Positions 1-62,377 of a stretch of DNA of 62,377 nucleotides are shown in pieces. Position numbers and translations under genes: made by a program. Origin of the DNA: Acidihalobacter sp. (GTDB taxonomy: Bacteria; Pseudomonadota; Gammaproteobacteria; DSM-5130; Acidihalobacteraceae). The stretch spans positions 1 to 62,377 of the forward strand of contig JALUXU010000030.1 of NCBI GenBank assembly GCA_027013225.1, in the 5' to 3' direction. Numbering within the stretch: position 1 is the stretch's first letter; each line of letters starts with the position of its first letter. The notes under the pieces were generated by a model. The model did not search any database and was not told the origin of the DNA. It was given only the letters and a program-made list of their open reading frames with translations.

Positions 1-44
1 AGGAACTCGGCGGCTTCGCGAATACTGACCATCTTACTAGACAT
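1..44 (-). CDS. N-terminal fragment of a probable helix-turn-helix protein (runs off window)
   Basis: Read from an ATG at 44 leftwards, the window edge encodes MSSKMVSIREAAEF. This resembles the first turn of MerR/excisionase-type HTH domains such as those in IS607-type resolvases. Only 14 residues are visible, so the family is a guess. It is on the same strand as the DUF3079 gene and starts 43 bp beyond its stop. Confidence 0.3.
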   Translation of the reverse strand, partial: MSSKMVSIREAAEF

Positions 45-87
45 GCTTAATTTGTATATGAACGCGCAATATCGTGCAAGTAACTGC

Positions 88-255
88 TTAACTGCTCGAG
101 CCCCACTCATGCCAGTCATCGCCCCACAGTTCCACCGGATGCTGCACGCGGTCGGTGCCGTTGCCGCAGGCCAGGTTGTCAGCAGGGCAATAGGAATCAC
201 ATCCCCAGCAGATGCGTTCAGGATGCCTGGGATGCAGGGGAAATTTTTTCGCCAT
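88..255 (-). CDS. DUF3079 family small Cys-rich protein
   Basis: A 55-residue protein starting [18 protein letters not shown]. It has four cysteines in a compact block (CWGC, YCPADNLAC) followed by a GDDWHEW tail, which matches the small DUF3079 family as I remember it. The cysteine spacing would suit a metal-binding site, but that is inference. The start ATG lies inside the 3' end of kdsB (38-bp overlap), so translation is probably coupled to kdsB. The same frame stays open further upstream, but that extension is the antisense-frame shadow of kdsB and has no family character. Function is unknown. Confidence 0.7.
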   Translation of the reverse strand: MAKKFPLHPRHPERICWGCDSYCPADNLACGNGTDRVQHPVELWGDDWHEWGSSS

Positions 256-1021
256 CGGCAGTCTCCTTACGGCGCTGTTCCAGCAACGCCTCGACCAGCG
301 CCAGGTCTTGTGGCGTATCGACCCCGTGTCCCGGCGCTTGCAACGCTTCGGCAACATGAATCCTTGCCCCATGCCATAACACGCGCAATTGCTCCAGCTT
401 CTCGATTTCCTCCAGCACGCAGGGCGAGAGTTCGGCGTAGCGACGCAAATAGCTGGCGCGGTAGGCGTACAGGCCAATATGCCGCCAGCCGAGCGGGTCG
501 AGGCGTTCTTCGGCACTGAGCACGTCGCGCTCCCAGGGAATCGGCGCGCGGCTGAAATAAAGGGCGTAGCCGGCCGCGTCGCGCACCACTTTGACCGTGT
601 GCGGATCGTTGAGCTGAGAGGCGGCGTGTAGGGGAGCGCACAGCGTGGACATGCTGGCCTGTGGGTGCTCCAGCAGATCTTCGGCCACCTGGCGGATCAC
701 GGCAGGGGGGGTGAGCGGCTCGTCGCCCTGCAGGTTGACCACAACCTCATCGTCATCCCAACCTCGGCGGCGCGCCACTTCGGCAAGACGCTCGCTTCCC
801 GAGCGGTGCGAGGCCGCCGTCATCATCACCGGCGCGCCGAAATCGCGACAGGCATCTGCGATACGCTCGTCATCGGTGGCCACGACTATTTCCCTGGCGC
901 CGCTGGAAACAGCGCAGTCATAGACATGCGCGATGAGAGGCTTTCCGGCCAGCACGCGCAACGGCTTGCCCGGCAACCGGCTGGAAGCATAACGTGCCGG
1001 AATGACGATGGAAAAACTCAC
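218..1021 (-). CDS. kdsB: 3-deoxy-manno-octulosonate cytidylyltransferase
   Basis: KdsB activates Kdo with CTP to give CMP-Kdo, the donor for the inner core of lipopolysaccharide, in the cytosol. The 267-residue protein opens with the nucleotide-binding signature [15 protein letters not shown] and has [10 protein letters not shown] and [12 protein letters not shown], all diagnostic. The start is a GTG whose first bases overlap the TGA of the Trm112-type gene (GTGA). The C-terminal ~15 residues ([16 protein letters not shown]) are a low-complexity extension that overlaps the DUF3079 gene. It lies in a lipid A/Kdo cluster with lpxK and msbA. Confidence 0.95.
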
Positions 1022-1203
1022 AGGCGCTCGACTTCTTCCTGGGTGAGCTGCCGCGCTTCTTCTTCAAGCATCACCGGAATACCGTCGCGGATGGGATAGG
1101 CCAGCCGCGCGGCTTTGGAGATCAATTCCTGATGCTCCTTGTCATAGATCAGCGGGCCCTTCGTGACCGGGCAAACCAGTATTTCAAGCAGTTTCTTGTC
1201 CAT
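1018..1203 (-). CDS. Trm112/YcaR family small protein
   Basis: A 61-residue protein starting [18 protein letters not shown] and containing [11 protein letters not shown], the hallmarks of the bacterial Trm112-like (YcaR, UPF0434) family. Only one of the usual zinc-binding cysteines is present (ILVCPVTKG), as is common in this family. In many proteobacteria the gene sits between lpxK and kdsB, as here. It overlaps lpxK by 20 bp and kdsB by 4 bp. Its molecular role in bacteria is not settled. Confidence 0.88.
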
Positions 1204-2182
1204 GGCGCAATGTCCTCAAGCGCTCTGCGAGCGCGTGCGTGAAAGCGGGCGGCAATTCGACCGTGATTGGCACCGCCCACAGGTTATCGAATGGAAGTTT
1301 GAGGCATTTTACGGCATCTTTCTCGGTCATGAGCACTGGCAAGCGATCGCCAAAATCCAGGTCGGCGGCGCTGAAGGGATGATGATCCGGATAAGAATGG
1401 CGAATCACGCGCAAACCGGCTTCTTCGAGTGCGGTGAAAAAACGCTCGGGATGGCCGATGCCGGCGACAGCGTGCACCGGAGAAGCGGAGAATTCCGCCA
1501 GCGCGCGGTGGCGGGCGGTTTCTCCAAGCGACCAAGCTGATCCGAAAGTCAGGCCCAGGGCATATTCACCCGGATGCGCCGTCCCTTCTGTGACCATGAC
1601 GAAGTCGACTTCCCGCAAACGTTCCGGTGGTTCGCGTAAGGGGCCGGCGGGCAGGCAACGGCCGTTGCCCAGGCGACGATAGCCATCCAGCATGGCGATT
1701 TCGATGTCGCGCGGCAGGCGGTAATGCTGCAACCCATCGTCGGCAAGCAGTATGTCGCAACCTTGCAACATCGCATGGCGGGCAGCCTCCCGGCGATCTT
1801 TGCAGACGACGACTGCCGCGCCCGTACGGCGCGCGATCAACAGCGGTTCGTCGCCGAATTCTTCGGGCGCGCTGTCTTCTCGCACCTGCCGGGGCGAGGC
1901 GGCGCCACACCCTCCGTAGCCGCGGCTGATCACGCCAGGCCGCCAGCCATGCGCGCGCAGCCACTCGCAAAGGGCGATGGTCAATGGGGTCTTTCCAGTA
2001 CCGCCCACGGTGATGTTGCCGACGATGATCACGGGAACCGGAAGGGACGGCGGTGGCGCCGCCAAAAAGCGCCGCCGGCGGCGCCGCGCGACGGTGCAAT
2101 AAAGCGCCGACAGAGGCAACAATACAGTGGAAAACGGCCCGCGCCGCGACCACATCCGCTGCACTAAGCTGTGCATGTTCAT
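1184..2182 (-). CDS. lpxK: tetraacyldisaccharide 4'-kinase
   Basis: LpxK phosphorylates the 4' position of the lipid A disaccharide at the inner membrane. The 332-residue protein has a hydrophobic N-terminal stretch ([15 protein letters not shown]), the P-loop [14 protein letters not shown] at about residue 55, [12 protein letters not shown] and MTEKDAVK near the C-terminus. All are typical of LpxK, and the length is normal. It starts at ATG 2182, 71 bp after the start of the preceding WaaA-like gene's stop region, and runs into the Trm112-type gene. Another in-frame ATG lies two codons downstream. Confidence 0.95.
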
Positions 2183-2253
2183 GCGCTAGAAGCCTGTAGA
2201 TTCAATGCTTGGATGCTTCATCCTCTCGAGGCTCAAGAAAGAGAGACATGAAT

Positions 2254-3390
2254 TCACCAATCGAAAACGCGCTGCAGGAATTCGTCGATCACTTGCTGCG
2301 CCCGTCGGCGTTCCTGCCAGAAGCGGCGATGGGCGGCGTCGCCACGGCGGCGGGTTTCATCTGGCGCGCTGCGCAGCGAATGCCATGCTTTTAGCACTTC
2401 TTCTGGACCCGCCAGAACCGGCAGTGCTTCGCCGGCCAGCGGATGACCGGGCGCAACACTCAATGGACTGCTGCCCGCAAGCGCCTGCCAGGTATCACGA
2501 CGGCCGGCGGCGGCCAGATGCCCTGCGTCCATGGCGCTGGCTACAGCCGCTGTCCAGCGCGGATCATCGAGCGCGATCACAGCACCGGGGGAAAGCGGCC
2601 GGCGATCCCAATCACTGATGGCCAGATCGGCTTGCACTTCGAAAGGCCCTTCTCCAGAAACGAACAGGACACCTTCGCCGGCAAGCGTACTGCTTCGCCA
2701 TTGACGAATGAAGTCACTCTGCGCACTGGCGGGGCCTTGCCACCACCACACGCGCAAAGCTTCTTTTCCAGCGGCCAGAAGACTGCGCAAGGTAGTGTCG
2801 GCCTGAGCCTCGACGAACAGCGACAGTGGATCGGCCGCAGCTGCCAGATGCGACGCCCTCCCCGACTGTTGCCAAGCCTCAGCCGCGGAAGCACTCTCGG
2901 GATAGGCGGCTTCCACGTCGAACTCCCCGGGCGCGGTGTTGAAGGCGATCACATGAGTGCCGCTTGCAGCGGCGGCCCGTGGCAGGTTGGGGTGCGCCAG
3001 GGTATCGACAAGGATCAGGCCAAAGGGCTGCAACCTCCCCAGCACTCTTGCAACCGTTTTCGGACGATCATTCGGCCCATAGCCCAGGCCGACCTTGCGC
3101 AAGCCGCGAAGGCGCGGTTCGATGATGTCGCGGTAATCCTGCTCGAAGGTGAGCGCCAAGCGGATGTCGAGGCGTTTTTCACGCAAGGCGCCTAGCAATT
3201 CGCAGGCCAGAAGCACGGATTTGCGGCTCGCGCCTGCTTTGATCCAGACGACCTTACCTTCCCCTTTGGGCGGCAGCAGATAGCCATGACGGGCATTGAG
3301 CCGGGCATGATCCTTTTCCCGCCAATCGTGCCAGTCGGCGCGCAAGGCGGGCCACCAACGGCTACCGTAGCTTGATTTATCCGTACTCAT
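2254..3390 (-). CDS. WaaA/KdtA-like glycosyltransferase, divergent
   Basis: A protein of about 378 residues between msbA and lpxK. The N-terminal half resembles the Kdo-transferase N-terminal domain: VVWIKAGASRKSV followed by a helix, LALTFEQDYRDIIEPRL, and LILVDTLAHPNL. A short C-terminal half ends ARRAQQVIDEFLQRV. Aligned by eye with WaaA, the position of the catalytic Glu in the usual SVGE motif is Lys. It may therefore be a non-catalytic or re-targeted glycosyltransferase. I place the start at ATG 3390, overlapping the msbA stop; an ATG at 3414 is also possible. Context (lpxK, msbA, kdsB) supports a lipopolysaccharide core role. Confidence 0.6.
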   Translation of the reverse strand: MSTDKSSYGSRWWPALRADWHDWREKDHARLNARHGYLLPPKGEGKVVWIKAGASRKSVLLACELLGALREKRLDIRLALTFEQDYRDIIEPRLRGLRKVGLGYGPNDRPKTVARVLGRLQPFGLILVDTLAHPNLPRAAAASGTHVIAFNTAPGEFDVEAAYPESASAAEAWQQSGRASHLAAAADPLSLFVEAQADTTLRSLLAAGKEALRVWWWQGPASAQSDFIRQWRSSTLAGEGVLFVSGEGPFEVQADLAISDWDRRPLSPGAVIALDDPRWTAAVASAMDAGHLAAAGRRDTWQALAGSSPLSVAPGHPLAGEALPVLAGPEEVLKAWHSLRSAPDETRRRGDAAHRRFWQERRRAQQVIDEFLQRVFDW

Positions 3391-5161
3391 GGATCTCGGC
3401 GGGTTGGTTTTCATGGAATTGCATCCTGTGCAGGCGCGCGTAGATTCCATTGCGTGCGATCAACTCGGCATGCGGCCCGACTTCCATGATTTTTCCCTGT
3501 TGCATGACTACGATGCGGTCGGCATTTTCTATGGTGGAAAGCCGGTGTGCGATGACCAGAGTGGTACGCCCTTGCAGCAGCGTTTCCAGCGCCGCCTGAA
3601 TGTGGCGTTCTGATTCGGTATCCAATGCTGAAGTCGCCTCATCCAGAATCAGGATGGGCGAGTTCTTGAGCAAAGCGCGGGCGATGGCGAGTCGCTGGCG
3701 CTGTCCGCCCGACAGCAGCACGCCGTTTTCCCCTACCAGCGTGTCGAGGCCGTTGGGCAATTTTTCTATGAATTCCCAAGCATGAGCGGCGCGCGCCACT
3801 TCTATCAATTGCTCGCGGCTGGCGCCCGCCTGCTCGCCATAGGCAATGTTGTTGGCGATGGTGTCGTTGAACAAAGTCACCTGCTGGCCAACATAGGTAA
3901 TCTGCCGCCGCAGGCTGTGCAATTTCAGTTCTTTGATCGGTATGTCGTCAAGTAAGATTTCGCCTCGATCGATTTCGTAAAACCGCGGCAGCAGATTCAC
4001 CAGGGTGCTCTTGCCGCTGCCGGATCGACCCACCAGAGCAACGGTCTCGCCAGGCTCTATGGATAGATTGATGTCATGCAATACATCGCCTTTCCCAGCT
4101 TCATAGGCGAAACTGACATGTCGGTATTCAATGCGCCCCTCGGCCCGCTCGATCTCGCGGGTGCCATGATCCGGCTCGGGATCGGCGTCCAGCAGTTCAA
4201 AGATGGTTTCGCCCGCCGCTATACCGCGCTGAAGCGTGGGATTGATCTGCGAAAGCCGGCGCAAGGGTTCCATCATCATGAGGATGGCGGTGATGAAAGA
4301 CACAAATGACCCCACACTCATGCTTTTGAGCAGGGTGCCGGAAGTCGCCAGCCAGATGACGAACGCCACACCGAGGGAAGCGACTATTTCGAGCAAGGGC
4401 GTGTTGACCGCCTCGGCCGCCGTCGTGCGCATACGCAGATCGCGGCTCTTACGATTGACCGCATCGAAGCGTTTGGCTTCGTAATCGCTTCCGCCAAACA
4501 GCTTGACCACCCGCTGACCTTCGATCATCTCCTCAGATACATGCGTCACCTCGCCCACCACGTCTTGAATGCCTCGGCTGAGTCGGCGGAAAAGCTTGCT
4601 CACGGACGCGATGATGAGCGCGATAACGGGGAACAGGACGAGGAAAATCAAGCTCAATCTCCAGCTCACGTAAAACACCCACATGAGCAATCCGACCACA
4701 GTGATGCTGTCACGCACCAGGGTAGTGAAAATGTTGGTCGAGGCGCCGGCGACCTGCTCGACGTTATAGGTGAGCTTGGCCAGCAATTCACCCGATGAGG
4801 AGTTGTCGAAAAACCGCACCGGCATGTGCAGCAGGCGTTCGAACATCTGTTGGCGCAACTTCAGAACGACGTAGCTGCCCACATAGGCCATGTAATACGA
4901 GGAGACGTAACTGGTCACGCCGCGCACCAGATACAAGCCGACCAGCAGCGGTGGAATCCAGGTGATGGTGGTCATGTTGTGATCGACAAAGCTGCCGTCC
5001 AGCAACGGCTTCATTATCGCCGCCATGAGTGGCTGGATGGCCGCGCTCACTGTCATGGCAGATACCGCAAGCAGCAGATAAGGCCAGTAGTGCAAGGACT
5101 CGCGAAGCAGACGGCGGTAGACCTGAATGCCTCCCTGGGAGTTGGACAGGTTCGACATCAT
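3377..5161 (-). CDS. msbA: lipid A export ABC transporter, permease/ATPase
   Basis: A half-transporter of 594 residues that flips lipid A-core across the inner membrane as a homodimer. The N-terminal ~320 residues form the six-helix membrane domain. The ATPase domain has Walker A GRSGSGKSTLVNLL, signature LSGGQRQRLAIARAL and Walker B ILILDEATSALD, and the H-loop is VIAHRLST. The start is taken as ATG 5161, which forms a TGATG overlap with the exbD-type gene; a TTG lies one codon upstream. Its neighbours lpxK and kdsB support MsbA over other ABC exporters. Confidence 0.93.
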   Translation of the reverse strand: MMSNLSNSQGGIQVYRRLLRESLHYWPYLLLAVSAMTVSAAIQPLMAAIMKPLLDGSFVDHNMTTITWIPPLLVGLYLVRGVTSYVSSYYMAYVGSYVVLKLRQQMFERLLHMPVRFFDNSSSGELLAKLTYNVEQVAGASTNIFTTLVRDSITVVGLLMWVFYVSWRLSLIFLVLFPVIALIIASVSKLFRRLSRGIQDVVGEVTHVSEEMIEGQRVVKLFGGSDYEAKRFDAVNRKSRDLRMRTTAAEAVNTPLLEIVASLGVAFVIWLATSGTLLKSMSVGSFVSFITAILMMMEPLRRLSQINPTLQRGIAAGETIFELLDADPEPDHGTREIERAEGRIEYRHVSFAYEAGKGDVLHDINLSIEPGETVALVGRSGSGKSTLVNLLPRFYEIDRGEILLDDIPIKELKLHSLRRQITYVGQQVTLFNDTIANNIAYGEQAGASREQLIEVARAAHAWEFIEKLPNGLDTLVGENGVLLSGGQRQRLAIARALLKNSPILILDEATSALDTESERHIQAALETLLQGRTTLVIAHRLSTIENADRIVVMQQGKIMEVGPHAELIARNGIYARLHRMQFHENQPAEIHEYG

Positions 5162-5598
5162 CAAGGGGCCTTGCCGATTTTATTGGTGGCGATCGACAAT
5201 CTCGATATGCCCAGTTGGCTGGCCACATCCATAGCGGTGACGATCGCCTGGTAAGGGGCATTGGCATCGGCGCGCACGACCAAGGGGGTCTTTTCGCCCT
5301 GCCCCTTTAAAGCCATTGCTTTTTTCAAGACTCTATAGAGCGTGGCCGGCCTGTCATTGAGCAGTTCGCGTCCGCCGAGAAAATAGTGGCCTTGCTTGTC
5401 GATCGTGATGACCAGCGGATTGGCCTCCTTGGCCACGGTGGCGTTGTGCGCCTTTGGCAAGATGATACGAATCTGCGAGACATGATCGAAAGTGGTTGTC
5501 ACCATAAAGAAAATCAGCAACAGGAAAACCACATCGATCAGCGGGGCAATGTCGATTCCGAAATCCTCCTCACGGCGTTCGCTGCGTTGAAATTTCAT
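5161..5598 (-). CDS. ExbD/TolR-type proton-channel subunit
   Basis: A 145-residue protein with a single N-terminal membrane helix carrying the conserved aspartate (GIDIAPLIDVVFLLLIFF) and a periplasmic domain. With the adjacent ExbB/TolQ-type protein it should form a proton-driven stator complex in the inner membrane. It overlaps the upstream gene by 4 bp and the msbA start by 1-4 bp. Next to msbA and lpxK this pair is usually labelled exbBD, but the energised partner (a TonB- or TolA-like protein) is not in the window. Confidence 0.85.
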   Translation of the reverse strand: MKFQRSERREEDFGIDIAPLIDVVFLLLIFFMVTTTFDHVSQIRIILPKAHNATVAKEANPLVITIDKQGHYFLGGRELLNDRPATLYRVLKKAMALKGQGEKTPLVVRADANAPYQAIVTAMDVASQLGISRLSIATNKIGKAP

Positions 5599-6233
5599 GC
5601 GCGTTTCCCCGCTGCTTGTCGGCGCGCGGCCTTCATGCGCGCGATGGTGTCTACGAATCGGATCGCTTCGGCTTCCATCTCCAGGGTGAGGCTGTGCACC
5701 TGCCCGCGAAAGTAGCGGTGAAAGATCAGCGCCGGAATGGCCACGACCAGACCTGCGGCTGTGGTGATCAGCGCCTGGGCGATGCCGCCGGCCAATACAT
5801 GCGGGTTGCCTACGCCTACCGTGGTAATGACGCTGAACACCTCGATCATGCCAAATACCGTGCCGAGCAGGCCGAGCATCGGCGAGATCGAGGCGATAGT
5901 GCCGAGAGTGTTGAGATAACGTTCGAGTTCGTGTACCACCTGACGTCCGGTTTCTTCGATGCGTTCTTTCATCTGTTCATGAGTTCGATGGCGGTTGCGC
6001 ACCCCGGTGGCAAGGATTTTACCCAGCGGCGATCCTTGCTCGATCTCCTGCAAGGCGGCCGCATCCATCTCTCCCGATCTGAGTTGCTTGAGCACCTGCT
6101 CCAACAAGCCGGGCGGCATGATCGATGAGCGGCGCAAACTCCAGAAACGCTCCAGAACGATGGCCATGGCAAGAATGGAGCCCAATATAATGGGCAACAT
6201 CATCCAGCCGCCGGACTTGATTATTTCCAACAT
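5595..6233 (-). CDS. MotA/TolQ/ExbB-type proton-channel protein
   Basis: A 212-residue inner-membrane protein with three membrane segments: residues ~10-30 (WMMLPIILGSILAMAIVLERFW), ~115-140 and ~155-180. Between the last two is the family signature TIASISPMLGLLGTVFGMIEVF. It would form the pentameric channel that works with the ExbD/TolR-type partner. The two overlap by ATGA. The choice between ExbB and TolQ cannot be made from sequence reading; the absence of tolA/tolB/pal nearby favours the ExbB naming. Confidence 0.87.
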   Translation of the reverse strand: MLEIIKSGGWMMLPIILGSILAMAIVLERFWSLRRSSIMPPGLLEQVLKQLRSGEMDAAALQEIEQGSPLGKILATGVRNRHRTHEQMKERIEETGRQVVHELERYLNTLGTIASISPMLGLLGTVFGMIEVFSVITTVGVGNPHVLAGGIAQALITTAAGLVVAIPALIFHRYFRGQVHSLTLEMEAEAIRFVDTIARMKAARRQAAGKRA

Positions 6234-6275
6234 ACAGTGCGACCCTCGGTACGAACTGGTGGCAAATGATACACG

Positions 6276-8618
6276 TTATGGACGATTGACCGATAGAACC
6301 GGCCCATGCGCTGGCCGCCGGTTCCAGTAGCGCCCCGCCGATGAACGATAACCCGGCTGGAGCTGCATTCCACGCCCGTGGGTAAAGAGCACGCTCAACA
6401 TGCCATCCTGCGCGGTATCGACTACTTTGATGCCGCGTTTCTGATAACGGCGCATGATTTTCGCCTTCGGAAATCCGAAACGATTGCCGAAACCGGTGCT
6501 CAACAGCGCCAAACGCGGGCGCACCGCGTCCAGAAACGCGGCGGTCGAAGAGGTGGTGCTGCCATGGTGGGGCACGATCATTACCTCGGCCTCGAGGCGT
6601 TGCCCCCAATGCGCCATCAGCGTCCGCTCCGCGCGCGCCTCTATGTCGGAAAGCAACAAGGCGCTGCCGCCCTCGCCGCCGATACGCAACACGCAGCTGC
6701 GGTTGTTGCGTCCTCGCAACCCCGTAGGCAGCGGTGAAAGCATTTCAAAACGCACGCCGTCCCAGATCCATCGCTCACCGGCATGGCAAGGCTTCGCTCC
6801 CGGCCACGAGGCAGGATTGGATGCGAGAAGCGGCGTGCCGGGCCATGCCGCTAGCAGTGAAGCCGCGCCGCCGCTATGATCATTGTCATCGTGGCTGATC
6901 ACGAAAAGGTCAATGCGTCGCAGCGCGAGGTGACGAAGATAAGGTGCCACCACCGCGCTACCGGCGTCGAAATTCGACCCGTACCGTGGGCCGGAGTCGA
7001 ACACCAGCGTGTGATGCGCTGTCTGCACCACCGCCGCAAATCCCTGCCCCACATCCAGAACGTCAAGGCGCCAGCTGCCGGCAGGCGGATAACTCGGCGG
7101 CGGCCACAACAAGGGGGCGAACAAAAGCGCCCCCACCCAGCGCGACGGCCAACCGCGAGGCGCCAAAAGCCACGCGGCGCCAACCAGAGCAAAGACCAAG
7201 GCTGCCCATGAGGCCATGCCGAGGCGCACATGCCCCCAGGGCAAAGCGGCGAGGAAATCCAGCACCGGCCAGAGCCCTTGCAGGATCAGCGCCGCCAGTC
7301 CCAGCAGGAACGCGCCCGCCGGCTGCCAGATCACCAAGAACGCGGTACCAAGCAGCGCAAGAGGCACGACCCCGAATCCCACCCATGGGACGGCGATCAG
7401 ATTGGCCAGCGGGGCGATTGGGGCGGCGCGCTGAAACAGTAAGGCCGTCAGCGGCAGCAGACCGAGCAGCAACGCCCATTGCACCCGTCCCCAGTCTTTC
7501 AGCCAGTTTCCAGTTGCGCGTCCGCGTCCGGCCACGGCATAGAGAAGTACGCCGACGGCGGCGAAGGAAAGCCAGAAGCCCGCGTCCAGCACCGCCAGGG
7601 GATAGAGCAACAATACGATCAACAAAGCGACAGCCAAGGTCGGCGCCGGTCTTGGCCGACGCAAGAACAGTATCCCGCCCAGGCCGATCGCCAACATGAT
7701 CAAGGCACGTTGCGTCGGTATGGAAAAGCCAGCCAGCGCTGCATAGAGCGTCGCCGCAAGCAATGCGAACACTGCGGCCGCCCGTGGGGCCGGAAACCAC
7801 AGCGGCAATGCCGGGACCAGCGACCACGCTCGGCGCACCAACCAGAATATCAATCCCGCCACCAGACCGACATGCAGCCCTGAAATCGCCATGAGATGAT
7901 TGGTGCCGGTATCCAGCAGACTCGTCCAGCGTTGCGGAGAAATTTGATCCCGGATTCCCAACGTAAGCGCCAACAATACGCCGCGTTGTTCAGACGGGGG
8001 AAGCGTGGCCTGAATGCGCCTGGCCAGATCCAGGCGTGCTCTGTCGAGGCGCACCGAAGGCGTTAGAACCAACCCTTCGAGCCGTTTACCTCCATGGGGG
8101 CGCACATAACCGGTCGCGCGGACGCCATGACGAAACAGCCAAGCCTCGTAGTCGAATCCGCCGGGATTCATGAACCCGTTCGGCGGCTTGAGACGCACTC
8201 GCAATTTCCATGGTTGTCCGGGCGAAAGCAGCGGTGGACGGCCATACCAGCTCAGTCTTACCCGGTGAGGGAACCGGTCGAGGGATCGACCTGCCATCTT
8301 TGCGTTATCGATGACGAAACGAAACCGCACGCCATGATCGAACTTCTGCGGAATACCAGCGACGTAACCGCTCACCTCGACGTCACGTTTCATCGCGGTG
8401 ACAGGCCAATCCGGACCCAGCGCCAGATCGGCCCGCCACACTGCGAATACACACCCCAGCGCCGCCCACATAACCCAGCGCAGCCAAGGCCATTTCCAGG
8501 CCGCCACAGCCAGCGGCGCCAAGCCGATGAATACGGCGGGCGGCGGCAGGTGCGTAAATTGCTGGGCGATCAAAACACCGGCCAAGAAACTGATCGCAAG
8601 ACGAGTGACGGGCGCCAT
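6276..8618 (-). CDS. comEC: ComEC/Rec2 DNA internalisation channel
   Basis: A 780-residue integral membrane protein that carries transforming DNA across the inner membrane. Many hydrophobic segments run through residues ~5-60 and ~215-510, including the competence-domain motif LLDTGTNHLMAISGLHVGL. A metallo-beta-lactamase-like domain occupies ~515-750, with DVLDVGQGFAAVV, VISHDDNDHSGG (HxxDxDH metal site) and IVPHHGSTTSS. Length and domain order are complete. It lies 42 bp upstream (in transcription terms downstream stop to start) of the exbB-type gene and on the same strand as cysM. Confidence 0.94.
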   Translation of the reverse strand: MAPVTRLAISFLAGVLIAQQFTHLPPPAVFIGLAPLAVAAWKWPWLRWVMWAALGCVFAVWRADLALGPDWPVTAMKRDVEVSGYVAGIPQKFDHGVRFRFVIDNAKMAGRSLDRFPHRVRLSWYGRPPLLSPGQPWKLRVRLKPPNGFMNPGGFDYEAWLFRHGVRATGYVRPHGGKRLEGLVLTPSVRLDRARLDLARRIQATLPPSEQRGVLLALTLGIRDQISPQRWTSLLDTGTNHLMAISGLHVGLVAGLIFWLVRRAWSLVPALPLWFPAPRAAAVFALLAATLYAALAGFSIPTQRALIMLAIGLGGILFLRRPRPAPTLAVALLIVLLLYPLAVLDAGFWLSFAAVGVLLYAVAGRGRATGNWLKDWGRVQWALLLGLLPLTALLFQRAAPIAPLANLIAVPWVGFGVVPLALLGTAFLVIWQPAGAFLLGLAALILQGLWPVLDFLAALPWGHVRLGMASWAALVFALVGAAWLLAPRGWPSRWVGALLFAPLLWPPPSYPPAGSWRLDVLDVGQGFAAVVQTAHHTLVFDSGPRYGSNFDAGSAVVAPYLRHLALRRIDLFVISHDDNDHSGGAASLLAAWPGTPLLASNPASWPGAKPCHAGERWIWDGVRFEMLSPLPTGLRGRNNRSCVLRIGGEGGSALLLSDIEARAERTLMAHWGQRLEAEVMIVPHHGSTTSSTAAFLDAVRPRLALLSTGFGNRFGFPKAKIMRRYQKRGIKVVDTAQDGMLSVLFTHGRGMQLQPGYRSSAGRYWNRRPAHGPVLSVNRP

Positions 8619-8654
8619 CAGGTCAACATACAGGCGAGCTGTAGCGGATTTCGG

Positions 8655-9536
8655 TCAAGCGGGAAACACGCCTGTAGAAATATAACGATCGCCCCGGTCG
8701 CAAATAATGGTAACGATGGTGGCGTTTTCGACCTCGGCGGAGAGACGCAATGCCGCCGCCACCGCGCCTCCCGAGGAAACGCCGCAGAATATGCCTTCCT
8801 CGGCCGCCAGCCTTCTCATCATGCTCTCGGCTTCCCCTTGCGTCACATCGAAAGTCCGGTCCACCCGCGCGGGATCGAAAATGGCCGGCAGATAGGCCTT
8901 CGGCCAACGGCGAATGCCGGGAATGCTGGTGCCTTCCGCGGGTTGCACGCCAACAACCTCGATGTGGGCATTCTTGCTCTTGAGATAGGCCGCCGTCCCC
9001 ATGATGGTGCCGGTGGTACCCATGGCGCTGACGAAATGGGTAATGATCCCCTGGGTGTCGCGCCAGATCTCGGGGCCGGTGGTTTCGTAATGAGCGCGGG
9101 GGTTGTCGGGATTGGAGAACTGATCGAGCACGAAACCTTCTCCTTCCGAGCCCATTTTTTCCGCCAAATCCCTCGCGGCTTCCATGTTGTCCACGAGAAT
9201 GATCTCGGCTCCGAAAGCTTTCATGACGGCACGCCGCTCGGCGCTCATATTGGCCGGCATGATCAAGCGCAGATGATAACCGCGGATGGCCGAAACCATG
9301 GCCAAGGCGATTCCGGTGTTGCCGCTGGTCGCCTCGATGAGGGTGTCGCCGGGGCGAATATCGCCACGCGCCTCTGCATGGCGGATCATGCTCAGCGCCG
9401 GCCTGTCTTTGACCGAACCGGCGGGGTTGTTGCCCTCGAGTTTGACCAACAGACGATTGCGGGTCCGACCGGCCAGTCGTTGCAAGCGCACCAGGGGCGT
9501 GTTTCCAATGCATTTTTCGATGGTAGAAAAATCCAT
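8655..9536 (-). CDS. cysM: cysteine synthase B
   Basis: A PLP enzyme making cysteine from O-acetylserine and sulfide or thiosulfate. The 293-residue protein starts MDFSTIEKCIGNTPLVRLQ. The PLP lysine lies in NNPAGSVKDRPALSMI, the phosphate/substrate loop is EATSGNTGIALAM, and FVSAMGTTGTIMGTA and CGVSSGGAVAAAL follow. The short C-terminus and NPAGSVKDR loop favour CysM over CysK. The start is fixed by a GAGGAG ribosome site 8 bp upstream; the longer open frame upstream has no family character. Confidence 0.93.
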   Translation of the reverse strand: MDFSTIEKCIGNTPLVRLQRLAGRTRNRLLVKLEGNNPAGSVKDRPALSMIRHAEARGDIRPGDTLIEATSGNTGIALAMVSAIRGYHLRLIMPANMSAERRAVMKAFGAEIILVDNMEAARDLAEKMGSEGEGFVLDQFSNPDNPRAHYETTGPEIWRDTQGIITHFVSAMGTTGTIMGTAAYLKSKNAHIEVVGVQPAEGTSIPGIRRWPKAYLPAIFDPARVDRTFDVTQGEAESMMRRLAAEEGIFCGVSSGGAVAAALRLSAEVENATIVTIICDRGDRYISTGVFPA

Positions 9537-9588
9537 GCTCGATCTCCTCGAAGAGTGGTGTATGAAGATACCTTGCGGCACCGGAAGC

Positions 9589-9999
9589 TTAATCAATCGC
9601 TGTTTCCATGGACGAGCCGCTGCCTTCCAGCACCACGAAAGCGACGACATGGGTGCGTTCGTCGCTCAAGGATACATGCCAGGATAAAGCTCCAAGCCGC
9701 CGCGCGCGCTGCAAGGCACCGCCGGCCAAAAGCAATTCAGGGCGCCCCAAGAGATCGTTTTCTATCCACATGTCCTGCAGGCGGATGCCTTGGGCGATGC
9801 CCGTGCCCAGCGCCTTGGCTGCAGCTTCCTTGGCCGCGAATCGCTTGGCAAGAAAGCGGGCCGGATGATCGACGCGCCTGATCGCGGCCTGCTCCACAGG
9901 ATGAAGAATACGTTCGACGGCGCGTTGCCCATGGCGCGCCAACAATCGCTCGATGCGACTGATTTCGACGAGATCGACGCCGATCCCGCAAATCGTCAC
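9589..9999 (-). CDS. acpS: holo-[acyl-carrier-protein] synthase
   Basis: AcpS transfers 4'-phosphopantetheine from CoA to the acyl carrier protein. The 136-residue protein has the N-terminal GIGVDLVEISRIERL metal-binding motif and the RFLAKRFAAKEAAAKALG motif, both diagnostic. It starts with GTG overlapping the pdxJ stop (GTGA), an arrangement conserved in proteobacteria. It is a little longer than usual at the C-terminus (LEGSGSSMETAID). Confidence 0.94.
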   Translation of the reverse strand: MTICGIGVDLVEISRIERLLARHGQRAVERILHPVEQAAIRRVDHPARFLAKRFAAKEAAAKALGTGIAQGIRLQDMWIENDLLGRPELLLAGGALQRARRLGALSWHVSLSDERTHVVAFVVLEGSGSSMETAID

Positions 10000-10721
10000 G
10001 CGCTGCGCGCGGCCAGCATCCGCGCTTTCATTTCCCGCGTCGCCTGTTCCAAACCGACGAACAAGGCGCGCGCGACTATGGAATGACCGATATTGAGTTC
10101 GGCGATTTCAGGGATGGCCGCCACGGCGGCCACGTTCTCATAATCGAGGCCGTGCCCGGCATTGACCTGCAGACCGGCGGCATGGGCGGTAGCGGCCATC
10201 GATTCAAGGCGTTGCAGTTCTGCCTCGCGCGCCTTTTCATTCGCCGCATTGGCATAGGTGCCGGTATGCAATTCGATAACGGGCGCGCCGGTGGCAAGAA
10301 TGGCTTTGAGCAGTTTTGTGTCTGGCTCCACGAACAGCGAAACGCGCACTCCACAGTTGCTCAGTTCCTGACAGGCCCGGATCAGCCGTTCCCCCATGCC
10401 GATGACGTCCAATCCTCCTTCGGTAGTCAGTTCCTCGCGCTTTTCCGGCACGATGCAGCAATCGGCGGGCCGCACTTTCAGCGCGATGGCGATCATTTCT
10501 TCGGTTGCCGCCATTTCCATATTCAAACGGGTATTAAGATACTGATGGGCGGTGAGTATATCTTCGTCCTGGATATGGCGGCGATCCTCGCGCAAATGCA
10601 TGGTGATGCCATCCGCGCCGCCGCGCTCAACGGCGCGGATGGCCTCGGCAATACTCGGATACGGCGTGTGTCGCGCTTGCCTGAGAGTGGCCACATGATC
10701 GATATTGACGCCCAGTTTCAT
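9996..10721 (-). CDS. pdxJ: pyridoxine 5'-phosphate synthase
   Basis: PdxJ condenses 1-deoxyxylulose 5-phosphate with 3-amino-2-oxopropyl phosphate in vitamin B6 synthesis. The 241-residue TIM-barrel protein has LGVNIDHVATLRQARHT at the N-terminus, MHLREDRRHIQDEDI, ELHTGTYANA and VNAGHGLDYENV. A GAGGT ribosome site precedes ATG 10721. It is co-directional with recO and acpS. Confidence 0.96.
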   Translation of the reverse strand: MKLGVNIDHVATLRQARHTPYPSIAEAIRAVERGGADGITMHLREDRRHIQDEDILTAHQYLNTRLNMEMAATEEMIAIALKVRPADCCIVPEKREELTTEGGLDVIGMGERLIRACQELSNCGVRVSLFVEPDTKLLKAILATGAPVIELHTGTYANAANEKAREAELQRLESMAATAHAAGLQVNAGHGLDYENVAAVAAIPEIAELNIGHSIVARALFVGLEQATREMKARMLAARSA

Positions 10722-10737
10722 GGTTTTAATACCTCGA

Positions 10738-10875
10738 TTACTTGACTTTTGAAAGTTTACTCATGGCGGCATGCCAGCGCGTCAAAATCGGGCTCTTGTG
10801 CTCATTTACGCTCTGTAAACTGCGCTTTTCGCCCCATTTTTCCTTCTCCCGGCCCGCCTGAGCGAATTTCAACAT
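10738..10875 (-). CDS. candidate small basic protein between recO and pdxJ
   Basis: A 45-codon frame from ATG 10875 to TAA 10738 fills most of the recO-pdxJ gap and ends 16 bp before the pdxJ start. The product begins MLKFAQAGREKEKWGEK and ends MSKLSKVK; it is rich in Lys, Arg and Glu and has no membrane segment. I do not recognise it. Support is positional (same strand, operon-like spacing) and an AGG run directly before the ATG, which is a poor ribosome site. It could equally be an untranslated leader for pdxJ. Confidence 0.3.
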   Translation of the reverse strand: MLKFAQAGREKEKWGEKRSLQSVNEHKSPILTRWHAAMSKLSKVK

Positions 10876-10902
10876 CCTGCCAAAGGATCACAGGGGGCTA
10901 AT

Positions 10903-11664
10903 CTATTGTGGCGATGATGCTTCGGATCCATGATCTTCCACAGACGCCCTGTCTTTACGCTGCTGCATTCTCGCCAGCCCCCTTAGCAATTCACGGGTGC
11001 GCAGCGCACGCTGGCCAAGGTGGACGTCCAGCACCCTGCGCAGCAGGCGCTTGGCGGCCCGCCGCGTCGCGGAGTCGCTCCAGTCGCGCGCCGCGATAGC
11101 CAGACAGATATGTCCCAGCATGGCATTTTCCACCGTTTCCGGTATCTTTATCAGCCCCTGCCGGGGTTGATAAAGATACCAAAGGCCTGGATCAACGGCG
11201 GCGCCATCAAGGCATTCCTTGTCCAGCGTCAGGCCAAAGCCCAAGGCATCGAGCAGATCGAGCTCGAAATCGCGCAGTACCGGTTCGAGGGCCGCGGCCG
11301 CCTGCAGCCGCCTTAAGGCGTGATGGTAGATCGAGTAGACCGGCCCGCACTCATCGTGCCGCGCCAAGAGATTGAGTAGCAATTCATTGAGATACAAAGC
11401 CGCCGGCAAGATCGAAGCGGGAAGGCGCAACGGTTCGATTTCCTCGGCTCCAATAAGCGTATGCAACTCGCCACGCGGACTCCAGCGTAACTGCAAAAAG
11501 TGAAAGGCTTGCAGCACGCCGGCCTGGCCTTTACCCCGTCGGGCACCGCGCGCCACCAAACCCAGCCGTCCATGATTCGCCGTGATCACTTCGAGCAAAA
11601 GGCTGGTTTCGCGCCATGGGCGGGAATGCAGCACATAGGCTTCGTCCTCTTGTGCTTGGCTCAC
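10903..11664 (-). CDS. recO: DNA repair protein RecO
   Basis: RecO loads RecA on SSB-coated DNA in the RecFOR pathway. The 253-residue protein begins VSQAQEDEAYVLHSRPWRETSLLLE, giving the typical N-terminal OB fold (LVARGARRGKG), followed by the helical domain (LYLNELLLNLLARHD). I chose the GTG at 11664 because it forms a GTGA overlap with the era stop. The ~65 residues that could be added upstream are out-of-frame era sequence. The beta/gammaproteobacterial form lacks the zinc-finger cysteines. Confidence 0.9.
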   Translation of the reverse strand: MSQAQEDEAYVLHSRPWRETSLLLEVITANHGRLGLVARGARRGKGQAGVLQAFHFLQLRWSPRGELHTLIGAEEIEPLRLPASILPAALYLNELLLNLLARHDECGPVYSIYHHALRRLQAAAALEPVLRDFELDLLDALGFGLTLDKECLDGAAVDPGLWYLYQPRQGLIKIPETVENAMLGHICLAIAARDWSDSATRRAAKRLLRRVLDVHLGQRALRTRELLRGLARMQQRKDRASVEDHGSEASSPQ

Positions 11665-12590
11665 TTCGGTGCGTCCATCTCCAGCTTGTGTAAAAACCTC
11701 GGATCGTCCTGCCAGCCGGGGCGAACTTTCACCCATAGTTGCAAAAACGCCTTGCGGTCCACCAATGACTCTATGTTTCGCCGTGCTTGAATGCCGATCG
11801 CTTTCATGCGCGAACCGCCCTTGCCGATGAGAATCGCTTTTTGCCCCCCGCGCTCCACCCAAAGCGTCGCTTCAATGTCAACGAGATCCGCTCTTTCCTC
11901 GAAATGGTCGATGGTCACGGCCACGGCATAAGGCACTTCTTCACCCAATTGGCGCATGACGGGTTCGCGGATAAATTCCGCGCAGAGAAAGCGCAGGCTG
12001 CGATCGGTCAGTTGATCTTGCGGCCAGCATGCGCCATTTTCAGGCAAATGCGAAAGCGTGCGCTCCAACAAGCGATCAACGTTGGCGCCCTTGAGTGCGG
12101 AGATAGGGAAGATTTCAACAAAATCGTGTTTGGCGCCGATTTCCTGCAAAAAAGGAAACAAGTCCTCGCGCCGCGGCAAGCGGTCGATCTTGTTGATCAA
12201 CAACATGATGGGACGGCCTTCTTGCGCCAATGCAGAAAGGATGCGGTCTTCGGCCTCGCCCCATCGTCCTGCGGCTACCATGAACCACTCCAGATCCGCC
12301 TCGGCCATGGCGCTCATGGCGGCGCGATTGAGCGCCTGATTCAAAGCGCGCGCCTTGCGCATTTCATGGATACCGGGCGTATCCAGCAATGCCACCTGGC
12401 CCACCGGATGGTCGATGATGCCCAACAGCCGATGGCGGGTGGTTTGGGGTTTGGCAGCGGTGATCGCCAGCTTCTGCCCCAGAAGACGATTCAGAAGGGT
12501 GGATTTGCCCACATTGGGCCGCCCGATAATGGCTACGCTGCCACCGCGGCGGGAATCACTGATTTCATCTGTCAATGCCGTCTTCTCCAT
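11661..12590 (-). CDS. era: ribosome-maturation GTPase Era
   Basis: Era binds the 3' end of 16S rRNA and checks 30S assembly. The 309-residue protein has G1 GRPNVGKSTLLNRLLG, G2/G3 TTRHR...DTPGIHE, G4 INKIDRL, and a C-terminal KH domain with IGKGGSRMKAIG. The start ATG 12590 lies 26 bp inside the rnc 3' end; the longer frame upstream is rnc in another frame. The C-terminus KLEMDAPK stops at the recO GTG. Confidence 0.95.
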   Translation of the reverse strand: MEKTALTDEISDSRRGGSVAIIGRPNVGKSTLLNRLLGQKLAITAAKPQTTRHRLLGIIDHPVGQVALLDTPGIHEMRKARALNQALNRAAMSAMAEADLEWFMVAAGRWGEAEDRILSALAQEGRPIMLLINKIDRLPRREDLFPFLQEIGAKHDFVEIFPISALKGANVDRLLERTLSHLPENGACWPQDQLTDRSLRFLCAEFIREPVMRQLGEEVPYAVAVTIDHFEERADLVDIEATLWVERGGQKAILIGKGGSRMKAIGIQARRNIESLVDRKAFLQLWVKVRPGWQDDPRFLHKLEMDAPK

Positions 12591-13248
12591 CCAGACGTTG
12601 CAACGCCATCTCAGCAGCCGCCTGTTCGGCCTTGCGCCGACTACTCCCTGCCGCCTCGACTTCGATTCCAAGCGCCGCCACCTTGCAGCGAACACGGAAT
12701 GTCTGCCGGTGTGCCTGACCGCTGGTTCCCAGCAAGTGGTATTCCGGCAGGTCGAGATTGCGGCTTTGCAGGAACTCCTGCAGCCGCGTCTTGGGATCCT
12801 TCAGTGACTCCGCGCTGGGCAGATTCTCAAGACGCGCGCCATAGAGCGAAAGAATGAATTCGCGGGTGGCTTCCATGCCAAGAATAAGATAATGCGCGCC
12901 GATCAGCGCCTCCACGGTATCTGAAAGAATGGAATCACGACGATAACCGCCGCTTTTCAGTTCTCCTGATCCCAGGCGCAAATAATCGCCGAGCCGGTTT
13001 TCGCGGGCGATGGACGCCAAAGTTTCACGCCTGACCAGAGTGGCGCGAAAGCGGCTGAGTTCGCCTTCCTTGGCTTCTGGAAAACGATGATATAGCCACT
13101 CGCCAATCACCAGCCCCAACAGAGCATCACCCAGAAATTCCAGCCGCTCGTAGTTTTTTCCCGAGGCGCTGCGGTGAGTCAACGCCAGCTCAAAGAGCGG
13201 CGAATTCTTCAGCGCGGCAGGCAAGCGATCGGGAAACTTGGAACTCAC
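12565..13248 (-). CDS. rnc: ribonuclease III
   Basis: RNase III cleaves double-stranded RNA, including rRNA precursors. In 227 residues it has the catalytic signature YERLEFLGDALLGLVI at ~35-50, DTVEALIGAHYL at ~115, and a C-terminal dsRNA-binding domain (~155-222; KTRLQEFLQSR, SSRRKAEQAAAEMAL). It starts with GTG overlapping the DUF4845 stop by 4 bp. The order DUF4845-rnc-era is conserved. Confidence 0.96.
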   Translation of the reverse strand: MSSKFPDRLPAALKNSPLFELALTHRSASGKNYERLEFLGDALLGLVIGEWLYHRFPEAKEGELSRFRATLVRRETLASIARENRLGDYLRLGSGELKSGGYRRDSILSDTVEALIGAHYLILGMEATREFILSLYGARLENLPSAESLKDPKTRLQEFLQSRNLDLPEYHLLGTSGQAHRQTFRVRCKVAALGIEVEAAGSSRRKAEQAAAEMALQRLDGEDGIDR

Positions 13249-13646
13249 GGATAAGTCTGAGCAGAATTGTTCTTCGCAGGATAATGCACCGCGTAGGAGA
13301 AATAAAACAATCCATCGATGTTGGCGATGAGGTGCTGTTTGACCTGATACTTTACGCTCAAGGTCGTCTCATTACCCACCGTATTCATCTTCAGATCCTT
13401 ACAACTGACGGCGTTGATATTGTTGATCGTAAAGCGGTTGGTCAGATTATCGCAGATCTGCTGAAATCCCATGTGGCCGACATTGGGCGAATGGGCCAAT
13501 TCATTCATTACGGAACGCACATTGTAATACTGCAAATACACCGGCACGAGACGCACTGCCAAGGTGGCGACAATCCCCAGAAATGCCAGCACGAGCAAGG
13601 TGGAAATCAGCGAAAGTCCGCGCTGTTTTTTAGGTGATTTCATCAT
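13245..13646 (-). CDS. DUF4845 membrane-anchored protein
   Basis: A 133-residue protein with a basic start (MMKSPKKQRG), one membrane segment (LSLISTLLVLAFLGIVATLAV, residues ~10-32), and a pilin-like extracytoplasmic domain. It is the DUF4845 protein usually encoded between lepB and rnc. I prefer ATG 13646 because GAGGAT lies 4-5 bp upstream; an ATG at 13658 would add four residues. The GLSLISTLLVLAFLG segment resembles the hydrophobic helix of type IV pilin-like proteins. Function is unknown. Confidence 0.85.
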   Translation of the reverse strand: MMKSPKKQRGLSLISTLLVLAFLGIVATLAVRLVPVYLQYYNVRSVMNELAHSPNVGHMGFQQICDNLTNRFTINNINAVSCKDLKMNTVGNETTLSVKYQVKQHLIANIDGLFYFSYAVHYPAKNNSAQTYP

Positions 13647-13724
13647 CGATATCCTCATCGTTTTAATTCGAATGGTTCACCTTCTCAGTGTTCGCCTTCT
13701 CAGTGATGAATAGGGCTTTGCATC

Positions 13725-14615
13725 TCACTGCGGAATCGGTTTACCGATGCGCCCGAAGTTGATACGTCCATCATACCAATGCATCCAGATTACGAACGCC
13801 TGTCCGACCAGATTCCGCGCGGGCACAAATCCCCAATAGCGGCTGTCGAAACTGTCGTCGCGATTGTCGCCCATCATGAAATAGTGGTGGGGCGGCACGG
13901 TGACGCAGCCGTCTGGCACCGGCACGCCGGGCATGATCAAAATCTTGTGCTTGACCACCGTGCCGTCGCGACGAGGCAAGTATTCCGTCCATATCTGCGC
14001 GCCCTGCATCAAGTGATTCGGGCCTTCGCCCTTGTAGACGCCATCATAGACCTTTTTCACCAGCTTGCCGTCTATGTAAAGATCGTTGCCCTTGTAGCAG
14101 ATGTGGTCGCCGGGCAGACCGATTACGCGTTTGATGTAGTCTTCACCCGCCGAAGCCTTGACCTGTTGCATGCCCCCCAATAGCACGCAGGCTACGTCGT
14201 TTTCGCAGTATTTCACTGCTTCGCGTTCGGGGAACTTGAACACCACCACATCGCCGCGGCGAGGATGGCCCAGCGGAGCGATCAGCGTGCGCACGATGGG
14301 TAGGCGCAGACCGAAAGCGAATTTATTGACGAGGATAAAGTCTCCAACCAGCAGAGTGGGCATCAATGATCCCGAGGGGATGCGAAACGGCTCGGCCACG
14401 AAAGACCTGAGCAGCAACACGATCAGCAGGACGGGAAAAAAGGAGCGTGAATACTCGACGTACCAGGGTTCGCGATAGGCAGGCTGCCCGCCCTCTCCAT
14501 CGGCCTGAGCGACACGGGCCTTGCGGCGAGGTTTCAGCCACAGCGCGTCGATCAACCAGATCAGGCCGGTCACGAACACCGCAATGATCAGAGATAATTC
14601 CAGATCGAAACTCAT
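13725..14615 (-). CDS. lepB: signal peptidase I
   Basis: LepB removes signal peptides from exported proteins at the inner membrane. The 296-residue protein has two N-terminal membrane segments (residues ~5-22 and ~58-75), the catalytic serine in IPSGSLMPTLLVGD, the catalytic lysine in DYIKRVIGLPGD, and MGDNRDDSFDSRYWGFV. It is 37 bp downstream of lepA, the usual order. Confidence 0.96.
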   Translation of the reverse strand: MSFDLELSLIIAVFVTGLIWLIDALWLKPRRKARVAQADGEGGQPAYREPWYVEYSRSFFPVLLIVLLLRSFVAEPFRIPSGSLMPTLLVGDFILVNKFAFGLRLPIVRTLIAPLGHPRRGDVVVFKFPEREAVKYCENDVACVLLGGMQQVKASAGEDYIKRVIGLPGDHICYKGNDLYIDGKLVKKVYDGVYKGEGPNHLMQGAQIWTEYLPRRDGTVVKHKILIMPGVPVPDGCVTVPPHHYFMMGDNRDDSFDSRYWGFVPARNLVGQAFVIWMHWYDGRINFGRIGKPIPQ

Positions 14616-14652
14616 GGCAGGGTTCCTTGTTTTTTGAGTTATGAGTTGCTGC

Positions 14653-16455
14653 TTAATCTTCTACGCGCAGGACAGCAAGAAACGCCTCCTGCGGGATTTC
14701 CACTTTGCCGACCTGTTTCATACGTTTCTTGCCGGCTTTTTGCTTCTCTAGCAACTTGCGCTTGCGTGACACGTCGCCGCCATAACACTTCGCCAGGACG
14801 TTCTTGCGCAGAGCCTTGACGGTAGTGCGGGCGATGATGTGTGAGCCGATAGCCGCCTGAATCGCAACCTCAAACATCTGCCGCGGAATCAGCTCTTTCA
14901 TGCGTTCGATCAGCTCCCGCCCGCGGCTCTGGGCGACATCACGGTGCACGATCAGAGCGAGCGCATCGACCCGTTCGCCGTTGATCAGCACGTCCACCCG
15001 CACCAACGGCGCGGCTTGGAAGCGCTCGAGCTGATAATCGAATGAGGCGTAGCCGCGACTGACCGACTTCAGCCGGTCGAAGAAATCGAGCACAACCTCA
15101 TTGAGCGGTAGTTCATAACTCAATGAAACTTGCTTGCCGAGATACAGCATCTTGGTCTGCACCCCGCGTTTTTCCACGCACAGAGTGATCACCGCGCCCA
15201 CGTATTCCTGCGGCACCAAGATATTGGCGGTAATGACCGGCTCGCGAATTTCAACGATTTCGTTGACCGAGGGCAGATCGCTGGGATTGTGGATCTGGAT
15301 CACTTCGCCACGGGTGGTCTCCACCTCATAGACCACTGTGGGCGCGGTGGTAATGAGATCGAGACCGTATTCGCGCTCCAGGCGTTCCTGGACGATCTCC
15401 ATGTGCAACATGCCGAGGAAACCGCAGCGAAAACCGAATCCAAGCGCCTGTGAGGTTTCTGGCTCGTAGGCCAGTGCGGCATCATTGAGTTTGAGCTTAT
15501 CCAGCGCGTCTCGCAGATTGGAATAATCATCCGAGTCTACAGGGAAAATTCCGGCAAACACGCGAGGCTGGACTTCCTGGAAGCCGGGCAGCGGGTTTGC
15601 GGCCGGACGGTCGGCACCGGTGATGGTATCGCCTACGCGCGCGCCATCAATTTCCTTGATGCCGGCGATCACATAGCCCACCTCACCGGCTTCTAGCGTG
15701 TCGGTTTCGACCGGCTTGGGGGTAAAAATCCCCAGTTTGTCTATCTGTTGCAGCTTGCCGCTGGACATCATCTTGATTTTCTGGCGCGTCTGCATGCGTC
15801 CTGATACCACCCGCACCAGCGCCACCACGCCGACATAATTGTCGAACCAGGAGTCGATGATCAATGCCTGCAAGGGCCCTTCGCGGTCTCCTTGGGGCGG
15901 CGGTATGCGGGCCACCAGCGTCTCGAGCAATTCGGGCACGCCTTCCCCCGTCTTGGCGCTGATTTGCAGGGCATCGTGGGCCTCGATGCCTATAATCTCC
16001 TCGATTTCCTCGGCCACGCGTTCGGGCTCGGCGGCCGGCAAATCGATCTTGTTGAGCACTGGCACCACTTCCAGCCCCTGATCAATGGCGGTATAGCAAT
16101 TGGCCACGCTTTGCGCTTCCACTCCCTGCGAGGCATCGACCACCAACAACGCGCCTTCACAGGCAGCAAGGGAACGGGAAACTTCATAAGAAAAATCGAC
16201 ATGCCCCGGCGTGTCGATAATATTGAGTTGATAGACTTCGCCGTCGGCAGCGCGGTAATCCAGAGACACGCTTTGCGCCTTGATCGTAATGCCGCGTTCA
16301 CGCTCTATATCCATGGAATCAAGCACTTGAGCTGACATTTCCCGCTCGCTCAAACCACCGCAAAGCTGAATCAGGCGGTCGGCCAACGTCGATTTGCCGT
16401 GATCGATGTGCGCGATGATGGAAAAATTGCGTATATTCTTGAGAGGTTTTGCCAT
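14653..16455 (-). CDS. lepA: elongation factor 4 (back-translocating GTPase)
   Basis: EF4 acts on the ribosome and can reverse translocation. The 600-residue protein starts [23 protein letters not shown] and has [21 protein letters not shown], and the LepA-specific C-terminal domain ([22 protein letters not shown]). Start ATG 16455 gives the standard family length. The reading frame extends upstream to 16533 without family similarity. Confidence 0.97.
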
Positions 16456-16590
16456 TCGACAGGTTTGGTTTGCGTCAACGCCAAGGAGCCGATTATGACG
16501 ATAGACGCGGAAAAAGGCCATTGCCTCTGGCACAGTAGTCTATCTCTTGCCGGTAAAAACCAATGAAGGCGCCTTTTGTATCAGCCTCGG
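16456..16590. other. lepA-fliK intergenic spacer
   Basis: This 135-bp spacer separates the core lepA operon from the flagellar cluster. Both neighbours are on the minus strand, so it must hold the fliK 3' end signal and the lepA promoter. A GAAGGCGCCTTT self-complementary block near 16564 could form part of a terminator. I see no clear -35/-10 pair. Confidence 0.4.
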
Positions 16591-17700
16591 TCACACATAG
16601 GCATCTATGGCGATCGTATCGCGTCCATACCAATGGTGCGCAGTGCTCAGGCCAATGTCCGATTCCCCTTCGACCGCAGAAACCGACATCCACGCCGTAT
16701 AGGGAGATGAACCCGTTTGCTGGGAGTGCTGATACCCCTGCTGTTGACTTTGCCCCCCCATTCCCTGCCAACCACCCATTTGCTGCTGGATATTCACGCT
16801 GACTTGTTGTTGCCCGCCTTGCGCCAGCATTTCGCGCAATCTAGGCAATGAAGCCTCGAGAGATTCGCTAACCGCCGCATGGTGTACCTGAAATAGAACC
16901 TGAGTATGGTGACCTTCGACTTTCACCTGCACCTGCATCGGTCCCAGTTCGGGCGGATTCAATTGGATCCGCGCCTGATGTACGCCCTGAGTCTGACTCA
17001 TAATGGACACGCGCTCATGCAACGCGTGCGAAAAACCTGCCTGTTTCATGCTCATGGAGGCTTGCGCCGACGACATCCGGTTCTCGGCATGGGCAGCATT
17101 TGTGCCGGTCGCTCCGGCTCCCGCAAAAGCCACAAACGGTACCTGCGGCTGAGTCGTCAAGTTATCGATCGCTGTGGCAATCGAGTTTGCGCCGGGCGGG
17201 CGGCTATTGGCCGCAAGCTGCGCTCCAAATGCCAACGCATCGATACCCTTGGCCTCAGGTGCCGAGCGCGTTTCGAAACCCTCTCTGGCGTTCGGGACGG
17301 AAGCTGAGAGCGCTTGGCGTAACGCTGCATCGATTGGGTTGTTTCCCTTTGAAAGCCCTTGCAGGGAGGATTTGAGTAATTTGACATCCACAGGATGAGG
17401 TATCGGCAGCGTGAGCGGCAAACCGGCGCCCATGGAAGGCAAATCCTTGCCGCCTTCACTGCTTCCGTTCCGTTTACGGAGTTTTTCAGAATGCGCCGGA
17501 TGAGAGTCTGTAGATGATGTTTTTTTCTCGGTCTCTGGCCGAGGACGGTTCCGATGCGAACCGCTCTCATGGTGTGCGGCCTGGATCGCCTTGGAAAAAT
17601 TCCTGGAGGATGGCTTCGAGGAGTCAGGACGAGGTGATGCCGCCTTGCTTTCGGACATATTTTTGGTTGTGAGCGGCACGGATGGAAGGGGAGCGGACAT
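16591..17700 (-). CDS. fliK: flagellar hook-length control protein
   Basis: FliK is the secreted ruler that sets hook length and switches export specificity. The 369-residue protein has a long polar, Ser/Gln/His-rich N-terminal region and the conserved C-terminal Flg_hook domain (~residues 230-320: HEARIQLNPPELGPMQV-type motif, here VHQARIQLNPPELGPMQVQV). The tail is Gln/Gly-rich. It follows fliJ after a 66-bp gap that holds a sigma54-type promoter, so it is probably a separate transcript. Confidence 0.9.
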   Translation of the reverse strand: MSAPLPSVPLTTKNMSESKAASPRPDSSKPSSRNFSKAIQAAHHESGSHRNRPRPETEKKTSSTDSHPAHSEKLRKRNGSSEGGKDLPSMGAGLPLTLPIPHPVDVKLLKSSLQGLSKGNNPIDAALRQALSASVPNAREGFETRSAPEAKGIDALAFGAQLAANSRPPGANSIATAIDNLTTQPQVPFVAFAGAGATGTNAAHAENRMSSAQASMSMKQAGFSHALHERVSIMSQTQGVHQARIQLNPPELGPMQVQVKVEGHHTQVLFQVHHAAVSESLEASLPRLREMLAQGGQQQVSVNIQQQMGGWQGMGGQSQQQGYQHSQQTGSSPYTAWMSVSAVEGESDIGLSTAHHWYGRDTIAIDAYV

Positions 17701-17739
17701 CTTCGAAACGATTCATGCAATGATCTGGGAATAACAGTG

Positions 17740-17755
17740 TGCAGAATCCGGGCCA
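17740..17755 (-). promoter_or_regulatory. sigma54-type promoter before fliK
   Basis: On the minus strand this reads TGGCCCGGATTCTGCA. The invariant GG (-24) and GC (-12) are present with standard spacing; one mismatch is in the -12 TTGC. It lies 40 bp upstream of the fliK ATG in the fliJ-fliK gap. The FleQ/FleR activators encoded nearby would be its partners. Confidence 0.65.
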
Positions 17756-17766
17756 GAAATAATCTT

Positions 17767-18198
17767 TTAGGCTTTACGTGTCCAGCGAATTAGACAAGAT
17801 TCCTCCATTTCCTTTTGTTCGCGCCGCTCCTCGTCCTTGCGTTCACTTAGCTGATATTTTTCAACCAGTCTGTTGACGACCATCTTGCGTGCATACCTCC
17901 CCTGCCATGCGGAACGCGCCTGCTTCGCCCCCTCCTCGGCTTCGGCCACGATGAGGCGTTGCGCTTCTATGGCACGCGTAAGTTCCTGCATGAACTGGCG
18001 GTAGCTTTGCAACTGGCCAAGGTTGGCGACGCCTTTTTGCAGCTGGGCGGCATATTCCTGTTCCCAGGCCAATAACTCATCCAGCTTGCGGCGAGCGTAT
18101 TGCAGCTGCTCGAGGCGACGGCCTAGATTCTGCGCCGCTGTATTCTCTTCCCGCTGGGCCTGATCACTGGCCGGCTGTAAACGGCGACTTCGCTTCAT
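17767..18198 (-). CDS. fliJ: flagellar export chaperone FliJ
   Basis: FliJ is the small coiled-coil protein that couples the FliI ATPase to the export gate. The 143-residue product is almost entirely helical with heptad-like charged runs ([25 protein letters not shown]), as expected. Its ATG overlaps the fliI stop (ATGA). Sequence conservation in FliJ is low, so the call leans on position between fliI and fliK. Confidence 0.85.
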
Positions 18199-19646
18199 TG
18201 TTGTTCCTTATACGCCAAATAGTCTGCCAGGCCACGCACATTGTCGGTGGAAGGTGCCTGGGGCGGCTCAGCCTCAATCCTTCTGGAGAGCGGCTCGATC
18301 AGTTCATGGAGTTCGGTCTCGCTTTGCGAAAAACTCACTGAATCATGCAAGTCCTGATGCAAATAGGCTTCGAGTTTGGGATACATGCGGATGGCTTCAT
18401 CCACCAATGGATCGCTCCCTACCTGATAAGCGCCCACAGTAATCAGGTCGCGGTGTTGTGAATAGGCCGAGTAGAGCTGTTTGAAACGGCGCGCGGCGGC
18501 CAGATGTTCCTTGTCGATCACTTCAGGCATCACGCGTGATATGGAGGCTTCTATGTCTATGGCTGGATAGCGTCCTCGTTCGGCGATTTGGCGGGACAGC
18601 ACCACGTGCCCATCAAGAATCGCGCGCGCCGCGTCAGCGATCGGATCGTTCTGATCGTCGCCTTCGGCCAGCACTGTATAGAATGCCGTGATCGAACCGC
18701 CGCCGGAAACACCGTTTCCAGCACGCTCGACCAATTGTGGCAAGCGCGCGAACACCGAGGGCGTATAGCCTTTGGTGGCCGGCGGCTCGCCGATGGCAAG
18801 CGAGATCTCGCGCTGCGCCTGGGCAAAACGGGTCAGTGAATCGAGCAGCAGCAAAACCTTGCGGCCCTGGGAACGAAAATATTCAGCGATCGCGGTAGCG
18901 TACCAGGCCCCATGCAAACGCAGCAGCGGCGGCGCGTCGGCGGGCGCCGCGACCACTACCGCGCGCCGCAAGCCTTCGTCTCCCAGCGTACTCTGCACAA
19001 ATTCGCTCACCTCACGGCCGCGCTCGCCTATCAAACCGACCACAGTGACATCCGCATCCGTATAGCGGGTCATCATACCCAGCAACACGCTTTTTCCCAC
19101 CCCGCTGCCAGCGAACAGTCCCATGCGCTGACCCCGCCCGACCGTCAACAATCCATTGACTGCGCGAATGCCAACGTCCAGGGGCTCTCTGATTGGCGCA
19201 CGCGCCAAGGGATTGATTGGCGTCCCCATCAGATCGACGCTGTGCGCCAGTGGCGGCAAGGGCTCGCCATCCAGCGGCCTGCCCGCTCCGTCCAGAACGC
19301 GGCCAAGCAGGGCATCGCCTACTGCTATCCTCTGCGTGGCGGTCATCGGCCTGACGCTCGCATTGGGGGTCAAACCGCGAATGTCGCCCACAGGCATCAA
19401 AAACGTTTTGTCCTCTGAGAACCCCACCACTTCAGCCTCGATAGACGCTGGCTCATTTCCTATTTCGCAGCGGCCTCCAATGGGCATCTCCACCCCAACG
19501 GCTTCCAGAGTCAGCCCGATCATGCGGGTCAAACGGCCTTCCACCACCCATGGCTGCGCTGCCAACACCCGTTCTCTGGCCTCGCCGAGGGAACGGGCCC
19601 AACGACCGCGGTGCTGGGCGAGAAAAGCCTGCGCTGAGGAAGTCAT
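18195..19646 (-). CDS. fliI: flagellum-specific export ATPase
   Basis: FliI is the ATPase of the flagellar type III export apparatus. The 483-residue protein has Walker [16 protein letters not shown], Walker [20 protein letters not shown], and the T3SS-ATPase signature [20 protein letters not shown]. Length is slightly above the usual ~440-460, with the extra residues at the C-terminus ([15 protein letters not shown]). It overlaps fliH and fliJ by 4 bp each. Confidence 0.96.
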
Positions 19647-20341
19647 GTACTTTCCCCGACACGCGCGTGTCCCAGAGCTGCGGCGACGATCCGATTCAGG
19701 CGTGTCTCAACGGTGGCATCTATACGGCTCGTCTGCGTGATCACGCGGCAGCCGCCACGGGTAAGCGCTGGATTCTCAATAAGTTGCCATTGTTTGTCAC
19801 CTTCTCCTTCGGGCATGGCCTTGCGCACCAGAGTGGCATCTTCCGGATGAATCTCGATCTTTATCTGCGCACTTTGCGAAGGCAATTCCTGCAAAGCCGC
19901 CCGCACCGCGCCCATGATTTCATCCGGCGAGGTCTTGAGTTCACGGCGCACCATTTGGCGTGTCATGGCTACAGCCAGGGCGATGAGCTCCCGTTCGACC
20001 TCTTCATCGAGCTCATCAAAAGGTCTGGCCAGGCTTTTGATCAAGGTGCGCCATGTTTGAATGTTTTCTTCGACGGCCTCCTTACCTGTGGCGAACCCTT
20101 CTTCATAGCCTTGACGGAAGCCTTCCTCACGAGCAGCTTGCTGCAGGGCTTCGAGCTGCTCAGCGGTCATCAGTGGTGGAACTTTCGTTTCCTCACGGGT
20201 TTTTTTATCCTCATTCACCGCTGGTTTCTCAGGAAGAGGCGCTTCATTCTGTTCGCGCCTTTCCGCTTCCATTTCTACGTTTGGCGCTCTCCAATAAGTA
20301 AACCCTGCTCCCTGTCCAGCGGTGATGATTTTTTTGCTCAT
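19643..20341 (-). CDS. fliH: flagellar export stator protein FliH
   Basis: FliH binds FliI and tethers it to the export machinery. The 232-residue protein has a charged N-terminal half, a GxxxG-like coiled-coil region ([23 protein letters not shown]), and a C-terminal domain similar to V-ATPase subunit E ([14 protein letters not shown]). It sits between fliG and fliI, overlapping fliI by 4 bp. Confidence 0.9.
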
Positions 20342-20365
20342 GATTTGCCGCTCAGCGTCTTCATG

Positions 20366-21370
20366 TTATAGAAATTCATCGCCACCCTTTCCGCCAAGCG
20401 TAATTTCGCCCGCATCAGCCATACGCCTTGCGACGCCCAGAATTTCTTTCTGGGCGGCTTCCACTTCGCTCAAGCGCACCGGACCCTTGGTCTCCAAATC
20501 GTCACGCAGCATTTCGGCGGCACGTTTGGAGATGTTGCTGAATACTTTTTCCCGCATTTTCTCGTCCGCTCCCTTGAGCGCGACCACCAGCGTTTCCGAA
20601 GAAACCTCGCGCAATAGGGCCTGCATGGAACGATCGTCGAGGTCGGCCAGGTTATCGAACACAAACATGAGATCTTCTATGTTATGGGCAAGCTCTTCGT
20701 CCGTCTCGCTTATCTGACCGATGACCGCCTCCTCGATACTCGAATCGAGGTAATTGAGGATTTCCGCCGCGCTTTTCAGCCCACCCACCTTGGCTGTCTT
20801 GATGCTGGTATTTCCGCTGAACTGTTTTTCCAACACCTGATCGAGTTCTTTGATGGCCCGGGGATGAACGGTATCCAGCGTGGCCACGCGCATGATTACG
20901 TCAGAGCGCAGTTTTTCCGGCAAGAGTTGCAAAACTTCCGCGGCCTGATCAGGATCAAGGTAGCTAAGGACCAAGGCGATGATCTGCGGGTGCTCAAAAC
21001 GCACGATCTCGGCGATCGCGCGGCCATCCATCCACTTGAGCTGATCCAAGCCGTGCGATCCCTGACCGCTGCTGATCCTGTCGAGAATGCCGCTGGCCTT
21101 GTCTTCTCCCAGCGCCCGCACAAGAACACTGCGCAGGTATTCATCGTTGCCGATTCCGAAATCCGTCTGCTCGCCTACGGATTCCAAAAAAGCCTCCAGC
21201 GCCCGTTCGACTTTCTCGCGCGGGACATTGTGCAGCGTACTCATGGCTTCGCCGATCTTTTGCACCTCGCGCGGTTCCATGTACTTCATGACCTCGGCCG
21301 CCGTCTGCTCGCCAAGCGACATCAACAAAATCGCTGAACGGGCGGCTCCATCGAGGCTGTGATCATTCAT
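20366..21370 (-). CDS. fliG: flagellar motor switch protein FliG
   Basis: FliG forms the torque ring that meets the MotA stator and sits on the MS ring. The 334-residue protein has the middle-domain EHPQ motif (FEHPQIIALVLSYLDP) and the C-terminal charged torque helix (DDRSMQALLREVSSETLVVALKGAD). It overlaps the fliF stop by 4 bp. Confidence 0.96.
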   Translation of the reverse strand: MNDHSLDGAARSAILLMSLGEQTAAEVMKYMEPREVQKIGEAMSTLHNVPREKVERALEAFLESVGEQTDFGIGNDEYLRSVLVRALGEDKASGILDRISSGQGSHGLDQLKWMDGRAIAEIVRFEHPQIIALVLSYLDPDQAAEVLQLLPEKLRSDVIMRVATLDTVHPRAIKELDQVLEKQFSGNTSIKTAKVGGLKSAAEILNYLDSSIEEAVIGQISETDEELAHNIEDLMFVFDNLADLDDRSMQALLREVSSETLVVALKGADEKMREKVFSNISKRAAEMLRDDLETKGPVRLSEVEAAQKEILGVARRMADAGEITLGGKGGDEFL

Positions 21371-23061
21371 TCTTCTTGCATCCAGGATTTAATGACTTGC
21401 GCCACGCGCTTGGCATCATTCTGTGCAACCTGGCGGGCGGCCGCGAGATTCGCCTCATAGGCATCCGCTGGCGCGCCGGCAGCCGCCACCGCCTGATGGC
21501 TCAAGCTTACCTGATCTTCTCCAAGCGCCTCCTCCCCTTCATGCCCGGCGGCCTCCGCTCGTACCCTGCCCTCTTTTTCTTCTTCTTTGGCTGCCGGCGG
21601 GCCGACCAGACTACGCATCACAGGTCGTAATACGCCGAAGATCAAAAGCGCCACACCCAACGCGCCAAGCAATTCCTTGCCAAGTTGCTGTACCCAGGCT
21701 TGCTGCCAAAGAGGCGGAGCGCCCACGGCGTTTACGGGCGCGATCTGTTTGAAGGGCGCATTCACCACATTGACCGTATCGCCGCGCGCGGCATTGAAGC
21801 CAACGGCCTCCTTGACCAGGCTGGCGATATTGGCGAGCTCCTGCTTTGACAGGGGCTGGACCGTGACTTTGCCTTTCGGTCCCTTGACCATCTGATAGTT
21901 CACGGCCACCGCCACCGATACCCGTTTGATCACGCCCGGCGCGGGCTGAATGTGCTGGATGGTTTGGCCGATTTCGAAATTCTGGGTGGTACTCTTGTTC
22001 TCCCGCACCAAGGGCAGTTGACCGCCTCGATTGACTGCCGCAACCCCTTTTTTGTTGACCGATTGATTGGCAGGCACGCCCGCAGGAGGCGGCTGATTGG
22101 TCAATGCGCCCGGCACAGCGCCTTGATTGGCTTGCCCCCAGCTTCGATTGTCAGTGAGTTGCTGGCTGCGCACCACTTGATCCTTGGGATTATAGGTTTC
22201 TGAAGTGGTATTGATCAGCGAATAATCCAGGGAGGTATCGACCTGCACGCGCACCCCATTGGGTCCTACGAGGGGCGCCAGGAGGTTCTTGATGCGACGT
22301 TCGAAAAGGTGATCGTAACGTCGCGCCAGATCGTATTGCGCGGCGCTGAGTGTAGTTCCGCTTGGCGTGGTGGCCGACTGATTGCCGGTCAGAAGATCTC
22401 CATTCTGGTCAACCACAGTCACATTCTTGGGGGAGAGGCCGGGCACGCTGGAGGCGACCAGATGGACGATGCCATCCACCTGGGCGGAATTTAGTGTCCG
22501 GCCCGGATAAAGGTTCACCAGCACAGACGCCGTGGGCTTGGGGCTGTTTTCGATGAAGACCGACTGCTTGGGGATGGCCAAGTGGACTCTGTCGCTTTGC
22601 ACACTATCGAGACTGGCGATGGTACGTTCCAGTTCCAACTGCAATGCTTGCTGATACTGGACGTTTTCCATGAACTGGCTGAAACCAAAAGCCCCTTGAT
22701 TCTTGGTCAAAAGGCTCATGGGATTGGCCGTACCCTTGGGCAAGCCTTCACTGGCGAGTTGCAAGCGGGCGCGATAGACATCGCCGGATGGAACCAGAAT
22801 CGCGCCTGTCGCTGCTTCGATACGGTAGGGAATATGAGCGCGTTGGAGGGCGCTGGTCACCTGTTCGGCATCCTTGGGAGACAGTCCGCCAAACAGCAAA
22901 TTGTAATTGGGCGCCTGAGACCAGAGAACGATGGCCGTGCCCAGCGCCACGCTTGCGGCCAACCCAGCCAACAGCCCGAGCTGGCGCAACATCGGCAATT
23001 TGGAAAACGCCTCGAACTGGGCTTTGAGCCTTTCAGGATCGATGAGCGCCAAATTCGCCAC
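21367..23061 (-). CDS. fliF: flagellar MS-ring protein FliF
   Basis: FliF builds the membrane ring that nucleates the basal body. The 564-residue protein has membrane segments near residues 25-46 and 450-468, a YscJ-like domain (YNLLFGGLSPKDAEQV, FMENVQYQQALQLELERTI), and a long periplasmic ring domain. The start codon is GTG; a Lys-poor, Ala-rich cytoplasmic tail binds FliG. It is 9 bp from fliE. Confidence 0.95.
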   Translation of the reverse strand: MANLALIDPERLKAQFEAFSKLPMLRQLGLLAGLAASVALGTAIVLWSQAPNYNLLFGGLSPKDAEQVTSALQRAHIPYRIEAATGAILVPSGDVYRARLQLASEGLPKGTANPMSLLTKNQGAFGFSQFMENVQYQQALQLELERTIASLDSVQSDRVHLAIPKQSVFIENSPKPTASVLVNLYPGRTLNSAQVDGIVHLVASSVPGLSPKNVTVVDQNGDLLTGNQSATTPSGTTLSAAQYDLARRYDHLFERRIKNLLAPLVGPNGVRVQVDTSLDYSLINTTSETYNPKDQVVRSQQLTDNRSWGQANQGAVPGALTNQPPPAGVPANQSVNKKGVAAVNRGGQLPLVRENKSTTQNFEIGQTIQHIQPAPGVIKRVSVAVAVNYQMVKGPKGKVTVQPLSKQELANIASLVKEAVGFNAARGDTVNVVNAPFKQIAPVNAVGAPPLWQQAWVQQLGKELLGALGVALLIFGVLRPVMRSLVGPPAAKEEEKEGRVRAEAAGHEGEEALGEDQVSLSHQAVAAAGAPADAYEANLAAARQVAQNDAKRVAQVIKSWMQEE

Positions 23062-23070
23062 AATGATGCC

Positions 23071-23403
23071 TCAAACCTGCATGTTCATGACTTCTTTGTA
23101 CGCAGACACCAATTTGTTGCGCACCTGAGTCATGGCCTCGAACGACAGGCTGGCTTTTTGCAAAGCCACCATGACTTGGCCAAGGTCTACATTGGGGTTT
23201 CCCGCCTCGAAACTCTGGGCCAGGTTACCGGCATGTTGCTGAGCCTCGTTTACCTTGTTGATCGATTCTTCCAGCAGCTTGCCAAAATCCGGCTTGTTGG
23301 CCTCGGTGGACGCAGTTGCCGCAGGCGGCGTTTTCGTCCCTTCGGCCGCTGCGGCCATAGCGCGCATTTGCGCCAACACTTGATTGATGTCGGTTCCGCT
23401 CAT
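23071..23403 (-). CDS. fliE: flagellar hook-basal body protein FliE
   Basis: FliE links the MS ring to the rod. The 110-residue protein has the conserved C-terminal pattern VDLGQVMVALQKASLSFEAMTQVRNKLVSAYKEV-type (here VMVALQKASLSFEAMTQV). It is the first gene of the fliEFGHIJ group and has a sigma54-type promoter directly upstream. Confidence 0.94.
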   Translation of the reverse strand: MSGTDINQVLAQMRAMAAAAEGTKTPPAATASTEANKPDFGKLLEESINKVNEAQQHAGNLAQSFEAGNPNVDLGQVMVALQKASLSFEAMTQVRNKLVSAYKEVMNMQV

Positions 23404-23450
23404 GTCAATTACCTATTTACGGTCGATTCAGGGAATCTTGCAAGCATATA

Positions 23451-23466
23451 TGCAATAAAGAGGCCA
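23451..23466 (-). promoter_or_regulatory. sigma54-type promoter before fliE
   Basis: The minus strand reads TGGCCTCTTTATTGCA, with GG and GC at -24/-12 and correct spacing. It is about 48 bp upstream of the fliE ATG and begins 4 bp past the fleR stop, so fliE-J would be transcribed separately from fleQSR. Confidence 0.75.
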
Positions 23467-23469
23467 GGC

Positions 23470-24816
23470 TTACGGAATCGATATGCCTGCTTCACGCAAT
23501 CTGGCCAGCTTGTACCGCAGGGTGCGCGGACTGATGCCCAGTCTCTCAGCCACCAACTTGCGATTGCCATTGGCCGCGCGCAGCGTTTCGATGATCAACT
23601 CGCTTTCCCGGCGCCGCAGGTCATCCTCAAGCGCCGACGAGACGCCTTTCTCATCGCCTGCCTCCTTCGATTCCGTCATTGTTCCGACACTGATCGTCTC
23701 GAAATAGATGTCATGCGCCTGAATTTCGTCGCCCTGGCGCAAGATCAAGGCGCGCTGAATCACGTTGTCCAGCTCGCGCACATTGCCTGGCCAATCATGG
23801 CCGAGAAATTTTTGTTCCGCCTCAGCCGAAAAGACGACTCTGCCGTTTGCATGACGTGCTGCAAGATTCCTTGCCAGCGGCAAAATATCGCCAGGCCGAG
23901 ACTTCAAAGCCGGCAGATGCAAAGGGAAAACATTCAATCGATAGAACAGATCTTCACGAAAGCGCCCTGCCGCCACTTCTTCTTTCATGTTGCGATTCGA
24001 AGTCGCCAAGACGCGCACATCGAGATGGATCGGTTTGCGCCCGCCCAAACGCTCGACTTCACGTTCCTGAAGCACGCGTAACAGTTTCGATTGCAAGCCA
24101 AGATCCATTTCCGAAACTTCATCCAGCAACAGAGTGCCGCCATGCGCTTGCTCGAATTTTCCCGGGCGGGTTTCATGGGCGCCGGTAAACGCGCCTTTTT
24201 CATAGCCGAACAACATGGCCTCCAGCATGTTCTCCGGAATGGCCGCGCAATTGATGGCCAGAAAGGGCCGCTGGGCACGAGGAGAGTGTTGGTGTATGTA
24301 GCGGGCGAACACCTCCTTGCCGCTGCCGGAAGGCCCCGTGATCATCACGGTGGCCTCCGATGCCGCCACTCGCAACGCAAGCGACGCCACCTCCTTGGTA
24401 TGGGGATCTTCGGCAATCAAATCGCCGGCGTCGGCCACTTCCGGAAGCAAGCGACTGACCATTTCGACCAGCACAGAGGCCTCAAACGGCTTGACAAGAT
24501 AGTCTGCGGCGCCATTTTGTATCGCCTCCACGGCTTTTTGTATCGTCCCGTAGGCGGTCATCATGACAACCGGCATGTTTTCATGCCGAGCCTTAATATG
24601 CTTTAGCAAGGCGTGGCCATCCATTGGTGACATCTGCACGTCGGCCACCACCATGCCGACCTCTTCACGAGACAAAACCGCCAGGGCTTCGCGCCCGTCT
24701 CCGGCCGTCAGCGTGTCGAATCCGGCCAGGTTGAGGGTATCGCAAAGCGCTTCTTTCAGATCGATATCATCCTCGACCACAAGCACCGCCAGTTTCTCTC
24801 CCATTTGCGAATACAT
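23470..24816 (-). CDS. fleR: sigma54-dependent response regulator FleR/FlrC type
   Basis: This regulator activates middle flagellar genes with RNA polymerase-sigma54. Of 448 residues, ~8-125 form a receiver domain (VVEDD, phospho-acceptor Asp in [24 protein letters not shown]). The AAA+ domain follows with [14 protein letters not shown] and the sigma54-contact loop GAFTGA, and a Fis-type HTH ends the protein ([23 protein letters not shown]). ATG 24816 and ATG 24804 are both possible starts. It is paired with the kinase upstream. Confidence 0.92.
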
Positions 24817-24826
24817 CCCTCCTTGC

Positions 24827-26044
24827 TTATGCCGCCGACACCGGCAGCTGCAAACTGAAACGCGCGCCCGACAGACGCCTTGCCGGCTCTAGGTGCACCT
24901 CTCCCTCATGCGCTTCCATGACCGCCCGTACCACGGGCAATCCCAGACCCGTACCCTGAGTGCTGGTGGTAAAAAAAGGCTCGAAGATCCGCTCGGCAAT
25001 CACCGGATCGATACCCGGGCCGTCATCTTCCAGCCCGATGATGATTGATTTAGGCCCGCCCTGTTCGATCTGCAAGCAAAGATTGACGCCTTGTCCGCCC
25101 GCGCCGATCGCGTTGGTGGCCAGATTGAGCATCGCGCCGACCAGAGCGGATCGCTGACACGCTACCTTGACATCCGCCAATGCTGGCGAAGCCCACTCGA
25201 TCTGCAGGCTGGCGTTTGCGTCTCTCAAAGGAACGGCCAACATATCTTCGAAATCAGCGACCAGAATAGAGAGCGCGCATGGCGCCAGTTCGGCTTCCCC
25301 GCCGCGAGCGAATTGCAACATATCGCCGACCATCCCTTCCAGATGCAGAATTCTGCCGCGAATGCGCCCAAGGATACGTTCCCGCTGTTCGGATCGAAGC
25401 TGCTTTTGTTCCAGATGAGACAAATACAGCAAAACGGAAGCCAAAGGGGTGCGCACCTGATGGGCCAGACCGGCGACCATTTCTCCCATGGCCGCCAGTC
25501 TTTGATGCCGATCCAGCTGAGTCTGCAAGGCCCGGGTCTCGGTCACATCCTGAAGCAGCCATATCGAACCGGGCTCGTGCGCAAGATTGCGGCGTGTCAA
25601 GCTCAGGCGGCGCCCGTCAGCCAGCCGTATCTCGCCACTGCCGGCATCCCCTTCAGCGCCGCAGCTGCGCAAGACATCGTTCCAGTTTTCTGCGATCAAG
25701 AGGGCCCCGAAAAACTCCATGGCCGCAGGATTGGCTTCACGCACGAAACCCTCTGTATCCGTGACAATGACCGCGCCAGGCAAGGCTTCCAGCAACTGGC
25801 TCAGGCGATTGGCAAGACGCTCTTTTTCAGCCAGCTGAACCAAACGCTCGGAACGGGCAGCAGCCAGCTCTTCGCTCAGCAACTCCACACGACGTTCGAG
25901 TTCACGGTAGGACTGAGCCAAATCGGCCGAAAGACGGTTGAATTCAGCAAAGGCTTCCGCCAAAGCCTTTTCCCGGGCATCGAGCGGCCCGGATGGCAAT
26001 GCTTCGGTTACAGGCGCAAGTTTTTTGCCGATCTTTTCACTCAT
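24827..26044 (-). CDS. fleS: two-component sensor kinase FleS/FlrB type
   Basis: This kinase should phosphorylate the adjacent FleR-type regulator. The 405-residue protein lacks membrane segments. It has an N-terminal coiled coil (~40-85), a PAS domain (~90-180; PGAVIVTDTEGFVREAN), the H-box VAGLAHQVRTPLASVLLYL with the phospho-acceptor His, and an ATP-binding domain with DDGPGID and GTGLGLPVV. I take ATG 26044 (MSEKIGKKLAPV); the frame extends upstream without similarity. Confidence 0.9.
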   Translation of the reverse strand: MSEKIGKKLAPVTEALPSGPLDAREKALAEAFAEFNRLSADLAQSYRELERRVELLSEELAAARSERLVQLAEKERLANRLSQLLEALPGAVIVTDTEGFVREANPAAMEFFGALLIAENWNDVLRSCGAEGDAGSGEIRLADGRRLSLTRRNLAHEPGSIWLLQDVTETRALQTQLDRHQRLAAMGEMVAGLAHQVRTPLASVLLYLSHLEQKQLRSEQRERILGRIRGRILHLEGMVGDMLQFARGGEAELAPCALSILVADFEDMLAVPLRDANASLQIEWASPALADVKVACQRSALVGAMLNLATNAIGAGGQGVNLCLQIEQGGPKSIIIGLEDDGPGIDPVIAERIFEPFFTTSTQGTGLGLPVVRAVMEAHEGEVHLEPARRLSGARFSLQLPVSAA

Positions 26045-26148
26045 ACAGCGGCTCGCTGAATAGTCTTTCGAGTGCGATGCAGCACACTTGCTTTCCAGGA
26101 AAAACACATGCCAGCATCGCGGAATATTTTCGCTTTACATCCAGATGT

Positions 26149-27570
26149 TCAGGCTTCGCTAACATCATCGACGCGCTGAATACCGTATTTACGCATTTTC
26201 TCGACGAGGGTCGTTCTTCGCATGCGTAAACGCTCAGCCGCATGCGCCACGACGCCTCCCGCCTCATCCAGTGCCTGGCGGATGAAAGCGATTTCGAGCT
26301 GACCGAGATGCTCCCGCAAATCAAGCCCCTCTTCGGGCAAACCGGCCAGCGGACTGGCCGGCCCAGTATCCGCCTGAGGCTCTGGTAGCGGAGGCAACAA
26401 AGAGACGCCCGTGCGATCAAGAATCCGGCGCGGCAAATCAGCGACTTCAGCCATGCCATTTGGCGCCAGAATTGATAAACGCTCAACAAGATTGGCCAGC
26501 TCGCGGACATTGCCCGGCCACTGGTATCGCCGCAATACTTCCCGGCTGCCGGTTGACAGCCGCACGCTCCCCCGCCCTTCGCGTTCGAGTTTTGAAGCAA
26601 TGTGTTCGGCCAAAAGGGTGATATCTTGGATACGATCGCGCAAGGGCGGGATCTCCATCGGAAAGACATTCAGACGGTAATAAAGATCCTCCCGAAACCG
26701 TCCTGCGGCGATTTCTTCTTCGAGGTCCCGATGGGTGGCAGCCACAATCCGCACATCCGCTTCGATGCTCTTGTTGCTACCGACGCGTTCGAAGCTTCTC
26801 TCCTGCAGCACGCGCAGCAGTTTGACCTGCATGGGCAGAGGCATGTCACCGATTTCATCCAGAAACAAGGTACCGCCTTTGGCAAGTTCAAACCGCCCCT
26901 GCCTGGCAGTGATCGCGCCCGTAAAGGCGCCTTTTTCATGCCCGAACAATTCGCTTTCCAGCAGATCGGCGGGAATGGCGCCACAATTCACAGCGACAAA
27001 AGCCTGGTTTCGTCTTTGCGATAGATAATGGATAGCCGAAGCGACGACTTCTTTGCCGGTGCCGGTTTCCCCCTGGATCAAAACCGTGGCGTCGGTGATC
27101 GCCACTTGAGCGATAAGTTTGCGCAAGCGATTGATCGCCGGACTGCGGCCCACTAGAACCTTTTCCAGTTTATGTAATGCCTCATCACCTGAATCAGACT
27201 CAGGCGCGGCTTGCCGGGCCCGCGTGCTTTCTATCGCAATGCTGACCTCATCGATCCGCAAGGGCCAGTCGAGATGTGCCGCTAAATTCGAAGCACCAAA
27301 CTCTTCTTCGTCCAGGGGGCCAATAGCGATGATCGCCGCACAAGATTCAACACCGGACAGCGTTGATAAGACATCCCGCAAGGGAGCTGGACCATCCAAG
27401 GTGCCTACCGCGATGACATCAGCGGCTTTCGGAGGAACATTCCCCCAAGGCTCGACGCGGTAATTGAGAAACTCGAAAATGGCGGCAAGACGCTGGTAAC
27501 GTTCTTTATCCGCCTCCTCGATAAGGAGCAAGGGAGCGTTTTCCCCGGAGTGGGTCGATGCTGGGCTCAT
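26149..27570 (-). CDS. fleQ: sigma54-dependent flagellar master regulator FleQ/FlrA type
   Basis: This is the top-tier activator of the flagellar cascade. Of ~473 residues, ~1-135 form a divergent receiver-like FleQ domain without the phosphorylation residues. The AAA+ domain has [20 protein letters not shown] and [15 protein letters not shown], and a Fis-type HTH lies at the C-terminus ([22 protein letters not shown]). FleQ proteins can bind c-di-GMP; the neighbouring PilZ-type gene fits a c-di-GMP theme. I use ATG 27570; a TTG at 27597 would add nine residues. Confidence 0.88.
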
Positions 27571-27904
27571 GGCATGATGTTTTTCATTTTTTACCAAGGT
27601 CGCGTAACTTCATTTGCGCTGAAGCCTTAAAGTTGAGATTCGGCATTTTATTGGCTTGCGAACCGGTCATGAACAGGACTTATTGATAAAAACCCCACAT
27701 TGACGACATCGCGGAAATTTTATGCATGGGGCGCACGAGCACTGGGTATTGGGTTCAAAACGTCTTCGGGCGGATACCCCTGCCTTAATTTCGCTCTTGG
27801 CGCTGACGCAAGCGGTTTTTAATAGCGTTCAAGGATGCCCAAGGATTACTGGATTGTCAAAATATCGGCGCTTACTATAAGTCAATTCTTGTTTTCGTCA
27901 AAAA
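27571..27904. other. fleQ upstream region
   Basis: About 330 bp between the PilZ-type gene and fleQ with no convincing gene. It should contain the fleQ promoter. A GCCGATAT octamer on the minus strand at 27862-27869 resembles a sigma28 -10 box but lacks a matching -35 block 11 bp upstream. A TTGACT lies nearby. I see no clear sigma70 pair. Confidence 0.4.
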
Positions 27905-28474
27905 TCATCCGCCCCGCCGATTGGCGATCATTCTTCTATGCTGGCGGAAAATAAGCTTTGCCAGCTCGTCTTGAAGCTCCTCGCTCATACCGTGGAAGCG
28001 TGCGGCCAGTTGCACACTCTTGGTTCCGCGTTTTTTGATTCCAATATGCCCGAAGAACTTGATCGGCTGCGGAAAATCGGGCTTGAGGTACAGATCGATA
28101 TAAGCCGGCTCGCCTGGCGCTTCCGGCAGGGTTTGGTCACTTTTTTCAACCCACACCAGGCCCAGTTCAGACAAGGCGAAATCATGTGCCGGCGGAAGAA
28201 CATTCTGGCGCGACAACATTTCTCCCATCAGACCAAGAATCAGGTCAAGCTTTGCATCGAGCTTGATAATCGCCTGCTGCAACTCGGTGTTATTGTCGCC
28301 GGATTCGCCTGGAGCTTCGTCCAGGGCACGAAAGACTCTAAGCAATTTCGCATTTTCATTATTCAGGGAAGAAAGCTCAATCGCCGTCGGTTCAGCGTGA
28401 GCAAGTCGCCACTCCAAAGGTAAGCGCCCCCTGTAGACAATACGATCTCCAAGCGTGTTATCCAGATTGTCCAT
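27905..28474 (-). CDS. PilZ-type (c-di-GMP receptor-like) flagellar protein
   Basis: A 189-residue cytosolic protein with a helical middle (ALDEAPG...LDAKLDLILGLMGEML) and a C-terminal beta-rich domain (DFALSELGLVWV, YIDLYLKPDFPQPIKFFGHIG). It resembles the atypical PilZ proteins found next to fliT/fliS or fleQ in betaproteobacteria. The canonical RxxxR motif of PilZ is not obvious. The start is set at ATG 28474, because the upstream frame begins with TTG. Confidence 0.55.
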   Translation of the reverse strand: MDNLDNTLGDRIVYRGRLPLEWRLAHAEPTAIELSSLNNENAKLLRVFRALDEAPGESGDNNTELQQAIIKLDAKLDLILGLMGEMLSRQNVLPPAHDFALSELGLVWVEKSDQTLPEAPGEPAYIDLYLKPDFPQPIKFFGHIGIKKRGTKSVQLAARFHGMSEELQDELAKLIFRQHRRMIANRRGG

Positions 28475-28539
28475 AAGGTGCAAGCCCCACCCGCTTATTT
28501 ACACATGTATTCTGCGGTTTAAATAATGACAGCGACTCC

Positions 28540-28872
28540 TCAAACAGCGGCTGTATGACCATACGCTTTGGCGGCACGCCGAACCAGGGTGCAATGTCGC
28601 AAAGCAGTGGCCGCGGCGGCTTTGCGTGTCTCAACAATTTCCACCGTACGCTGGTTGAGCGCCAGCATCTCCTGCAATACGATGCGCACGCCTGGCGCTT
28701 CCTCAGCGGTGACGGGCGGGCTCAGCAAGCTGGAAAGCTCGCTTTTCAATTGCGCCTCTCTAGCCAGCAATCGCTCCCAATCATCCGAAATGGCGGCCTC
28801 TTCATGAACCTTCCGCGCCTGCCCCAGAAGGGCCGTCAAACGCTTTATGCGGCTCGCCTGCTTTTGTGTCAC
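28540..28872 (-). CDS. fliT: FliT-like flagellar chaperone
   Basis: A 110-residue helical protein starting with GTG that overlaps the fliS stop (GTGA). The pattern WERLLAREAQLKSELSSLL and the position directly after fliS fit the FliD chaperone FliT. Sequence conservation in this family is weak, so the call is positional. Confidence 0.6.
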   Translation of the reverse strand: MTQKQASRIKRLTALLGQARKVHEEAAISDDWERLLAREAQLKSELSSLLSPPVTAEEAPGVRIVLQEMLALNQRTVEIVETRKAAAATALRHCTLVRRAAKAYGHTAAV

Positions 28873-29279
28873 GATGCAACCGCCTCCTTATTGGCTGGCC
28901 TGATGGCGTCCCATGCAGTTTTGATTTCCAGCATCAAACGGGCCGCTTCATCCAGCGCCGTTGCATCATTATGCGCGTTGGCATGGATCAGGCGAGCGCC
29001 GATGTAATCATACAGGGCATCGAGATTTTGGGCGATCTCGCCGCCTTTCTCATGATCCAGATGAGCCCTCAATCCATCGAGAATGCGTACGGCATGGGTA
29101 ATGCGCCGGGCTTTCAAGGCCGCGTCGTTGCGCTGGATGGCTCCCTTGGCGGAAGCAATGCAATCGAGCACGCCCTTCATGAGCTGCTGGATTATGGCAT
29201 GCGGATCGGAATCGAACAGTGGCGCTTCCACATCCGATTGCCGATATTGATTTATCGCCTTCTGGCTTTGACTCATCAT
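28869..29279 (-). CDS. fliS: flagellin export chaperone FliS
   Basis: FliS caps the C-terminus of flagellin before export. The 136-residue protein has INQYRQSDVEAPLFDSDPHAIIQQLMKGVLDCI, i.e. the usual YRQ...P/LVQLLYDGAL region (here PHAIIQQLMKGVLDCI), and AARLMLEIKTAWDAI at the end. Two consecutive ATGs (29279, 29276) could start it. It follows fliD after 39 bp. Confidence 0.93.
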   Translation of the reverse strand: MMSQSQKAINQYRQSDVEAPLFDSDPHAIIQQLMKGVLDCIASAKGAIQRNDAALKARRITHAVRILDGLRAHLDHEKGGEIAQNLDALYDYIGARLIHANAHNDATALDEAARLMLEIKTAWDAIRPANKEAVAS

Positions 29280-29318
29280 TTTGGGTGTTTCCTCCTAATG
29301 GGTACGTCGTCAGCCTGC

Positions 29319-30710
29319 TCAGGCTTTCTTGCTGCTCGTGGTGCTTGTGACCCCCGGCAAACTTGCCAATGCCTGTGTCAGATAGTTGCCGGTGTTTTTC
29401 AGATTCGCCACCAGCGTATCCATGGAATTGTATTGTGCAAGCAACATTTTTTGTTGCTGCTTCATTTGCGTACCAAGCGCGCTGAGCTGGTTCTGCAAGT
29501 CGGTCAATTGCTGATTAAGCGTGTTGGTACGGGCGGTGAGCGTGCCGTTCGGTCCGACCATGGAACTGACCACACTGCCCAATGTACTCCCCGCGCCTTG
29601 CAGCGCCTTGATCACGCCTGAATAATCGCTATTGAGCGCCGTCGTCAAGGTGGCCGTGTTCAGCCTCAGAGTGCCATCCGAATTGGCGGTGATGCCTAAC
29701 GCCATCAGATTGGAATAATTCGCGGGCCCCCCGGCAATGGTTTGCACCACACCATTTTGCAACTGACTGGTAAGCGTCCGCAAAGTCGCGTCACCCAACA
29801 GAATGCCTGCTTGCTTGGTTTTGCTGTCGTAGCTGTCATACTTGCTGACATCCTGAGCATAGCTGTTGTATGCCTTGACGAAGGATTGTACGGCGCTAAC
29901 AACGGCGTTCGTGTCTGGAGTCACGCTGACAGTGGCCATACCAGTGGACCCCAGCGTGAAATTCACGCCTTGTACCGCGTCCGTTATGGTATTGCTCTGG
30001 GAGGTGACGGCGATGCCGTTGATGGTCAACTTGGCATCGGCCGGAGCGACCGTCTGCGTCATGCCCGTGCTGCCGCCATTGTAGGTGAACGCCGACAAGC
30101 TCGAACTCGAAGACGTGATGTTCAGTTCGTTGTTGGAACCTGTCTTGGAGGTCAACGCCAGCTTGTAACCGCTGCCATCGTTGACTACGGTAGCGGAAAC
30201 GCCGAAATTGGCCTGATTGATGGCATTGGCCACCCCTTGCAGGGTGTTGTTGCTGGAATCGATGGTGACTTGTACCGGCGCCCTACTATTGGCAACGAAA
30301 CTGCCGCTTGAGTAACTGCCAAACTGAAAAGTCAGCGTTCCGGTGCCAACGCTCGCCGTCGGCGAACTGAAATCCGTGCTGGCAATGCTTTGCGCACTGG
30401 CCAACTGGGTGACATCGACGGCGTAATTGCCTGGAGCGGCGCCACTCTGAGTGGATACCGCGACAACGCCGGGCGCCGTCGAATTGGCGCTGTAACTTGG
30501 ACTGAGATTTTTCCAGGCTGTGAGCGCCGTGCTGATCGAGGAAACATCGCTGTTGATGCTGCCATAGGCGGACAGCTCGGCGTTGATCGTCGCTTCACGC
30601 CGCTTGATTTGGGTTTGCTGGGCCCCGTAATCGGCCTGCAGAAGCTTGGAGACGATCGAATTGATGTCAAGGCCCGAACCGATTCCGGGAGAGCTGATGA
30701 TTCCTGACAT
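29319..30710 (-). CDS. fliD: flagellar filament cap protein FliD
   Basis: FliD (HAP2) sits at the filament tip and folds incoming flagellin. The 463-residue protein has the N-terminal GIGSGLDINSIVSKLLQADY motif, the Ser/Thr-rich exposed domains and a C-terminal coiled coil (TLNQQLTDLQNQLSALGTQM, YNSMDTLVANLKNTG) typical of the family. Confidence 0.95.
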   Translation of the reverse strand: MSGIISSPGIGSGLDINSIVSKLLQADYGAQQTQIKRREATINAELSAYGSINSDVSSISTALTAWKNLSPSYSANSTAPGVVAVSTQSGAAPGNYAVDVTQLASAQSIASTDFSSPTASVGTGTLTFQFGSYSSGSFVANSRAPVQVTIDSSNNTLQGVANAINQANFGVSATVVNDGSGYKLALTSKTGSNNELNITSSSSSLSAFTYNGGSTGMTQTVAPADAKLTINGIAVTSQSNTITDAVQGVNFTLGSTGMATVSVTPDTNAVVSAVQSFVKAYNSYAQDVSKYDSYDSKTKQAGILLGDATLRTLTSQLQNGVVQTIAGGPANYSNLMALGITANSDGTLRLNTATLTTALNSDYSGVIKALQGAGSTLGSVVSSMVGPNGTLTARTNTLNQQLTDLQNQLSALGTQMKQQQKMLLAQYNSMDTLVANLKNTGNYLTQALASLPGVTSTTSSKKA

Positions 30711-30796
30711 TGAATAACCTTCCTACGCTTGTCTAAGCGTCGAGTGAGTGGCGGGAAATCCTGCTGTGACCAACCCCGCCGCCGGTTTTTGATATC

Positions 30797-31201
30797 TCAG
30801 GTTTTCACCTTGACGCCGGTGCTGTTCACGCCATTGTGTTCCAGCAAAGTTTGTGCCAACTGAAGCATGTACTCCGGCGGGATCTGCCGCAACACTTTTC
30901 CATTGGCTTGATCAACGATTTTTATCACCGTCTGACCGGTGGATTTGTCCACAGTGAACTCGAGAGAGCGGTTTTGCTTCTGTAAATAGTCATTTATTTG
31001 AACTACCGCCTTGTTTACTTCGGCATGAGAAGCCCTTGGGGCCTGCTTGCCGCCTTGTATGGCATTCGATGGCAAGACATTTCCGCTTTTGATCGGGTGG
31101 GCCACGGCATTCGCAGGCGTGTTCGTCTGATTGACCTGATTCGCTGGCTTTACCGACTCTCCGCGGGGCGGCGAAGCCTGAATGTCATTGATTGTGTTCA
31201 T
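30797..31201 (-). CDS. flaG: FlaG family protein
   Basis: A 134-residue protein with a variable Pro/Asn-rich N-terminal half and the conserved FlaG core (residues ~70-130: VQINDYLQKQNRSLEFTVD, GQTVIKIVDQANGKVLRQIP, EYMLQLAQTL). FlaG affects filament length and lies between fliC and fliD in many flagellates. Confidence 0.9.
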   Translation of the reverse strand: MNTINDIQASPPRGESVKPANQVNQTNTPANAVAHPIKSGNVLPSNAIQGGKQAPRASHAEVNKAVVQINDYLQKQNRSLEFTVDKSTGQTVIKIVDQANGKVLRQIPPEYMLQLAQTLLEHNGVNSTGVKVKT

Positions 31202-31253
31202 GAGGTCGTCCCCGCTTCAATGAACCATCGTTAAAACTTGCGCGGATTTCAGA

Positions 31254-31277
31254 GGAACCGCCGCTTCCGGCGATTCC
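31254..31277 (-). terminator. hairpin after fliC, possible terminator
   Basis: A 10-bp stem with one mismatch and a 4-nt loop (GGAATCGCCG / CGGCGGTTCC) starts about 20 bp beyond the fliC stop. There is no strong U-tract after it, so it may be an attenuating or mRNA-protecting hairpin between fliC and flaG. Confidence 0.4.
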
Positions 31278-31296
31278 CCTGATGATCTGCCACGCC

Positions 31297-32709
31297 TTAC
31301 TTGAGCAGCGAGAGCGCCACCTGTGGCAAGGCATTGGCCTGCGCGACCATGGCCACGCCCGCCTGCCGCAACACCTGCGCCCGGCTGAGCGCCGCCGTTT
31401 CCTGAGCGAAGTTCGCATCCTGGATGCGCGATCGCGCCGCCTCGGTATTGGTAGTCGCCGACTGCAGATTGGAAATGGTCGCCTGGAAGCGGTTTTGCAA
31501 CGCGCCGAGCTGGCCGCCGAGCTGAGCCATCTGTTTCAAGGCGAAGTCCATGGCCTTGATGGCGGTTTGCGCATTCTGCGCCGTGAGGATGTTGGTGCTG
31601 TTGAGGGTCAGCGTGTTGCTGTCAAAGTTGGCGCTTGTGGCACCAGCACCGGAAGTCGTGAAGCCGAAGGTAGCCAGTTCGGCGGCAGCACCACTGACCT
31701 GGATCGTTCCGCCCACGCTGGTATAGAGCTCGATGCCGGCCTGGAAGGTACCCGACCCGCTGCTGGTGCCAGAAGCCGCGACATTCGTGCTGCTGCCACT
31801 GAAGGTGATGGAAGCACCAGTGGTATCACCGAGCACGATGCCGGAGCTGCCGCTGGCGGTCGCTGTCACGCCGGTCTGCGCGGAATAGGCGTTGATTGAA
31901 TCCACCGCCTGGGTCAAAGTGGCGTTTGCGGCTATACTGATATTAACGCCATTGAGCGTCAGGGTCGTCGCGCCGCCGCTGGCGGTGTAACTCAAGGTGC
32001 CGGAGACAGCACTGGCCGTTTGTGCATACACGCCCGTTTGTGAAGAGGCATTGTTGATTGAGGCGATCACATTGGAAAGCGACTCGCCCGCTGTGGTCGC
32101 GATCTGAGCGGAACCATTGGTTCCATTGATGGTGAACGAACCTGACGCGCTGGCGGCAAGAGTGCCGCTGAACACGCTGTTGGCGTCGCCATAGGTGGCG
32201 CCCAGATTCTGCCCGCGCACGTCAATCCCGGTGGCGGTGATCGTCTGGTTGGCATTGGCGCCCACCTGGAAAACCAGTTGAGTCAAGGTGCCGTTCAGGA
32301 TGTTCTGGCCGTTGAACTGGGTATTCTGGGCTGTGGTGTTGACCTGCTGGATATTCTGCTGCACTTCCTGGTTCAAGGCCTGACGATCCTGCGGCGAATT
32401 CGAGGCATTGGCCGCTTGGATCGCGAGCGTGCGTATGGTCTGCAGTGAGTTGGTCACGGTATTGAGCGCACCGTTGGCCACCTGGGCAAAGGAAATGCCG
32501 TCGTTGGCGTTGCGGATCGCCTGATTGAAACCGTTGATCTGCGAGGTCATGCCCTGGGCGATGGCGTAACCGGCCGGATCATCCGCAGGACTGTTGATGC
32601 GCAGACCGGAAGACAACTGCTGCAATGCGTTGTCAAGCTGGTTCTGCGTTTTGCTCAGGTTGTTCTGAGCCTGCAAAGACGCAATGTTGGTGTTGATGAC
32701 GAGGGACAT
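31297..32709 (-). CDS. fliC: flagellin
   Basis: The filament subunit, 470 residues. The N-terminal D0/D1 region (MSLVINTNIASLQAQNNL, LSSGLRINSPADDPAGYAIA) and the C-terminal D1/D0 region (RIQDANFAQETAALSRAQVL, ALPQVALSLLK) are fully conserved. The central ~230 residues are Ser/Thr/Ala/Gly-rich, offering many possible O-glycosylation sites. A sigma28-type promoter precedes it, and a large glycosyltransferase gene lies immediately upstream. Confidence 0.97.
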   Translation of the reverse strand: MSLVINTNIASLQAQNNLSKTQNQLDNALQQLSSGLRINSPADDPAGYAIAQGMTSQINGFNQAIRNANDGISFAQVANGALNTVTNSLQTIRTLAIQAANASNSPQDRQALNQEVQQNIQQVNTTAQNTQFNGQNILNGTLTQLVFQVGANANQTITATGIDVRGQNLGATYGDANSVFSGTLAASASGSFTINGTNGSAQIATTAGESLSNVIASINNASSQTGVYAQTASAVSGTLSYTASGGATTLTLNGVNISIAANATLTQAVDSINAYSAQTGVTATASGSSGIVLGDTTGASITFSGSSTNVAASGTSSGSGTFQAGIELYTSVGGTIQVSGAAAELATFGFTTSGAGATSANFDSNTLTLNSTNILTAQNAQTAIKAMDFALKQMAQLGGQLGALQNRFQATISNLQSATTNTEAARSRIQDANFAQETAALSRAQVLRQAGVAMVAQANALPQVALSLLK

Positions 32710-32810
32710 GACGTAACCTCCGATGAATACGTGGTAACTTGTTGACTAGGCGGTCCGCTGCCCGGTCCGCTGAGTTTCATAGCGCAGCTATTTGGCTGCC
32801 TACGCCCAAG

Positions 32811-32837
32811 ATATCGTCGGAAGTTTGAATATCTTTA
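32811..32837 (-). promoter_or_regulatory. sigma28 (FliA)-type promoter of fliC
   Basis: The minus strand reads TAAAGATA, 11 bp, then GACGATAT. The FliA consensus is TAAAGTTT-N11-GCCGATAA, so the spacing is exact and the mismatches few. The predicted leader to the fliC ATG is about 95 nt. Confidence 0.75.
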
Positions 32838-32868
32838 GTATTTTTTTTCCGCCTTGTGCCATCGGCGT

Positions 32869-35800
32869 TCAATCCGGCAACCAGGCTTTTTGCCATACTT
32901 CCAGATTGCGTTCCAAAAGCCAGTGCGCTTTTATATGGGCTCGCAACTCATTTCCAGCCTGATGCGCCGCATCCAGCTCAGTGACATGTGCCCGGATCGC
33001 CTCCACCCAGTCGCGGTGACGGTTGCGCACACGGGTCACGGGAAAGCCGCCCTGGTAGGGGGTCAGGTCCGAGCACACAACGGGGTAACCCAGAATGCCG
33101 TATTCGAGCAGGCGCAAATGGCTCTTGGCGTGGTTGAAGGGCACGTCTTCCAGGGGCGCCAGCGCCAGATCGAGATCGAGGCTGGCCAGTTTGGCCGGAT
33201 AGTCATCCAGCGCAACCGGCGGATGGAACTCCTTGACGAAGGGCCGAAGCCGCTCCGGACACATACCCATAAACACCCAGTCCACTTCGTCCTTGAGTGT
33301 TTCCACAACGCCGGCAATGAGATCCAGATCGCCGCTGTGGCCTATGCCGCCTGCCCAGCCAACGCGCGGCTGGCTGCCGACGCCGCGGAGAGGCGCGAGA
33401 TGCCCCCATCGGGCCTCTTCGATGTAATTGGGGGCCACGCGCACGTCATCCGACAATCCGGCATAGGCTTCGGCCAGCACCTCGGTGGCCACCACCAGAC
33501 GGTCGCACAGGCCCGTGGCGCGCCGCAGCCGTTTGTACATGTCTTTGGGCAAATGCCGCTTGTGCACGCTTTTGACCGGCAGGTTCGTCACCAGATCGTC
33601 GATCTCGTACACGCAAAACAGATCGTTGAATCGCTTGTGGCGCTCCATCGCTTCGAGCTGATGGTCTTCGATCTGGCGCTGCAGCACCAGAGCGTCCGGC
33701 CGCAGGCGCGCCAGTTCGGGCGGCGTGTAGATCCGCTGCGACGCCTCGCCCTGGATGAGGCCGGCATTCGCCAGCGCGCGGGTGGGCGCGATGATGCGAT
33801 ACTCGCCGCAGCCCTCGCGATCGGCGGGCTGGGTGATGACGCGCGGTACCGGTCGCCAGTCCGGATCCCATCGCAAGGCCGGATCCGGCTCGGGCACGAC
33901 ATCGGTCGTGGCCAGGCTCAGACAGCGATTGTAAGCCGGGTCGGTCGCCATCTCGGGGAGCCAGCGCCGGTACATCACCGCCTGTTCTTCGGCGAAACGG
34001 CGCGCTTTCACCGGATCGGACGCGGCTTCGACGCCGCTCGTCTGGCTCTTGGAGCCTTCGTGCATGAGCACGGCGTACGGCGTCCATACGATCAGCTTGC
34101 CCTGCTTTGTAATCTTTAAGCACAGATCAATGTCGCTGTAGGACACCGCCAACGCCTCTTCATCCAGCCCGCCAACCTGCTCGAACAATGACTTTCGCAC
34201 CAGCAGGCAGGCGCCGGTGACGGCGGACAGGTTCTGATCCAGCTGCAAGCGCCCATAATAGCCGGATGACTTGGCATCCTGGCCGATATAGACGTGCTCA
34301 GCCGGCCCCTTCATTCCCAGGATAACGCCTGCGTGCTGGACTGTTCCGTCGGGGTAGAGCAGCTTCGCGCCCACCACGCCGACTTCCGGGCGTTGGGCAT
34401 GACTCATCATGGCGTCCAGCCAATCTTCGTGCAGCACGGCTGTGTCGTTGTTGAGCAACAGCAGATAATCGCCCCGTGTCTGCTGGACTGCCAGATTGTT
34501 CATCGCCGAATAATTGAACGGATGCGGATAATCCAGAACCCGCAAGCGTCCATTCAGCTCATTTTCCAGCGCCTTCAGCCCTTCCAGATATTGCACCGCC
34601 TCAGCTTCGTCGCTGCCATTATCCACGATCAGGATTTCGTAGTTCGGCCAGGCGGTGCGCGACAGCAACGATTCGAGGCAGCGTTGCAGTACTTCGCGCT
34701 GGTTGCGGGTGGGAATGATGATGCTGACCAAAGGCTGTGCGTCATGCCGATAACGCACCCGGCTGGTCGCCGGCAACGGCCCGGGCTCGACCTGAGCCGA
34801 AATGTCGAGTCGTCGCAAATGAGCCTCCAGCGCCTGTCGTGCGGCGGCGAGCACCGCGTCCAGCGGCCGGCTGCCCGACTTGTACGAAGGGTCATGGGCA
34901 ACCAGCGCACCGCTGACGTGCCCTATGCCCTCCGCACCCACGAGCTCATAGGCGCGTAGCATGAAGTCGTATTCTTCGCAGCCTTCATAGGCCGGATGGA
35001 AACCACCGAGCCGCTCAAACACATCCTTGCGCACGGCGAGCGCGGTACCCGTGTAGGGCAGACTGCGCAAATAATCGAGATTGAAATCCGGCTTGTAATG
35101 TGGATTGGAAAACGGCTCGTCGCCATTTTGTTGGGCCTCGTCGAAATAAATGAGGCCCCATTCGGGATGAACGGATATCGCTTGCGTCAGTAACAAAAGG
35201 AAGTCTTCTGAAACGATATCTCCCTGTCGAAGTATCAACGTCCATCCCTGCTGCGCGCTTTCCAAAGCGGAATTCACAGTCGCTGGACTTGCAGCATCGA
35301 TCTCGACCACCTTGGCCGGAGAAAGCCACTGGCGCTCGAACGCATCGATGGTTGAACTCACATGATCACTCGTCCCGTTTACCCTGATGACTACTTGCAG
35401 CGACCGGGCAATATCCGAGTGTTTGCGACTGATCCAGTCTCGCGCAACATCCTCACGAAAGGCAGGAATCTGTATGGTCGCTTGATTATCCCGCTTTGGT
35501 TGGGCAGTGCTATAGATGGATCGGTAGGCATCAGCATGTTTTGAAAGGCTCCAGTTTTCGAGCACTTCTGCTTGCGCCGCTTTTCCGATCTCTCGCCGCT
35601 TGATTGGATCCCTTATCAGTGCATCGACCGATGCATACCACTCGTCGGTGGTATTGGATACCCGCATGCCCGTACGGCCATGCTCTACGATGGCGTATGG
35701 GGCGAGATCTGAAAATACCGCGGGTATGCCCAAAGCGGAATATTCCAGCCATTTTATCGGACTCTTTGAGCGATTGAATGAGTTGTCGGCGAGTGGCACG

Positions 35801-37281
35801 ATGGCCAGGTCGATACGCGCCTGACGCAGGATTTCCGCATAGCTTCTATATGCAGGCTCGAAAGGTAAAACTTCCGTTTCACCCAGATTTATTTCCTGCG
35901 ACGGTGTCATTCCCATGAAAATGAAGCGGATCGCATCTCCATGAACGGCATGCAAGCGTTGTAGTGCTGGTAGCACGATGGAAAGATCTTCCGCATGCGT
36001 CAAGGTGCCTGCATAAAGCACTCGCACAGGCGATTGCGGGTCAGAATCCAAAGATAACGGGCGCCAAAGAGATTCATCGATATAGTTGGGCCATACGAAG
36101 ATATTGGAATTGAGCGAAGCATAGGCTTCTTTTAGCGAAGTCGTCGAGACGATGACCGCATCGGCCAAGCGGACGCACTGTTCGATATAAGGACGCTGTT
36201 TGGACAAACTCAAATGATGCGGATTTGATTCCGGCGTATCTGTCAGCAGATCATCGGTTTCATATACCAAAATCTTGTCATCAGCCTTGAGTTGTTCCAA
36301 TAGCGGCATGGTTTCCTGGGTCGGGAAAAACCGTTGAACCACAATCAGATCAGCTGCTTCAAGTGCATTGTGATCTATTCTGTCAGAACCGGCGTCATCG
36401 AACTGGACCGCCCACTGAATCTCGAATTCGTCTTCTAATCGCTTGAATGGCGCCAAAATGCGAATGTCCGCGCAAGCGTATTCTTGACGGTCAAAAGACA
36501 AAACCGCCACTTTCCGCTTTTTCCTTTGCGGACCTGAAGGCGAATTAGACGACATAGGATGGGCCCGCAGTAAATATTGTAGGGTACGAAAATCATCCCA
36601 ACGCGCCCGTGTCATCCCTTTGAGAACAACGCCGCCGATATCCAAATCTGCGGAAACGGTTTTCGGGCCATGTGGCCAAGGCGGGATACGATGATCAGGA
36701 ATGCGCACCATCGTTTCGACACGATAACCAGTCTCGGTCAGCAAACGCTCGGCAGTGGCTCGGGTAAAGAAACGAAGATGAGTCACATCCAACAATCCTT
36801 CCGCCTCGTATTCCCATCGGCCGGCTGCCAACTGCGAAATAATCCAGGCATTGGCGATATTGGGAATGGAGATCAGAAGCAAGCACGCATCAGCCAGATA
36901 AGGGCGCAATTTTTCAAGCAGATGCCATGGGTCGACCACATGCTCCAGCACGTCTCCGGCCACTAGCAGGTCGAACGCCCCCGGTTTCCATCCCATGGTT
37001 GTGAAATCAATTTGATCCAGATCGGCTTCTATAACCTGATCCAAATGCATGCGCGCCGCCGTAGCCGCCTGCTGATCGCGTTCAATGCCCACGACATGCG
37101 CTTGGGGTTGCATGCATTTGAGTTGCCGACCAGTCGCACCGCTCCCGCAACCGAGCTCCAGCGCGCGTGTTACCTTGCGATCAAGCAAAGCCAGCAAATC
37201 GGTGCGTGGGTTCGAACTATAGGGAGCGGACGGATCGTGTGCCTCGTGGAGCAATCGCCAGACTGGAGCGGCAGAATTCAT
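32869..37281 (-). CDS. multidomain methyltransferase/glycosyltransferase, probable flagellin glycosylation
   Basis: A 1470-residue protein. In order I see: a class I SAM methyltransferase (~1-240; ALELGCGSGATGRQ, VAGDVLEHVVDPW); a GT-B/GT4-like domain (~255-590; VAVLSFDRQEYACADIRI, VLYAGTLTHAEDLS); a degenerate GT-A-like segment (~610-820; GLIYFDEAQQNG, FHPAYEGCEEYDFMLRAYE); a canonical GT2 domain (~835-1110; VSIIIPTRNQREVLQRC, LLLNNDTAVLHEDWL); and a second GT4-like domain (~1150-1470; GYPVVCSDLTPYQGG). Lying 27 bp after flgL and just before fliC, it probably glycosylates flagellin. It could instead serve surface glycan synthesis. Confidence 0.78.
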   Translation of the reverse strand: MNSAAPVWRLLHEAHDPSAPYSSNPRTDLLALLDRKVTRALELGCGSGATGRQLKCMQPQAHVVGIERDQQAATAARMHLDQVIEADLDQIDFTTMGWKPGAFDLLVAGDVLEHVVDPWHLLEKLRPYLADACLLLISIPNIANAWIISQLAAGRWEYEAEGLLDVTHLRFFTRATAERLLTETGYRVETMVRIPDHRIPPWPHGPKTVSADLDIGGVVLKGMTRARWDDFRTLQYLLRAHPMSSNSPSGPQRKKRKVAVLSFDRQEYACADIRILAPFKRLEDEFEIQWAVQFDDAGSDRIDHNALEAADLIVVQRFFPTQETMPLLEQLKADDKILVYETDDLLTDTPESNPHHLSLSKQRPYIEQCVRLADAVIVSTTSLKEAYASLNSNIFVWPNYIDESLWRPLSLDSDPQSPVRVLYAGTLTHAEDLSIVLPALQRLHAVHGDAIRFIFMGMTPSQEINLGETEVLPFEPAYRSYAEILRQARIDLAIVPLADNSFNRSKSPIKWLEYSALGIPAVFSDLAPYAIVEHGRTGMRVSNTTDEWYASVDALIRDPIKRREIGKAAQAEVLENWSLSKHADAYRSIYSTAQPKRDNQATIQIPAFREDVARDWISRKHSDIARSLQVVIRVNGTSDHVSSTIDAFERQWLSPAKVVEIDAASPATVNSALESAQQGWTLILRQGDIVSEDFLLLLTQAISVHPEWGLIYFDEAQQNGDEPFSNPHYKPDFNLDYLRSLPYTGTALAVRKDVFERLGGFHPAYEGCEEYDFMLRAYELVGAEGIGHVSGALVAHDPSYKSGSRPLDAVLAAARQALEAHLRRLDISAQVEPGPLPATSRVRYRHDAQPLVSIIIPTRNQREVLQRCLESLLSRTAWPNYEILIVDNGSDEAEAVQYLEGLKALENELNGRLRVLDYPHPFNYSAMNNLAVQQTRGDYLLLLNNDTAVLHEDWLDAMMSHAQRPEVGVVGAKLLYPDGTVQHAGVILGMKGPAEHVYIGQDAKSSGYYGRLQLDQNLSAVTGACLLVRKSLFEQVGGLDEEALAVSYSDIDLCLKITKQGKLIVWTPYAVLMHEGSKSQTSGVEAASDPVKARRFAEEQAVMYRRWLPEMATDPAYNRCLSLATTDVVPEPDPALRWDPDWRPVPRVITQPADREGCGEYRIIAPTRALANAGLIQGEASQRIYTPPELARLRPDALVLQRQIEDHQLEAMERHKRFNDLFCVYEIDDLVTNLPVKSVHKRHLPKDMYKRLRRATGLCDRLVVATEVLAEAYAGLSDDVRVAPNYIEEARWGHLAPLRGVGSQPRVGWAGGIGHSGDLDLIAGVVETLKDEVDWVFMGMCPERLRPFVKEFHPPVALDDYPAKLASLDLDLALAPLEDVPFNHAKSHLRLLEYGILGYPVVCSDLTPYQGGFPVTRVRNRHRDWVEAIRAHVTELDAAHQAGNELRAHIKAHWLLERNLEVWQKAWLPD

Positions 37282-37308
37282 ACGAACAAGCCTTTTTAAG
37301 TCATAAGG

Positions 37309-38511
37309 TTACAAGTAATTGAACAGCGACAGCCCCTGCACCTTGGTATAGGTCTGTTCCGCCGCCTTCAGAGCGGTGAGTTGCTGCTGAAACAGGCTGA
37401 TGGCCTTGGCATAGTCAAGATTCTGGATCTTGGATTGGGCGGTTTGCAGTTGCAGGCCCCAATCCTGTTGCAAGGCTTGCTGGCTGTTGATAGCTTCGAG
37501 ACGCGAGCCGACGCTGGCCTGAACATTGATGACATTATTCAATCCCTGATCCAGGCTGGAGAGCTCCTGATTGACCTGATTATGCAGCGCCGTGAGCGAG
37601 ACAGTGCCGTTGGCCGGCGTATTGAGCGTGGTCACGATGTTCTGTAGGGTCTGGAAAATGCTTTGCTGGCCACTGGGAGCGATGCTAAATGTATCGCCTG
37701 CGGCCGGCGCACCGCTGATGTGTGTCTGGATGCCTGAGAAGCTGATGTTCGCGCCGCTTTGATAGGTCTGGTTGTTGAGCACTATCGTGTTCGTGGTGGT
37801 ATCGGTGACCGTAAAAGTATTGGCACTGGTGAACTTGATCTGATAGGTGTCGCCTGTATAGGCGCTGGGATTGATCACCGAGCCCGGATCGATTATGCCG
37901 GTGCCGGTATTGGTGCTTGCCGCTGTCGCGGTGAAGGTGCCGTTTCCGGCCGGTATCTGCATGAACACGGCCGAACCGGGGTCGTTGCTCGCTACCTGGC
38001 GGCTGCTGCCGATTTGTATGTAACGCTGCAATGAGTCGCCCGCATAGCTGAAACCACCGCTGGCGTTTTGACTGAATGGAGAGGTATGTACCTGCGAGCC
38101 GGAGAAAATGTAATTGCCGCTGCTGTCGCGGGTGTTGGCAAAGCCCAGCACTTCCTTCAGCGATTGGCTGACTTCGGACGCGATACCGGCGCGGCTTTGG
38201 TTGTTTTGCGAGCCGTTGTTGGCTTCTATGACCAGGGTGCGCACGCGCTGCAGCACGTTCTTGACCTGATTGAGCGCGCTTTGCTCCAGATTCAAATCCG
38301 CGGTCGCCGCGTTGCCGTTCTTGATCCATTGAGAGTTGGTGTCGATAGCCGACTGCAATTGCAAGGCCTGAGCCGCTCCCGGCGGATTGTCCGCTGGCGT
38401 GACGATGTTGCGGCCGGTCGAAAGCTGCTCCTGGGTATGATTGAGTTGCGATTGTTGCTGGAGAATCGAGCTGATGGCATTTTGAGTAAATTCGGCAGTG
38501 GAAAGACGCAT
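37309..38511 (-). CDS. flgL: flagellar hook-filament junction protein FlgL
   Basis: FlgL (HAP3) joins hook and filament. The 400-residue protein has the flagellin-like N-terminus (MRLSTAEFTQNAISSILQQQ, LSTGRNIVTPADNPPGAAQA) and a C-terminal helix (NLDYAKAISLFQQQLTALKAAEQTY). It follows flgK after 10 bp. Confidence 0.95.
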   Translation of the reverse strand: MRLSTAEFTQNAISSILQQQSQLNHTQEQLSTGRNIVTPADNPPGAAQALQLQSAIDTNSQWIKNGNAATADLNLEQSALNQVKNVLQRVRTLVIEANNGSQNNQSRAGIASEVSQSLKEVLGFANTRDSSGNYIFSGSQVHTSPFSQNASGGFSYAGDSLQRYIQIGSSRQVASNDPGSAVFMQIPAGNGTFTATAASTNTGTGIIDPGSVINPSAYTGDTYQIKFTSANTFTVTDTTTNTIVLNNQTYQSGANISFSGIQTHISGAPAAGDTFSIAPSGQQSIFQTLQNIVTTLNTPANGTVSLTALHNQVNQELSSLDQGLNNVINVQASVGSRLEAINSQQALQQDWGLQLQTAQSKIQNLDYAKAISLFQQQLTALKAAEQTYTKVQGLSLFNYL

Positions 38512-38521
38512 GGCGATATCC

Positions 38522-40453
38522 TCATTGAACCGCTTGCAACAAAGTCTGGAACAGGCTGTTCGCGGTGGCGATCACTTTCGCCGATGCCTGATAAGCTTGC
38601 TGATATTTGAGTAGATTAGCGGCTTCCTGATCGAGATTGACTCCGGACAGGGATTGCTGCAGGGAGGTGGCCTGTTTGAGCAACGCCTGATTGGTCTGGG
38701 CGCTGGTCTGGGCGGTTTGAGTTTCGGTGCCTATTTTGGCGACGAGCTGACTGTAGGCGGCGCCGAACGTGGCCGTCGGACCGTTGCCACCATTTTCGAG
38801 CAGGTTCTGCTGCTGTGAAGCGGCCATCTGCAGCGCATTGCCATTGTCACCCGGGCCTGGAGGCGTCACATCGAAACTATCGCCGGCTTTGGCGCCGCCG
38901 CTCAGGTCCACGCTCCAACCGTTGAGCGCAATGGTCGCGCCGCTGGTCTGGCTGTATGAGCCACTCGACAGCGTCGTGTTGCTGGCAGGGCTGATCGCTG
39001 TCCATGTGTTCGGTGGATTACCGCTGATGGTGATGGTCACCGGCGTGGTATTCACGCTGCCTGCGGCGGTGGTCAAGGTCGGCTGGCTGATGGTCGCGGT
39101 GCCGACGTTGGCCTGGTTGGCGGCGCTGGCCACCACCGAGGCAGCGGCGATCTGGCGCGGATCGGTGAGATTCAAAGCCAGATCCCGCGCCGCATAGGTG
39201 GTAGGCTCGATGGTGTAGCTGTCCCCTGCACTGACGGTGGTGGGCACGACGATGCTCAAGCCGCCGGCCGTGTAAGGATTGGTAGTGGTGCCACTGCCGC
39301 TCATGCTTACGTTCTGCCCGTTGGTGGTATTGGTAAGCGTCCAGGCGCTGCCGTTGTAGCTCAGGCGATAATTGTCGGCGGTCAACTGGCTGGGGTCAGT
39401 GATACTCACGGTAGGCAGGCCGCTGCCGCTTGCGTTGCTGCTGGCCGAAAACACCTGCGGCTGAGGCACCTTGAAAAAATCGGTGCCGACCTGACCGTTG
39501 AGATCGATGCCTTGTTTCTGAAGCGTGTTGAATTGCGTGCCGATGCCGATGGCGATGCGGCCGAGGCCGTTCTCGGCCGCGGTCAGCAGTTTTTGTGACT
39601 GCAAAAGGCCGCCGAGTTCTCCGCTGGTAACGACAGTTGAGACCGGCACATGTCCGTTTGGGGTGACGAACACGAGTCCTGGCCGGTTGGGATCGCCATT
39701 GGCTGGCGCCACACCGAGCCGGGTCACGCTCGATCCCACTACCAGCGCTTGGCCGGTGCCTATGGTGACATTGATGGAACCATCACTCTGAGGAACCGTG
39801 TTGACGCTGACGTACTTGGCGAGCTGGTTGATCGCGGCGTCGCGCTTATCGAGCAGACTGTTGGGTTGCCCCACCGGATTATTGTTGCTCGCGGCCATGA
39901 CCTGGGTATTCAGATTGGCGATTTGCGTCGCCAGGCTATTGATGTTGCTGACATCATTATTGAGTTGGGCATTGATTTGCCCGCCAATCTGATTGAACTG
40001 CTGATACAGCGTGTTGAACCGGCCTGCGAGCACACCACCCTGGCTCAGCAATTCTTGGCGGGCCGGGATCGAAGCCGGCACGTTGGCAACTCCCTGCACG
40101 GCGTTGTAAAACGATTGCAATGCAGGTTGCAGTCCGGCGCTTTGGCTGCCGAGAAGATTATCCACCTGATTGGCGTACTGGCTATAGGCCTGGTACTGAT
40201 TGTTTGCGGCGGTCGCATTGGCGACTTGAGCATTGACGAATTGGCTGACGATGCGCTGCACGCCGCTGACCTGCACGCCATTGCCAAGATAGTAATCGCC
40301 GTTCGGCGTATCCGGACGCGTGGCGAAATCCGCGCGCTCACGCACATAGCCGGGCGTGTTGGCATTGGAGATATTGTTGCTGGTGGTCTGCAACGCTTGC
40401 TGATAGCTCAGCAAAGCTGAAGTACCGATACCAAGAATGTCTGTCCCTGTCAT
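38522..40453 (-). CDS. flgK: flagellar hook-associated protein FlgK
   Basis: FlgK (HAP1) is the first junction protein after the hook. The 643-residue protein begins with the rod/hook family motif (GTSALLSYQQALQTTSNNISNANTPGYVRE) split here as TSNNISNANTPGYVRE, and ends in the C-terminal helix LDQEAANLLKYQQAYQASAKV. The central region is Thr/Ser-rich and variable. Confidence 0.95.
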   Translation of the reverse strand: MTGTDILGIGTSALLSYQQALQTTSNNISNANTPGYVRERADFATRPDTPNGDYYLGNGVQVSGVQRIVSQFVNAQVANATAANNQYQAYSQYANQVDNLLGSQSAGLQPALQSFYNAVQGVANVPASIPARQELLSQGGVLAGRFNTLYQQFNQIGGQINAQLNNDVSNINSLATQIANLNTQVMAASNNNPVGQPNSLLDKRDAAINQLAKYVSVNTVPQSDGSINVTIGTGQALVVGSSVTRLGVAPANGDPNRPGLVFVTPNGHVPVSTVVTSGELGGLLQSQKLLTAAENGLGRIAIGIGTQFNTLQKQGIDLNGQVGTDFFKVPQPQVFSASSNASGSGLPTVSITDPSQLTADNYRLSYNGSAWTLTNTTNGQNVSMSGSGTTTNPYTAGGLSIVVPTTVSAGDSYTIEPTTYAARDLALNLTDPRQIAAASVVASAANQANVGTATISQPTLTTAAGSVNTTPVTITISGNPPNTWTAISPASNTTLSSGSYSQTSGATIALNGWSVDLSGGAKAGDSFDVTPPGPGDNGNALQMAASQQQNLLENGGNGPTATFGAAYSQLVAKIGTETQTAQTSAQTNQALLKQATSLQQSLSGVNLDQEAANLLKYQQAYQASAKVIATANSLFQTLLQAVQ

Positions 40454-40489
40454 GTTTTGACTCCCGTCACTCCAGTGAGCGCTATACCT

Positions 40490-41443
40490 TCAGGTTATCG
40501 TCCCGTTGGCCGGATTCTTGAAGTGGCCGCCGTAAGCCAGGACTTCGGAATTGCGCAGAACATCGCCGATCTTCTGCGCATAACGGGGGTCGGTGGCATA
40601 ACCGGCCTCTTGCAGGCGGCGCAGATACGCCGCTGCATCATCCGCCGATTCCAGCGCCTGCCGATAGCGTGGCTGCGTCGTGATTAATCGCGCATAATCA
40701 TTGAAACTGGCCTGTATGGATCCATAGGCCCGAAACCGGGCTTTTTCGCGGCAGGCCACGCCATCGCGATATTCCACGGTGGGTACGATCGCGACCTTCC
40801 CTTGCCAATCGGGGCCGGCCTTGATGCCGAACAAATTGAAGCTGCTCTGTCCGTCTGCTCCTGTCGGTACGCGCTTGCCCCACCCGCTCTCCAGCGCTGC
40901 CTGAGCGATCAATACTTGTGGGGAAACGCCGATTTTTTCTGCCGCGGACTGCGCATAGGGAAGCACTTCCTTTACGAACGCTTGGGGCGTGGCGGGCGGC
41001 CAGGGAATTTCTGATGCAGGAGAAGCGCGGTGCGTAGCCACCGTAGTATCGCTTGGAGAAGGCGACGGGGCCACATGCGATCGGACAAGGGCACGCGGCG
41101 AGGGATTCTCAACGGAAGGTGCGGTTTCCTGCGGTTTGATGCCGAGCGCTTTCTCGATCATGCCGCGCAGCCCGATGCCCTGGCCTTGGGCCATGTCGAG
41201 CGCAATTTGGTGATCATACAGGCCACGATAGAGTCGCATCTGAGAATCGCCGAACAGGCTGTCTCTTGGCGTGGCCTTGCGCATGGATTGCAGCATCATT
41301 TCTATGAACACCGCCTCGAACTGGCGCGCTGCTTCCCGTTTCGCCGCCGCGGTTTGCTGGTGAGCGGCGGCCTTGAGGTTATTCAGACCCTGAAAATCGG
41401 TGTAAACCGAAGCCATGGCGGCGGATCCATTGGGCAGGGTCAT
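40490..41443 (-). CDS. flgJ: FlgJ rod-cap protein with peptidoglycan hydrolase domain
   Basis: FlgJ scaffolds rod growth and opens the peptidoglycan. In 317 residues, ~25-110 is the rod-binding domain (RQFEAVFIEMMLQSMRKATP, MRLYRGLYDHQIALDMAQG). ~150-310 is the glucosaminidase-type domain (VLIAQAALESGWGKR, SSFNLFGIKAGPDWQGKV). The catalytic Glu of ALESGWG is present. Confidence 0.95.
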   Translation of the reverse strand: MTLPNGSAAMASVYTDFQGLNNLKAAAHQQTAAAKREAARQFEAVFIEMMLQSMRKATPRDSLFGDSQMRLYRGLYDHQIALDMAQGQGIGLRGMIEKALGIKPQETAPSVENPSPRALVRSHVAPSPSPSDTTVATHRASPASEIPWPPATPQAFVKEVLPYAQSAAEKIGVSPQVLIAQAALESGWGKRVPTGADGQSSFNLFGIKAGPDWQGKVAIVPTVEYRDGVACREKARFRAYGSIQASFNDYARLITTQPRYRQALESADDAAAYLRRLQEAGYATDPRYAQKIGDVLRNSEVLAYGGHFKNPANGTIT

Positions 41444-42574
41444 CTAGATCACCTCCAGCTTGGCTCTGAGCGCGCCGGCTTTTTTCAGCGCCTCGAGGAT
41501 GGCGATAAGATCATCGGGCGTACCGCCGACGGCATTGATCGCGCTGACGATGGAGTTGAGCGAAGTGCCCGCCTTGAAAACGAATGCGTGCGCCTTGCCC
41601 TGCTTGGCAGTCACCTTGGAAGTGGGCGCCACCACCGTCTTACCTTTGGAGAACGGCTTGGGCTGGCTTACTTGCGTGACCGGCTTGATAGTCACGCTCA
41701 GATTGCCGTGCGCCACCGCAGCAGGCAACACCGTCACACCAGCGCCAATGATGACCGTGCCGGTACGCGCATCAACGATCACCTGTGCCGGAGGCGCCGC
41801 CGGATTGACATCGAGGTTTTCGATAAAAGAAACAAAGGCCACGCGCTGCCCTGCATTGGCGGGCATGTGTACGCGAATGGACACGGCATTGAGCGCCTCG
41901 GCCGTGCCGGGACCGGCCGCCTGATTAATGGCTTGCGCCACCCGATTGGCGGTAGTAAAGCTTGGCGCATCGAGGTTTAAGGTCAGCGAGTTGCCCTGAT
42001 CAAACGGCGTGGACACGCTTCGCTCGATGGTCGCCCCGGAGGGAATCAATCCCACCGTCGGCGTGTTGACCTGGGTGGTGGCACCCCCCGGGCCGGTGGC
42101 CTGATAACCGGCAACCACGAGATTGCCCTGGGCCAGGGCATAGACCTGTCCGTTGGCCGCGCGCAAGAGCGTCATCAGCAGCACTCCGCCGCGCAGGCTC
42201 TTGGCGTTGCCGATGGAAGAAACCGTCACGTCGATGTGCTGCCCCTGGCTGGCGAAAGGCGGCAGACTGGCGGTGACCATGACCGCCGCCACGTTCTTGA
42301 GCTGCGGATTCACATTGCTAGGAATGTTCACTCCGAAGCGGGTCAGCATGTTCTCAATGCTCTGAATGGTGAACGGGGTCTGCGAGGTCTGATCGCCTGT
42401 GCCATTGAGGCCGACTACAAGTCCGTAACCGACCAGTTCGTTGCTCTGCACGCCAGAGATCGTCGCCAGATCACGCACCGGCTCGGCGGCGGCGCCATTC
42501 CACCCCGCAAGCCCCGTCGCCAACGCCAGCCACAGGAGCAAAAACAGGCGGGAGGCTTTCAAAACGGCCACCAT
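41444..42574 (-). CDS. flgI: flagellar P-ring protein FlgI
   Basis: FlgI forms the periplasmic P ring around the rod. The 376-residue precursor has a signal peptide (residues ~1-30; LFLLLWLALATGLAGWNGAAA) and conserved VRDLATISGVQSNELVGYGLV, NVAAVMVTASLPPFASQG, and a C-terminal GGTPDDLIAILEALKKAGAL. Overlaps the flgH stop by 16 bp. Confidence 0.96.
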   Translation of the reverse strand: MVAVLKASRLFLLLWLALATGLAGWNGAAAEPVRDLATISGVQSNELVGYGLVVGLNGTGDQTSQTPFTIQSIENMLTRFGVNIPSNVNPQLKNVAAVMVTASLPPFASQGQHIDVTVSSIGNAKSLRGGVLLMTLLRAANGQVYALAQGNLVVAGYQATGPGGATTQVNTPTVGLIPSGATIERSVSTPFDQGNSLTLNLDAPSFTTANRVAQAINQAAGPGTAEALNAVSIRVHMPANAGQRVAFVSFIENLDVNPAAPPAQVIVDARTGTVIIGAGVTVLPAAVAHGNLSVTIKPVTQVSQPKPFSKGKTVVAPTSKVTAKQGKAHAFVFKAGTSLNSIVSAINAVGGTPDDLIAILEALKKAGALRAKLEVI

Positions 42575-43239
42575 GCGTTGAAGAAGCGCGCCAGCCAGCC
42601 TTCGCGGTTGGCACTGTTGAGCTGACCGGTGCCGAAATAGCCTATATGCGCATCGGCGATCTGAGTGGAGAGCACCGTATTCTGCGGCGTGATATTGGCC
42701 GGATCGACGATGCCGCGCAGGCGCACATATTCACGCCCCTGGTTGATGGTGATCCAGTTCTGCCCCTGCACCACCAGATTGCCATTGGAAAGCACCTTGG
42801 CCACGGTCACCGTAATCGTGCCGCTCACCGTGTTGCTCTGCGATGACTGCCCCTTGCCGCTGAAACTGTTGCCGCTGGAAACGCTGGCGCCGAGCTTGGG
42901 CAGAGTCTGGCCCAGCAGGCTGGGGGTGGCCACGCTCACCCCGGTCTTTTTAGATGTCGTGGTATCCGCCGACTTGGTGGCCGATGTGCTTTCATTGAGC
43001 ACCACGGTGAGCAGGTCTCCCACTCGATGCGCCTTGGGATCGACGAACAGCGAGGTATCCTGCTGCGGTTGATACAAAGAGCCATTGTTTTGCGAAGCGG
43101 TCTTGGGCGCTACCGGCATAACCGCGGCGTATTTTGGGTTGTTGGGCGGGATCGGATTGGGGCCGATGGTGGCGCAACCGCCCAGCGCGAGAAGACCCAG
43201 GACCGGAAGAGATGCAAGCAATCGTCTGGATGTGTTCAT
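42559..43239 (-). CDS. flgH: flagellar L-ring lipoprotein FlgH
   Basis: FlgH forms the outer-membrane L ring. The 226-residue precursor has a lipoprotein signal with lipobox LLALGGCAT (lipidated Cys ~22), followed by SLFVDPKAHRVGDLLTVVL and NGNLVVQGQNWITINQGREYVRLRG, which are conserved. Confidence 0.95.
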   Translation of the reverse strand: MNTSRRLLASLPVLGLLALGGCATIGPNPIPPNNPKYAAVMPVAPKTASQNNGSLYQPQQDTSLFVDPKAHRVGDLLTVVLNESTSATKSADTTTSKKTGVSVATPSLLGQTLPKLGASVSSGNSFSGKGQSSQSNTVSGTITVTVAKVLSNGNLVVQGQNWITINQGREYVRLRGIVDPANITPQNTVLSTQIADAHIGYFGTGQLNSANREGWLARFFNAWWPF

Positions 43240-43251
43240 GACACGTTCCGC

Positions 43252-44037
43252 TCACACGTTGTTGTTGAGGTATTGCAGCATCTGGTCAGTAGTCGAGATG
43301 GCTTTGGAATTGATCTCGTAGGCCCGCTGGGTTTCGATCATGTTGACCAGGGATTCGACTACGTTCACGTTGGAGGTCTCCAACGCGCCCTGTTGCAGGG
43401 TGCCGAGTCCATTCAGGCCTGGCGTGCCGGTCTGGGCCGCGCCACTGGAAGCGGTCGCCTCATACAGGTTGTTTCCGATCGGCTGCAAACCGGCCGGATT
43501 GATGAAATTGGCCAGTTGGATGGTGCCGATCTGGGTGGGGGTGGTGCTGCCAGCGATGGTCGCGGTGACGGTGCCGTCCGAGCCAATGGTGAGGCTGGTG
43601 GTATTGGCCGGCACGGTGATTGCCGGTTGCAGCGGATAGCCACTGGCGGTAACGATCTGGCCACTGCTGTCGAGCTGGAACGAGCCGTCGCGGGTATAGG
43701 CCGTGCTGCCGTCCGGCATGAGGATCTGCAAGAATCCCTGCCCTTGGATGGCCACATCCAGATTGTTCTTGGTCTGAATGATGTTGCCCTGGGTGAACAA
43801 TTTCTCCGTCGAACCCACCCGAACCCCCGTACCCAGCATCAGGCCGGTGGGCAATTGCGTATTCTGGGTTGACTGAGCGCCGGGCTGGCGCACATTCTGG
43901 TAAATCAGGGATTCGAAGCTGGCCCTGCCCTTCTTGAAGCCGGTCGTGTTGACGTTCGCCAGATTGTTGGCGATCACGTCCATGTTGGTCTGCTGGGCAT
44001 TGAGCCCTGTCATGGCGATCCAAAGTGCGGGATTCAT
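43252..44037 (-). CDS. flgG: flagellar distal rod protein FlgG
   Basis: FlgG forms the distal rod. The 261-residue protein has the N-terminal [20 protein letters not shown] motif and the C-terminal [20 protein letters not shown] motif that define this rod protein; the length is standard. Confidence 0.96.
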
Positions 44038-44068
44038 GGCGTCATTTCTCCTTTGGCCGGCTGAAATC

Positions 44069-44806
44069 TCAGCCGAGTTTTATCAGTTGCGCGCTGGCTT
44101 GCGCGTTTTGTTGCGCGGTGCGCATGGCCTTGACCTGAAGCTCGTACTGCCGTGACAACGAAATCATGTGAACCAGGCTGTCGACGGTATTGACATTGCT
44201 CCCTTCGAGCATGCCCGATTCGACTGAGACATTGGCCACTGGCGCTGGCTGTCCGTTTCGCGTCTGCATCAAACCGTCTGCGGCCTTGATCAGATTCTTG
44301 GCGGGTGGATTCACGAGCTTGATCTGACCCACGACAGCCAGCGCGTTCGGGCCCTGTCCATTCGGCTGCACCGTGATTGTGCCGTCGCTGCCGATGGCAA
44401 TCTTGCTGCTCGGCGGAATCGAGACCGGCCCGGAACTGCCGAGTACCGGATAGCCTTGCGCGGTGGTTAGGATGCCATTGGCATCGATGTGCAGATTGCC
44501 GGCGCGGGTGTACTGCTCTTTCCCGTTTGGTCCCTGAACAGCGATCCATCCTTGCCCTTTGATGGCGATGTCCAGCGGATTGCCGGTGGCGATCAACGGG
44601 CCGGGAGTGAAGTCGGCACCCACGCCGGCGTCCTGGGTATATACGCGGCTGGCGTAGCCCGGCCCGACGATCGGCACCGCCTTGAACGCCTGGAAATCGC
44701 GCTTGAAACCGGTGGTATCGGCATTGGCCAGATTGTTCGCCGTATTCGCCTGCTGGAGCATGATCTCCTTGGCGCCCGACATCGCGATATAGAGCATGCG
44801 GTCCAT
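44069..44806 (-). CDS. flgF: flagellar proximal rod protein FlgF
   Basis: FlgF is a 245-residue rod protein. It starts [16 protein letters not shown], has [19 protein letters not shown], and ends with [19 protein letters not shown]. It lies between flgE and flgG in the usual order. Confidence 0.95.
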
Positions 44807-44829
44807 GAGCTAACCTCGATCCACTGCCA

Positions 44830-46089
44830 TCAGGCCATCTGGATGATGGTCTGGGTCACGGCATTGGCCGTGGAAATGGTTTTGGCGTTGGCCTGGTAAT
44901 TGCGCTGCTCGGTGATCAGGTCCACCAGCTGCTTGGCCAGATCCACGTTTGAATTTTCCAGCGCGCCGGACTGAATGCTGCCGAAGGTGCCGGTTCCTGC
45001 CGCGCCAAGACGCACGGTGCCGGAATCGTAGGTTTGCGCCCATTCGGTATTACCGATGGATTGCAATCCCTGCGGATTCGGAAAATCGGCCAGGGCCACC
45101 TGCCCGAGCGCCTGGGTCTGGCCATTGGTGTAATTGGCCGAAATCACACCGGTATCGGAAATGCTCAGGCCCGACAGGCGTCCCGCCGCATATCCGTTCT
45201 GGGTCAGGCTGTTGACGCTGTTGCTGTCGCCGAACATGGAGGAGCCGTTCAATCCCAGGGTAAAAGCCATTGGCGCCGCGCCGTTGCCTGGATTGTACCC
45301 GCTGATGGAAATGTTGCCGTTGCTCGGAGAAGTCAAGGCACCGTTGTCATTGAAAGTCAACTGGGTAGGATTCGAGGTGACGGTTTGACCATCGATCTGG
45401 GTCAGCACATCCCAGGTGGTGGAGCCTTGCGTGGTCGAGGTGGCCGGCGTGGTGGTGTCCTTGCGGAAATACACGACTGCCGTGTGCGACGCACCTAGCG
45501 AATCATAGACCGTCAGCGGCGTGGAATACGTATATGTCGTCGGGTCGGTCGGATTTATAGTGCCCGCACCGAGGTCTGGGGCCTTGGCGCTGAGATTGAC
45601 GACCGCATTGACCGAAGTCGTCGCCTGTGGTTTCCCAGACGCCGTTGACAGCGTGAGATCGCTCAGACTGCCTTGGTTAAAGGTGGGGTTCGTATTGGAC
45701 ACATTCGTGGGTGCATACACCTGCAGAGGCTGGTTCAAGGCATTGACAACCACTCCGTCGCGATTGACCTGCAAGGCTCCCGCCCGGCTATAGACTTGAG
45801 AGCCATTGTTGTTGAAGACGAAAAACCCCTTGCCGTTGATCGCCAGATCCAGAGCATTGCCGGTGTTGTTCAGCGAGCCCTGACTGAATTGCTGGGCCAC
45901 CGCCTGGAGCTGTGTCCCTTGGCCGATGGCGCGATTATTGATGCCGCCATAGGCCACCGAGTAGATATCGCCGAATTCAGCACGAGACTCTTTGAATCCG
46001 GTGGTGCCGGCGTTGGCGATGTTGTTGCCGGTCACGTTCAATGCTTCAGAAGCCGCGTTCAAACCTGTTAATGCTGTTCCAAATGCCAT
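44830..46089 (-). CDS. flgE: flagellar hook protein FlgE
   Basis: FlgE is the main hook subunit. The 419-residue protein begins MAFGTALTGLNAASEALNV with GNNIANAGTTGFKESRAEF, has a Thr/Ser-rich middle, and ends with LVDLITEQRNYQANAKTIST. Length and order are standard. Confidence 0.96.
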   Translation of the reverse strand: MAFGTALTGLNAASEALNVTGNNIANAGTTGFKESRAEFGDIYSVAYGGINNRAIGQGTQLQAVAQQFSQGSLNNTGNALDLAINGKGFFVFNNNGSQVYSRAGALQVNRDGVVVNALNQPLQVYAPTNVSNTNPTFNQGSLSDLTLSTASGKPQATTSVNAVVNLSAKAPDLGAGTINPTDPTTYTYSTPLTVYDSLGASHTAVVYFRKDTTTPATSTTQGSTTWDVLTQIDGQTVTSNPTQLTFNDNGALTSPSNGNISISGYNPGNGAAPMAFTLGLNGSSMFGDSNSVNSLTQNGYAAGRLSGLSISDTGVISANYTNGQTQALGQVALADFPNPQGLQSIGNTEWAQTYDSGTVRLGAAGTGTFGSIQSGALENSNVDLAKQLVDLITEQRNYQANAKTISTANAVTQTIIQMA

Positions 46090-46132
46090 GATGTTTTCTC
46101 CCTTGTCTCTTTTGTTTTAAGTCTGAAAAGAC

Positions 46133-46837
46133 TTAAGCGATTTGTCTTACCTTGGTCAGATCGACACTGCCCAGCCCGTCGCCCAGCCCGAGCGTCACGC
46201 CCCCGTTCTTTTGATCGAGAGTGACGCTATTTACTGGCGCATAAGCCAATGTGCTCAACCCTTCGTGCTTGCCGCTCACCACTCCTTCGGCGCGAAAGCT
46301 GTAGGTTCCAGGCGGCACGGGCTGGCCATTCTTGCCGGTCCCGTCCCAATTGAAATCAACCAAACCGGACGGCTGCATGCCAAGATCGATAGTTTTGACC
46401 AATTGGCCGGCGGCGCTGTACACCCCCACCACGACATCATTCGCCGCAGAACTGACATCCACCGCTCCGCTGATCGCCCCTTTTGCCTGCAGGTTCGCCT
46501 GAGTCGCGGGCACCAACACGCTACGCCCCACCAGGCCCGCCGCCTGCAATGTCTGCGTCTTGCTCAACGAACCGGCCAGGCCATCGACCGTCTTTTGCAG
46601 GCTCTGTATGCCTGATACCGCGCTGAACTGGGCCAGCTGAGCGAGAAAATTTTCACTCTTGAGAGGGCTGGTAGGATCCTGGTTCTGCAGCTCGGTCACC
46701 ATCAGCTTGAGAAAGGTGCTTTCGCCCAGGCTGTTCATGCCGGTGCTGCCGGAAGTCGCTCCGGACGAAGCCATGGATGAAGTCGTCAATCCCAGTTGCT
46801 GATAAATATTGGTCGAATTGCTGGTGCTTACGGTCAT
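46133..46837 (-). CDS. flgD: flagellar hook assembly scaffold FlgD
   Basis: FlgD caps the growing hook. The 234-residue protein has the N-terminal FLKLMVTELQNQDPTSPLKS motif, then LAQFSAVSGIQSLQKTVDGL, and a FlgD Ig-like domain (FNWDGTGKNGQPVPPGTYSF). Position before flgE is standard. Confidence 0.95.
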   Translation of the reverse strand: MTVSTSNSTNIYQQLGLTTSSMASSGATSGSTGMNSLGESTFLKLMVTELQNQDPTSPLKSENFLAQLAQFSAVSGIQSLQKTVDGLAGSLSKTQTLQAAGLVGRSVLVPATQANLQAKGAISGAVDVSSAANDVVVGVYSAAGQLVKTIDLGMQPSGLVDFNWDGTGKNGQPVPPGTYSFRAEGVVSGKHEGLSTLAYAPVNSVTLDQKNGGVTLGLGDGLGSVDLTKVRQIA

Positions 46838-46873
46838 TGCCGGTGTCCTCTATTGCAATTATTGCAATCGGAA

Positions 46874-47308
46874 TTACTTGTTGGCCAACTGAAGCGTATT
46901 GAGAAGCAATCGCTGGGTCGTGCTGACCAGATTCACATCGCTCTGGTAACTCCGCGACGCCGAGATCATGTTCGCCAGCTGCTCGACCGAATTCACGTTG
47001 GATGTATAAACATAACCCTGCTTGTCAGCCAGGGGATTTCCTGGGCGGTACTCCTTGCGCACCGGCGCGGCGCTCTGCTGAATGCCTGTCACTTCAACTC
47101 CATAAGCTGCTGAGGCCGTTCCGCCTCCAGCGCCTTGCCGGGCATTCAACAGCACCGCCTTGAAGATGGGCTGGCGAGCGCGATAAGCCTCTTTTTCACT
47201 TCCCGCCACATCGTTTGCGTTCGCCAGATTGCTGGCCACCGTGTTCAAACGGACACTCTGAGCGCTCATCCCTGAACCGGCAATGGAAAAAATATCGTAA
47301 AGACTCAT
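46874..47308 (-). CDS. flgC: flagellar proximal rod protein FlgC
   Basis: FlgC is a rod protein of 144 residues. It begins MSLYDIFSIAGSGMSAQSVR, has VASNLANANDVAGSEKEAYR, and ends with NVNSVEQLANMISASRSYQS and a short helix. It is 15 bp from flgB. Confidence 0.95.
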   Translation of the reverse strand: MSLYDIFSIAGSGMSAQSVRLNTVASNLANANDVAGSEKEAYRARQPIFKAVLLNARQGAGGGTASAAYGVEVTGIQQSAAPVRKEYRPGNPLADKQGYVYTSNVNSVEQLANMISASRSYQSDVNLVSTTQRLLLNTLQLANK

Positions 47309-47323
47309 GGATAAAATCCTCGC

Positions 47324-47725
47324 TTATTGACCTGTCAACGCCTTACGCAGGCCGCTTATGCGGCTACCAAGAAAGGTGAGCGTGGCCTGGTATCGCAGCG
47401 CGTTTTGACCAAATTCGGCTTCATTACGCTGCAGATCGACGGTATTGCCGTCCAGGGAAGGTTGAAACGGCACCTGGTACATTACTCTTGGCTGCATGGC
47501 TGCATCGGAGGGCTGGATCGCTGGGCCGGTCGAAGGAGGAACCAGTGGCAGACTCGGCGGCTGACCTTCTATGGCTTGCAAAGCGGCCTTGAAGTTGATG
47601 TCACGCGCCTTGTAGTTCGGCGTGTCGGCATTAGCGATATTCGCGGCCAGCAACTGCGCCCGCTTGGCTTCGAGCTGCAAAATCTGCGGAAATGGACCCA
47701 GTGCCTGATTGATTGAGAACGCCAT
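47324..47725 (-). CDS. flgB: flagellar proximal rod protein FlgB
   Basis: FlgB is the first gene of the rod-hook operon. Starting at ATG 47725 gives 133 residues, the usual length, with MAFSINQALGPFPQILQLEA, LLAANIANADTPNYKARDIN and a C-terminal ALRYQATLTFLGSRISGL. An ATG at 47740 has an equally good AAGGA site and would add five residues; the frame to 47785 has no family character. Confidence 0.94.
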   Translation of the reverse strand: MAFSINQALGPFPQILQLEAKRAQLLAANIANADTPNYKARDINFKAALQAIEGQPPSLPLVPPSTGPAIQPSDAAMQPRVMYQVPFQPSLDGNTVDLQRNEAEFGQNALRYQATLTFLGSRISGLRKALTGQ

Positions 47726-47838
47726 GTTCAGATTCCTCATGTTCCTTTCGGCTTGGAAACGGCTGGTTCCGAAATAAAGGATCATCTCGCTTCGATCATC
47801 CGAATCCAGCGCTCACCGAGAGCTCTGTATCAATCCAA

Positions 47839-47853
47839 GCAATTAAAATGCCA
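47839..47853 (-). promoter_or_regulatory. sigma54-type promoter of the flgB operon
   Basis: The minus strand reads TGGCATTTTAATTGC. The GG and GC elements and the spacing are correct, and only one consensus base (C in TGGCAC) differs. The start of transcription would be about 100 nt upstream of flgB. Confidence 0.8.
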
Positions 47854-48276
47854 ATCTAAAATTATCAGCCCACGGGATTGTATGTTTATTTTCGAGCGGG
47901 TCTTTGAACGGTTGAATAAAACTTCAAGAACAATCTTTATTGTATTGTTTTTATTTACTTATTTTGATTTAATCATGACCTTTGCGGTCTGGATGAAAAT
48001 GCTTTAATGCAAAAATTGTTCTTCATGGGACTTCAGCCAAGCGGCAATGTCATACCTTTGGACGGCAAAGAATGCGCTGATTTGCCGGTGTCAAATATCC
48101 GTCTTTGCGTTCGATTCAATGGAGGTTTCGCCAGTTTCCCGTCTTCATCGGTTGATCGATGAGCAGCCCGGACGAGTGTGAGAAAAAACATCTAGCGAAA
48201 GATGCGCTTGGTTTTGCTCTCGGATAAGGAGAAAAGCGAACGGCCTGCCACCAGAAGCAGTGCCGGCATCACATTT
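47854..48276. other. AT-rich region between flgB and the EAL-HDOD gene
   Basis: About 420 bp without an assured gene. On the plus strand a 41-codon frame (47882-48007, MFIFERVFERLNKTSRT then a hydrophobic stretch) meets a 52-codon frame (48007-48165) at a TAATG overlap. No family is recognisable and the base composition is more AT-rich than its surroundings. It could be a decayed remnant; flgA, flgM or flgN, expected near here, are absent. Confidence 0.4.
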
Positions 48277-49542
48277 TCAAACTCCGCGGGTTTGAGACAC
48301 TGCCTCAGACAGCTTGAGATGAGCATTAAGGGCTCGGGTTTGAATCTCCATCAAATCATCCGGGTCAATTCCAAGGGTATTGATTAAATTCCCAACGGCT
48401 TCTTCGTCGGCCCTCTCTATCGCAATAGTCAAATCAAGAAGCACGCCTAGATCGCCTGTGTGCTCCAACAGGGCGTGTTTCATCGCTTCGGGGATGGCAA
48501 GACCCTCCAGGATTTGATCCATGGGCCGATGAAGCAAGGTATCGAGCAGTGACAAACATCCCACGGCCGCCGCTTCATCGATTCCGATCATTTCCCCAAA
48601 AGCATGGGAAGCCAACTGTCCCATGAACTCGGCACGATAGCCGGCAAGATCCCGCAGCGGCTCGCTAGCGCTCGAATCGATGCTGTCACTGGCATACAAC
48701 TCCAGCATCAACCATCGCTGCAGATTGCGGTAGCCAACGCGGGCAATGGCAGTTTTCAGATTGGCTGGCGGCCGCGAACCAAAGGCCACTGATCCCGCAA
48801 AGCGTAAAAAGCGGTGTATCAGACCGGGATCGCGCAATAGCACGTTTTCGATCTTTACTACATCCTCATCTCGATATATACGCTGGATGGCTTCCAGCAA
48901 GAGCATCGTCGAAGATGCAATCGTGTACCCGCTCAACATTTCCGGACGCGCGAAAAAATAACCCTGAAAGGCATCGAAACCCAGCTCCAGAAAGCGCCTG
49001 TAGCTCTCTTGGTCTTCGACTTTTTCCGCAAGCAGGGTCATGCCCGGTTTTTTTAGGCGTTTTACATGGCTGGCCAGGCTTTTTTCGTCGAGCGCCTGCA
49101 CATCCAGCTTAATGATATCGGCCAATTCGATAAACGGCGCCCATTCGGGCGCATACACGAAATCGTCAAGCGCGAGACGATATCCCAACTCCACCCATTC
49201 TTTACAACGTTTCAACAAAGCGGGCGACGGCTTCGCCGTTTCCAGAATCTCCAGGACAGTCTTTTGTGGCGGCAATACTTCAACCAGATCTTCGATCAGA
49301 TCCTCCATCTCCATATTGACGAATATCAATTGATCCACTGAAACTGTAGCCAGCCCCATGACGCCCAGCGCATTCAACACCAAGGACGCCGTCGACTTGA
49401 TTTTTTCATTGGCGGCGTTGTGCGGGTCAGATCTGAACAACAATTCATAAGCCATAATCTTCGAGTTTTTGTCGAAAATCGGCTGACGGGCAAGGAAAAC
49501 CGTACGCAAAGCCGTCCCTTTTTGTTGTTCTTCCTGAATCAT
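48277..49542 (-). CDS. EAL-HDOD (YuxH-type) signalling protein
   Basis: A 421-residue protein with a degenerate EAL domain (~15-210: FLARQPIFDKNSKIMAYELLF, VDQLIFVNM, LALDDFVY) in which the catalytic EAL is replaced by YELLF. A HDOD domain follows (~215-400: VENVLLRDPGLIHRFLRFAG-like, here IENVLLRDPGLIHRFLRF; LFRDLAGYRAEFMGQLASHAF-like). Such proteins usually bind partners rather than hydrolyse c-di-GMP. Its position after the flagellar cluster suggests a motility or c-di-GMP link; it may have its own promoter. Confidence 0.85.
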   Translation of the reverse strand: MIQEEQQKGTALRTVFLARQPIFDKNSKIMAYELLFRSDPHNAANEKIKSTASLVLNALGVMGLATVSVDQLIFVNMEMEDLIEDLVEVLPPQKTVLEILETAKPSPALLKRCKEWVELGYRLALDDFVYAPEWAPFIELADIIKLDVQALDEKSLASHVKRLKKPGMTLLAEKVEDQESYRRFLELGFDAFQGYFFARPEMLSGYTIASSTMLLLEAIQRIYRDEDVVKIENVLLRDPGLIHRFLRFAGSVAFGSRPPANLKTAIARVGYRNLQRWLMLELYASDSIDSSASEPLRDLAGYRAEFMGQLASHAFGEMIGIDEAAAVGCLSLLDTLLHRPMDQILEGLAIPEAMKHALLEHTGDLGVLLDLTIAIERADEEAVGNLINTLGIDPDDLMEIQTRALNAHLKLSEAVSQTRGV

Positions 49543-49695
49543 CGTCTCGCTCTTGGGATCTCTTCAGAGTTTGGATGCAAGGCAGCGCCGCTCGCCGTCT
49601 CTTGCTGAATAAGGAAGGCCGATCTTCCCACTTCGCTACAATATCATAAACTCGCCCATCTCCTGGCGGCCCATGGTAGAAGAAGATCAGCGAAC

Positions 49696-49714
49696 CTCCC
49701 AAAGGGAGTTTTTT
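49696..49714 (+). terminator. small hairpin with T-run upstream of the DUF2062 gene
   Basis: CTCCC-AAA-GGGAG followed directly by TTTTTT reads as a compact intrinsic terminator on the plus strand, but no plus-strand gene lies close upstream. It could attenuate the DUF2062 transcript. Confidence 0.35.
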
Positions 49715-49747
49715 CATGGACCCTGTCATCCACTACATTTTCCAGCC

Positions 49748-50263
49748 ATGATCAAACACATCCTGCAACGCCACCTTCCAGCGCCACACACGCTTCTAGA
49801 ACACCGAGCCCTGCGTTTTTTCGGCCGCTGGCTTCACGATCCCAATCTTTGGCATTTCAATCGCCGCTCTGTAGCCGGCGGATGCGCCGTGGGCCTGTTC
49901 ATGGCGTTTCTCCCTTTCCCGATACAAATGTTTCTCGCCGCAGGGGCCGCCATTGCCTTGCGCGTCAACCTTCCGATAGCCGTGCTTCTGGTCTGGATCA
50001 GCAACCCACTGACCATGCCGGCCATTTTTTATTTCGCCTATAAGCTCGGCGTATGGATACTTGGCATTCACGGGGGAGAAAGAACATCGTTCACACTGAC
50101 ACTGGAATGGTTTCGGCGCGAGTTCCTGGAAATCTGGAAACCGCTGATGGTCGGCAGCCTCGTGCTCAGCACATTCAACGCCATCATAGGTTATATCGCC
50201 ACGCGTTTGATTTGGCGAATCGTCGTAGTAATCCGCTGGCGTAAAAAAAAGCAACGTCATTGA
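49748..50263 (+). CDS. DUF2062 membrane protein
   Basis: A 171-residue protein starting MIKHILQRHLPAPHTLLEH. The conserved WLHDPNLWHFNRRSVAGG segment precedes hydrophobic segments at ~50-72, ~78-105 and ~140-160, and the C-terminus is basic (RWRKKKQRH). DUF2062 genes commonly neighbour lolCD in betaproteobacteria. ATG 49748 matches the usual family start; the frame upstream is open to 49673. Function unknown. Confidence 0.85.
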   Translation: MIKHILQRHLPAPHTLLEHRALRFFGRWLHDPNLWHFNRRSVAGGCAVGLFMAFLPFPIQMFLAAGAAIALRVNLPIAVLLVWISNPLTMPAIFYFAYKLGVWILGIHGGERTSFTLTLEWFRREFLEIWKPLMVGSLVLSTFNAIIGYIATRLIWRIVVVIRWRKKKQRH

Positions 50264-50288
50264 AGCGAACCGGTGGCACGGCGACACT

Positions 50289-50969
50289 TCAGCGAATAGG
50301 ATAAAGCTTCCCATCGCGCATACGCAGAACCCGATCCATCTGTTTGCTCAGCTCGAAATCATGCGTGACGATCACCAAGGCGGTTTTCAATTCACGATTC
50401 ATGCGCATCAACAACGCCAAAACTTGCTCGGCATTGTGCTGATCGAGATTTCCTGTAGGCTCATCCGCAAGCACCGCGCGCGGTTCATTGATCACTGCAC
50501 GGGCAATCGCCACCCGCTGGCGTTCTCCTCCAGAAAGCTCGGCCGGACGGTGACGGCCGCGGTCCGACATGCCGATCCGCTCTAGCAACATATGCGCCCT
50601 TTGTTCGACCTTGGCCGGGTGGGTACCTCGAATCATCAGCGGCATCATGATGTTTTCAAGCGCAGAAAATTCCGGCAGCAGATGATGAAATTGATAGACG
50701 AACCCCAGCGCCCGATTGCGTAATTTCCCGCGCGCCTTTTCTCCGATTGAGCTCATATCCTGGCCGAGCACCTCCACCGTACCGCTGGTTGGGGCATCCA
50801 GCCCTCCCAGAAGATGCAGCAATGTGCTTTTGCCACTACCCGAACTGCCAATGATGGCGAGTTTTTCTCCTGGCAACACCTCCAGGTCAATGCCGCGCAA
50901 AACATCTGTGGACAAACGCCCATCGTGATAGCTTTTTTTCAGACCACGGGTGCGCAGAACGGGTTGCAT
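50289..50969 (-). CDS. lolD: lipoprotein-releasing ABC transporter ATPase LolD
   Basis: LolD powers release of outer-membrane lipoproteins from the inner membrane. The 226-residue protein has Walker A GSSGSGKSTLLHLLGG, signature ELSGGERQRVAIARAV and Walker B AVLADEPTGNLD; the FHHLLPEFSALENIM motif is typical of LolD. Start ATG 50969 is 29 bp after the lolC stop; a TTG at 50987 is possible. Confidence 0.94.
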   Translation of the reverse strand: MQPVLRTRGLKKSYHDGRLSTDVLRGIDLEVLPGEKLAIIGSSGSGKSTLLHLLGGLDAPTSGTVEVLGQDMSSIGEKARGKLRNRALGFVYQFHHLLPEFSALENIMMPLMIRGTHPAKVEQRAHMLLERIGMSDRGRHRPAELSGGERQRVAIARAVINEPRAVLADEPTGNLDQHNAEQVLALLMRMNRELKTALVIVTHDFELSKQMDRVLRMRDGKLYPIR

Positions 50970-50997
50970 TGCGGTGGAAGCACTCAAGTTCTTTTCC

Positions 50998-52242
50998 TTA
51001 TTCGTAGCGCAGCGCTTCAGCCGGACGGGTACGCGCCGCCCGGCGGGCGGGATAGATCGTCGCCAGCACGGTGAGAACAAAAGCGATCACGCCAATGTGC
51101 CATACGTCGCCCCACTCAAGATGGGATGGCAACTGACTGATGTAGTACACCTGAGGCGACAGAAACTGTACATGGAACGCTTTTTCTATAGCCGGCACGA
51201 TGGTTTCCACATTCAGCGACAACGCAACGCCTCCACCCACGCCCACCAGCACGCCGATCAATCCGATCAGCGTACCCTGAACGATGAATATCCGCATTAT
51301 CTGTCCCGGCGACATTCCCAAAGTACGCAAAATAGCTATGTCGGCCTGCTTGTCGTTGACCACCATCACCAGCGTGGAAACGATGTTGAATACGCCGACG
51401 GCAACGATCAAAAACAGGATCACGAACATCGCGATTTTCTCGGTTTGCACGGCATGGAAAAAATTGGCGTTTTCCTGGGTCCAGTCAGTGACCCAGTAAT
51501 TCGGTCCCAGCATGGCGCGAATGCGGGCCGACACTTCAGGCGATTGCATCACCTTGGCAACCTTGATACGCAGGCCGGTCACGCCATCGACCTGAAATAA
51601 GCGTGCCGCATCGCGCAGATTCAAAAACGCCATGCTGCGGTCGTACTGGTACATGCCTGCCGAAAAAATGCCGACCACCGTAAACCGGCGAAATCGCGGC
51701 AGCACGCCGGCAGGCGTTACCGTGGCGTCGGGCGTGATCACAGTCACATGATCGCCGACAGATGCGCCAAGATAAGCCGCCAAATCCTTTCCAAGCACGA
51801 TCCGAAACTTGCCCGGTTCGAGCGCCTGTAGCGACCCAGTAACCATATCCTTACCGACCCGGGATACCGCGCCTTCCTGCTGAGGGAGAATCCCGCGCAG
51901 CACCGCCCCGCTGACCGCCCGTCCCGCGGTGATCATCGCCTCCCCTTGCACGAAAGGAGCGACACCTACCACCCCATGCACTTTTTTGATGTCTTTTTCG
52001 AGTGCCTGCCAGTTCTGCAATCCCCCATCGAAACTGCGCACGGTCACGTCGGAGGCAAAACCCAATATCCGGCTTTGCAACTCGCGCTCAAAACCGTTCA
52101 TCACCGACAGCACGGTGATCAACGCGGTCACTCCCAACGCAATACCGAGAATGGATATCAGCGTGATGAATGAAACGAAATGATTCCGTCGGCGCGCGCG
52201 GGTGTAGCGCAGGCCGATACTCAATTCCAGCGGTCTGAACAT
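50998..52242 (-). CDS. lolC: lipoprotein-releasing permease LolC/E
   Basis: A 414-residue inner-membrane permease. It starts MFRPLELSIGLRYTRARRRNHF, with membrane segments at ~25-50, ~270-300, ~315-345 and ~375-400, and ends IYPARRAARTRPAEALRYE. Only one permease gene is present, so the complex may be LolC2D2 (LolF-like) rather than LolCDE. Confidence 0.93.
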   Translation of the reverse strand: MFRPLELSIGLRYTRARRRNHFVSFITLISILGIALGVTALITVLSVMNGFERELQSRILGFASDVTVRSFDGGLQNWQALEKDIKKVHGVVGVAPFVQGEAMITAGRAVSGAVLRGILPQQEGAVSRVGKDMVTGSLQALEPGKFRIVLGKDLAAYLGASVGDHVTVITPDATVTPAGVLPRFRRFTVVGIFSAGMYQYDRSMAFLNLRDAARLFQVDGVTGLRIKVAKVMQSPEVSARIRAMLGPNYWVTDWTQENANFFHAVQTEKIAMFVILFLIVAVGVFNIVSTLVMVVNDKQADIAILRTLGMSPGQIMRIFIVQGTLIGLIGVLVGVGGGVALSLNVETIVPAIEKAFHVQFLSPQVYYISQLPSHLEWGDVWHIGVIAFVLTVLATIYPARRAARTRPAEALRYE

Positions 52243-52322
52243 GGCGAGGGATTAAACCACACGCCGGACGTGTTGTGGAGCATTGGCCCATCTTGCGCCC
52301 GATGGATTTCCGCGCCGGCAGA

Positions 52323-52493
52323 TCAAACAGCCGGCCCGGGAACCAGTAAGACCTTGAATTCAACGGTTACCGGTATCGCGATCATCGAGCCGTTTTGCCA
52401 TTGGCCGATACCGATCCCAAACGCGGTCCGCTCGAGCCGAAAGCGGCCGGAAAGAACGATACCTGAAGCTTTTTTGCTCACCGTGACTGGAAA
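52323..52493 (-). pseudogene. 3' remnant of a YceI-family gene
   Basis: The minus strand carries the last ~56 codons of a YceI-type polyisoprenoid-binding protein: SGRFRLERTAFGIG, then WQNGSMIAIPVTVEFKVLL and a stop at 52323. Upstream it ends abruptly at the tip of the IS200/IS605-type element at 52494. No 5' half is found in the window, so it was removed rather than only split. Confidence 0.72.
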
Positions 52494-52860
52494 TTGACAT
52501 CCTCCCCGGCCTGAAGGCCGGAGATTCCTACGGCGCTCAGGTGCGGCTCGTGTTCCGGGGGAGCACGGCGATGAGATGCCCGCTGTTCCACGCCAGCTTG
52601 TAGTCCAGTTGGCGGCGGAACTCGAACCAGCCTTGATCGTGGATGGACTTGTTCAGGCCCGACTTGGCCCGAACGTTTCTTCCCGGCGCATCGGCCAGCC
52701 AGGCCGCTTCCGTGCTGTTGCGCCACTCGGTGAGCCGCTTGCACAGGCCCGCATAGCCGAGCCTCGATTCGCCCGCCTCGTAACGTTTCTTCTGCAAGTT
52801 CGGCGCCTTATTGAACACGAACCGGCACGAGCCAGCGAAGCGACGCACATGGCGCAGCCA
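52494..52860 (-). mobile_element. degenerate IS200/IS605-type element with deleted tnpB
   Basis: The left tip has the TGACATCCTCCCCGG end with the CCGGCC-TGAA-GGCCGG hairpin (52506-52521) typical of IS605/IS1341-type elements. The minus-strand frame carries two pieces of TnpB: an N-terminal piece (RRFAGSCRFVFNKA, KRLTEWRNS) and a RuvC-III-like piece (KSGLNKSIHDQGWFEFRRQL, ending NTSRT). About 180 residues between them and the zinc finger after them are missing. It cannot encode an active RNA-guided nuclease. Confidence 0.75.
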
Positions 52861-53370
52861 GGCATCGAACTGGCGTGAGGCAGAAAAACCCTCCGGCGTG
52901 TTCATTGCACGCAAGTTGTGAAAACCGAGGCCACTGCCGATGATGAGTACGCCTTCTTTTCGCAAAGGCGCGAGGGCGCATCCCATGCGGAAATGGAATT
53001 CAGGATCCATGCCTACGTCCAGGAAAATCTGTACGACAGGCAGATTTTCTTCTGGATAGAGCGGTTTCATCGGGCTGAATGTGGCATGATCAAATCTTCG
53101 AAGCAGATCAAGTTGCGCCGGAATACCCGCGCTATCGAGCATGACGCGGATCCGCTCGGCGAGCGCCGGATCGCCGGGCCCGCGATAAACAATATGGTAG
53201 GTTTCCTCGGGAAAACCTTGATAGTCATAGATCATGCCGGGATGTGCTCCGGAGGAAATTTTCACGCCCCGCGTTTCCCAATGGCCGCTGATGACAAGGG
53301 CAGCGCGAGGCTGCTCAGCGAGCTCTCGCCGCCTGTCGATCAAAGATTTTCCAGGCGATCGAAATTGTGG
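52861..53370 (-). pseudogene. extradiol dioxygenase (DODA/LigB type), truncated at both ends
   Basis: About 165 residues of a class III extradiol ring-cleavage dioxygenase: VISGHWETRG and IGSGLGFHNLR retain two metal-binding histidines, and YDYQGFPEETYHI is conserved. The N-terminal HGSPM-type segment with the first metal ligand is absent: the frame begins directly after a stop beside the 34-bp inverted repeat. The C-terminal ~80 residues are replaced in frame by TnpB remnants, giving a fused frame 52537-53370. It is probably inactive. Confidence 0.7.
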
Positions 53371-53371
53371 C

Positions 53372-53451
53372 TAGACATGATGTTTTGACCTGCCCATCCT
53401 CAACGATCGTGGGTTACCGTTGAGGATGGGCAGGTCAAAACATCATGTCTA
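53372..53451. repeat. perfect 34-bp inverted repeat around a 12-bp loop
   Basis: The left arm (53372-53405, beginning TAGACATGATGTTTTGACCT) and the right arm (53418-53451) are exact reverse complements with a 12-bp loop ATCGTGGGTTAC. The arms include TGACCTGCCC, which resembles the tips of some IS3-family (IS407-group-like) elements. It joins the truncated dioxygenase to the two-gene operon. It might be a MITE-like hairpin, paired IS ends, or a rearrangement scar. Confidence 0.9.
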
Positions 53452-53456
53452 AGCGG

Positions 53457-53774
53457 TCATTTACCGCTATGATTGTTGCGGTCACGGCCAAAACCCGCCA
53501 CCAACAACTCCCCCAGCGCATTGGGCAGGGCATCGATGATATACCGCCGGTCCCGGTAGCGGATCCGGTATTCGATCAGCACCAGGTTCAGCCTGTCCTC
53601 CCGGATGATGCGTTCCAGGATGCGCAGCTTTTCGGGCATGTCGGTCTGTTCCCATTCCATCGAACCCTTGTCGAACAGGGTGCGCAGTGTCCGGTGGGTC
53701 CAGGCCGCTTCCTGGGGAGCGAACAGCGCGTCCATGCGCGCCTCATAGCCGGGGCTGGTTTCGGTTTCACTCAT
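53457..53774 (-). CDS. hypothetical protein, second gene of a two-gene operon
   Basis: A 105-residue soluble, charged, helix-rich protein starting MSETETSPGYEARMDALF, with WTHRTLRTLFDKG and a strongly basic stretch LIEYRIRYRDRRYIID. I do not recognise it. Its ATG overlaps the stop of the preceding gene by 8 bp, so the two are translationally coupled. The longer frame to 53831 is the shadow of that gene. It ends 6 bp before the inverted repeat. Confidence 0.65.
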   Translation of the reverse strand: MSETETSPGYEARMDALFAPQEAAWTHRTLRTLFDKGSMEWEQTDMPEKLRILERIIREDRLNLVLIEYRIRYRDRRYIIDALPNALGELLVAGFGRDRNNHSGK

Positions 53775-54228
53775 GGTTCTCTCCACTTGAAGTATCGCGT
53801 CCGGGGCGCTCGCCTGCCAGGTGCCGGGCATAGCGGATGGCGGCCTGCCTTCGCTGCACCAGGGTATCGATGCAGGGCACCAGGGGATAGGCCTGCTCCA
53901 GGCGGTCGAGGCAGTCGGTCAGAAGGGGATCATGGCGACGGCGGCGCCAGTCGGTAAACACCAGGGGACAGGGGCCGATCGGCGCCAGCGGTCGGGCGGT
54001 GCCGAAATTGTCGGCGCCGAGGTCCCAGTGGTATTCCATGAACAGACTGGGCTGCGGCCCGACCTTGTAGCGGGAGATCACGAAGCCCCGCTCGGCCGCG
54101 ATCCAGATGCCGACATAGGCATTGTTCGCATCGATCCGGTAGGCGTGGCCGTCGATGAGTTCGATCATGGGCAGCCAGGCGCCTTCCTTGCGCTTTTGCC
54201 GGAGATACCGGGTCAAGGCGTCGGGCAT
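53767..54228 (-). CDS. hypothetical protein, first gene of the operon under the TGCGACA palindrome
   Basis: A 153-residue soluble protein starting MPDALTRYLRQKRKEGAW with a beta-rich core (GHAYRIDANNAYVGIWIAA, FVISRYKVGPQPSLFMEYHW). A good AGGAGA site lies 8 bp before ATG 54228. I do not recognise the family. The palindrome at 54279-54297, the same as that in front of the WYL regulator, lies about 50 bp upstream, so it should be in the WYL regulon. With the 105-residue partner it may be an effector or accessory unit of the module. Confidence 0.68.
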   Translation of the reverse strand: MPDALTRYLRQKRKEGAWLPMIELIDGHAYRIDANNAYVGIWIAAERGFVISRYKVGPQPSLFMEYHWDLGADNFGTARPLAPIGPCPLVFTDWRRRRHDPLLTDCLDRLEQAYPLVPCIDTLVQRRQAAIRYARHLAGERPGRDTSSGENHE

Positions 54229-54278
54229 CTTGGTGTCTCCTGATCGGCCGGGAACATGACCCTATTACGGCACAGGCA

Positions 54279-54297
54279 TGCGACAGATCCTGTCGCA
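54279..54297. promoter_or_regulatory. palindromic operator, copy 1 (upstream of the two-gene operon)
   Basis: TGCGACA-GATCC-TGTCGCA, a perfect 7-bp inverted repeat with a 5-bp spacer. It starts 51 bp upstream of the 153-residue protein's start and immediately follows the WYL gene's stop. The identical half-sites recur at 55342-55360. Confidence 0.75.
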
Positions 54298-54301
54298 TGT
54301 C

Positions 54302-55300
54302 TCAATCGCGATAGCGCCCCAGGGTTTTCGAGAGCACGGCCATCAGCTCGCGGCGCAGCGCGACGGGCCGTTCGACACAGACATGCTCCCCCAGCCCGAG
54401 CAGCCACCAGCGCAGCTGGGCCGTGTCCTGCACGGTGGCGCTGAGCAGCGCCCCGTCCTCCTGCCAGCGCACCTTTTGATCCTCGCTCAGGGGCGTCTCC
54501 AACAGGTGCTGGACTGCCGCATGGCTGAACCAGGCGCGCAGCCGGATGCGCTTGCCGACCGGGTAGTCGAATTCGCCGGCGCGCACATAGGCATCGAGCG
54601 AGAAGCCTTCCGGCACATGCACCGGCCGATCGCTCGGCTCGGCCGACAGGATGCGGTGCAGGGCGAGCTGCCGGATGTCGTCGTAGTCCCAGAGGCTGGC
54701 CACCAGATAGACCAGGTTGTCGCGGAACACCAGGCCATGCGGGCTGACCTCGTATTCGCTGGGCGCATCGTCCCTGGCCCCGCGGCGCCGGTAGCGGGCG
54801 ATGAAGCGCTGCTGGCGGAACAGGGCCTCGTACACCACGTCCGCCACCCCCGGGGACAGGCTCGGGGGCAGCAGGCGCTGGCGGCCGGGGATGACCGCGA
54901 TGCGCTCGCGCCAGGCGCGGTAGGCCGAGTCGCCCTGATCAGCCAGCACCCCCTCGGCACGCCGGAAATAGGGCTGCAGGAAGCCGACGATGTCGGGCGG
55001 CAGCAGCCGTGTTGCATGCTCCTCCATCACCTTCAGGGCGAGGGCGGCGCGCGGCGCCATCACCGGCATGCCCTGCTCCTCGGCCTCCCGCTCCCAGGAC
55101 CAGCCGTGCGGCCTGCTGCGGTCGTCGCACACCAGGGGAAAGACGGCGGAGAGCTTCTCCAGGTCGCGCTGCACGGTCCGCTGGGTCGTCTCGAAGCCCA
55201 GCTCTGCCAGCTGCCTGCGCAGGGTGCCGGTGTCAATCCGGCGCGGCGCGCGCGGGATCATCTGAAGCATGCGGATCTGGCGAAGGGTGGTGTCGGACAT
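54302..55300 (-). CDS. WYL-domain transcriptional regulator (BrxR/CapW-like)
   Basis: A 332-residue regulator starting MSDTTLRQIRMLQMIP. A winged HTH lies at ~5-65 (TGTLRRQLAELGFETTQRTV, RDLEKLS). A WYL domain lies at ~180-265 (FIARYRRRGARDD, NLVYLVASLWDYDDIRQLAL, HRILSAE), followed by a WCX-like C-terminal domain. Regulators of this shape repress phage-defence operons and sense nucleic acids or nucleotides. It is divergent from the DUF262 operon and flanked on both sides by TGCGACA-N5-TGTCGCA. The frame upstream of 55300 only reads the antisense of the leader repeat. Confidence 0.88.
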   Translation of the reverse strand: MSDTTLRQIRMLQMIPRAPRRIDTGTLRRQLAELGFETTQRTVQRDLEKLSAVFPLVCDDRSRPHGWSWEREAEEQGMPVMAPRAALALKVMEEHATRLLPPDIVGFLQPYFRRAEGVLADQGDSAYRAWRERIAVIPGRQRLLPPSLSPGVADVVYEALFRQQRFIARYRRRGARDDAPSEYEVSPHGLVFRDNLVYLVASLWDYDDIRQLALHRILSAEPSDRPVHVPEGFSLDAYVRAGEFDYPVGKRIRLRAWFSHAAVQHLLETPLSEDQKVRWQEDGALLSATVQDTAQLRWWLLGLGEHVCVERPVALRRELMAVLSKTLGRYRD

Positions 55301-55338
55301 GGGCGGATGGCGGTTTGCGCGAGGAAATCCTGCTCGCA

Positions 55339-55367
55339 GGATGCGACAGAAAATGTCGCAAATCAAG
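55339..55367 (-). promoter_or_regulatory. putative promoter of the WYL gene overlapping operator copy 2
   Basis: On the minus strand TTGATT, a 17-bp spacer, then CATCCT gives a weak sigma70-like pair about 40 bp upstream of the WYL ATG. The palindrome TGCGACA-GAAAA-TGTCGCA (55342-55360) fills the spacer, so binding would block polymerase: an autorepression layout. Confidence 0.5.
55342..55360. promoter_or_regulatory. palindromic operator, copy 2 (WYL-DUF262 divergent region)
   Basis: TGCGACA-GAAAA-TGTCGCA, with half-sites and spacing identical to copy 1 and a different spacer sequence. It lies in the 165-bp divergent region between the WYL start and the first leader repeat. Conserved arms with a varied centre are what a dimeric repressor site looks like. 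Confidence 0.78.
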
Positions 55368-55402
55368 GGCAGACTGGCCCAAGATACTCGCGACAGAGCG
55401 AA

Positions 55403-55549
55403 CACGGGCGTATCATCCTGCCCGCAGCCATCGCCAGGAACTATCGACCGGCCCGGAGAACACGCATGTTCACGCACGACAGACTGAAAGACCGCCACCG
55501 CGAGATCCGCGACGGACTGCCGCAGGCGGTCTCGCTGCGCATCCACCGG
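55403..55549 (+). repeat. 147-bp direct repeat, copy A
   Basis: This block matches 59125-59271 over its full length with 3 mismatches. It contains 63 bp of non-coding leader plus the first 28 codons of the HEPN-type gene. Copy A lies directly downstream of the operator-bearing promoter region; the two copies bracket the DUF262 gene pair. Confidence 0.95.
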
Positions 55550-55624
55550 CAAGGCAAACCGGATGCCGCAGAGCATTGCATCGATCGCCGTTCGATGGGG
55601 GCCCACGATCTGAAACAAGGTTGA
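55466..55624 (+). CDS. truncated HEPN N-terminus, 52-codon leader ORF
   Basis: It starts MFTHDRLKDRHREIRDGLPQ, matching the first ~28 residues of the HEPN-type protein (differences at Gly17 and Ile26), then diverges into KPDAAEHCIDRRSMG and stops at 55624. It has the same GGAGAA ribosome site as the intact gene. Its TGA ends 3 bp before the DUF262 ATG, so ribosomes finishing it could re-initiate there. It may be a mere remnant or a coupling leader peptide. Confidence 0.6.
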   Translation: MFTHDRLKDRHREIRDGLPQAVSLRIHRQGKPDAAEHCIDRRSMGAHDLKQG

Positions 55625-55627
55625 TGA

Positions 55628-57103
55628 ATGTCGATTGATGCACTGCAACACAAGAAGGAACAAGCGGAAAAACAATCCATGTCGAATAGCCTGCAATCTC
55701 AACCGGATCAACAACAACACGAATCGACCGACCAAACACCCAACTTGTGCCCATCCGATCGCAATGGCCGGGTTGTCAAGGTTCGGGATCTGATTACCGC
55801 CGCTGGCCTCTCCATCCCTGAGTACCAACGCCCCTATAAATGGACCGTTGAGAACGTCGCGACCCTGCTCAACGATGTAAAGCAGGCGTGCCGCGAAAAT
55901 AAATCCGCCTACCGTCTGGGTACGGTGGTCTTTCACCGGGAAGGTCGCTCTCTACATATCGTCGATGGACAGCAGCGCATTGTCACCCTATTGCTGATTG
56001 CCAAGGTGATGAGCGCTGTTTCTGGCTCCCTTGACAAGGCTCAGGTGAAAGAAGTGATGCAAGGGATCCAGCTCACTGGCGGGATTTCAGCGAACAATGT
56101 TGCCAACAATCTCCGACTGATCAGACAGCGGCTGGTGGAGAATGGTGACTTTCCCGAAGATGCACAGAAATATCTTCTCGATAAATGTGAGCTGGTGGTC
56201 TTTTGTCTCAACAAAATCTCCGAGGCCTTCCAGTTTTTCGATTCACAGAACGCCCGTGGCCGCCCCTTGGAGCCCCATGACCTGCTGAAGGCCTATCACC
56301 TGCGTGCATTCCAGGAGAGCGATTCCGAAACCAAGAAAAAGGCAGTAGAGAACTGGGAAAAGGTCCCGACAGAGGATCTGGCGAGGCTGTTCTCCGATTA
56401 CCTCTATCCCATCCGAAGCTGGTGCCGCGGGCTACCCGTGGGGCAATTCTCCAAGGACCACATCCATCTGTTCAAGGGGATCGATCCCGAAAAGAACGAC
56501 TATCCATTGGGCCACCCGTACCAGATTATCGAGAACCACCTGAACTTTTTGGAACGTTGTCTGCACATCACGGGCAACACCGTTGAATACCCCTTCCAGC
56601 TCGATCAGCCGATCATCAACGGAAGGCGCTTTTTCGAGATGGTCGACCATTACTACGAGAAATTCGAGCCCCTCAGCCAGGGGGGAAAATGGGCTTCTAT
56701 CATGGATCGCGGCAATGGATGGGCTAAAGAGATTCTCGACAGACTGGATGATTACGAAGGACGGAGAAGAACCGGCGACCGCTATGTTCGCCAGATGTTC
56801 GATTGCCTATTGCTCTACTATCTCGACAAATTCGGGGAACAGGAGCTCGACGACGCGGTTCGCAAAATCTTTCTCTGGGCCTACAGCGTTCGACTGAGGC
56901 AGCAAAGAGTTCAATTCTCCACTATGGAGCGCCATGCGCGAGAGGAACACAATCTCTTTCAGCGCTTGCGTGACGCCGTTACGCCGGATGCCTTATTGGC
57001 CTACAACCGGCTAAAGCCGATAAAAGCGGCAGAGATTCAATCCACAAAGACCGAAGACATCAAAACCCTGATGCGCAAGCTGGGCCACGTCGTCGAAAAA
57101 TAG
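55628..57103 (+). CDS. DUF262 (GmrS-like) protein without HNH domain
   Basis: A 491-residue protein. After a ~45-residue polar, Gln-rich N-terminus comes the DUF262 domain (ParB/Srx-like NTPase fold; IPEYQRPYKW at ~60, LHIVDGQQRIVTLLLIAK at ~115, FFDSQNARGRPLEPHDLLKAY at ~205). The (D)GQQR motif is the NTPase signature of GmrSD/SspE/BrxU-type defence proteins. The C-terminal half is helical; I see no DUF1524 HNH motif. Start alternatives are ATG 55628 and ATG 55679. It is followed after 13 bp by the second DUF262 gene. Confidence 0.85.
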   Translation: MSIDALQHKKEQAEKQSMSNSLQSQPDQQQHESTDQTPNLCPSDRNGRVVKVRDLITAAGLSIPEYQRPYKWTVENVATLLNDVKQACRENKSAYRLGTVVFHREGRSLHIVDGQQRIVTLLLIAKVMSAVSGSLDKAQVKEVMQGIQLTGGISANNVANNLRLIRQRLVENGDFPEDAQKYLLDKCELVVFCLNKISEAFQFFDSQNARGRPLEPHDLLKAYHLRAFQESDSETKKKAVENWEKVPTEDLARLFSDYLYPIRSWCRGLPVGQFSKDHIHLFKGIDPEKNDYPLGHPYQIIENHLNFLERCLHITGNTVEYPFQLDQPIINGRRFFEMVDHYYEKFEPLSQGGKWASIMDRGNGWAKEILDRLDDYEGRRRTGDRYVRQMFDCLLLYYLDKFGEQELDDAVRKIFLWAYSVRLRQQRVQFSTMERHAREEHNLFQRLRDAVTPDALLAYNRLKPIKAAEIQSTKTEDIKTLMRKLGHVVEK

Positions 57104-57116
57104 AAAGGTGGAAACC

Positions 57117-59099
57117 ATGAGTAAAGATAGCGTGACAAGCTTGACGATCGGGCAGCTGTTGAGCCTGTCTGATGGCACGGGCTACCGGATCCCCATCTAT
57201 CAGCGTAATTATGCCTGGGGCGAACCGGAAATCGAGCAGCTGGTTCGCGACTTGGCCGACAATGCTAATAAAGGAGCTGGCGGACACTATTATCTTGGCA
57301 CGCTCGTGGTCCATAGCAACACGGAAAACGAGCCTTATGATGTCATCGATGGCCAACAGCGCCTGACTACACTCTTCCTCATTGCATCGACCCTGAAACG
57401 AAAAACGGGGAATACTCAGGCCATGCCAACGAAAGGAATACTGACCTTCGAATGCCGGGAAAAGGCCAACCAGACACTTCAGGCCATTCGGGAGGGACAC
57501 AAAGAGAACGCCGAAAATCGGGATACCGGGATACGAGCGGGCTACCAGACGATAGAAGGCCATTTGTGTCATTGGCTGAACGATGCGGGTTGCGACCCGG
57601 ATGATTTTTGCAAATACCTCATGGATTCGACCGTGATTCTGCGCGTCGAGGTGCCTAAGGACGCCGATCTCAACCGGTATTTCGAGGTCATGAACACCCG
57701 GGGCGAACAACTGGAAAAACACGAGGTGCTGAAGGCCCGCCTATTGAACGCTTGCGACGAGAAAAAGCGGCACGGATTGAGCAGGATCTGGGACGCCTGC
57801 GCGGAGATGGATCGTTACGTCCAACTGGCGTTCACTCCGGAAGAAAGAGACGCCTTGTTTGGCGCGGACTGGCATACCTTTTCGCATGAAAAGCTGGATG
57901 AACTTGTTTCTCCATTGACTAACGGCGAATGTACGCAAGGAACAAACGCAGACCGGCCCAACCTGTGGGATTTGGCAGAGGGAAAAGCTGAAGGCGCTTC
58001 CAATAAGGAGAAACGGGACAAGCAAGACAGCGGTCGTTTCCGCGCCATCATCGATTTCCCCAATTTCCTGCTCCAGGTGCTGTGCGTCTTCGTCAGAAAA
58101 AAAGAAGAATTGCCCGATGACGGACTCCCATTGAATGACAAGTCGCTTATCGAGACGTTCGACCAGTATATCCTTGAGAAAGAGGATTCGGCGCAGCGTG
58201 TGAAGGATTTTTTCTATCACCTTCTGAAATGCAGGTTCCTCTTCGACCAGTATGTGATCAAACGCGAAGGGGATGTTCAGGAAGGGGAATGGCGGCTATA
58301 CAGGGGCCACAAGGAGAAAAGTGGCCTTGGGTACAAAAAAGTCTTTTCAGAGGATCAGGGTAATGATGTCAATCGCCAGATCCTGATGCTGCAATCGGCC
58401 TTTCAGGTCTCGTCGCCATCGCATAGCTACAAATACTGGCTGCACGCGGCGATGGTGTGGCTGGAGGACAGAAAGGCGGAAAAAGGCCCTATTCAGGGCA
58501 CAGAATACCTAGAATACCTCGAGTCAGTCGCCGTTTCTTTCGTCTTCGATCGTTATCTGAAAAGAGAGAAGCCACTGGATTACAAGAAGATCATCCATGA
58601 TAACAAGGGTGTCTGCCAGACGGGCGAGCTGACTGTGGACCGGGGTATGCTGCGTTACGGAGAAATCCGCAACAACCTGATCTTCAATTGGTTGGATTAT
58701 CTGCTCTATTTGAGAGATAAGGAATCGGACACGAAGATCAAACAGTTCCGATTCAAGTACCGCAGCTCCGTGGAGCACTATTACCCGCAAAACCCGATAG
58801 GTGAACAACAACTGAGCGAAGATTGCCTGCACGATTTTGGCAATCTGTGCCTGATCAGCCATAGCAAGAATGCCAAGCTCAGCAACTATTCCCCGGAAGC
58901 CAAAATGGAACATTATGGCAAGCAGTCTGACATAGACAGCATCAAGCAGTACTTGATGATGAAAAAAACCAAAGCAAAAGGATGGGGGCAGGAGCAGATC
59001 AAGTCCCATTACGACGAGATGAAAGAGGTGCTGGAGACGGAATCGGGCAAGATCAGGCGCCGCCAGGCGCAGAACTCTGCCTCCGGTGGCGGGTCGTGA
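57117..59099 (+). CDS. DUF262-DUF1524 (GmrSD-like) HNH nuclease
   Basis: A 660-residue protein. The N-terminal DUF262 domain has IPIYQRNYAWGEPEIEQLV, DVIDGQQRLTTLFLIA and FEVMNTRGEQLEKHEVLKA. The C-terminal DUF1524 HNH nuclease region has SVEHYYPQNPIGE and HDFGNLCLISHSKNAKLSN. This is the full GmrSD/SspE architecture: nucleotide-sensing domain plus DNA-cutting domain, used against modified or foreign DNA. ATG 57117 has an AAAGGTGG site 5 bp upstream; a GTG three codons earlier also opens the frame. It probably works with the HNH-less partner just upstream. Confidence 0.88.
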   Translation: MSKDSVTSLTIGQLLSLSDGTGYRIPIYQRNYAWGEPEIEQLVRDLADNANKGAGGHYYLGTLVVHSNTENEPYDVIDGQQRLTTLFLIASTLKRKTGNTQAMPTKGILTFECREKANQTLQAIREGHKENAENRDTGIRAGYQTIEGHLCHWLNDAGCDPDDFCKYLMDSTVILRVEVPKDADLNRYFEVMNTRGEQLEKHEVLKARLLNACDEKKRHGLSRIWDACAEMDRYVQLAFTPEERDALFGADWHTFSHEKLDELVSPLTNGECTQGTNADRPNLWDLAEGKAEGASNKEKRDKQDSGRFRAIIDFPNFLLQVLCVFVRKKEELPDDGLPLNDKSLIETFDQYILEKEDSAQRVKDFFYHLLKCRFLFDQYVIKREGDVQEGEWRLYRGHKEKSGLGYKKVFSEDQGNDVNRQILMLQSAFQVSSPSHSYKYWLHAAMVWLEDRKAEKGPIQGTEYLEYLESVAVSFVFDRYLKREKPLDYKKIIHDNKGVCQTGELTVDRGMLRYGEIRNNLIFNWLDYLLYLRDKESDTKIKQFRFKYRSSVEHYYPQNPIGEQQLSEDCLHDFGNLCLISHSKNAKLSNYSPEAKMEHYGKQSDIDSIKQYLMMKKTKAKGWGQEQIKSHYDEMKEVLETESGKIRRRQAQNSASGGGS

Positions 59100-59124
59100 A
59101 TCGCTGCCAGCCCGACCGGACCAG

Positions 59125-59271
59125 CACGGGCGTATCATCCTGCCCGCAGCCATCGCCAGGAACCATCGACCGGCCCGGAGAACACGCATGTTCACGCACG
59201 ACAGACTGAAAGACCGCCACCGCGAGATCCGCGACGAACTGCCGCAGGCGGTCTCGCTGCGCACCCACCGG
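59125..59271 (+). repeat. 147-bp direct repeat, copy B
   Basis: The second copy of the repeat at 55403-55549 (3 mismatches). Here it is continuous with the complete HEPN gene, so this is the ancestral reading-through copy. The distance between equal points of the two copies is 3722 bp. Confidence 0.95.
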
Positions 59272-59841
59272 GCCCTGAGCTGGCTGCGGCGCGCCGACGC
59301 GGAGCAGGCGGATGCCGATGCCCGCTTCATCTTTCTGTGGATCGCCTTCAATGCCGCCTATGCCAACGAGATCCACGACCGGGCCAGCTTCGGCGAGCGG
59401 CGCCTGCTGACCGCTTTTCTGCAGCACCTGACCGAGGTGGACGGGGAGCAATTGCTCTATCGGACCGTCTGGGAACAGTTTCCGCGCGCGATCCGCCTGC
59501 TGATCGACAACCGCTACGTGTTCCAGCCCTTCTGGGACTACAAGAACGGCCGGCTGGACGAGGCGGAATTGCAGCAGCGCTTCCAGGCCAGCAAGGAGGC
59601 CGCCTACCGCGCCCTGGGGCGCATGGACACCAAGAAGGTCCTGGCCATCGTGTTCGGCCGCCTGTACGTGCTGCGCAACCAGTTGGTCCACGGGGGCGCC
59701 ACCTGGAACAGCAAGGTCAACCGGGACCAGCTGCGCGACGGGGTGGACATCATGGCCCGCCTGGTGCCGATCATCATCTATCTCATGATGCAGCATCCCA
59801 AGCGTTTTATCGGCGAGCCCTGTTATCCGGTAGTCGACTGA
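59188..59841 (+). CDS. HEPN-domain protein, putative RNase effector
   Basis: A 217-residue helical protein starting MFTHDRLKDRHREIRDELPQ. It has ADARFIFLWIAFNAAYANEI at ~50-70 and a C-terminal YVLRNQLVHGGATWNS with the HEPN Rx4H motif (R-NQLV-H), which in active family members forms an RNase site. It resembles the Apea/MAE-type HEPN proteins found with defence genes. The ATG 59188 has a GGAGAA site. It is the last gene of the DUF262 operon or has its own promoter in repeat copy B; no operator palindrome precedes it. Confidence 0.75.
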   Translation: MFTHDRLKDRHREIRDELPQAVSLRTHRALSWLRRADAEQADADARFIFLWIAFNAAYANEIHDRASFGERRLLTAFLQHLTEVDGEQLLYRTVWEQFPRAIRLLIDNRYVFQPFWDYKNGRLDEAELQQRFQASKEAAYRALGRMDTKKVLAIVFGRLYVLRNQLVHGGATWNSKVNRDQLRDGVDIMARLVPIIIYLMMQHPKRFIGEPCYPVVD

Positions 59842-59972
59842 CGGGAAGGCTCCAATTGCGTTGCTACCGACTATGCATAGTACTGTCGGATCGATTTCGG
59901 CAACATCTTGGGTCCGTCTCGCTCGGGAGAATAGCCCCTTCTTCGGCCACCGCCCTCTGTCAGGGTAGAGGT

Positions 59973-59990
59973 CACCCCACCAATGTGGGG
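59973..59990 (+). terminator. hairpin downstream of the HEPN gene
   Basis: ACCCCAC-CAAT-GTGGGGT, a perfect 7-bp stem with a 4-bp loop followed by TTCTAATTG. It may terminate the HEPN transcript, though the T-run is weak, or it may belong to the end of the adjacent IS remnant. Confidence 0.4.
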
Positions 59991-60028
59991 TTCTAATTGA
60001 AAACGAGAGAGGGCGAATCGAGGAGAAC

Positions 60029-60121
60029 ATGCGTTATTCTGCTGAGCGCAAAGAGGCGGTGCTGAAGAAGATGCTGCCACCGAACAACCGAAGCATCCGC
60101 GAGATTGCCGAGGACGAAGGG
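60029..60121 (+). pseudogene. 5' fragment of an IS transposase (IS3-type OrfA-like)
   Basis: About 31 codons, MRYSAERKEAVLKKMLPPNN then IREIAEDEG, match the HTH N-terminus of IS3-type OrfA proteins. The similarity stops at about 60121, where the sequence runs into the region beside the integrase 3' end. Confidence 0.6.
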
Positions 60122-60168
60122 AGAAAACCAAATCCTCCCGGCCAATGCCTGCGCCAGCTACATCTGTG

Positions 60169-61760
60169 TCACTCATTTTCGAGCGGAGCGACCTCCAGGC
60201 CCGGATACGAGATCCGCTGCATGGCCTGAAGCAGCCGCTGCACCGAAAAGCTGCCGCCATACCGCCGCCCCATCTTGTGGGGGTTGCTATGCCCCATAAG
60301 GGCATCGGCTATCTCTTCGTCCAACCCAGCCTCACGGCAGGCATCGCGGAAGGTGTGGCGAAAGCTGTGGAACACCTTGCGCTTGTCTGTGATGCCAAGC
60401 TCCTTGCGCAGGAAGCGCATGAAGGACTTCGAAAACCCGGCCGACCATTTGCCGAAGCGGTCGGGGTGGAGGTCGGGGAACAGGCGCTCGGCCCCCTGGT
60501 TCCGGATGCGTTCCACATACCGCAGGAAGCCTGCCTCGATCACCTTCGGATGGATCGGCAGGCGGCGCCGCGATGCGGTGTTCTTGAGCCGCTTGGCGGT
60601 ACCCTGTTCGCCCGGCATGTCGTCGATCACCAGGCACCAGACGTCGTCGATGCATTGGATGTCGGTCACAAGCAGTTGGGCAAGTTTTTCCACACGACAG
60701 CCCTGATAGAGCGCAAGGAGCGGGATCCAGCGGCCCGCATCGCGCACGCCGCGTCCCAGATTCTTCCGCTCGACAAACAGCGGTGACTGGAAAATCTGGC
60801 GCAGGTCCCTCTGGTCGAACGGCAGGCGGTGACGGCTGTCGCTTTTGGGCGTCGGGATGCGCTGGGCGGGGTTCTTGTCGAGCTTGCCGTTGTTGATGCC
60901 CGTGTTGAACAGGGCGCAGATGAGGGTGATCTTTTTATTCACGGTCTTGGGCGCCAGTCCACGGCCGATGAGTTCATCCCGGTAGCGGATGACATCCGTT
61001 CGCTCCACCCTGTCGGCGGCCTTCTGCCCGATGACAGACAGAAAATCATTGAGCGTCCGCCGCACATCATCGACGGTCCGCTGGGGGCGATTCGGGTCGA
61101 ATCGCTGCCAGTCCTCGAACAGCTCATCGAAAGTAACGTGCCCCGGCTGGGCCGTGGCTAGGCGTGAGGTCTCGGGCGGCTCGGGCGTCCAAACCACCTC
61201 GCCTTGGTCGCGGGCGATCTGCTGGTCGTGCACCTCGGTCACGGTCTGCAAGAACCGGTACAGCAGCTCCCGGTATCGGGACTCGTCACCACGCAGCTCG
61301 ATCCCAAGCAGGTGCAGGAATCCGGCCAGAGCCGGTTCCACTGCCTCGATGCGGGCGTCGGCCAGTATTTCCCGCAGGGCGTCACGGGTCTCGTGGCGCT
61401 CTGCCTTGCGTTCCTCGCGCTCAGTTCGGAAGGTACCTTCGCGGCGGTCGTATTCGTCCGTGGCGAGCGCCTGGTGCCGCCACAGGGCGCAGATCTCGGC
61501 GATCAGGGCATCGTCGATGACCAGCACCTTCTTGGCGCCCTGCCGCCGCTCGATCTCTTTACGTAAACGATGGCAACGGGCATCGAAGTCCACAGAGGCC
61601 TGCCGGGCGAGCTGCCGGGCCTCGACTCAATCCCGGGTGCGCAGCAAAACTTCTCCTCGGTCTTGCCGAGGTACGGGCGGAGATCACGCGGAATGCGCGC
61701 ACGGAAATAGTAGGTGGAATTGCGTTTGAAAAGGCGTGTTTGCAGGGTCATGTTCGTCAT
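60169..61760 (-). pseudogene. tyrosine recombinase/integrase with frameshift and in-frame stop
   Basis: The catalytic part is intact: R in CRVEKLAQLL, HSFRHTF, the H of MGHSNPHKMG, and Y in RRYGG. The N-terminal DUF6538-type segment MTLQTRLFKRNSTYYFRARIP starts at 61760 or 61751 but is in another frame. Restoring the usual KFSLRTRD motif needs one base near 61645, and a TGA at 61627-61629 then interrupts it. A GTG at 61591-61593 could start a 474-residue protein lacking the first ~55 residues, so partial function is not excluded. The gene points away from the tRNA-Ser 90 bp upstream. Confidence 0.85.
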
Positions 61761-61848
61761 CCCGGTGGACCACCTCGGTGTACCAGACGAACATGTATAA
61801 CCACCGGCCGGCGGTTATTTGTAACACATTGAAAGAGTTACGTAAATA

Positions 61849-61941
61849 TGGCGGAGAGGGTGGGATTCGAACCCACGTGGGGCGGTAATGCCCCCAACCG
61901 ATTTCGAGTCGGTGCCGTTGTGACCGCTTCGGTACCTCTCC
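61849..61941 (-). tRNA. tRNA-Ser (CGA)
   Basis: On the minus strand a 93-nt class II tRNA with acceptor GGAGAGG/CCTCTCC, anticodon stem-loop ACCGA-CTCGAAA-TCGGT (anticodon CGA), a long variable arm (GGGGGCATTACCGCCCC), TpsiC arm GTGGG-TTCGAAT-CCCAC and an encoded 3' CCA at 61849-61851. Its 3' end faces the integrase, the usual geometry for an island att site. A direct repeat of the 3' end marking the other boundary was not found by eye in the window. Confidence 0.95.
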
Positions 61942-62020
61942 GAGAATTAATCATTCTATCAAGTGCTAGCAATAAATAGAACTCTCGAAAGAAATACTCG
62001 CAGGACCACGTCATCTAAGC

Positions 62021-62241
62021 GTGGCGGAGCGGGTGCTGGATCAAAGCTATACCCGCGGAGAGGCCGCCAGGAGCCTGGACATCAACAAACATACGCGTTC
62101 ATCACCCAACATAAGAATGCCTATCCCACCAGCCTGCAGTGTCAGGTTTTGGGTATCAGCCGGAATGGCTATTACACGTACCGGAAAACCGGGAGGGGCT
62201 CAAGTCCCAAATCTGCTGTAAATTCCCTCTCGCAGGTTTGA
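62021..62241 (+). pseudogene. degenerate IS3-family transposase (OrfA/OrfB fusion debris)
   Basis: Two frames carry pieces in order. One has AERVLDQSYTRGEAARSLDI, like OrfA. The second has YAFITQHKNAYPTSLQCQVL with GISRNGYYTYRK, like the OrfB N-terminus. The intervening OrfA C-terminus is missing and the frame shifts at about 62080. The rest of OrfB (DDE domain) is absent. Confidence 0.65.
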
Positions 62242-62254
62242 TGTCGCGTCGGGT

Positions 62255-62377
62255 TCAGTGGTCGATGCCGACCACCTTCTCCTCCTTTCGGTCGGAAGGC
62301 TGTTGCGCTTCCCACCACTCGTGAAAGTCACTCATATCCAGATATCGCCGGCCCTGCCACGCCTCGTGGATCTCGGC
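62255..62377 (-). CDS. C-terminal fragment of an unknown protein (runs off window)
   Basis: The last 40 codons are open from the window edge to a TGA at 62255: AEIHEAWQGRRYLDMSDFHE, then a Glu/Lys-rich tail ending VVGIDH. It reads as a real protein C-terminus with no recognised family. It ends close to the IS3-type debris. Confidence 0.4.
   Translation of the reverse strand, partial: AEIHEAWQGRRYLDMSDFHEWWEAQQPSDRKEEKVVGIDH

Follow-up and report, generated by a model that had tools for sequence, protein, structure and literature searches.

A probable Fgt1-type flagellin glycosyltransferase with a constant core and a variable front part, encoded between flgL and fliC in Acidihalobacter sp.

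Fusions of methyltransferases and glycosyltransferases that act on flagellin or S-layer glycans have already been published. For the GT2 protein of C. difficile, transfer of two rhamnose residues was reported and their methylation by this protein proposed; that a single polypeptide may both add and methylate the sugars of flagellin has been put forward before (PMC5207246). The flagellin glycan of Pseudomonas syringae has been given as mVio-Rha-Rha, with rhamnose put on a flagellin serine by Fgt1 and the terminal modified viosamine transferred by VioT (PMC3927599). Deletion of fgt1 was reported to result in unglycosylated flagellin (PMC3402453, PMC12915359). The function of Fgt1 is taken here from secondary statements in open papers.

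The window, that is, the whole stretch of DNA analysed, comprises 62,377 nucleotides of a contig from Acidihalobacter sp. (JALUXU010000030.1). All features described below are encoded on its minus strand. A single open reading frame of 1470 amino acids without internal stops occupies positions 32869-37281; it follows flgL (37309-38511), located directly upstream, at a distance of 28 bp, and precedes fliC (31297-32709), which encodes the likely acceptor. The ORF list and the homology of the neighbouring genes agree on this arrangement, as proposed in an earlier note made from the DNA letters alone. The motif TAAAG-N16-CGATA at 32812-32837, upstream of fliC, is sigma-28-like; this pattern, which was picked after viewing the sequence, was matched once in the window versus 0.05 matches expected. 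Homopolymer runs of at least 6 nucleotides are absent from the large gene, and phase variation within it was rejected. ORF analysis, Pfam, homology and the tree place the gene product, which is probably cytoplasmic, among enzymes of the known Fgt1 type; it does not represent a new enzyme class.

Domain search, homology and a structure model revealed the five-domain make-up that the earlier note had suggested. The N-terminal SAM-dependent methyltransferase domain (aa 1-240; 36562-37281) matched Methyltransf_23 (PF13489; aa 30-189, 9e-14) and the PDB entry 3cc8 (1.2e-31 by sequence, 1.6e-15 by fold). It is followed by a first GT4 domain of the GT-B fold, GT4a (aa 241-600; 35482-36561), which matched Glyco_trans_1_4 (PF13692; aa 420-558, 1.3e-10) and is BshA/GlgM-like in the fold model. 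The next domain (aa ~606-845; 34747-35466), recognized by homology and the fold model, had been described as a degenerate GT-A segment; a recognizable DxD was indeed not found in it, but it is an entire GT-A fold and not a fragment. The canonical GT2 domain (aa 846-1125; 33907-34746) matched Glycos_transf_2 (PF00535; aa 853-1036, 7.9e-24); D946 of its NND motif is conserved in 41 of 53 core sequences and D1052 in 52 of 53. The C-terminal domain, GT4b (aa 1140-1470; 32872-33864), recognized at aa ~1146-1467 by homology and the fold model, is a second GT4 domain of the GT-B fold and carries 34 of the 38 residues that are invariant in the 53-sequence core alignment. Since the first GT-A lacks a recognizable DxD, at most three glycosyltransferase sites look active. 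GT4a and GT4b are paralogues of only ~30% identity, which rules out a very recent duplication of a whole module. Methyltransferase and glycosyltransferase domains are present in one chain according to Pfam, as in WsaE. Two other kinds of flagellin glycosylation were considered and rejected: an enzyme of the PA1091/FgtA b-type, as no phosphotransferase family was present in the Pfam scan of the protein, and Maf/nonulosonate glycosylation, as PF01973 (Maf/MptE-like) was unmatched in both the genome and the protein.

The GT-A, GT2 and GT4b domains form a conserved core (residues ~606-1470), which was found in 77 complete homologues. The survey started from 84 loci (the window, 68 loci and 15 further ones). 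Ten of these (L038, L089, L092, L093, L094, L098, L101, L102, L103 and L107), in which no single ORF contained the whole core, were dropped, as was L116, located on the same contig as L071; the final set comprised 77 ORFs in 73 loci. Relatives without GT4b (L119-L123) were kept out of the core count and used for comparison. The core alignment included the window protein and 52 sequences from L036-L099, leaving out near-copies (including L059), the very divergent rows L070_12483, L041_4216 and L064_4323, and rows of some further genomes. The flanking DNA examined contained fliC for 67 of the 77 full-core ORFs. It was located directly downstream on the same strand, at less than 600 bp, in 46 cases and directly upstream in 6; 21 ORFs lay between an upstream flgL and a downstream fliC, both on the strand of the ORF. 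Six of the 10 ORFs without fliC in the examined flanks had less than 2 kb of sequence on one side. At the five loci without GT4b, fliC was not found.

The flgL-adjacent gene of P. syringae was identified by us as fgt1. The core of the window protein shares 39% identity over 797 aa with Fgt1 of the P. syringae group, which retains 36 of the 38 invariant residues; VioT retains 30, and Fgt2 has no GT4b. In the tree, which was built by a quick method with SH-aLRT support and no bootstrap, the window protein belongs to a 70-row clade (SH-aLRT 100) that includes Fgt1 and excludes VioT. This homology to Fgt1 and the frequent proximity of fliC point to flagellin as the likely substrate, in agreement with the flagellar role that the earlier note had read from the gene's position. 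GT4b is the leading candidate for attachment of the first sugar, given its invariant residues and its absence from Fgt2. The centre of FliC is Ser/Thr-rich, as had also been noted: Ser plus Thr account for 27-38% in 60-residue segments starting at residues 151-331 and for 13-20% in the others. Such centres are common among flagellins, and this composition is no proof of glycosylation.

The large protein is best explained, with good probability, as an Fgt1-type flagellin O-glycosyltransferase composed of a fixed core and an exchangeable front cassette. The core (aa ~606-1470), in which the GT-A domain would be structural, would recognize FliC and attach the sugar that links the glycan to it; the second sugar is probably added by the core as well. 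Its sugar is most likely L-rhamnose, donated by dTDP-rhamnose; RmlA, RmlB, RmlC and RmlD all scored above curated cut-offs in the genome, which indicates a supply of this donor, and the corresponding genes are located on a different contig. The front module (methyltransferase and GT4a, aa 1-~605) may add an outer sugar and methylate the chain, acting as an exchangeable cassette that would set the outer flagellar glycan while core and flagellin remain fixed. The bond made by each domain, the sugars, the methylated position and the replacement of front modules by recombination are all four inferred by us. A fixed core with a replaceable front makes a long-open point directly testable, namely, which domain is responsible for placing the first sugar in large enzymes of this kind.

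The part preceding the core varies among the homologues from 106 to 1779 aa and falls into 26 clusters, while the core is constant. Pfam scans covered 72 of 74 front regions, two near-copies having been dropped because of a size limit. In the window, the front module (35226-37310; blastn, GC3 and windowed identity) has no DNA homology to that of its one same-genus relative, G001. These ~2.1 kb encode a methyltransferase and GT4 in the window versus a methyltransferase and GT9 in the relative; both flanks of the segment share 72-79% DNA identity, and the FliC proteins are 90% identical. Of the 16 pairs whose cores are at least 80% identical, 15 have homologous front parts, and the window and G001 form the lone exception, so replacement within a genus rests on one pair. 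GC3 is 0.51-0.56 in the front module versus 0.65-0.76 in the core, but an FlrA-like gene in the vicinity likewise has a low value (0.58). A search with aa 1-600 against 321 genomes of the class did not reveal a close donor of the methyltransferase-GT4a module; the best matches besides the gene itself were 28-40% identical, and one of them is a free-standing 572-aa methyltransferase-GT4 gene (L162).

The pattern of variation, a constant core and a variable preceding part, is what is new here; an earlier account of this architecture was not found in a literature survey that covered titles and the beginnings of abstracts, with subscription journals outside its coverage. Flagellar glycans affect phage adsorption, immune recognition and motility. 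It is conceivable, though we hold it as a tentative view, that flagellin glycans of Proteobacteria have diversified by intragenic cassette exchange. A flagellin-binding core would be anchored behind flgL and next to fliC, and the catalytic front replaced as a whole, one recombination thus rewriting the outer glycan and leaving flagellin untouched. Front modules that would count as cassettes include methyltransferase-GT4, methyltransferase-GT9, chains of GT2 domains, TPR, WbsX and others. A fixed core with a swappable front would explain how the coat can change at one locus between close species, and cassette exchange, if true, would be a counterpart of serotype switching contained within a single gene.

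The earlier note had suggested that this protein might make and methylate an entire flagellin glycan alone. In this reading, which would be WsaE-like, each of three active glycosyltransferase domains would add one sugar in turn, and the methyltransferase would cap the chain. Catalytic-looking motifs are kept in three glycosyltransferase domains; a second core-type gene was not found in the genome, which is likewise devoid of a PF01973 match, and both WsaE and C. difficile GT2 are described as joining transfer and methylation in one polypeptide. However, Fgt1, Fgt2 and VioT together possess ~11 such domains for the three-sugar glycan of P. syringae (PMC3927599), so that the number of domains does not equal the number of sugars, and further glycosyltransferases in the genome could contribute. 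We regard synthesis by this protein alone as unlikely. The core might also add outer sugars only, the first one being attached by an unrelated enzyme encoded elsewhere. VioT has the same core architecture and adds a terminal sugar (PMC3927599), so the core by itself is no proof of initiation; yet VioT lies outside the clade, retains fewer invariant residues than Fgt1 and is encoded in a viosamine island rather than beside fliC, which makes this option rather improbable. Related multidomain enzymes do occur in polysaccharide loci, such as WsaE and relatives in Xanthomonas, but a role in LPS or exopolysaccharide synthesis with an incidental flagellar position is very improbable in view of the fliC-flanked homologues, the placement of the core in the Fgt1 clade and the location of rml genes on another contig.

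Among known systems, FgtA/PA1091 of P. aeruginosa PAO1 is likewise a flagellin glycosyltransferase, whose loss is stated to leave the peptide non-glycosylated (PMC11833859), but it is described as a GT2 combined with a phosphotransferase. Three further systems were compared by description only. The flagellin-island glycosyltransferases of enterobacteria (GT41 types, GT2-30) include glycosyltransferase-methyltransferase fusions at the flagellin locus (PMC4875605) but are mostly GT41. WsaE of Geobacillus stearothermophilus is reported to form two rhamnose linkages and to carry a methyltransferase domain in a single polypeptide (PMC3898925), but serves an S-layer glycan on a lipid carrier. C. difficile GT2 (CDR20291_0242) is a fliC-linked glycosyltransferase with a methyltransferase domain, but its gene lies downstream of fliC, and the enzyme elongates from a GlcNAc that GT1 has attached. 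VioT (1173 aa) shares the core architecture at 33% identity, and differs in its position outside the clade, its terminal-sugar activity and its location in the viosamine island away from fliC. Fgt1 shares a homologous GT-A/GT2/GT4b core and a gene position directly behind flgL; it differs in its size (1191 aa), in its GT2-type front domain, in lacking a methyltransferase and in that Fgt2 is encoded between Fgt1 and fliC in P. syringae.

A single open frame (window 32869-37281, minus strand) encodes the 1470-aa protein. Its start lies 28 bp past flgL, and about 160 bp separate its end from fliC. A Pfam scan detected three domains (methyltransferase, GT4, and GT2); homology and AlphaFold2 modelling added a second GT4 (GT4b, aa 1140-1470) and a complete GT-A fold between the first GT4 (GT4a, aa 241-600) and GT2. 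Both AlphaFold2 models are of good quality (aa 1-640, mean pLDDT 81; aa 255-1454, mean pLDDT 88, pTM 0.71). The best solved-structure matches were 3cc8 for the methyltransferase domain, BshA-type GT4 enzymes for GT4a, and K4 chondroitin polymerase (tandem GT-A), polypeptide GalNAc-transferases, and GT4 enzymes for the larger modelled part. The previous description of a five-domain protein was therefore correct. The sigma-28-like site between the glycosyltransferase gene and fliC (window 32812-32837, minus strand) points to a separate promoter for fliC, with the glycosyltransferase gene following flgL.

Residues ~606-1470, hereafter the core (degenerate GT-A, GT2, and GT4b), are common to the full homologues of this protein. 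In our sample of 77 complete cores from 73 loci, which is biased because it was collected with six peptides of the window protein and the best matches of another search, fliC occurred within the fetched flanks of 67 ORFs, directly downstream on the same strand in 46 and directly upstream in 6; 21 had flgL upstream and fliC downstream. No fliC was found in the fetched DNA of any of the five relatives without GT4b (L119-L123). Two full-core genes were present in one fetched stretch at four loci (L069, L070, L041, and L064), and some species may accordingly have two full-core enzymes. Five of the 77 ORFs (L069_12396, L080, L081, L083, and L105) contain an internal G8 or C8 run, which may be a phase-variation tract.

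In the degenerate GT-A domain, the usual place of the GT2 DxD motif is mostly occupied by A/P-G-x in 53 aligned cores (G687 in 52 of them). We take this as loss of the motif, judging positional equivalence from the residue pattern. D714 is invariant and D716 occurs in 47 of 53 cores, the window protein having Ala at 716. This domain is conserved as a fold but probably not as a catalyst. A same-family copy in genome G004 (L107; G004:C1:2375000-2394000) lies in two frames (ORFs 9756-12428 and 7798-9966, minus strand), with a G7 tract in the degenerate GT-A coding region at the break; this may represent phase variation, decay, or an assembly error.

In the 77 ORFs, core length is confined to 764-813 aa, and the front part (aa 1-~605 in the window protein) is as short as 106 and as long as 1779 aa. 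The 79 front parts compared, including those of Fgt1 and VioT of Pseudomonas syringae, fell into 26 clusters. Pfam families in 72 front regions included GT2 (28), GT4-type (13), methyltransferase (up to 12), TPR (8), GT9 (4), and WbsX (4). The closest relatives of the window methyltransferase are fused straight to the core at three loci (L037, L038, and L039) and form a separate ORF beside it at two (L036 and L071). Locus L162 carries a free-standing 572-aa methyltransferase-GT4 gene (3877-5595, plus strand) with 26% identity to front-module residues 18-582; no flagellar genes were found in its 9.8-kb contig. At L106 (G003:C1:1212500-1231500), the methyltransferase part (about 7662-8400, plus strand) and the remainder of the gene are in different frames; its first 151 residues, read in another frame, match those of G002, a genome of the sister genus, at 96% identity. 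The real interest of the locus lies in this design of a fixed core and an exchangeable front, of which no earlier description was found in the literature searched.

The sole same-genus genome in the search, G001, is collinear with the window from 28550 to 35225 and in three further blocks from 37311 to 43299, at 72-79% DNA identity, but has no DNA match for 35226-37310, i.e. from the flgL stop to codon ~686. Protein identity is 5-10% for aa 561-600, 25-50% for 601-680, and mostly 70-100% beyond 700; FliC, FlgL, and FliD share 90, 79, and 84%. G001 possesses a methyltransferase and GT9 at the place of the methyltransferase and GT4 of the window, and G002 has a methyltransferase and GT4 of another type. 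GC3 is 0.51-0.56 in the window front module versus 0.65-0.76 in the core; one nearby gene is also low. From these sequence comparisons, we read the difference as a cassette replaced through recombination. Loss and independent gain of the front, or its very fast divergence, are possible alternatives. Among 16 pairs whose cores are at least 80% identical, this is the sole one with non-homologous fronts, which limits the reading.

A P. syringae-group genome was recognised through primers printed in PMC3927599. Its flgL-adjacent gene (1191 aa) shares 39% identity with the window core over 797 aa and, as we infer from the PCR of PMC3402453, is fgt1. The next gene, taken as fgt2 (1001 aa; L148 7056-10061, minus strand), encodes GT-A and GT2 and no GT4b domain at all; vioT (1173 aa) shows 33% identity to the window core. 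Of the 38 residues invariant in the aligned cores, Fgt1 keeps 36 and VioT 30, and in the tree the window protein's clade includes Fgt1 and excludes VioT. The core is a known family. According to published work, Fgt1 transfers rhamnose to serine (PMC3927599), flagellin is unglycosylated in fgt1 mutants (PMC3402453, PMC12915359), and it is still partly glycosylated on loss of Fgt2 (PMC12915359); the absence of GT4b from Fgt2 may explain this partial effect. The window genome encodes RmlABCD and gave no match to PF01973.

Most likely, the core would bind FliC before export and attach the linking sugar, probably rhamnose. GT4b is the strongest candidate for the site of initiation, because 34 of the 38 invariant residues lie in it and because it is absent in Fgt2, without which some glycosylation persists, and present in Fgt1, without which none does; VioT, too, contains GT4b, although 8 of the 38 residues differ there. 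The front module would then add and methylate outer residues. The protein may possibly make the whole flagellin glycan alone, as the earlier note proposed, but in P. syringae about 11 GT domains, spread over three such proteins, serve a glycan of mVio-Rha-Rha (PMC3927599), and domain number therefore overstates sugar number. Adding and methylating within one chain is not a new concept: it has been described for the C. difficile GT2 enzyme (PMC5207246) and WsaE (PMC3898925), and methyltransferase-bearing flagellin glycosyltransferases have been published for enterobacteria (PMC4875605).

Follow-up and report, generated by a model that had tools for sequence, protein, structure and literature searches.

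A WYL Gene between Two Identical Palindromes

The window, the whole 62,377-nucleotide stretch of Acidihalobacter sp. DNA that was analyzed, includes a minus-strand gene (54302..55300) coding for a 332-amino acid WYL regulator with ArgR-like winged helix-turn-helix (HTH), WYL, and WCX domains. The Pfam matches (WYL, 1e-14; WCX, 1.1e-13; Arg_repressor HTH, 7.6e-4, the last being weaker than Pfam's own cut-off) identify the protein as an HTH-WYL-WCX transcription regulator. Two genes of no known family follow on the same strand. The first codes for 153 amino acids (53767..54228) and its start is common to the related locus L024, found in a Sedimenticola MAG; the second codes for 105 amino acids (53457..53774), overlaps the first by 8 bp, and is conserved in L024. 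The 153-amino acid protein has a partial match in one of 273 other genomes of the class, and a search for plasmid relatives found none. AlphaFold models made without an alignment were unusable for both the WYL protein (pLDDT 37) and the 153-amino acid protein (pLDDT 45).

Three genes on the plus strand are located at the other side of the regulator. The first two code for a type IV restriction-like GmrSD_N (DUF262) plus DUF7834 protein of 491 amino acids (55628..57103; GmrSD_N 5.8e-28, DUF7834 9.4e-70) and a GmrSD_N plus GmrSD_C protein of up to 663 amino acids (57108..59099; GmrSD_N 4.2e-32, GmrSD_C 1.1e-13). The third codes for a 217-amino acid HEPN-type protein (59188..59841) about 50% identical to plasmid proteins annotated as HEPN. 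With the GmrSD pair and the HEPN gene, the regulator has a defense-gene neighborhood of the kind in which BrxR and CapW are found.

Other features were observed around this module. An inverted repeat with perfect arms of 34 bp and a 12-bp loop lies just to its left (53372-53451), next to an open reading frame (52537-53343) that fuses part of a LigB dioxygenase with TnpB-like (IS605 OrfB/Cas12f-like) pieces and is apparently a gene cut by a TnpB-like element. On the right, the position of a tyrosine recombinase gene beside tRNA-Ser(CGA) (60169-61941) suggests a genomic island integrated at the tRNA gene; a search of the window for a repeat of the tRNA 3′-end, which would mark the other end of the island, found none.

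The WYL gene is flanked by two copies of the palindrome TGCGACA-N5-TGTCGCA, 1,063 bp apart, and the coordinates and perfect arms given in the initial annotation were confirmed. Box A (54279..54297; TGCGACA-GATCC-TGTCGCA, TGCGACAGATCCTGTCGCA) is 4 bp past the WYL stop codon and 50 bp short of the next start codon, while box B (55342..55360; TGCGACA-GAAAA-TGTCGCA, TGCGACAGAAAATGTCGCA) is between the two divergent genes and precedes the WYL start codon by 41 bp. Both are candidate operators to which no strand is assigned, and they differ in their spacer bases. The next-best match in the window has three mismatches, and the two boxes are the only exact sites in the whole genome (2,266,240 bases). 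Nine further genomic sites have two mismatches, a number near background, as the reversed motif used as a control has six sites at up to two mismatches and no exact site; all eight of the two-mismatch sites that were examined overlap open reading frames of at least 100 amino acids. Across 369 genomes of the class, 12 exact sites of the motif were found and five of the reversed control. An exact site is therefore expected about 0.01 times per genome, and two of them within 1.1 kb around one regulator are not a product of chance. Thus, the earlier claims that such a pair is unlikely to be accidental and that a genome scan would find few other promoter matches were both borne out, the latter by the lack of any other exact site in 2.27 Mb.

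The initial annotation had also placed box B in the spacer of a possible WYL promoter. This proposal was not upheld, as a consensus scan found no sigma-70-like promoter in the region 54150-55700, and an overlap of the boxes with RNA polymerase contacts therefore cannot be demonstrated. No intrinsic terminator was called in the same region. This result bears on the idea that box A forms an RNA hairpin following the WYL gene, as a terminator or attenuator, and that its likeness to box B is coincidental. Box A has a suitable position for such a role, 4 bp past the stop codon, and could fold into a stem of 8 bp with a loop of 5 bases. However, it lacks a T-run, box B and boxes at distant loci have the same letters, and the downstream box of one of these loci (L084) has an unpaired arm position (TGCGACA...TGACGCA), which is worse for a hairpin than for an operator. 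The idea, which we consider very improbable, was rejected.

The Segment between Box B and the HEPN Gene

The GmrSD pair occupies a 3.7-kb segment bounded by two direct repeats of 159 bp that are about 95% alike. The left copy (55391..55549, plus strand) starts 30 bp beyond box B, and the right copy (59113..59271, plus strand), which has no box, comprises the leader and the 5′-end of the intact HEPN gene. A remnant open reading frame of 52 codons (55466..55624, plus strand) corresponding to the 5′-end of the HEPN gene terminates 3 bp before the first DUF262 start. The Sedimenticola locus L024, which matches the window over 2,063 and 725 bp (96% and 93% identity), has the HEPN gene directly divergent from the WYL gene with box B between them and has no GmrSD genes; it also includes box A and counterparts of both small genes. 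Another locus, L025, carries the same GmrSD insert, and its DNA is 99.8% identical to the window, i.e., it is the same lineage. As read from these sequences, an insertion placed the GmrSD pair between box B and the HEPN gene, the ancestral divergent partner of the WYL gene, and captured the HEPN leader and first codons; box B now precedes the inserted genes. Box B would thus have controlled the HEPN gene first and the GmrSD pair later. The operon of DUF262 and HEPN genes that the initial annotation had placed under WYL control is accordingly composite and was not one ancestral unit, as shown by the 159-bp repeats and the organization of L024.

The pairing of HEPN and WYL genes is recurrent, since relatives of the HEPN gene are close to WYL genes on alphaproteobacterial plasmids (L094, L102, L104) and homologues of both genes are found within 13 kb of each other in three genomes (G057, G110, G116). 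The box is absent from most of the loci of HEPN homologues.

The locus is mobile, with an integrase gene at tRNA-Ser and a repeat-bounded insertion, and the palindromes might be taken for boundary repeats of a mobile element, left by recombination or insertion. Nevertheless, the GmrSD insertion does not use the boxes. Boxes at other loci are in gene-start regions 40-200 bp from the WYL gene, with unrelated flanks, and loci with a single box are common. A role as recombination sites was rejected as extremely improbable.

The Palindrome beside Other WYL Genes

A scan of genome contigs for close homologues of the WYL protein found L024 and L025 only, and none were found in viral contigs. Since the WYL protein of L024 is 95% identical to that of the window, its boxes alone are weak evidence, and L025, at 99.8% DNA identity, was not counted as independent. 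Distant homologues, 28-46% identical to the window protein, were gathered by protein similarity alone, and 35 were kept after removal of near-identical upstream regions, loci that had been found through the motif, and close relatives. Eight of these 35 carry the motif with up to two mismatches in a region that covers 250 bp of upstream DNA and the first 30 bp of the gene. When the half-site letters were rearranged in 629 other orders as controls in the upstream region at the same stringency, the mean was 0.027 and the maximum two. Up to 200 bp behind the gene, the motif with one mismatch at most was present at two of the 35 loci (permuted mean, 0.0016). About half of the WYL homologues have no recognizable copy within 250 bp upstream. 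The initial annotation would have abandoned its proposal if the motif were common throughout the genome or missing from the flanks of homologous loci; neither was the case, as the motif is rare in the genome and is present beside the eight distant homologues.

The strongest single result came from a de novo scan, because it is independent of the sequence of the window. All 1,024 half-sites of 5 bp, with spacers of 1-12, were searched in the 150 bp upstream of the homologues. GCGAC-N7-GTCGC and its register variant CGACA-N5-TGTCG were common to five loci, while all other palindromes were present in two loci at most; the only one at two, TGCGA-N9, was again the same motif. The motif is the only palindrome that clearly recurs upstream of WYL homologues.

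Counterparts of box B are located upstream of the WYL genes of L024, L040, L042, L047, L052, L076, L077, L098, L121, L123, L124, and L130, and counterparts of box A behind those of L024, L084/L126, L131, L085, L097, and L104. The half-site letters are constant while the spacers vary among loci, as expected of protein recognition. Box B, together with the enrichment across homologues, provides the palindromic putative operator near the regulator's own start that is characteristic of BrxR and CapW. At L046 (genome G087), a related palindrome, GCGTCA-N5-TGACGC, was observed about 37 bp before the WYL gene with the same change in both half-sites, and the WYL protein has a different recognition helix (TARRNTQRDL); together, these changes possibly reflect a shift in operator specificity.

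The search was also carried out in the reverse direction, from exact sites to WYL genes. In 149 genomes of the order of genome G638, 11 exact sites were found and none of the control. A WYL gene of this clade was present within 1.5 kb of the site at six of the ten exact-site loci examined from that order and at two of the ten other-genome loci examined from the 369-genome set, i.e., at eight of 20 in both sets together; three of the loci (L121, L123, L124) belong to a single family and are only partly independent. In genome G030, an exact site is about 5.4 kb from a WYL gene, in an island that also codes for a PDC-S26-like nuclease and a GmrSD_N protein.

The arrangement box-WYL gene-box, with 1,061-1,063 bp between the boxes, is shared by the window, L024, G638 (L084/L126), and G823 (L131), the second box having one mismatch in G638 and two in G823. 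The spacing of about 1,062 bp thus recurs in two unrelated loci, G638 and G823. WYL homologues are found beside BREX, Druantia III, GmrSD, and PDC-S26 genes. At L085, an exact box separates the WYL gene from a VasI-like gene, after which come brxA, brxB, and brxC (BREX). On a Marinobacter plasmid (L097), an exact box is located behind the WYL gene, and the genes for a metallophosphoesterase and for DruH (Druantia III) come after it. On another plasmid (L098), an exact box is located 144 bp before a Citrobacter WYL gene, and at L104 a box with two mismatches is 59 bp behind the WYL gene, ahead of an operon that includes a homologue of the HEPN gene of the window.

Two of these loci have further features. 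In L131 (7736-8991), the gene that follows the second, two-mismatch box behind the WYL gene codes for a 397-amino acid FtsZ/tubulin-like GTPase, a possible and unexpected target. L024 has a second WYL gene (5609-6616), 41% identical. GCGACG-N5-TGTCGC lies 26 bp upstream of the start of this gene, and a long AAA ATPase-like open reading frame is alongside; the island thus has two regulators of the clade.

A conserved site beside a gene does not by itself identify its binder, and the boxes could be operators of a different, host-encoded regulator for which the WYL gene is just one target. However, the site tracks this WYL clade in different families and orders and on plasmids of different hosts, while a host regulator would be expected to have a wider regulon and not to travel with plasmids; the rest of the genome has no exact site. 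This explanation is improbable and was rejected.

Putative Operators and Known WYL Systems

The presence of the same palindrome beside distant WYL regulators located next to other defense genes indicates that it is very probably the binding site of the WYL protein itself. We assign a probability of about 0.86 to the reading that the palindromes are operators of the protein from the WYL gene that they flank. As in the case of BrxR, the two half-sites are separated by roughly one turn of the helix and would be contacted by a homodimer. Autocontrol through box B and control of the two small downstream genes through box A appear to be the natural reading of the layout. Box B would act on the WYL gene as well as on the opposite unit, originally the HEPN gene and now also the GmrSD pair. 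The earlier proposal that the regulator controls itself and the two-gene unit gains support from the position of the boxes, which recurs in L084 and L131.

The WYL protein would be a repressor that keeps costly defense genes at low levels and is released when the WYL domain senses a ligand, e.g., single-stranded DNA. By analogy to BrxR and CapW, repression with release by a ligand is probably the mode of action. The alternative is that the boxes are sites of the WYL protein but that this protein acts as an activator like DriD or PafBC, its nearest solved relatives by profile. The profile of the clade matches the WYL-WCX region of DriD-type proteins (2e-17) and PafBC (3e-15) far better than that of CapW (8e-5) or BrxR (1e-3 to 1e-2), and no strong sigma-70 promoter was called near the boxes, as in activator-dependent promoters. 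On the other hand, the divergent organization of regulator and defense genes and the two boxes with 5-bp spacers match those of the BrxR and CapW repressors (PMC9122601, PMC9122588), and a dimer bound at a distance of 41 bp from the start codon could obstruct transcription, which is consistent with repression. We consider activation somewhat unlikely. For these reasons, the profile matches and the lack of a called promoter, we hold repression to be probable, given that the boxes are operators of the WYL protein, but with less confidence than the operator assignment.

More tentatively, TGCGACA-N5-TGTCGCA might be a clade-wide operator code for WYL regulators down to 33% identity, through which unrelated co-resident islands (BREX, Druantia, GmrSD, and HEPN modules) are cross-controlled as one defense regulon. 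We think this doubtful, although if it were true, L090, with three boxes in 11 kb, L099, where a second WYL gene has a box nearby, and L024, with its two WYL genes, would be examples of it. If the operator assignment is right, a short, searchable DNA sequence ties a broad WYL clade to its target operons, gives a concrete operator for binding tests, and predicts the targets of defense regulators that have not been studied. The motif could also flag unrecognized defense genes, such as the two behind box A, and the GmrSD cassette would represent a defense module landing under the control of an existing regulator.

The known system with the closest organization is BrxR from the Escherichia fergusonii plasmid pEFER, a WYL regulator in a phage-defense island for which repression has been shown; R-BOX1 is located before the regulator gene and R-BOX2 towards its 3′-end, before the defense operon, both with 5-bp spacers (PMC9122601). 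The window shares with it a WYL regulator in a defense island, two inverted-repeat boxes with 5-bp spacers, and a GmrSD-type enzyme in the island. In contrast, the boxes of pEFER have 11-bp arms of another sequence, and the sign of regulation, shown there, is inferred here. A blastp comparison of the two proteins found no significant similarity (best E 1.4), and TGCGACA-N5-TGTCGCA was not found at up to two mismatches in positions 11000-16500 of pEFER. BrxR from Acinetobacter NEB394 is a winged HTH-WYL-WCX dimer with half-sites 5 bp apart and base contacts at positions ±6 and ±7 (PMC9122589), which in the window boxes fall on the central G and C of the GCGAC core. Its operator, ATACCGTAAA-N5-TTTACTGTAT, differs from the window palindrome, and the protein is remote from the window clade (profile E 0.015). 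The window regulator is therefore outside the BrxR family proper, both by sequence similarity (blastp E 1.4 and weak WYL-domain profile matches) and by operator, as the pEFER and Acinetobacter sites are different. CapW of CBASS is a divergent WYL regulator of defense genes that binds palindromes of 19-24 bp as a homodimer (PMC9122588). The window regulator is likewise divergent from defense genes, although the systems are different and the proteins are remote by profile (8e-5).

DriD and PafBC are the closest solved relatives over the WYL-WCX part. In the literature, both are described as activators of DNA-damage genes with single-stranded DNA as a known ligand; unlike the window regulator, they are not encoded in defense islands. 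A search of the literature available without subscription found no earlier report of TGCGACA-N5-TGTCGCA as a WYL operator. A WYL regulator paired with two boxes of 5-bp spacing in a defense island is already known from BrxR of pEFER, and it is the operator letters and the clade that differ. As a new case of an established mode of control, the locus is well supported, and the comparative evidence for it is unusually clear.
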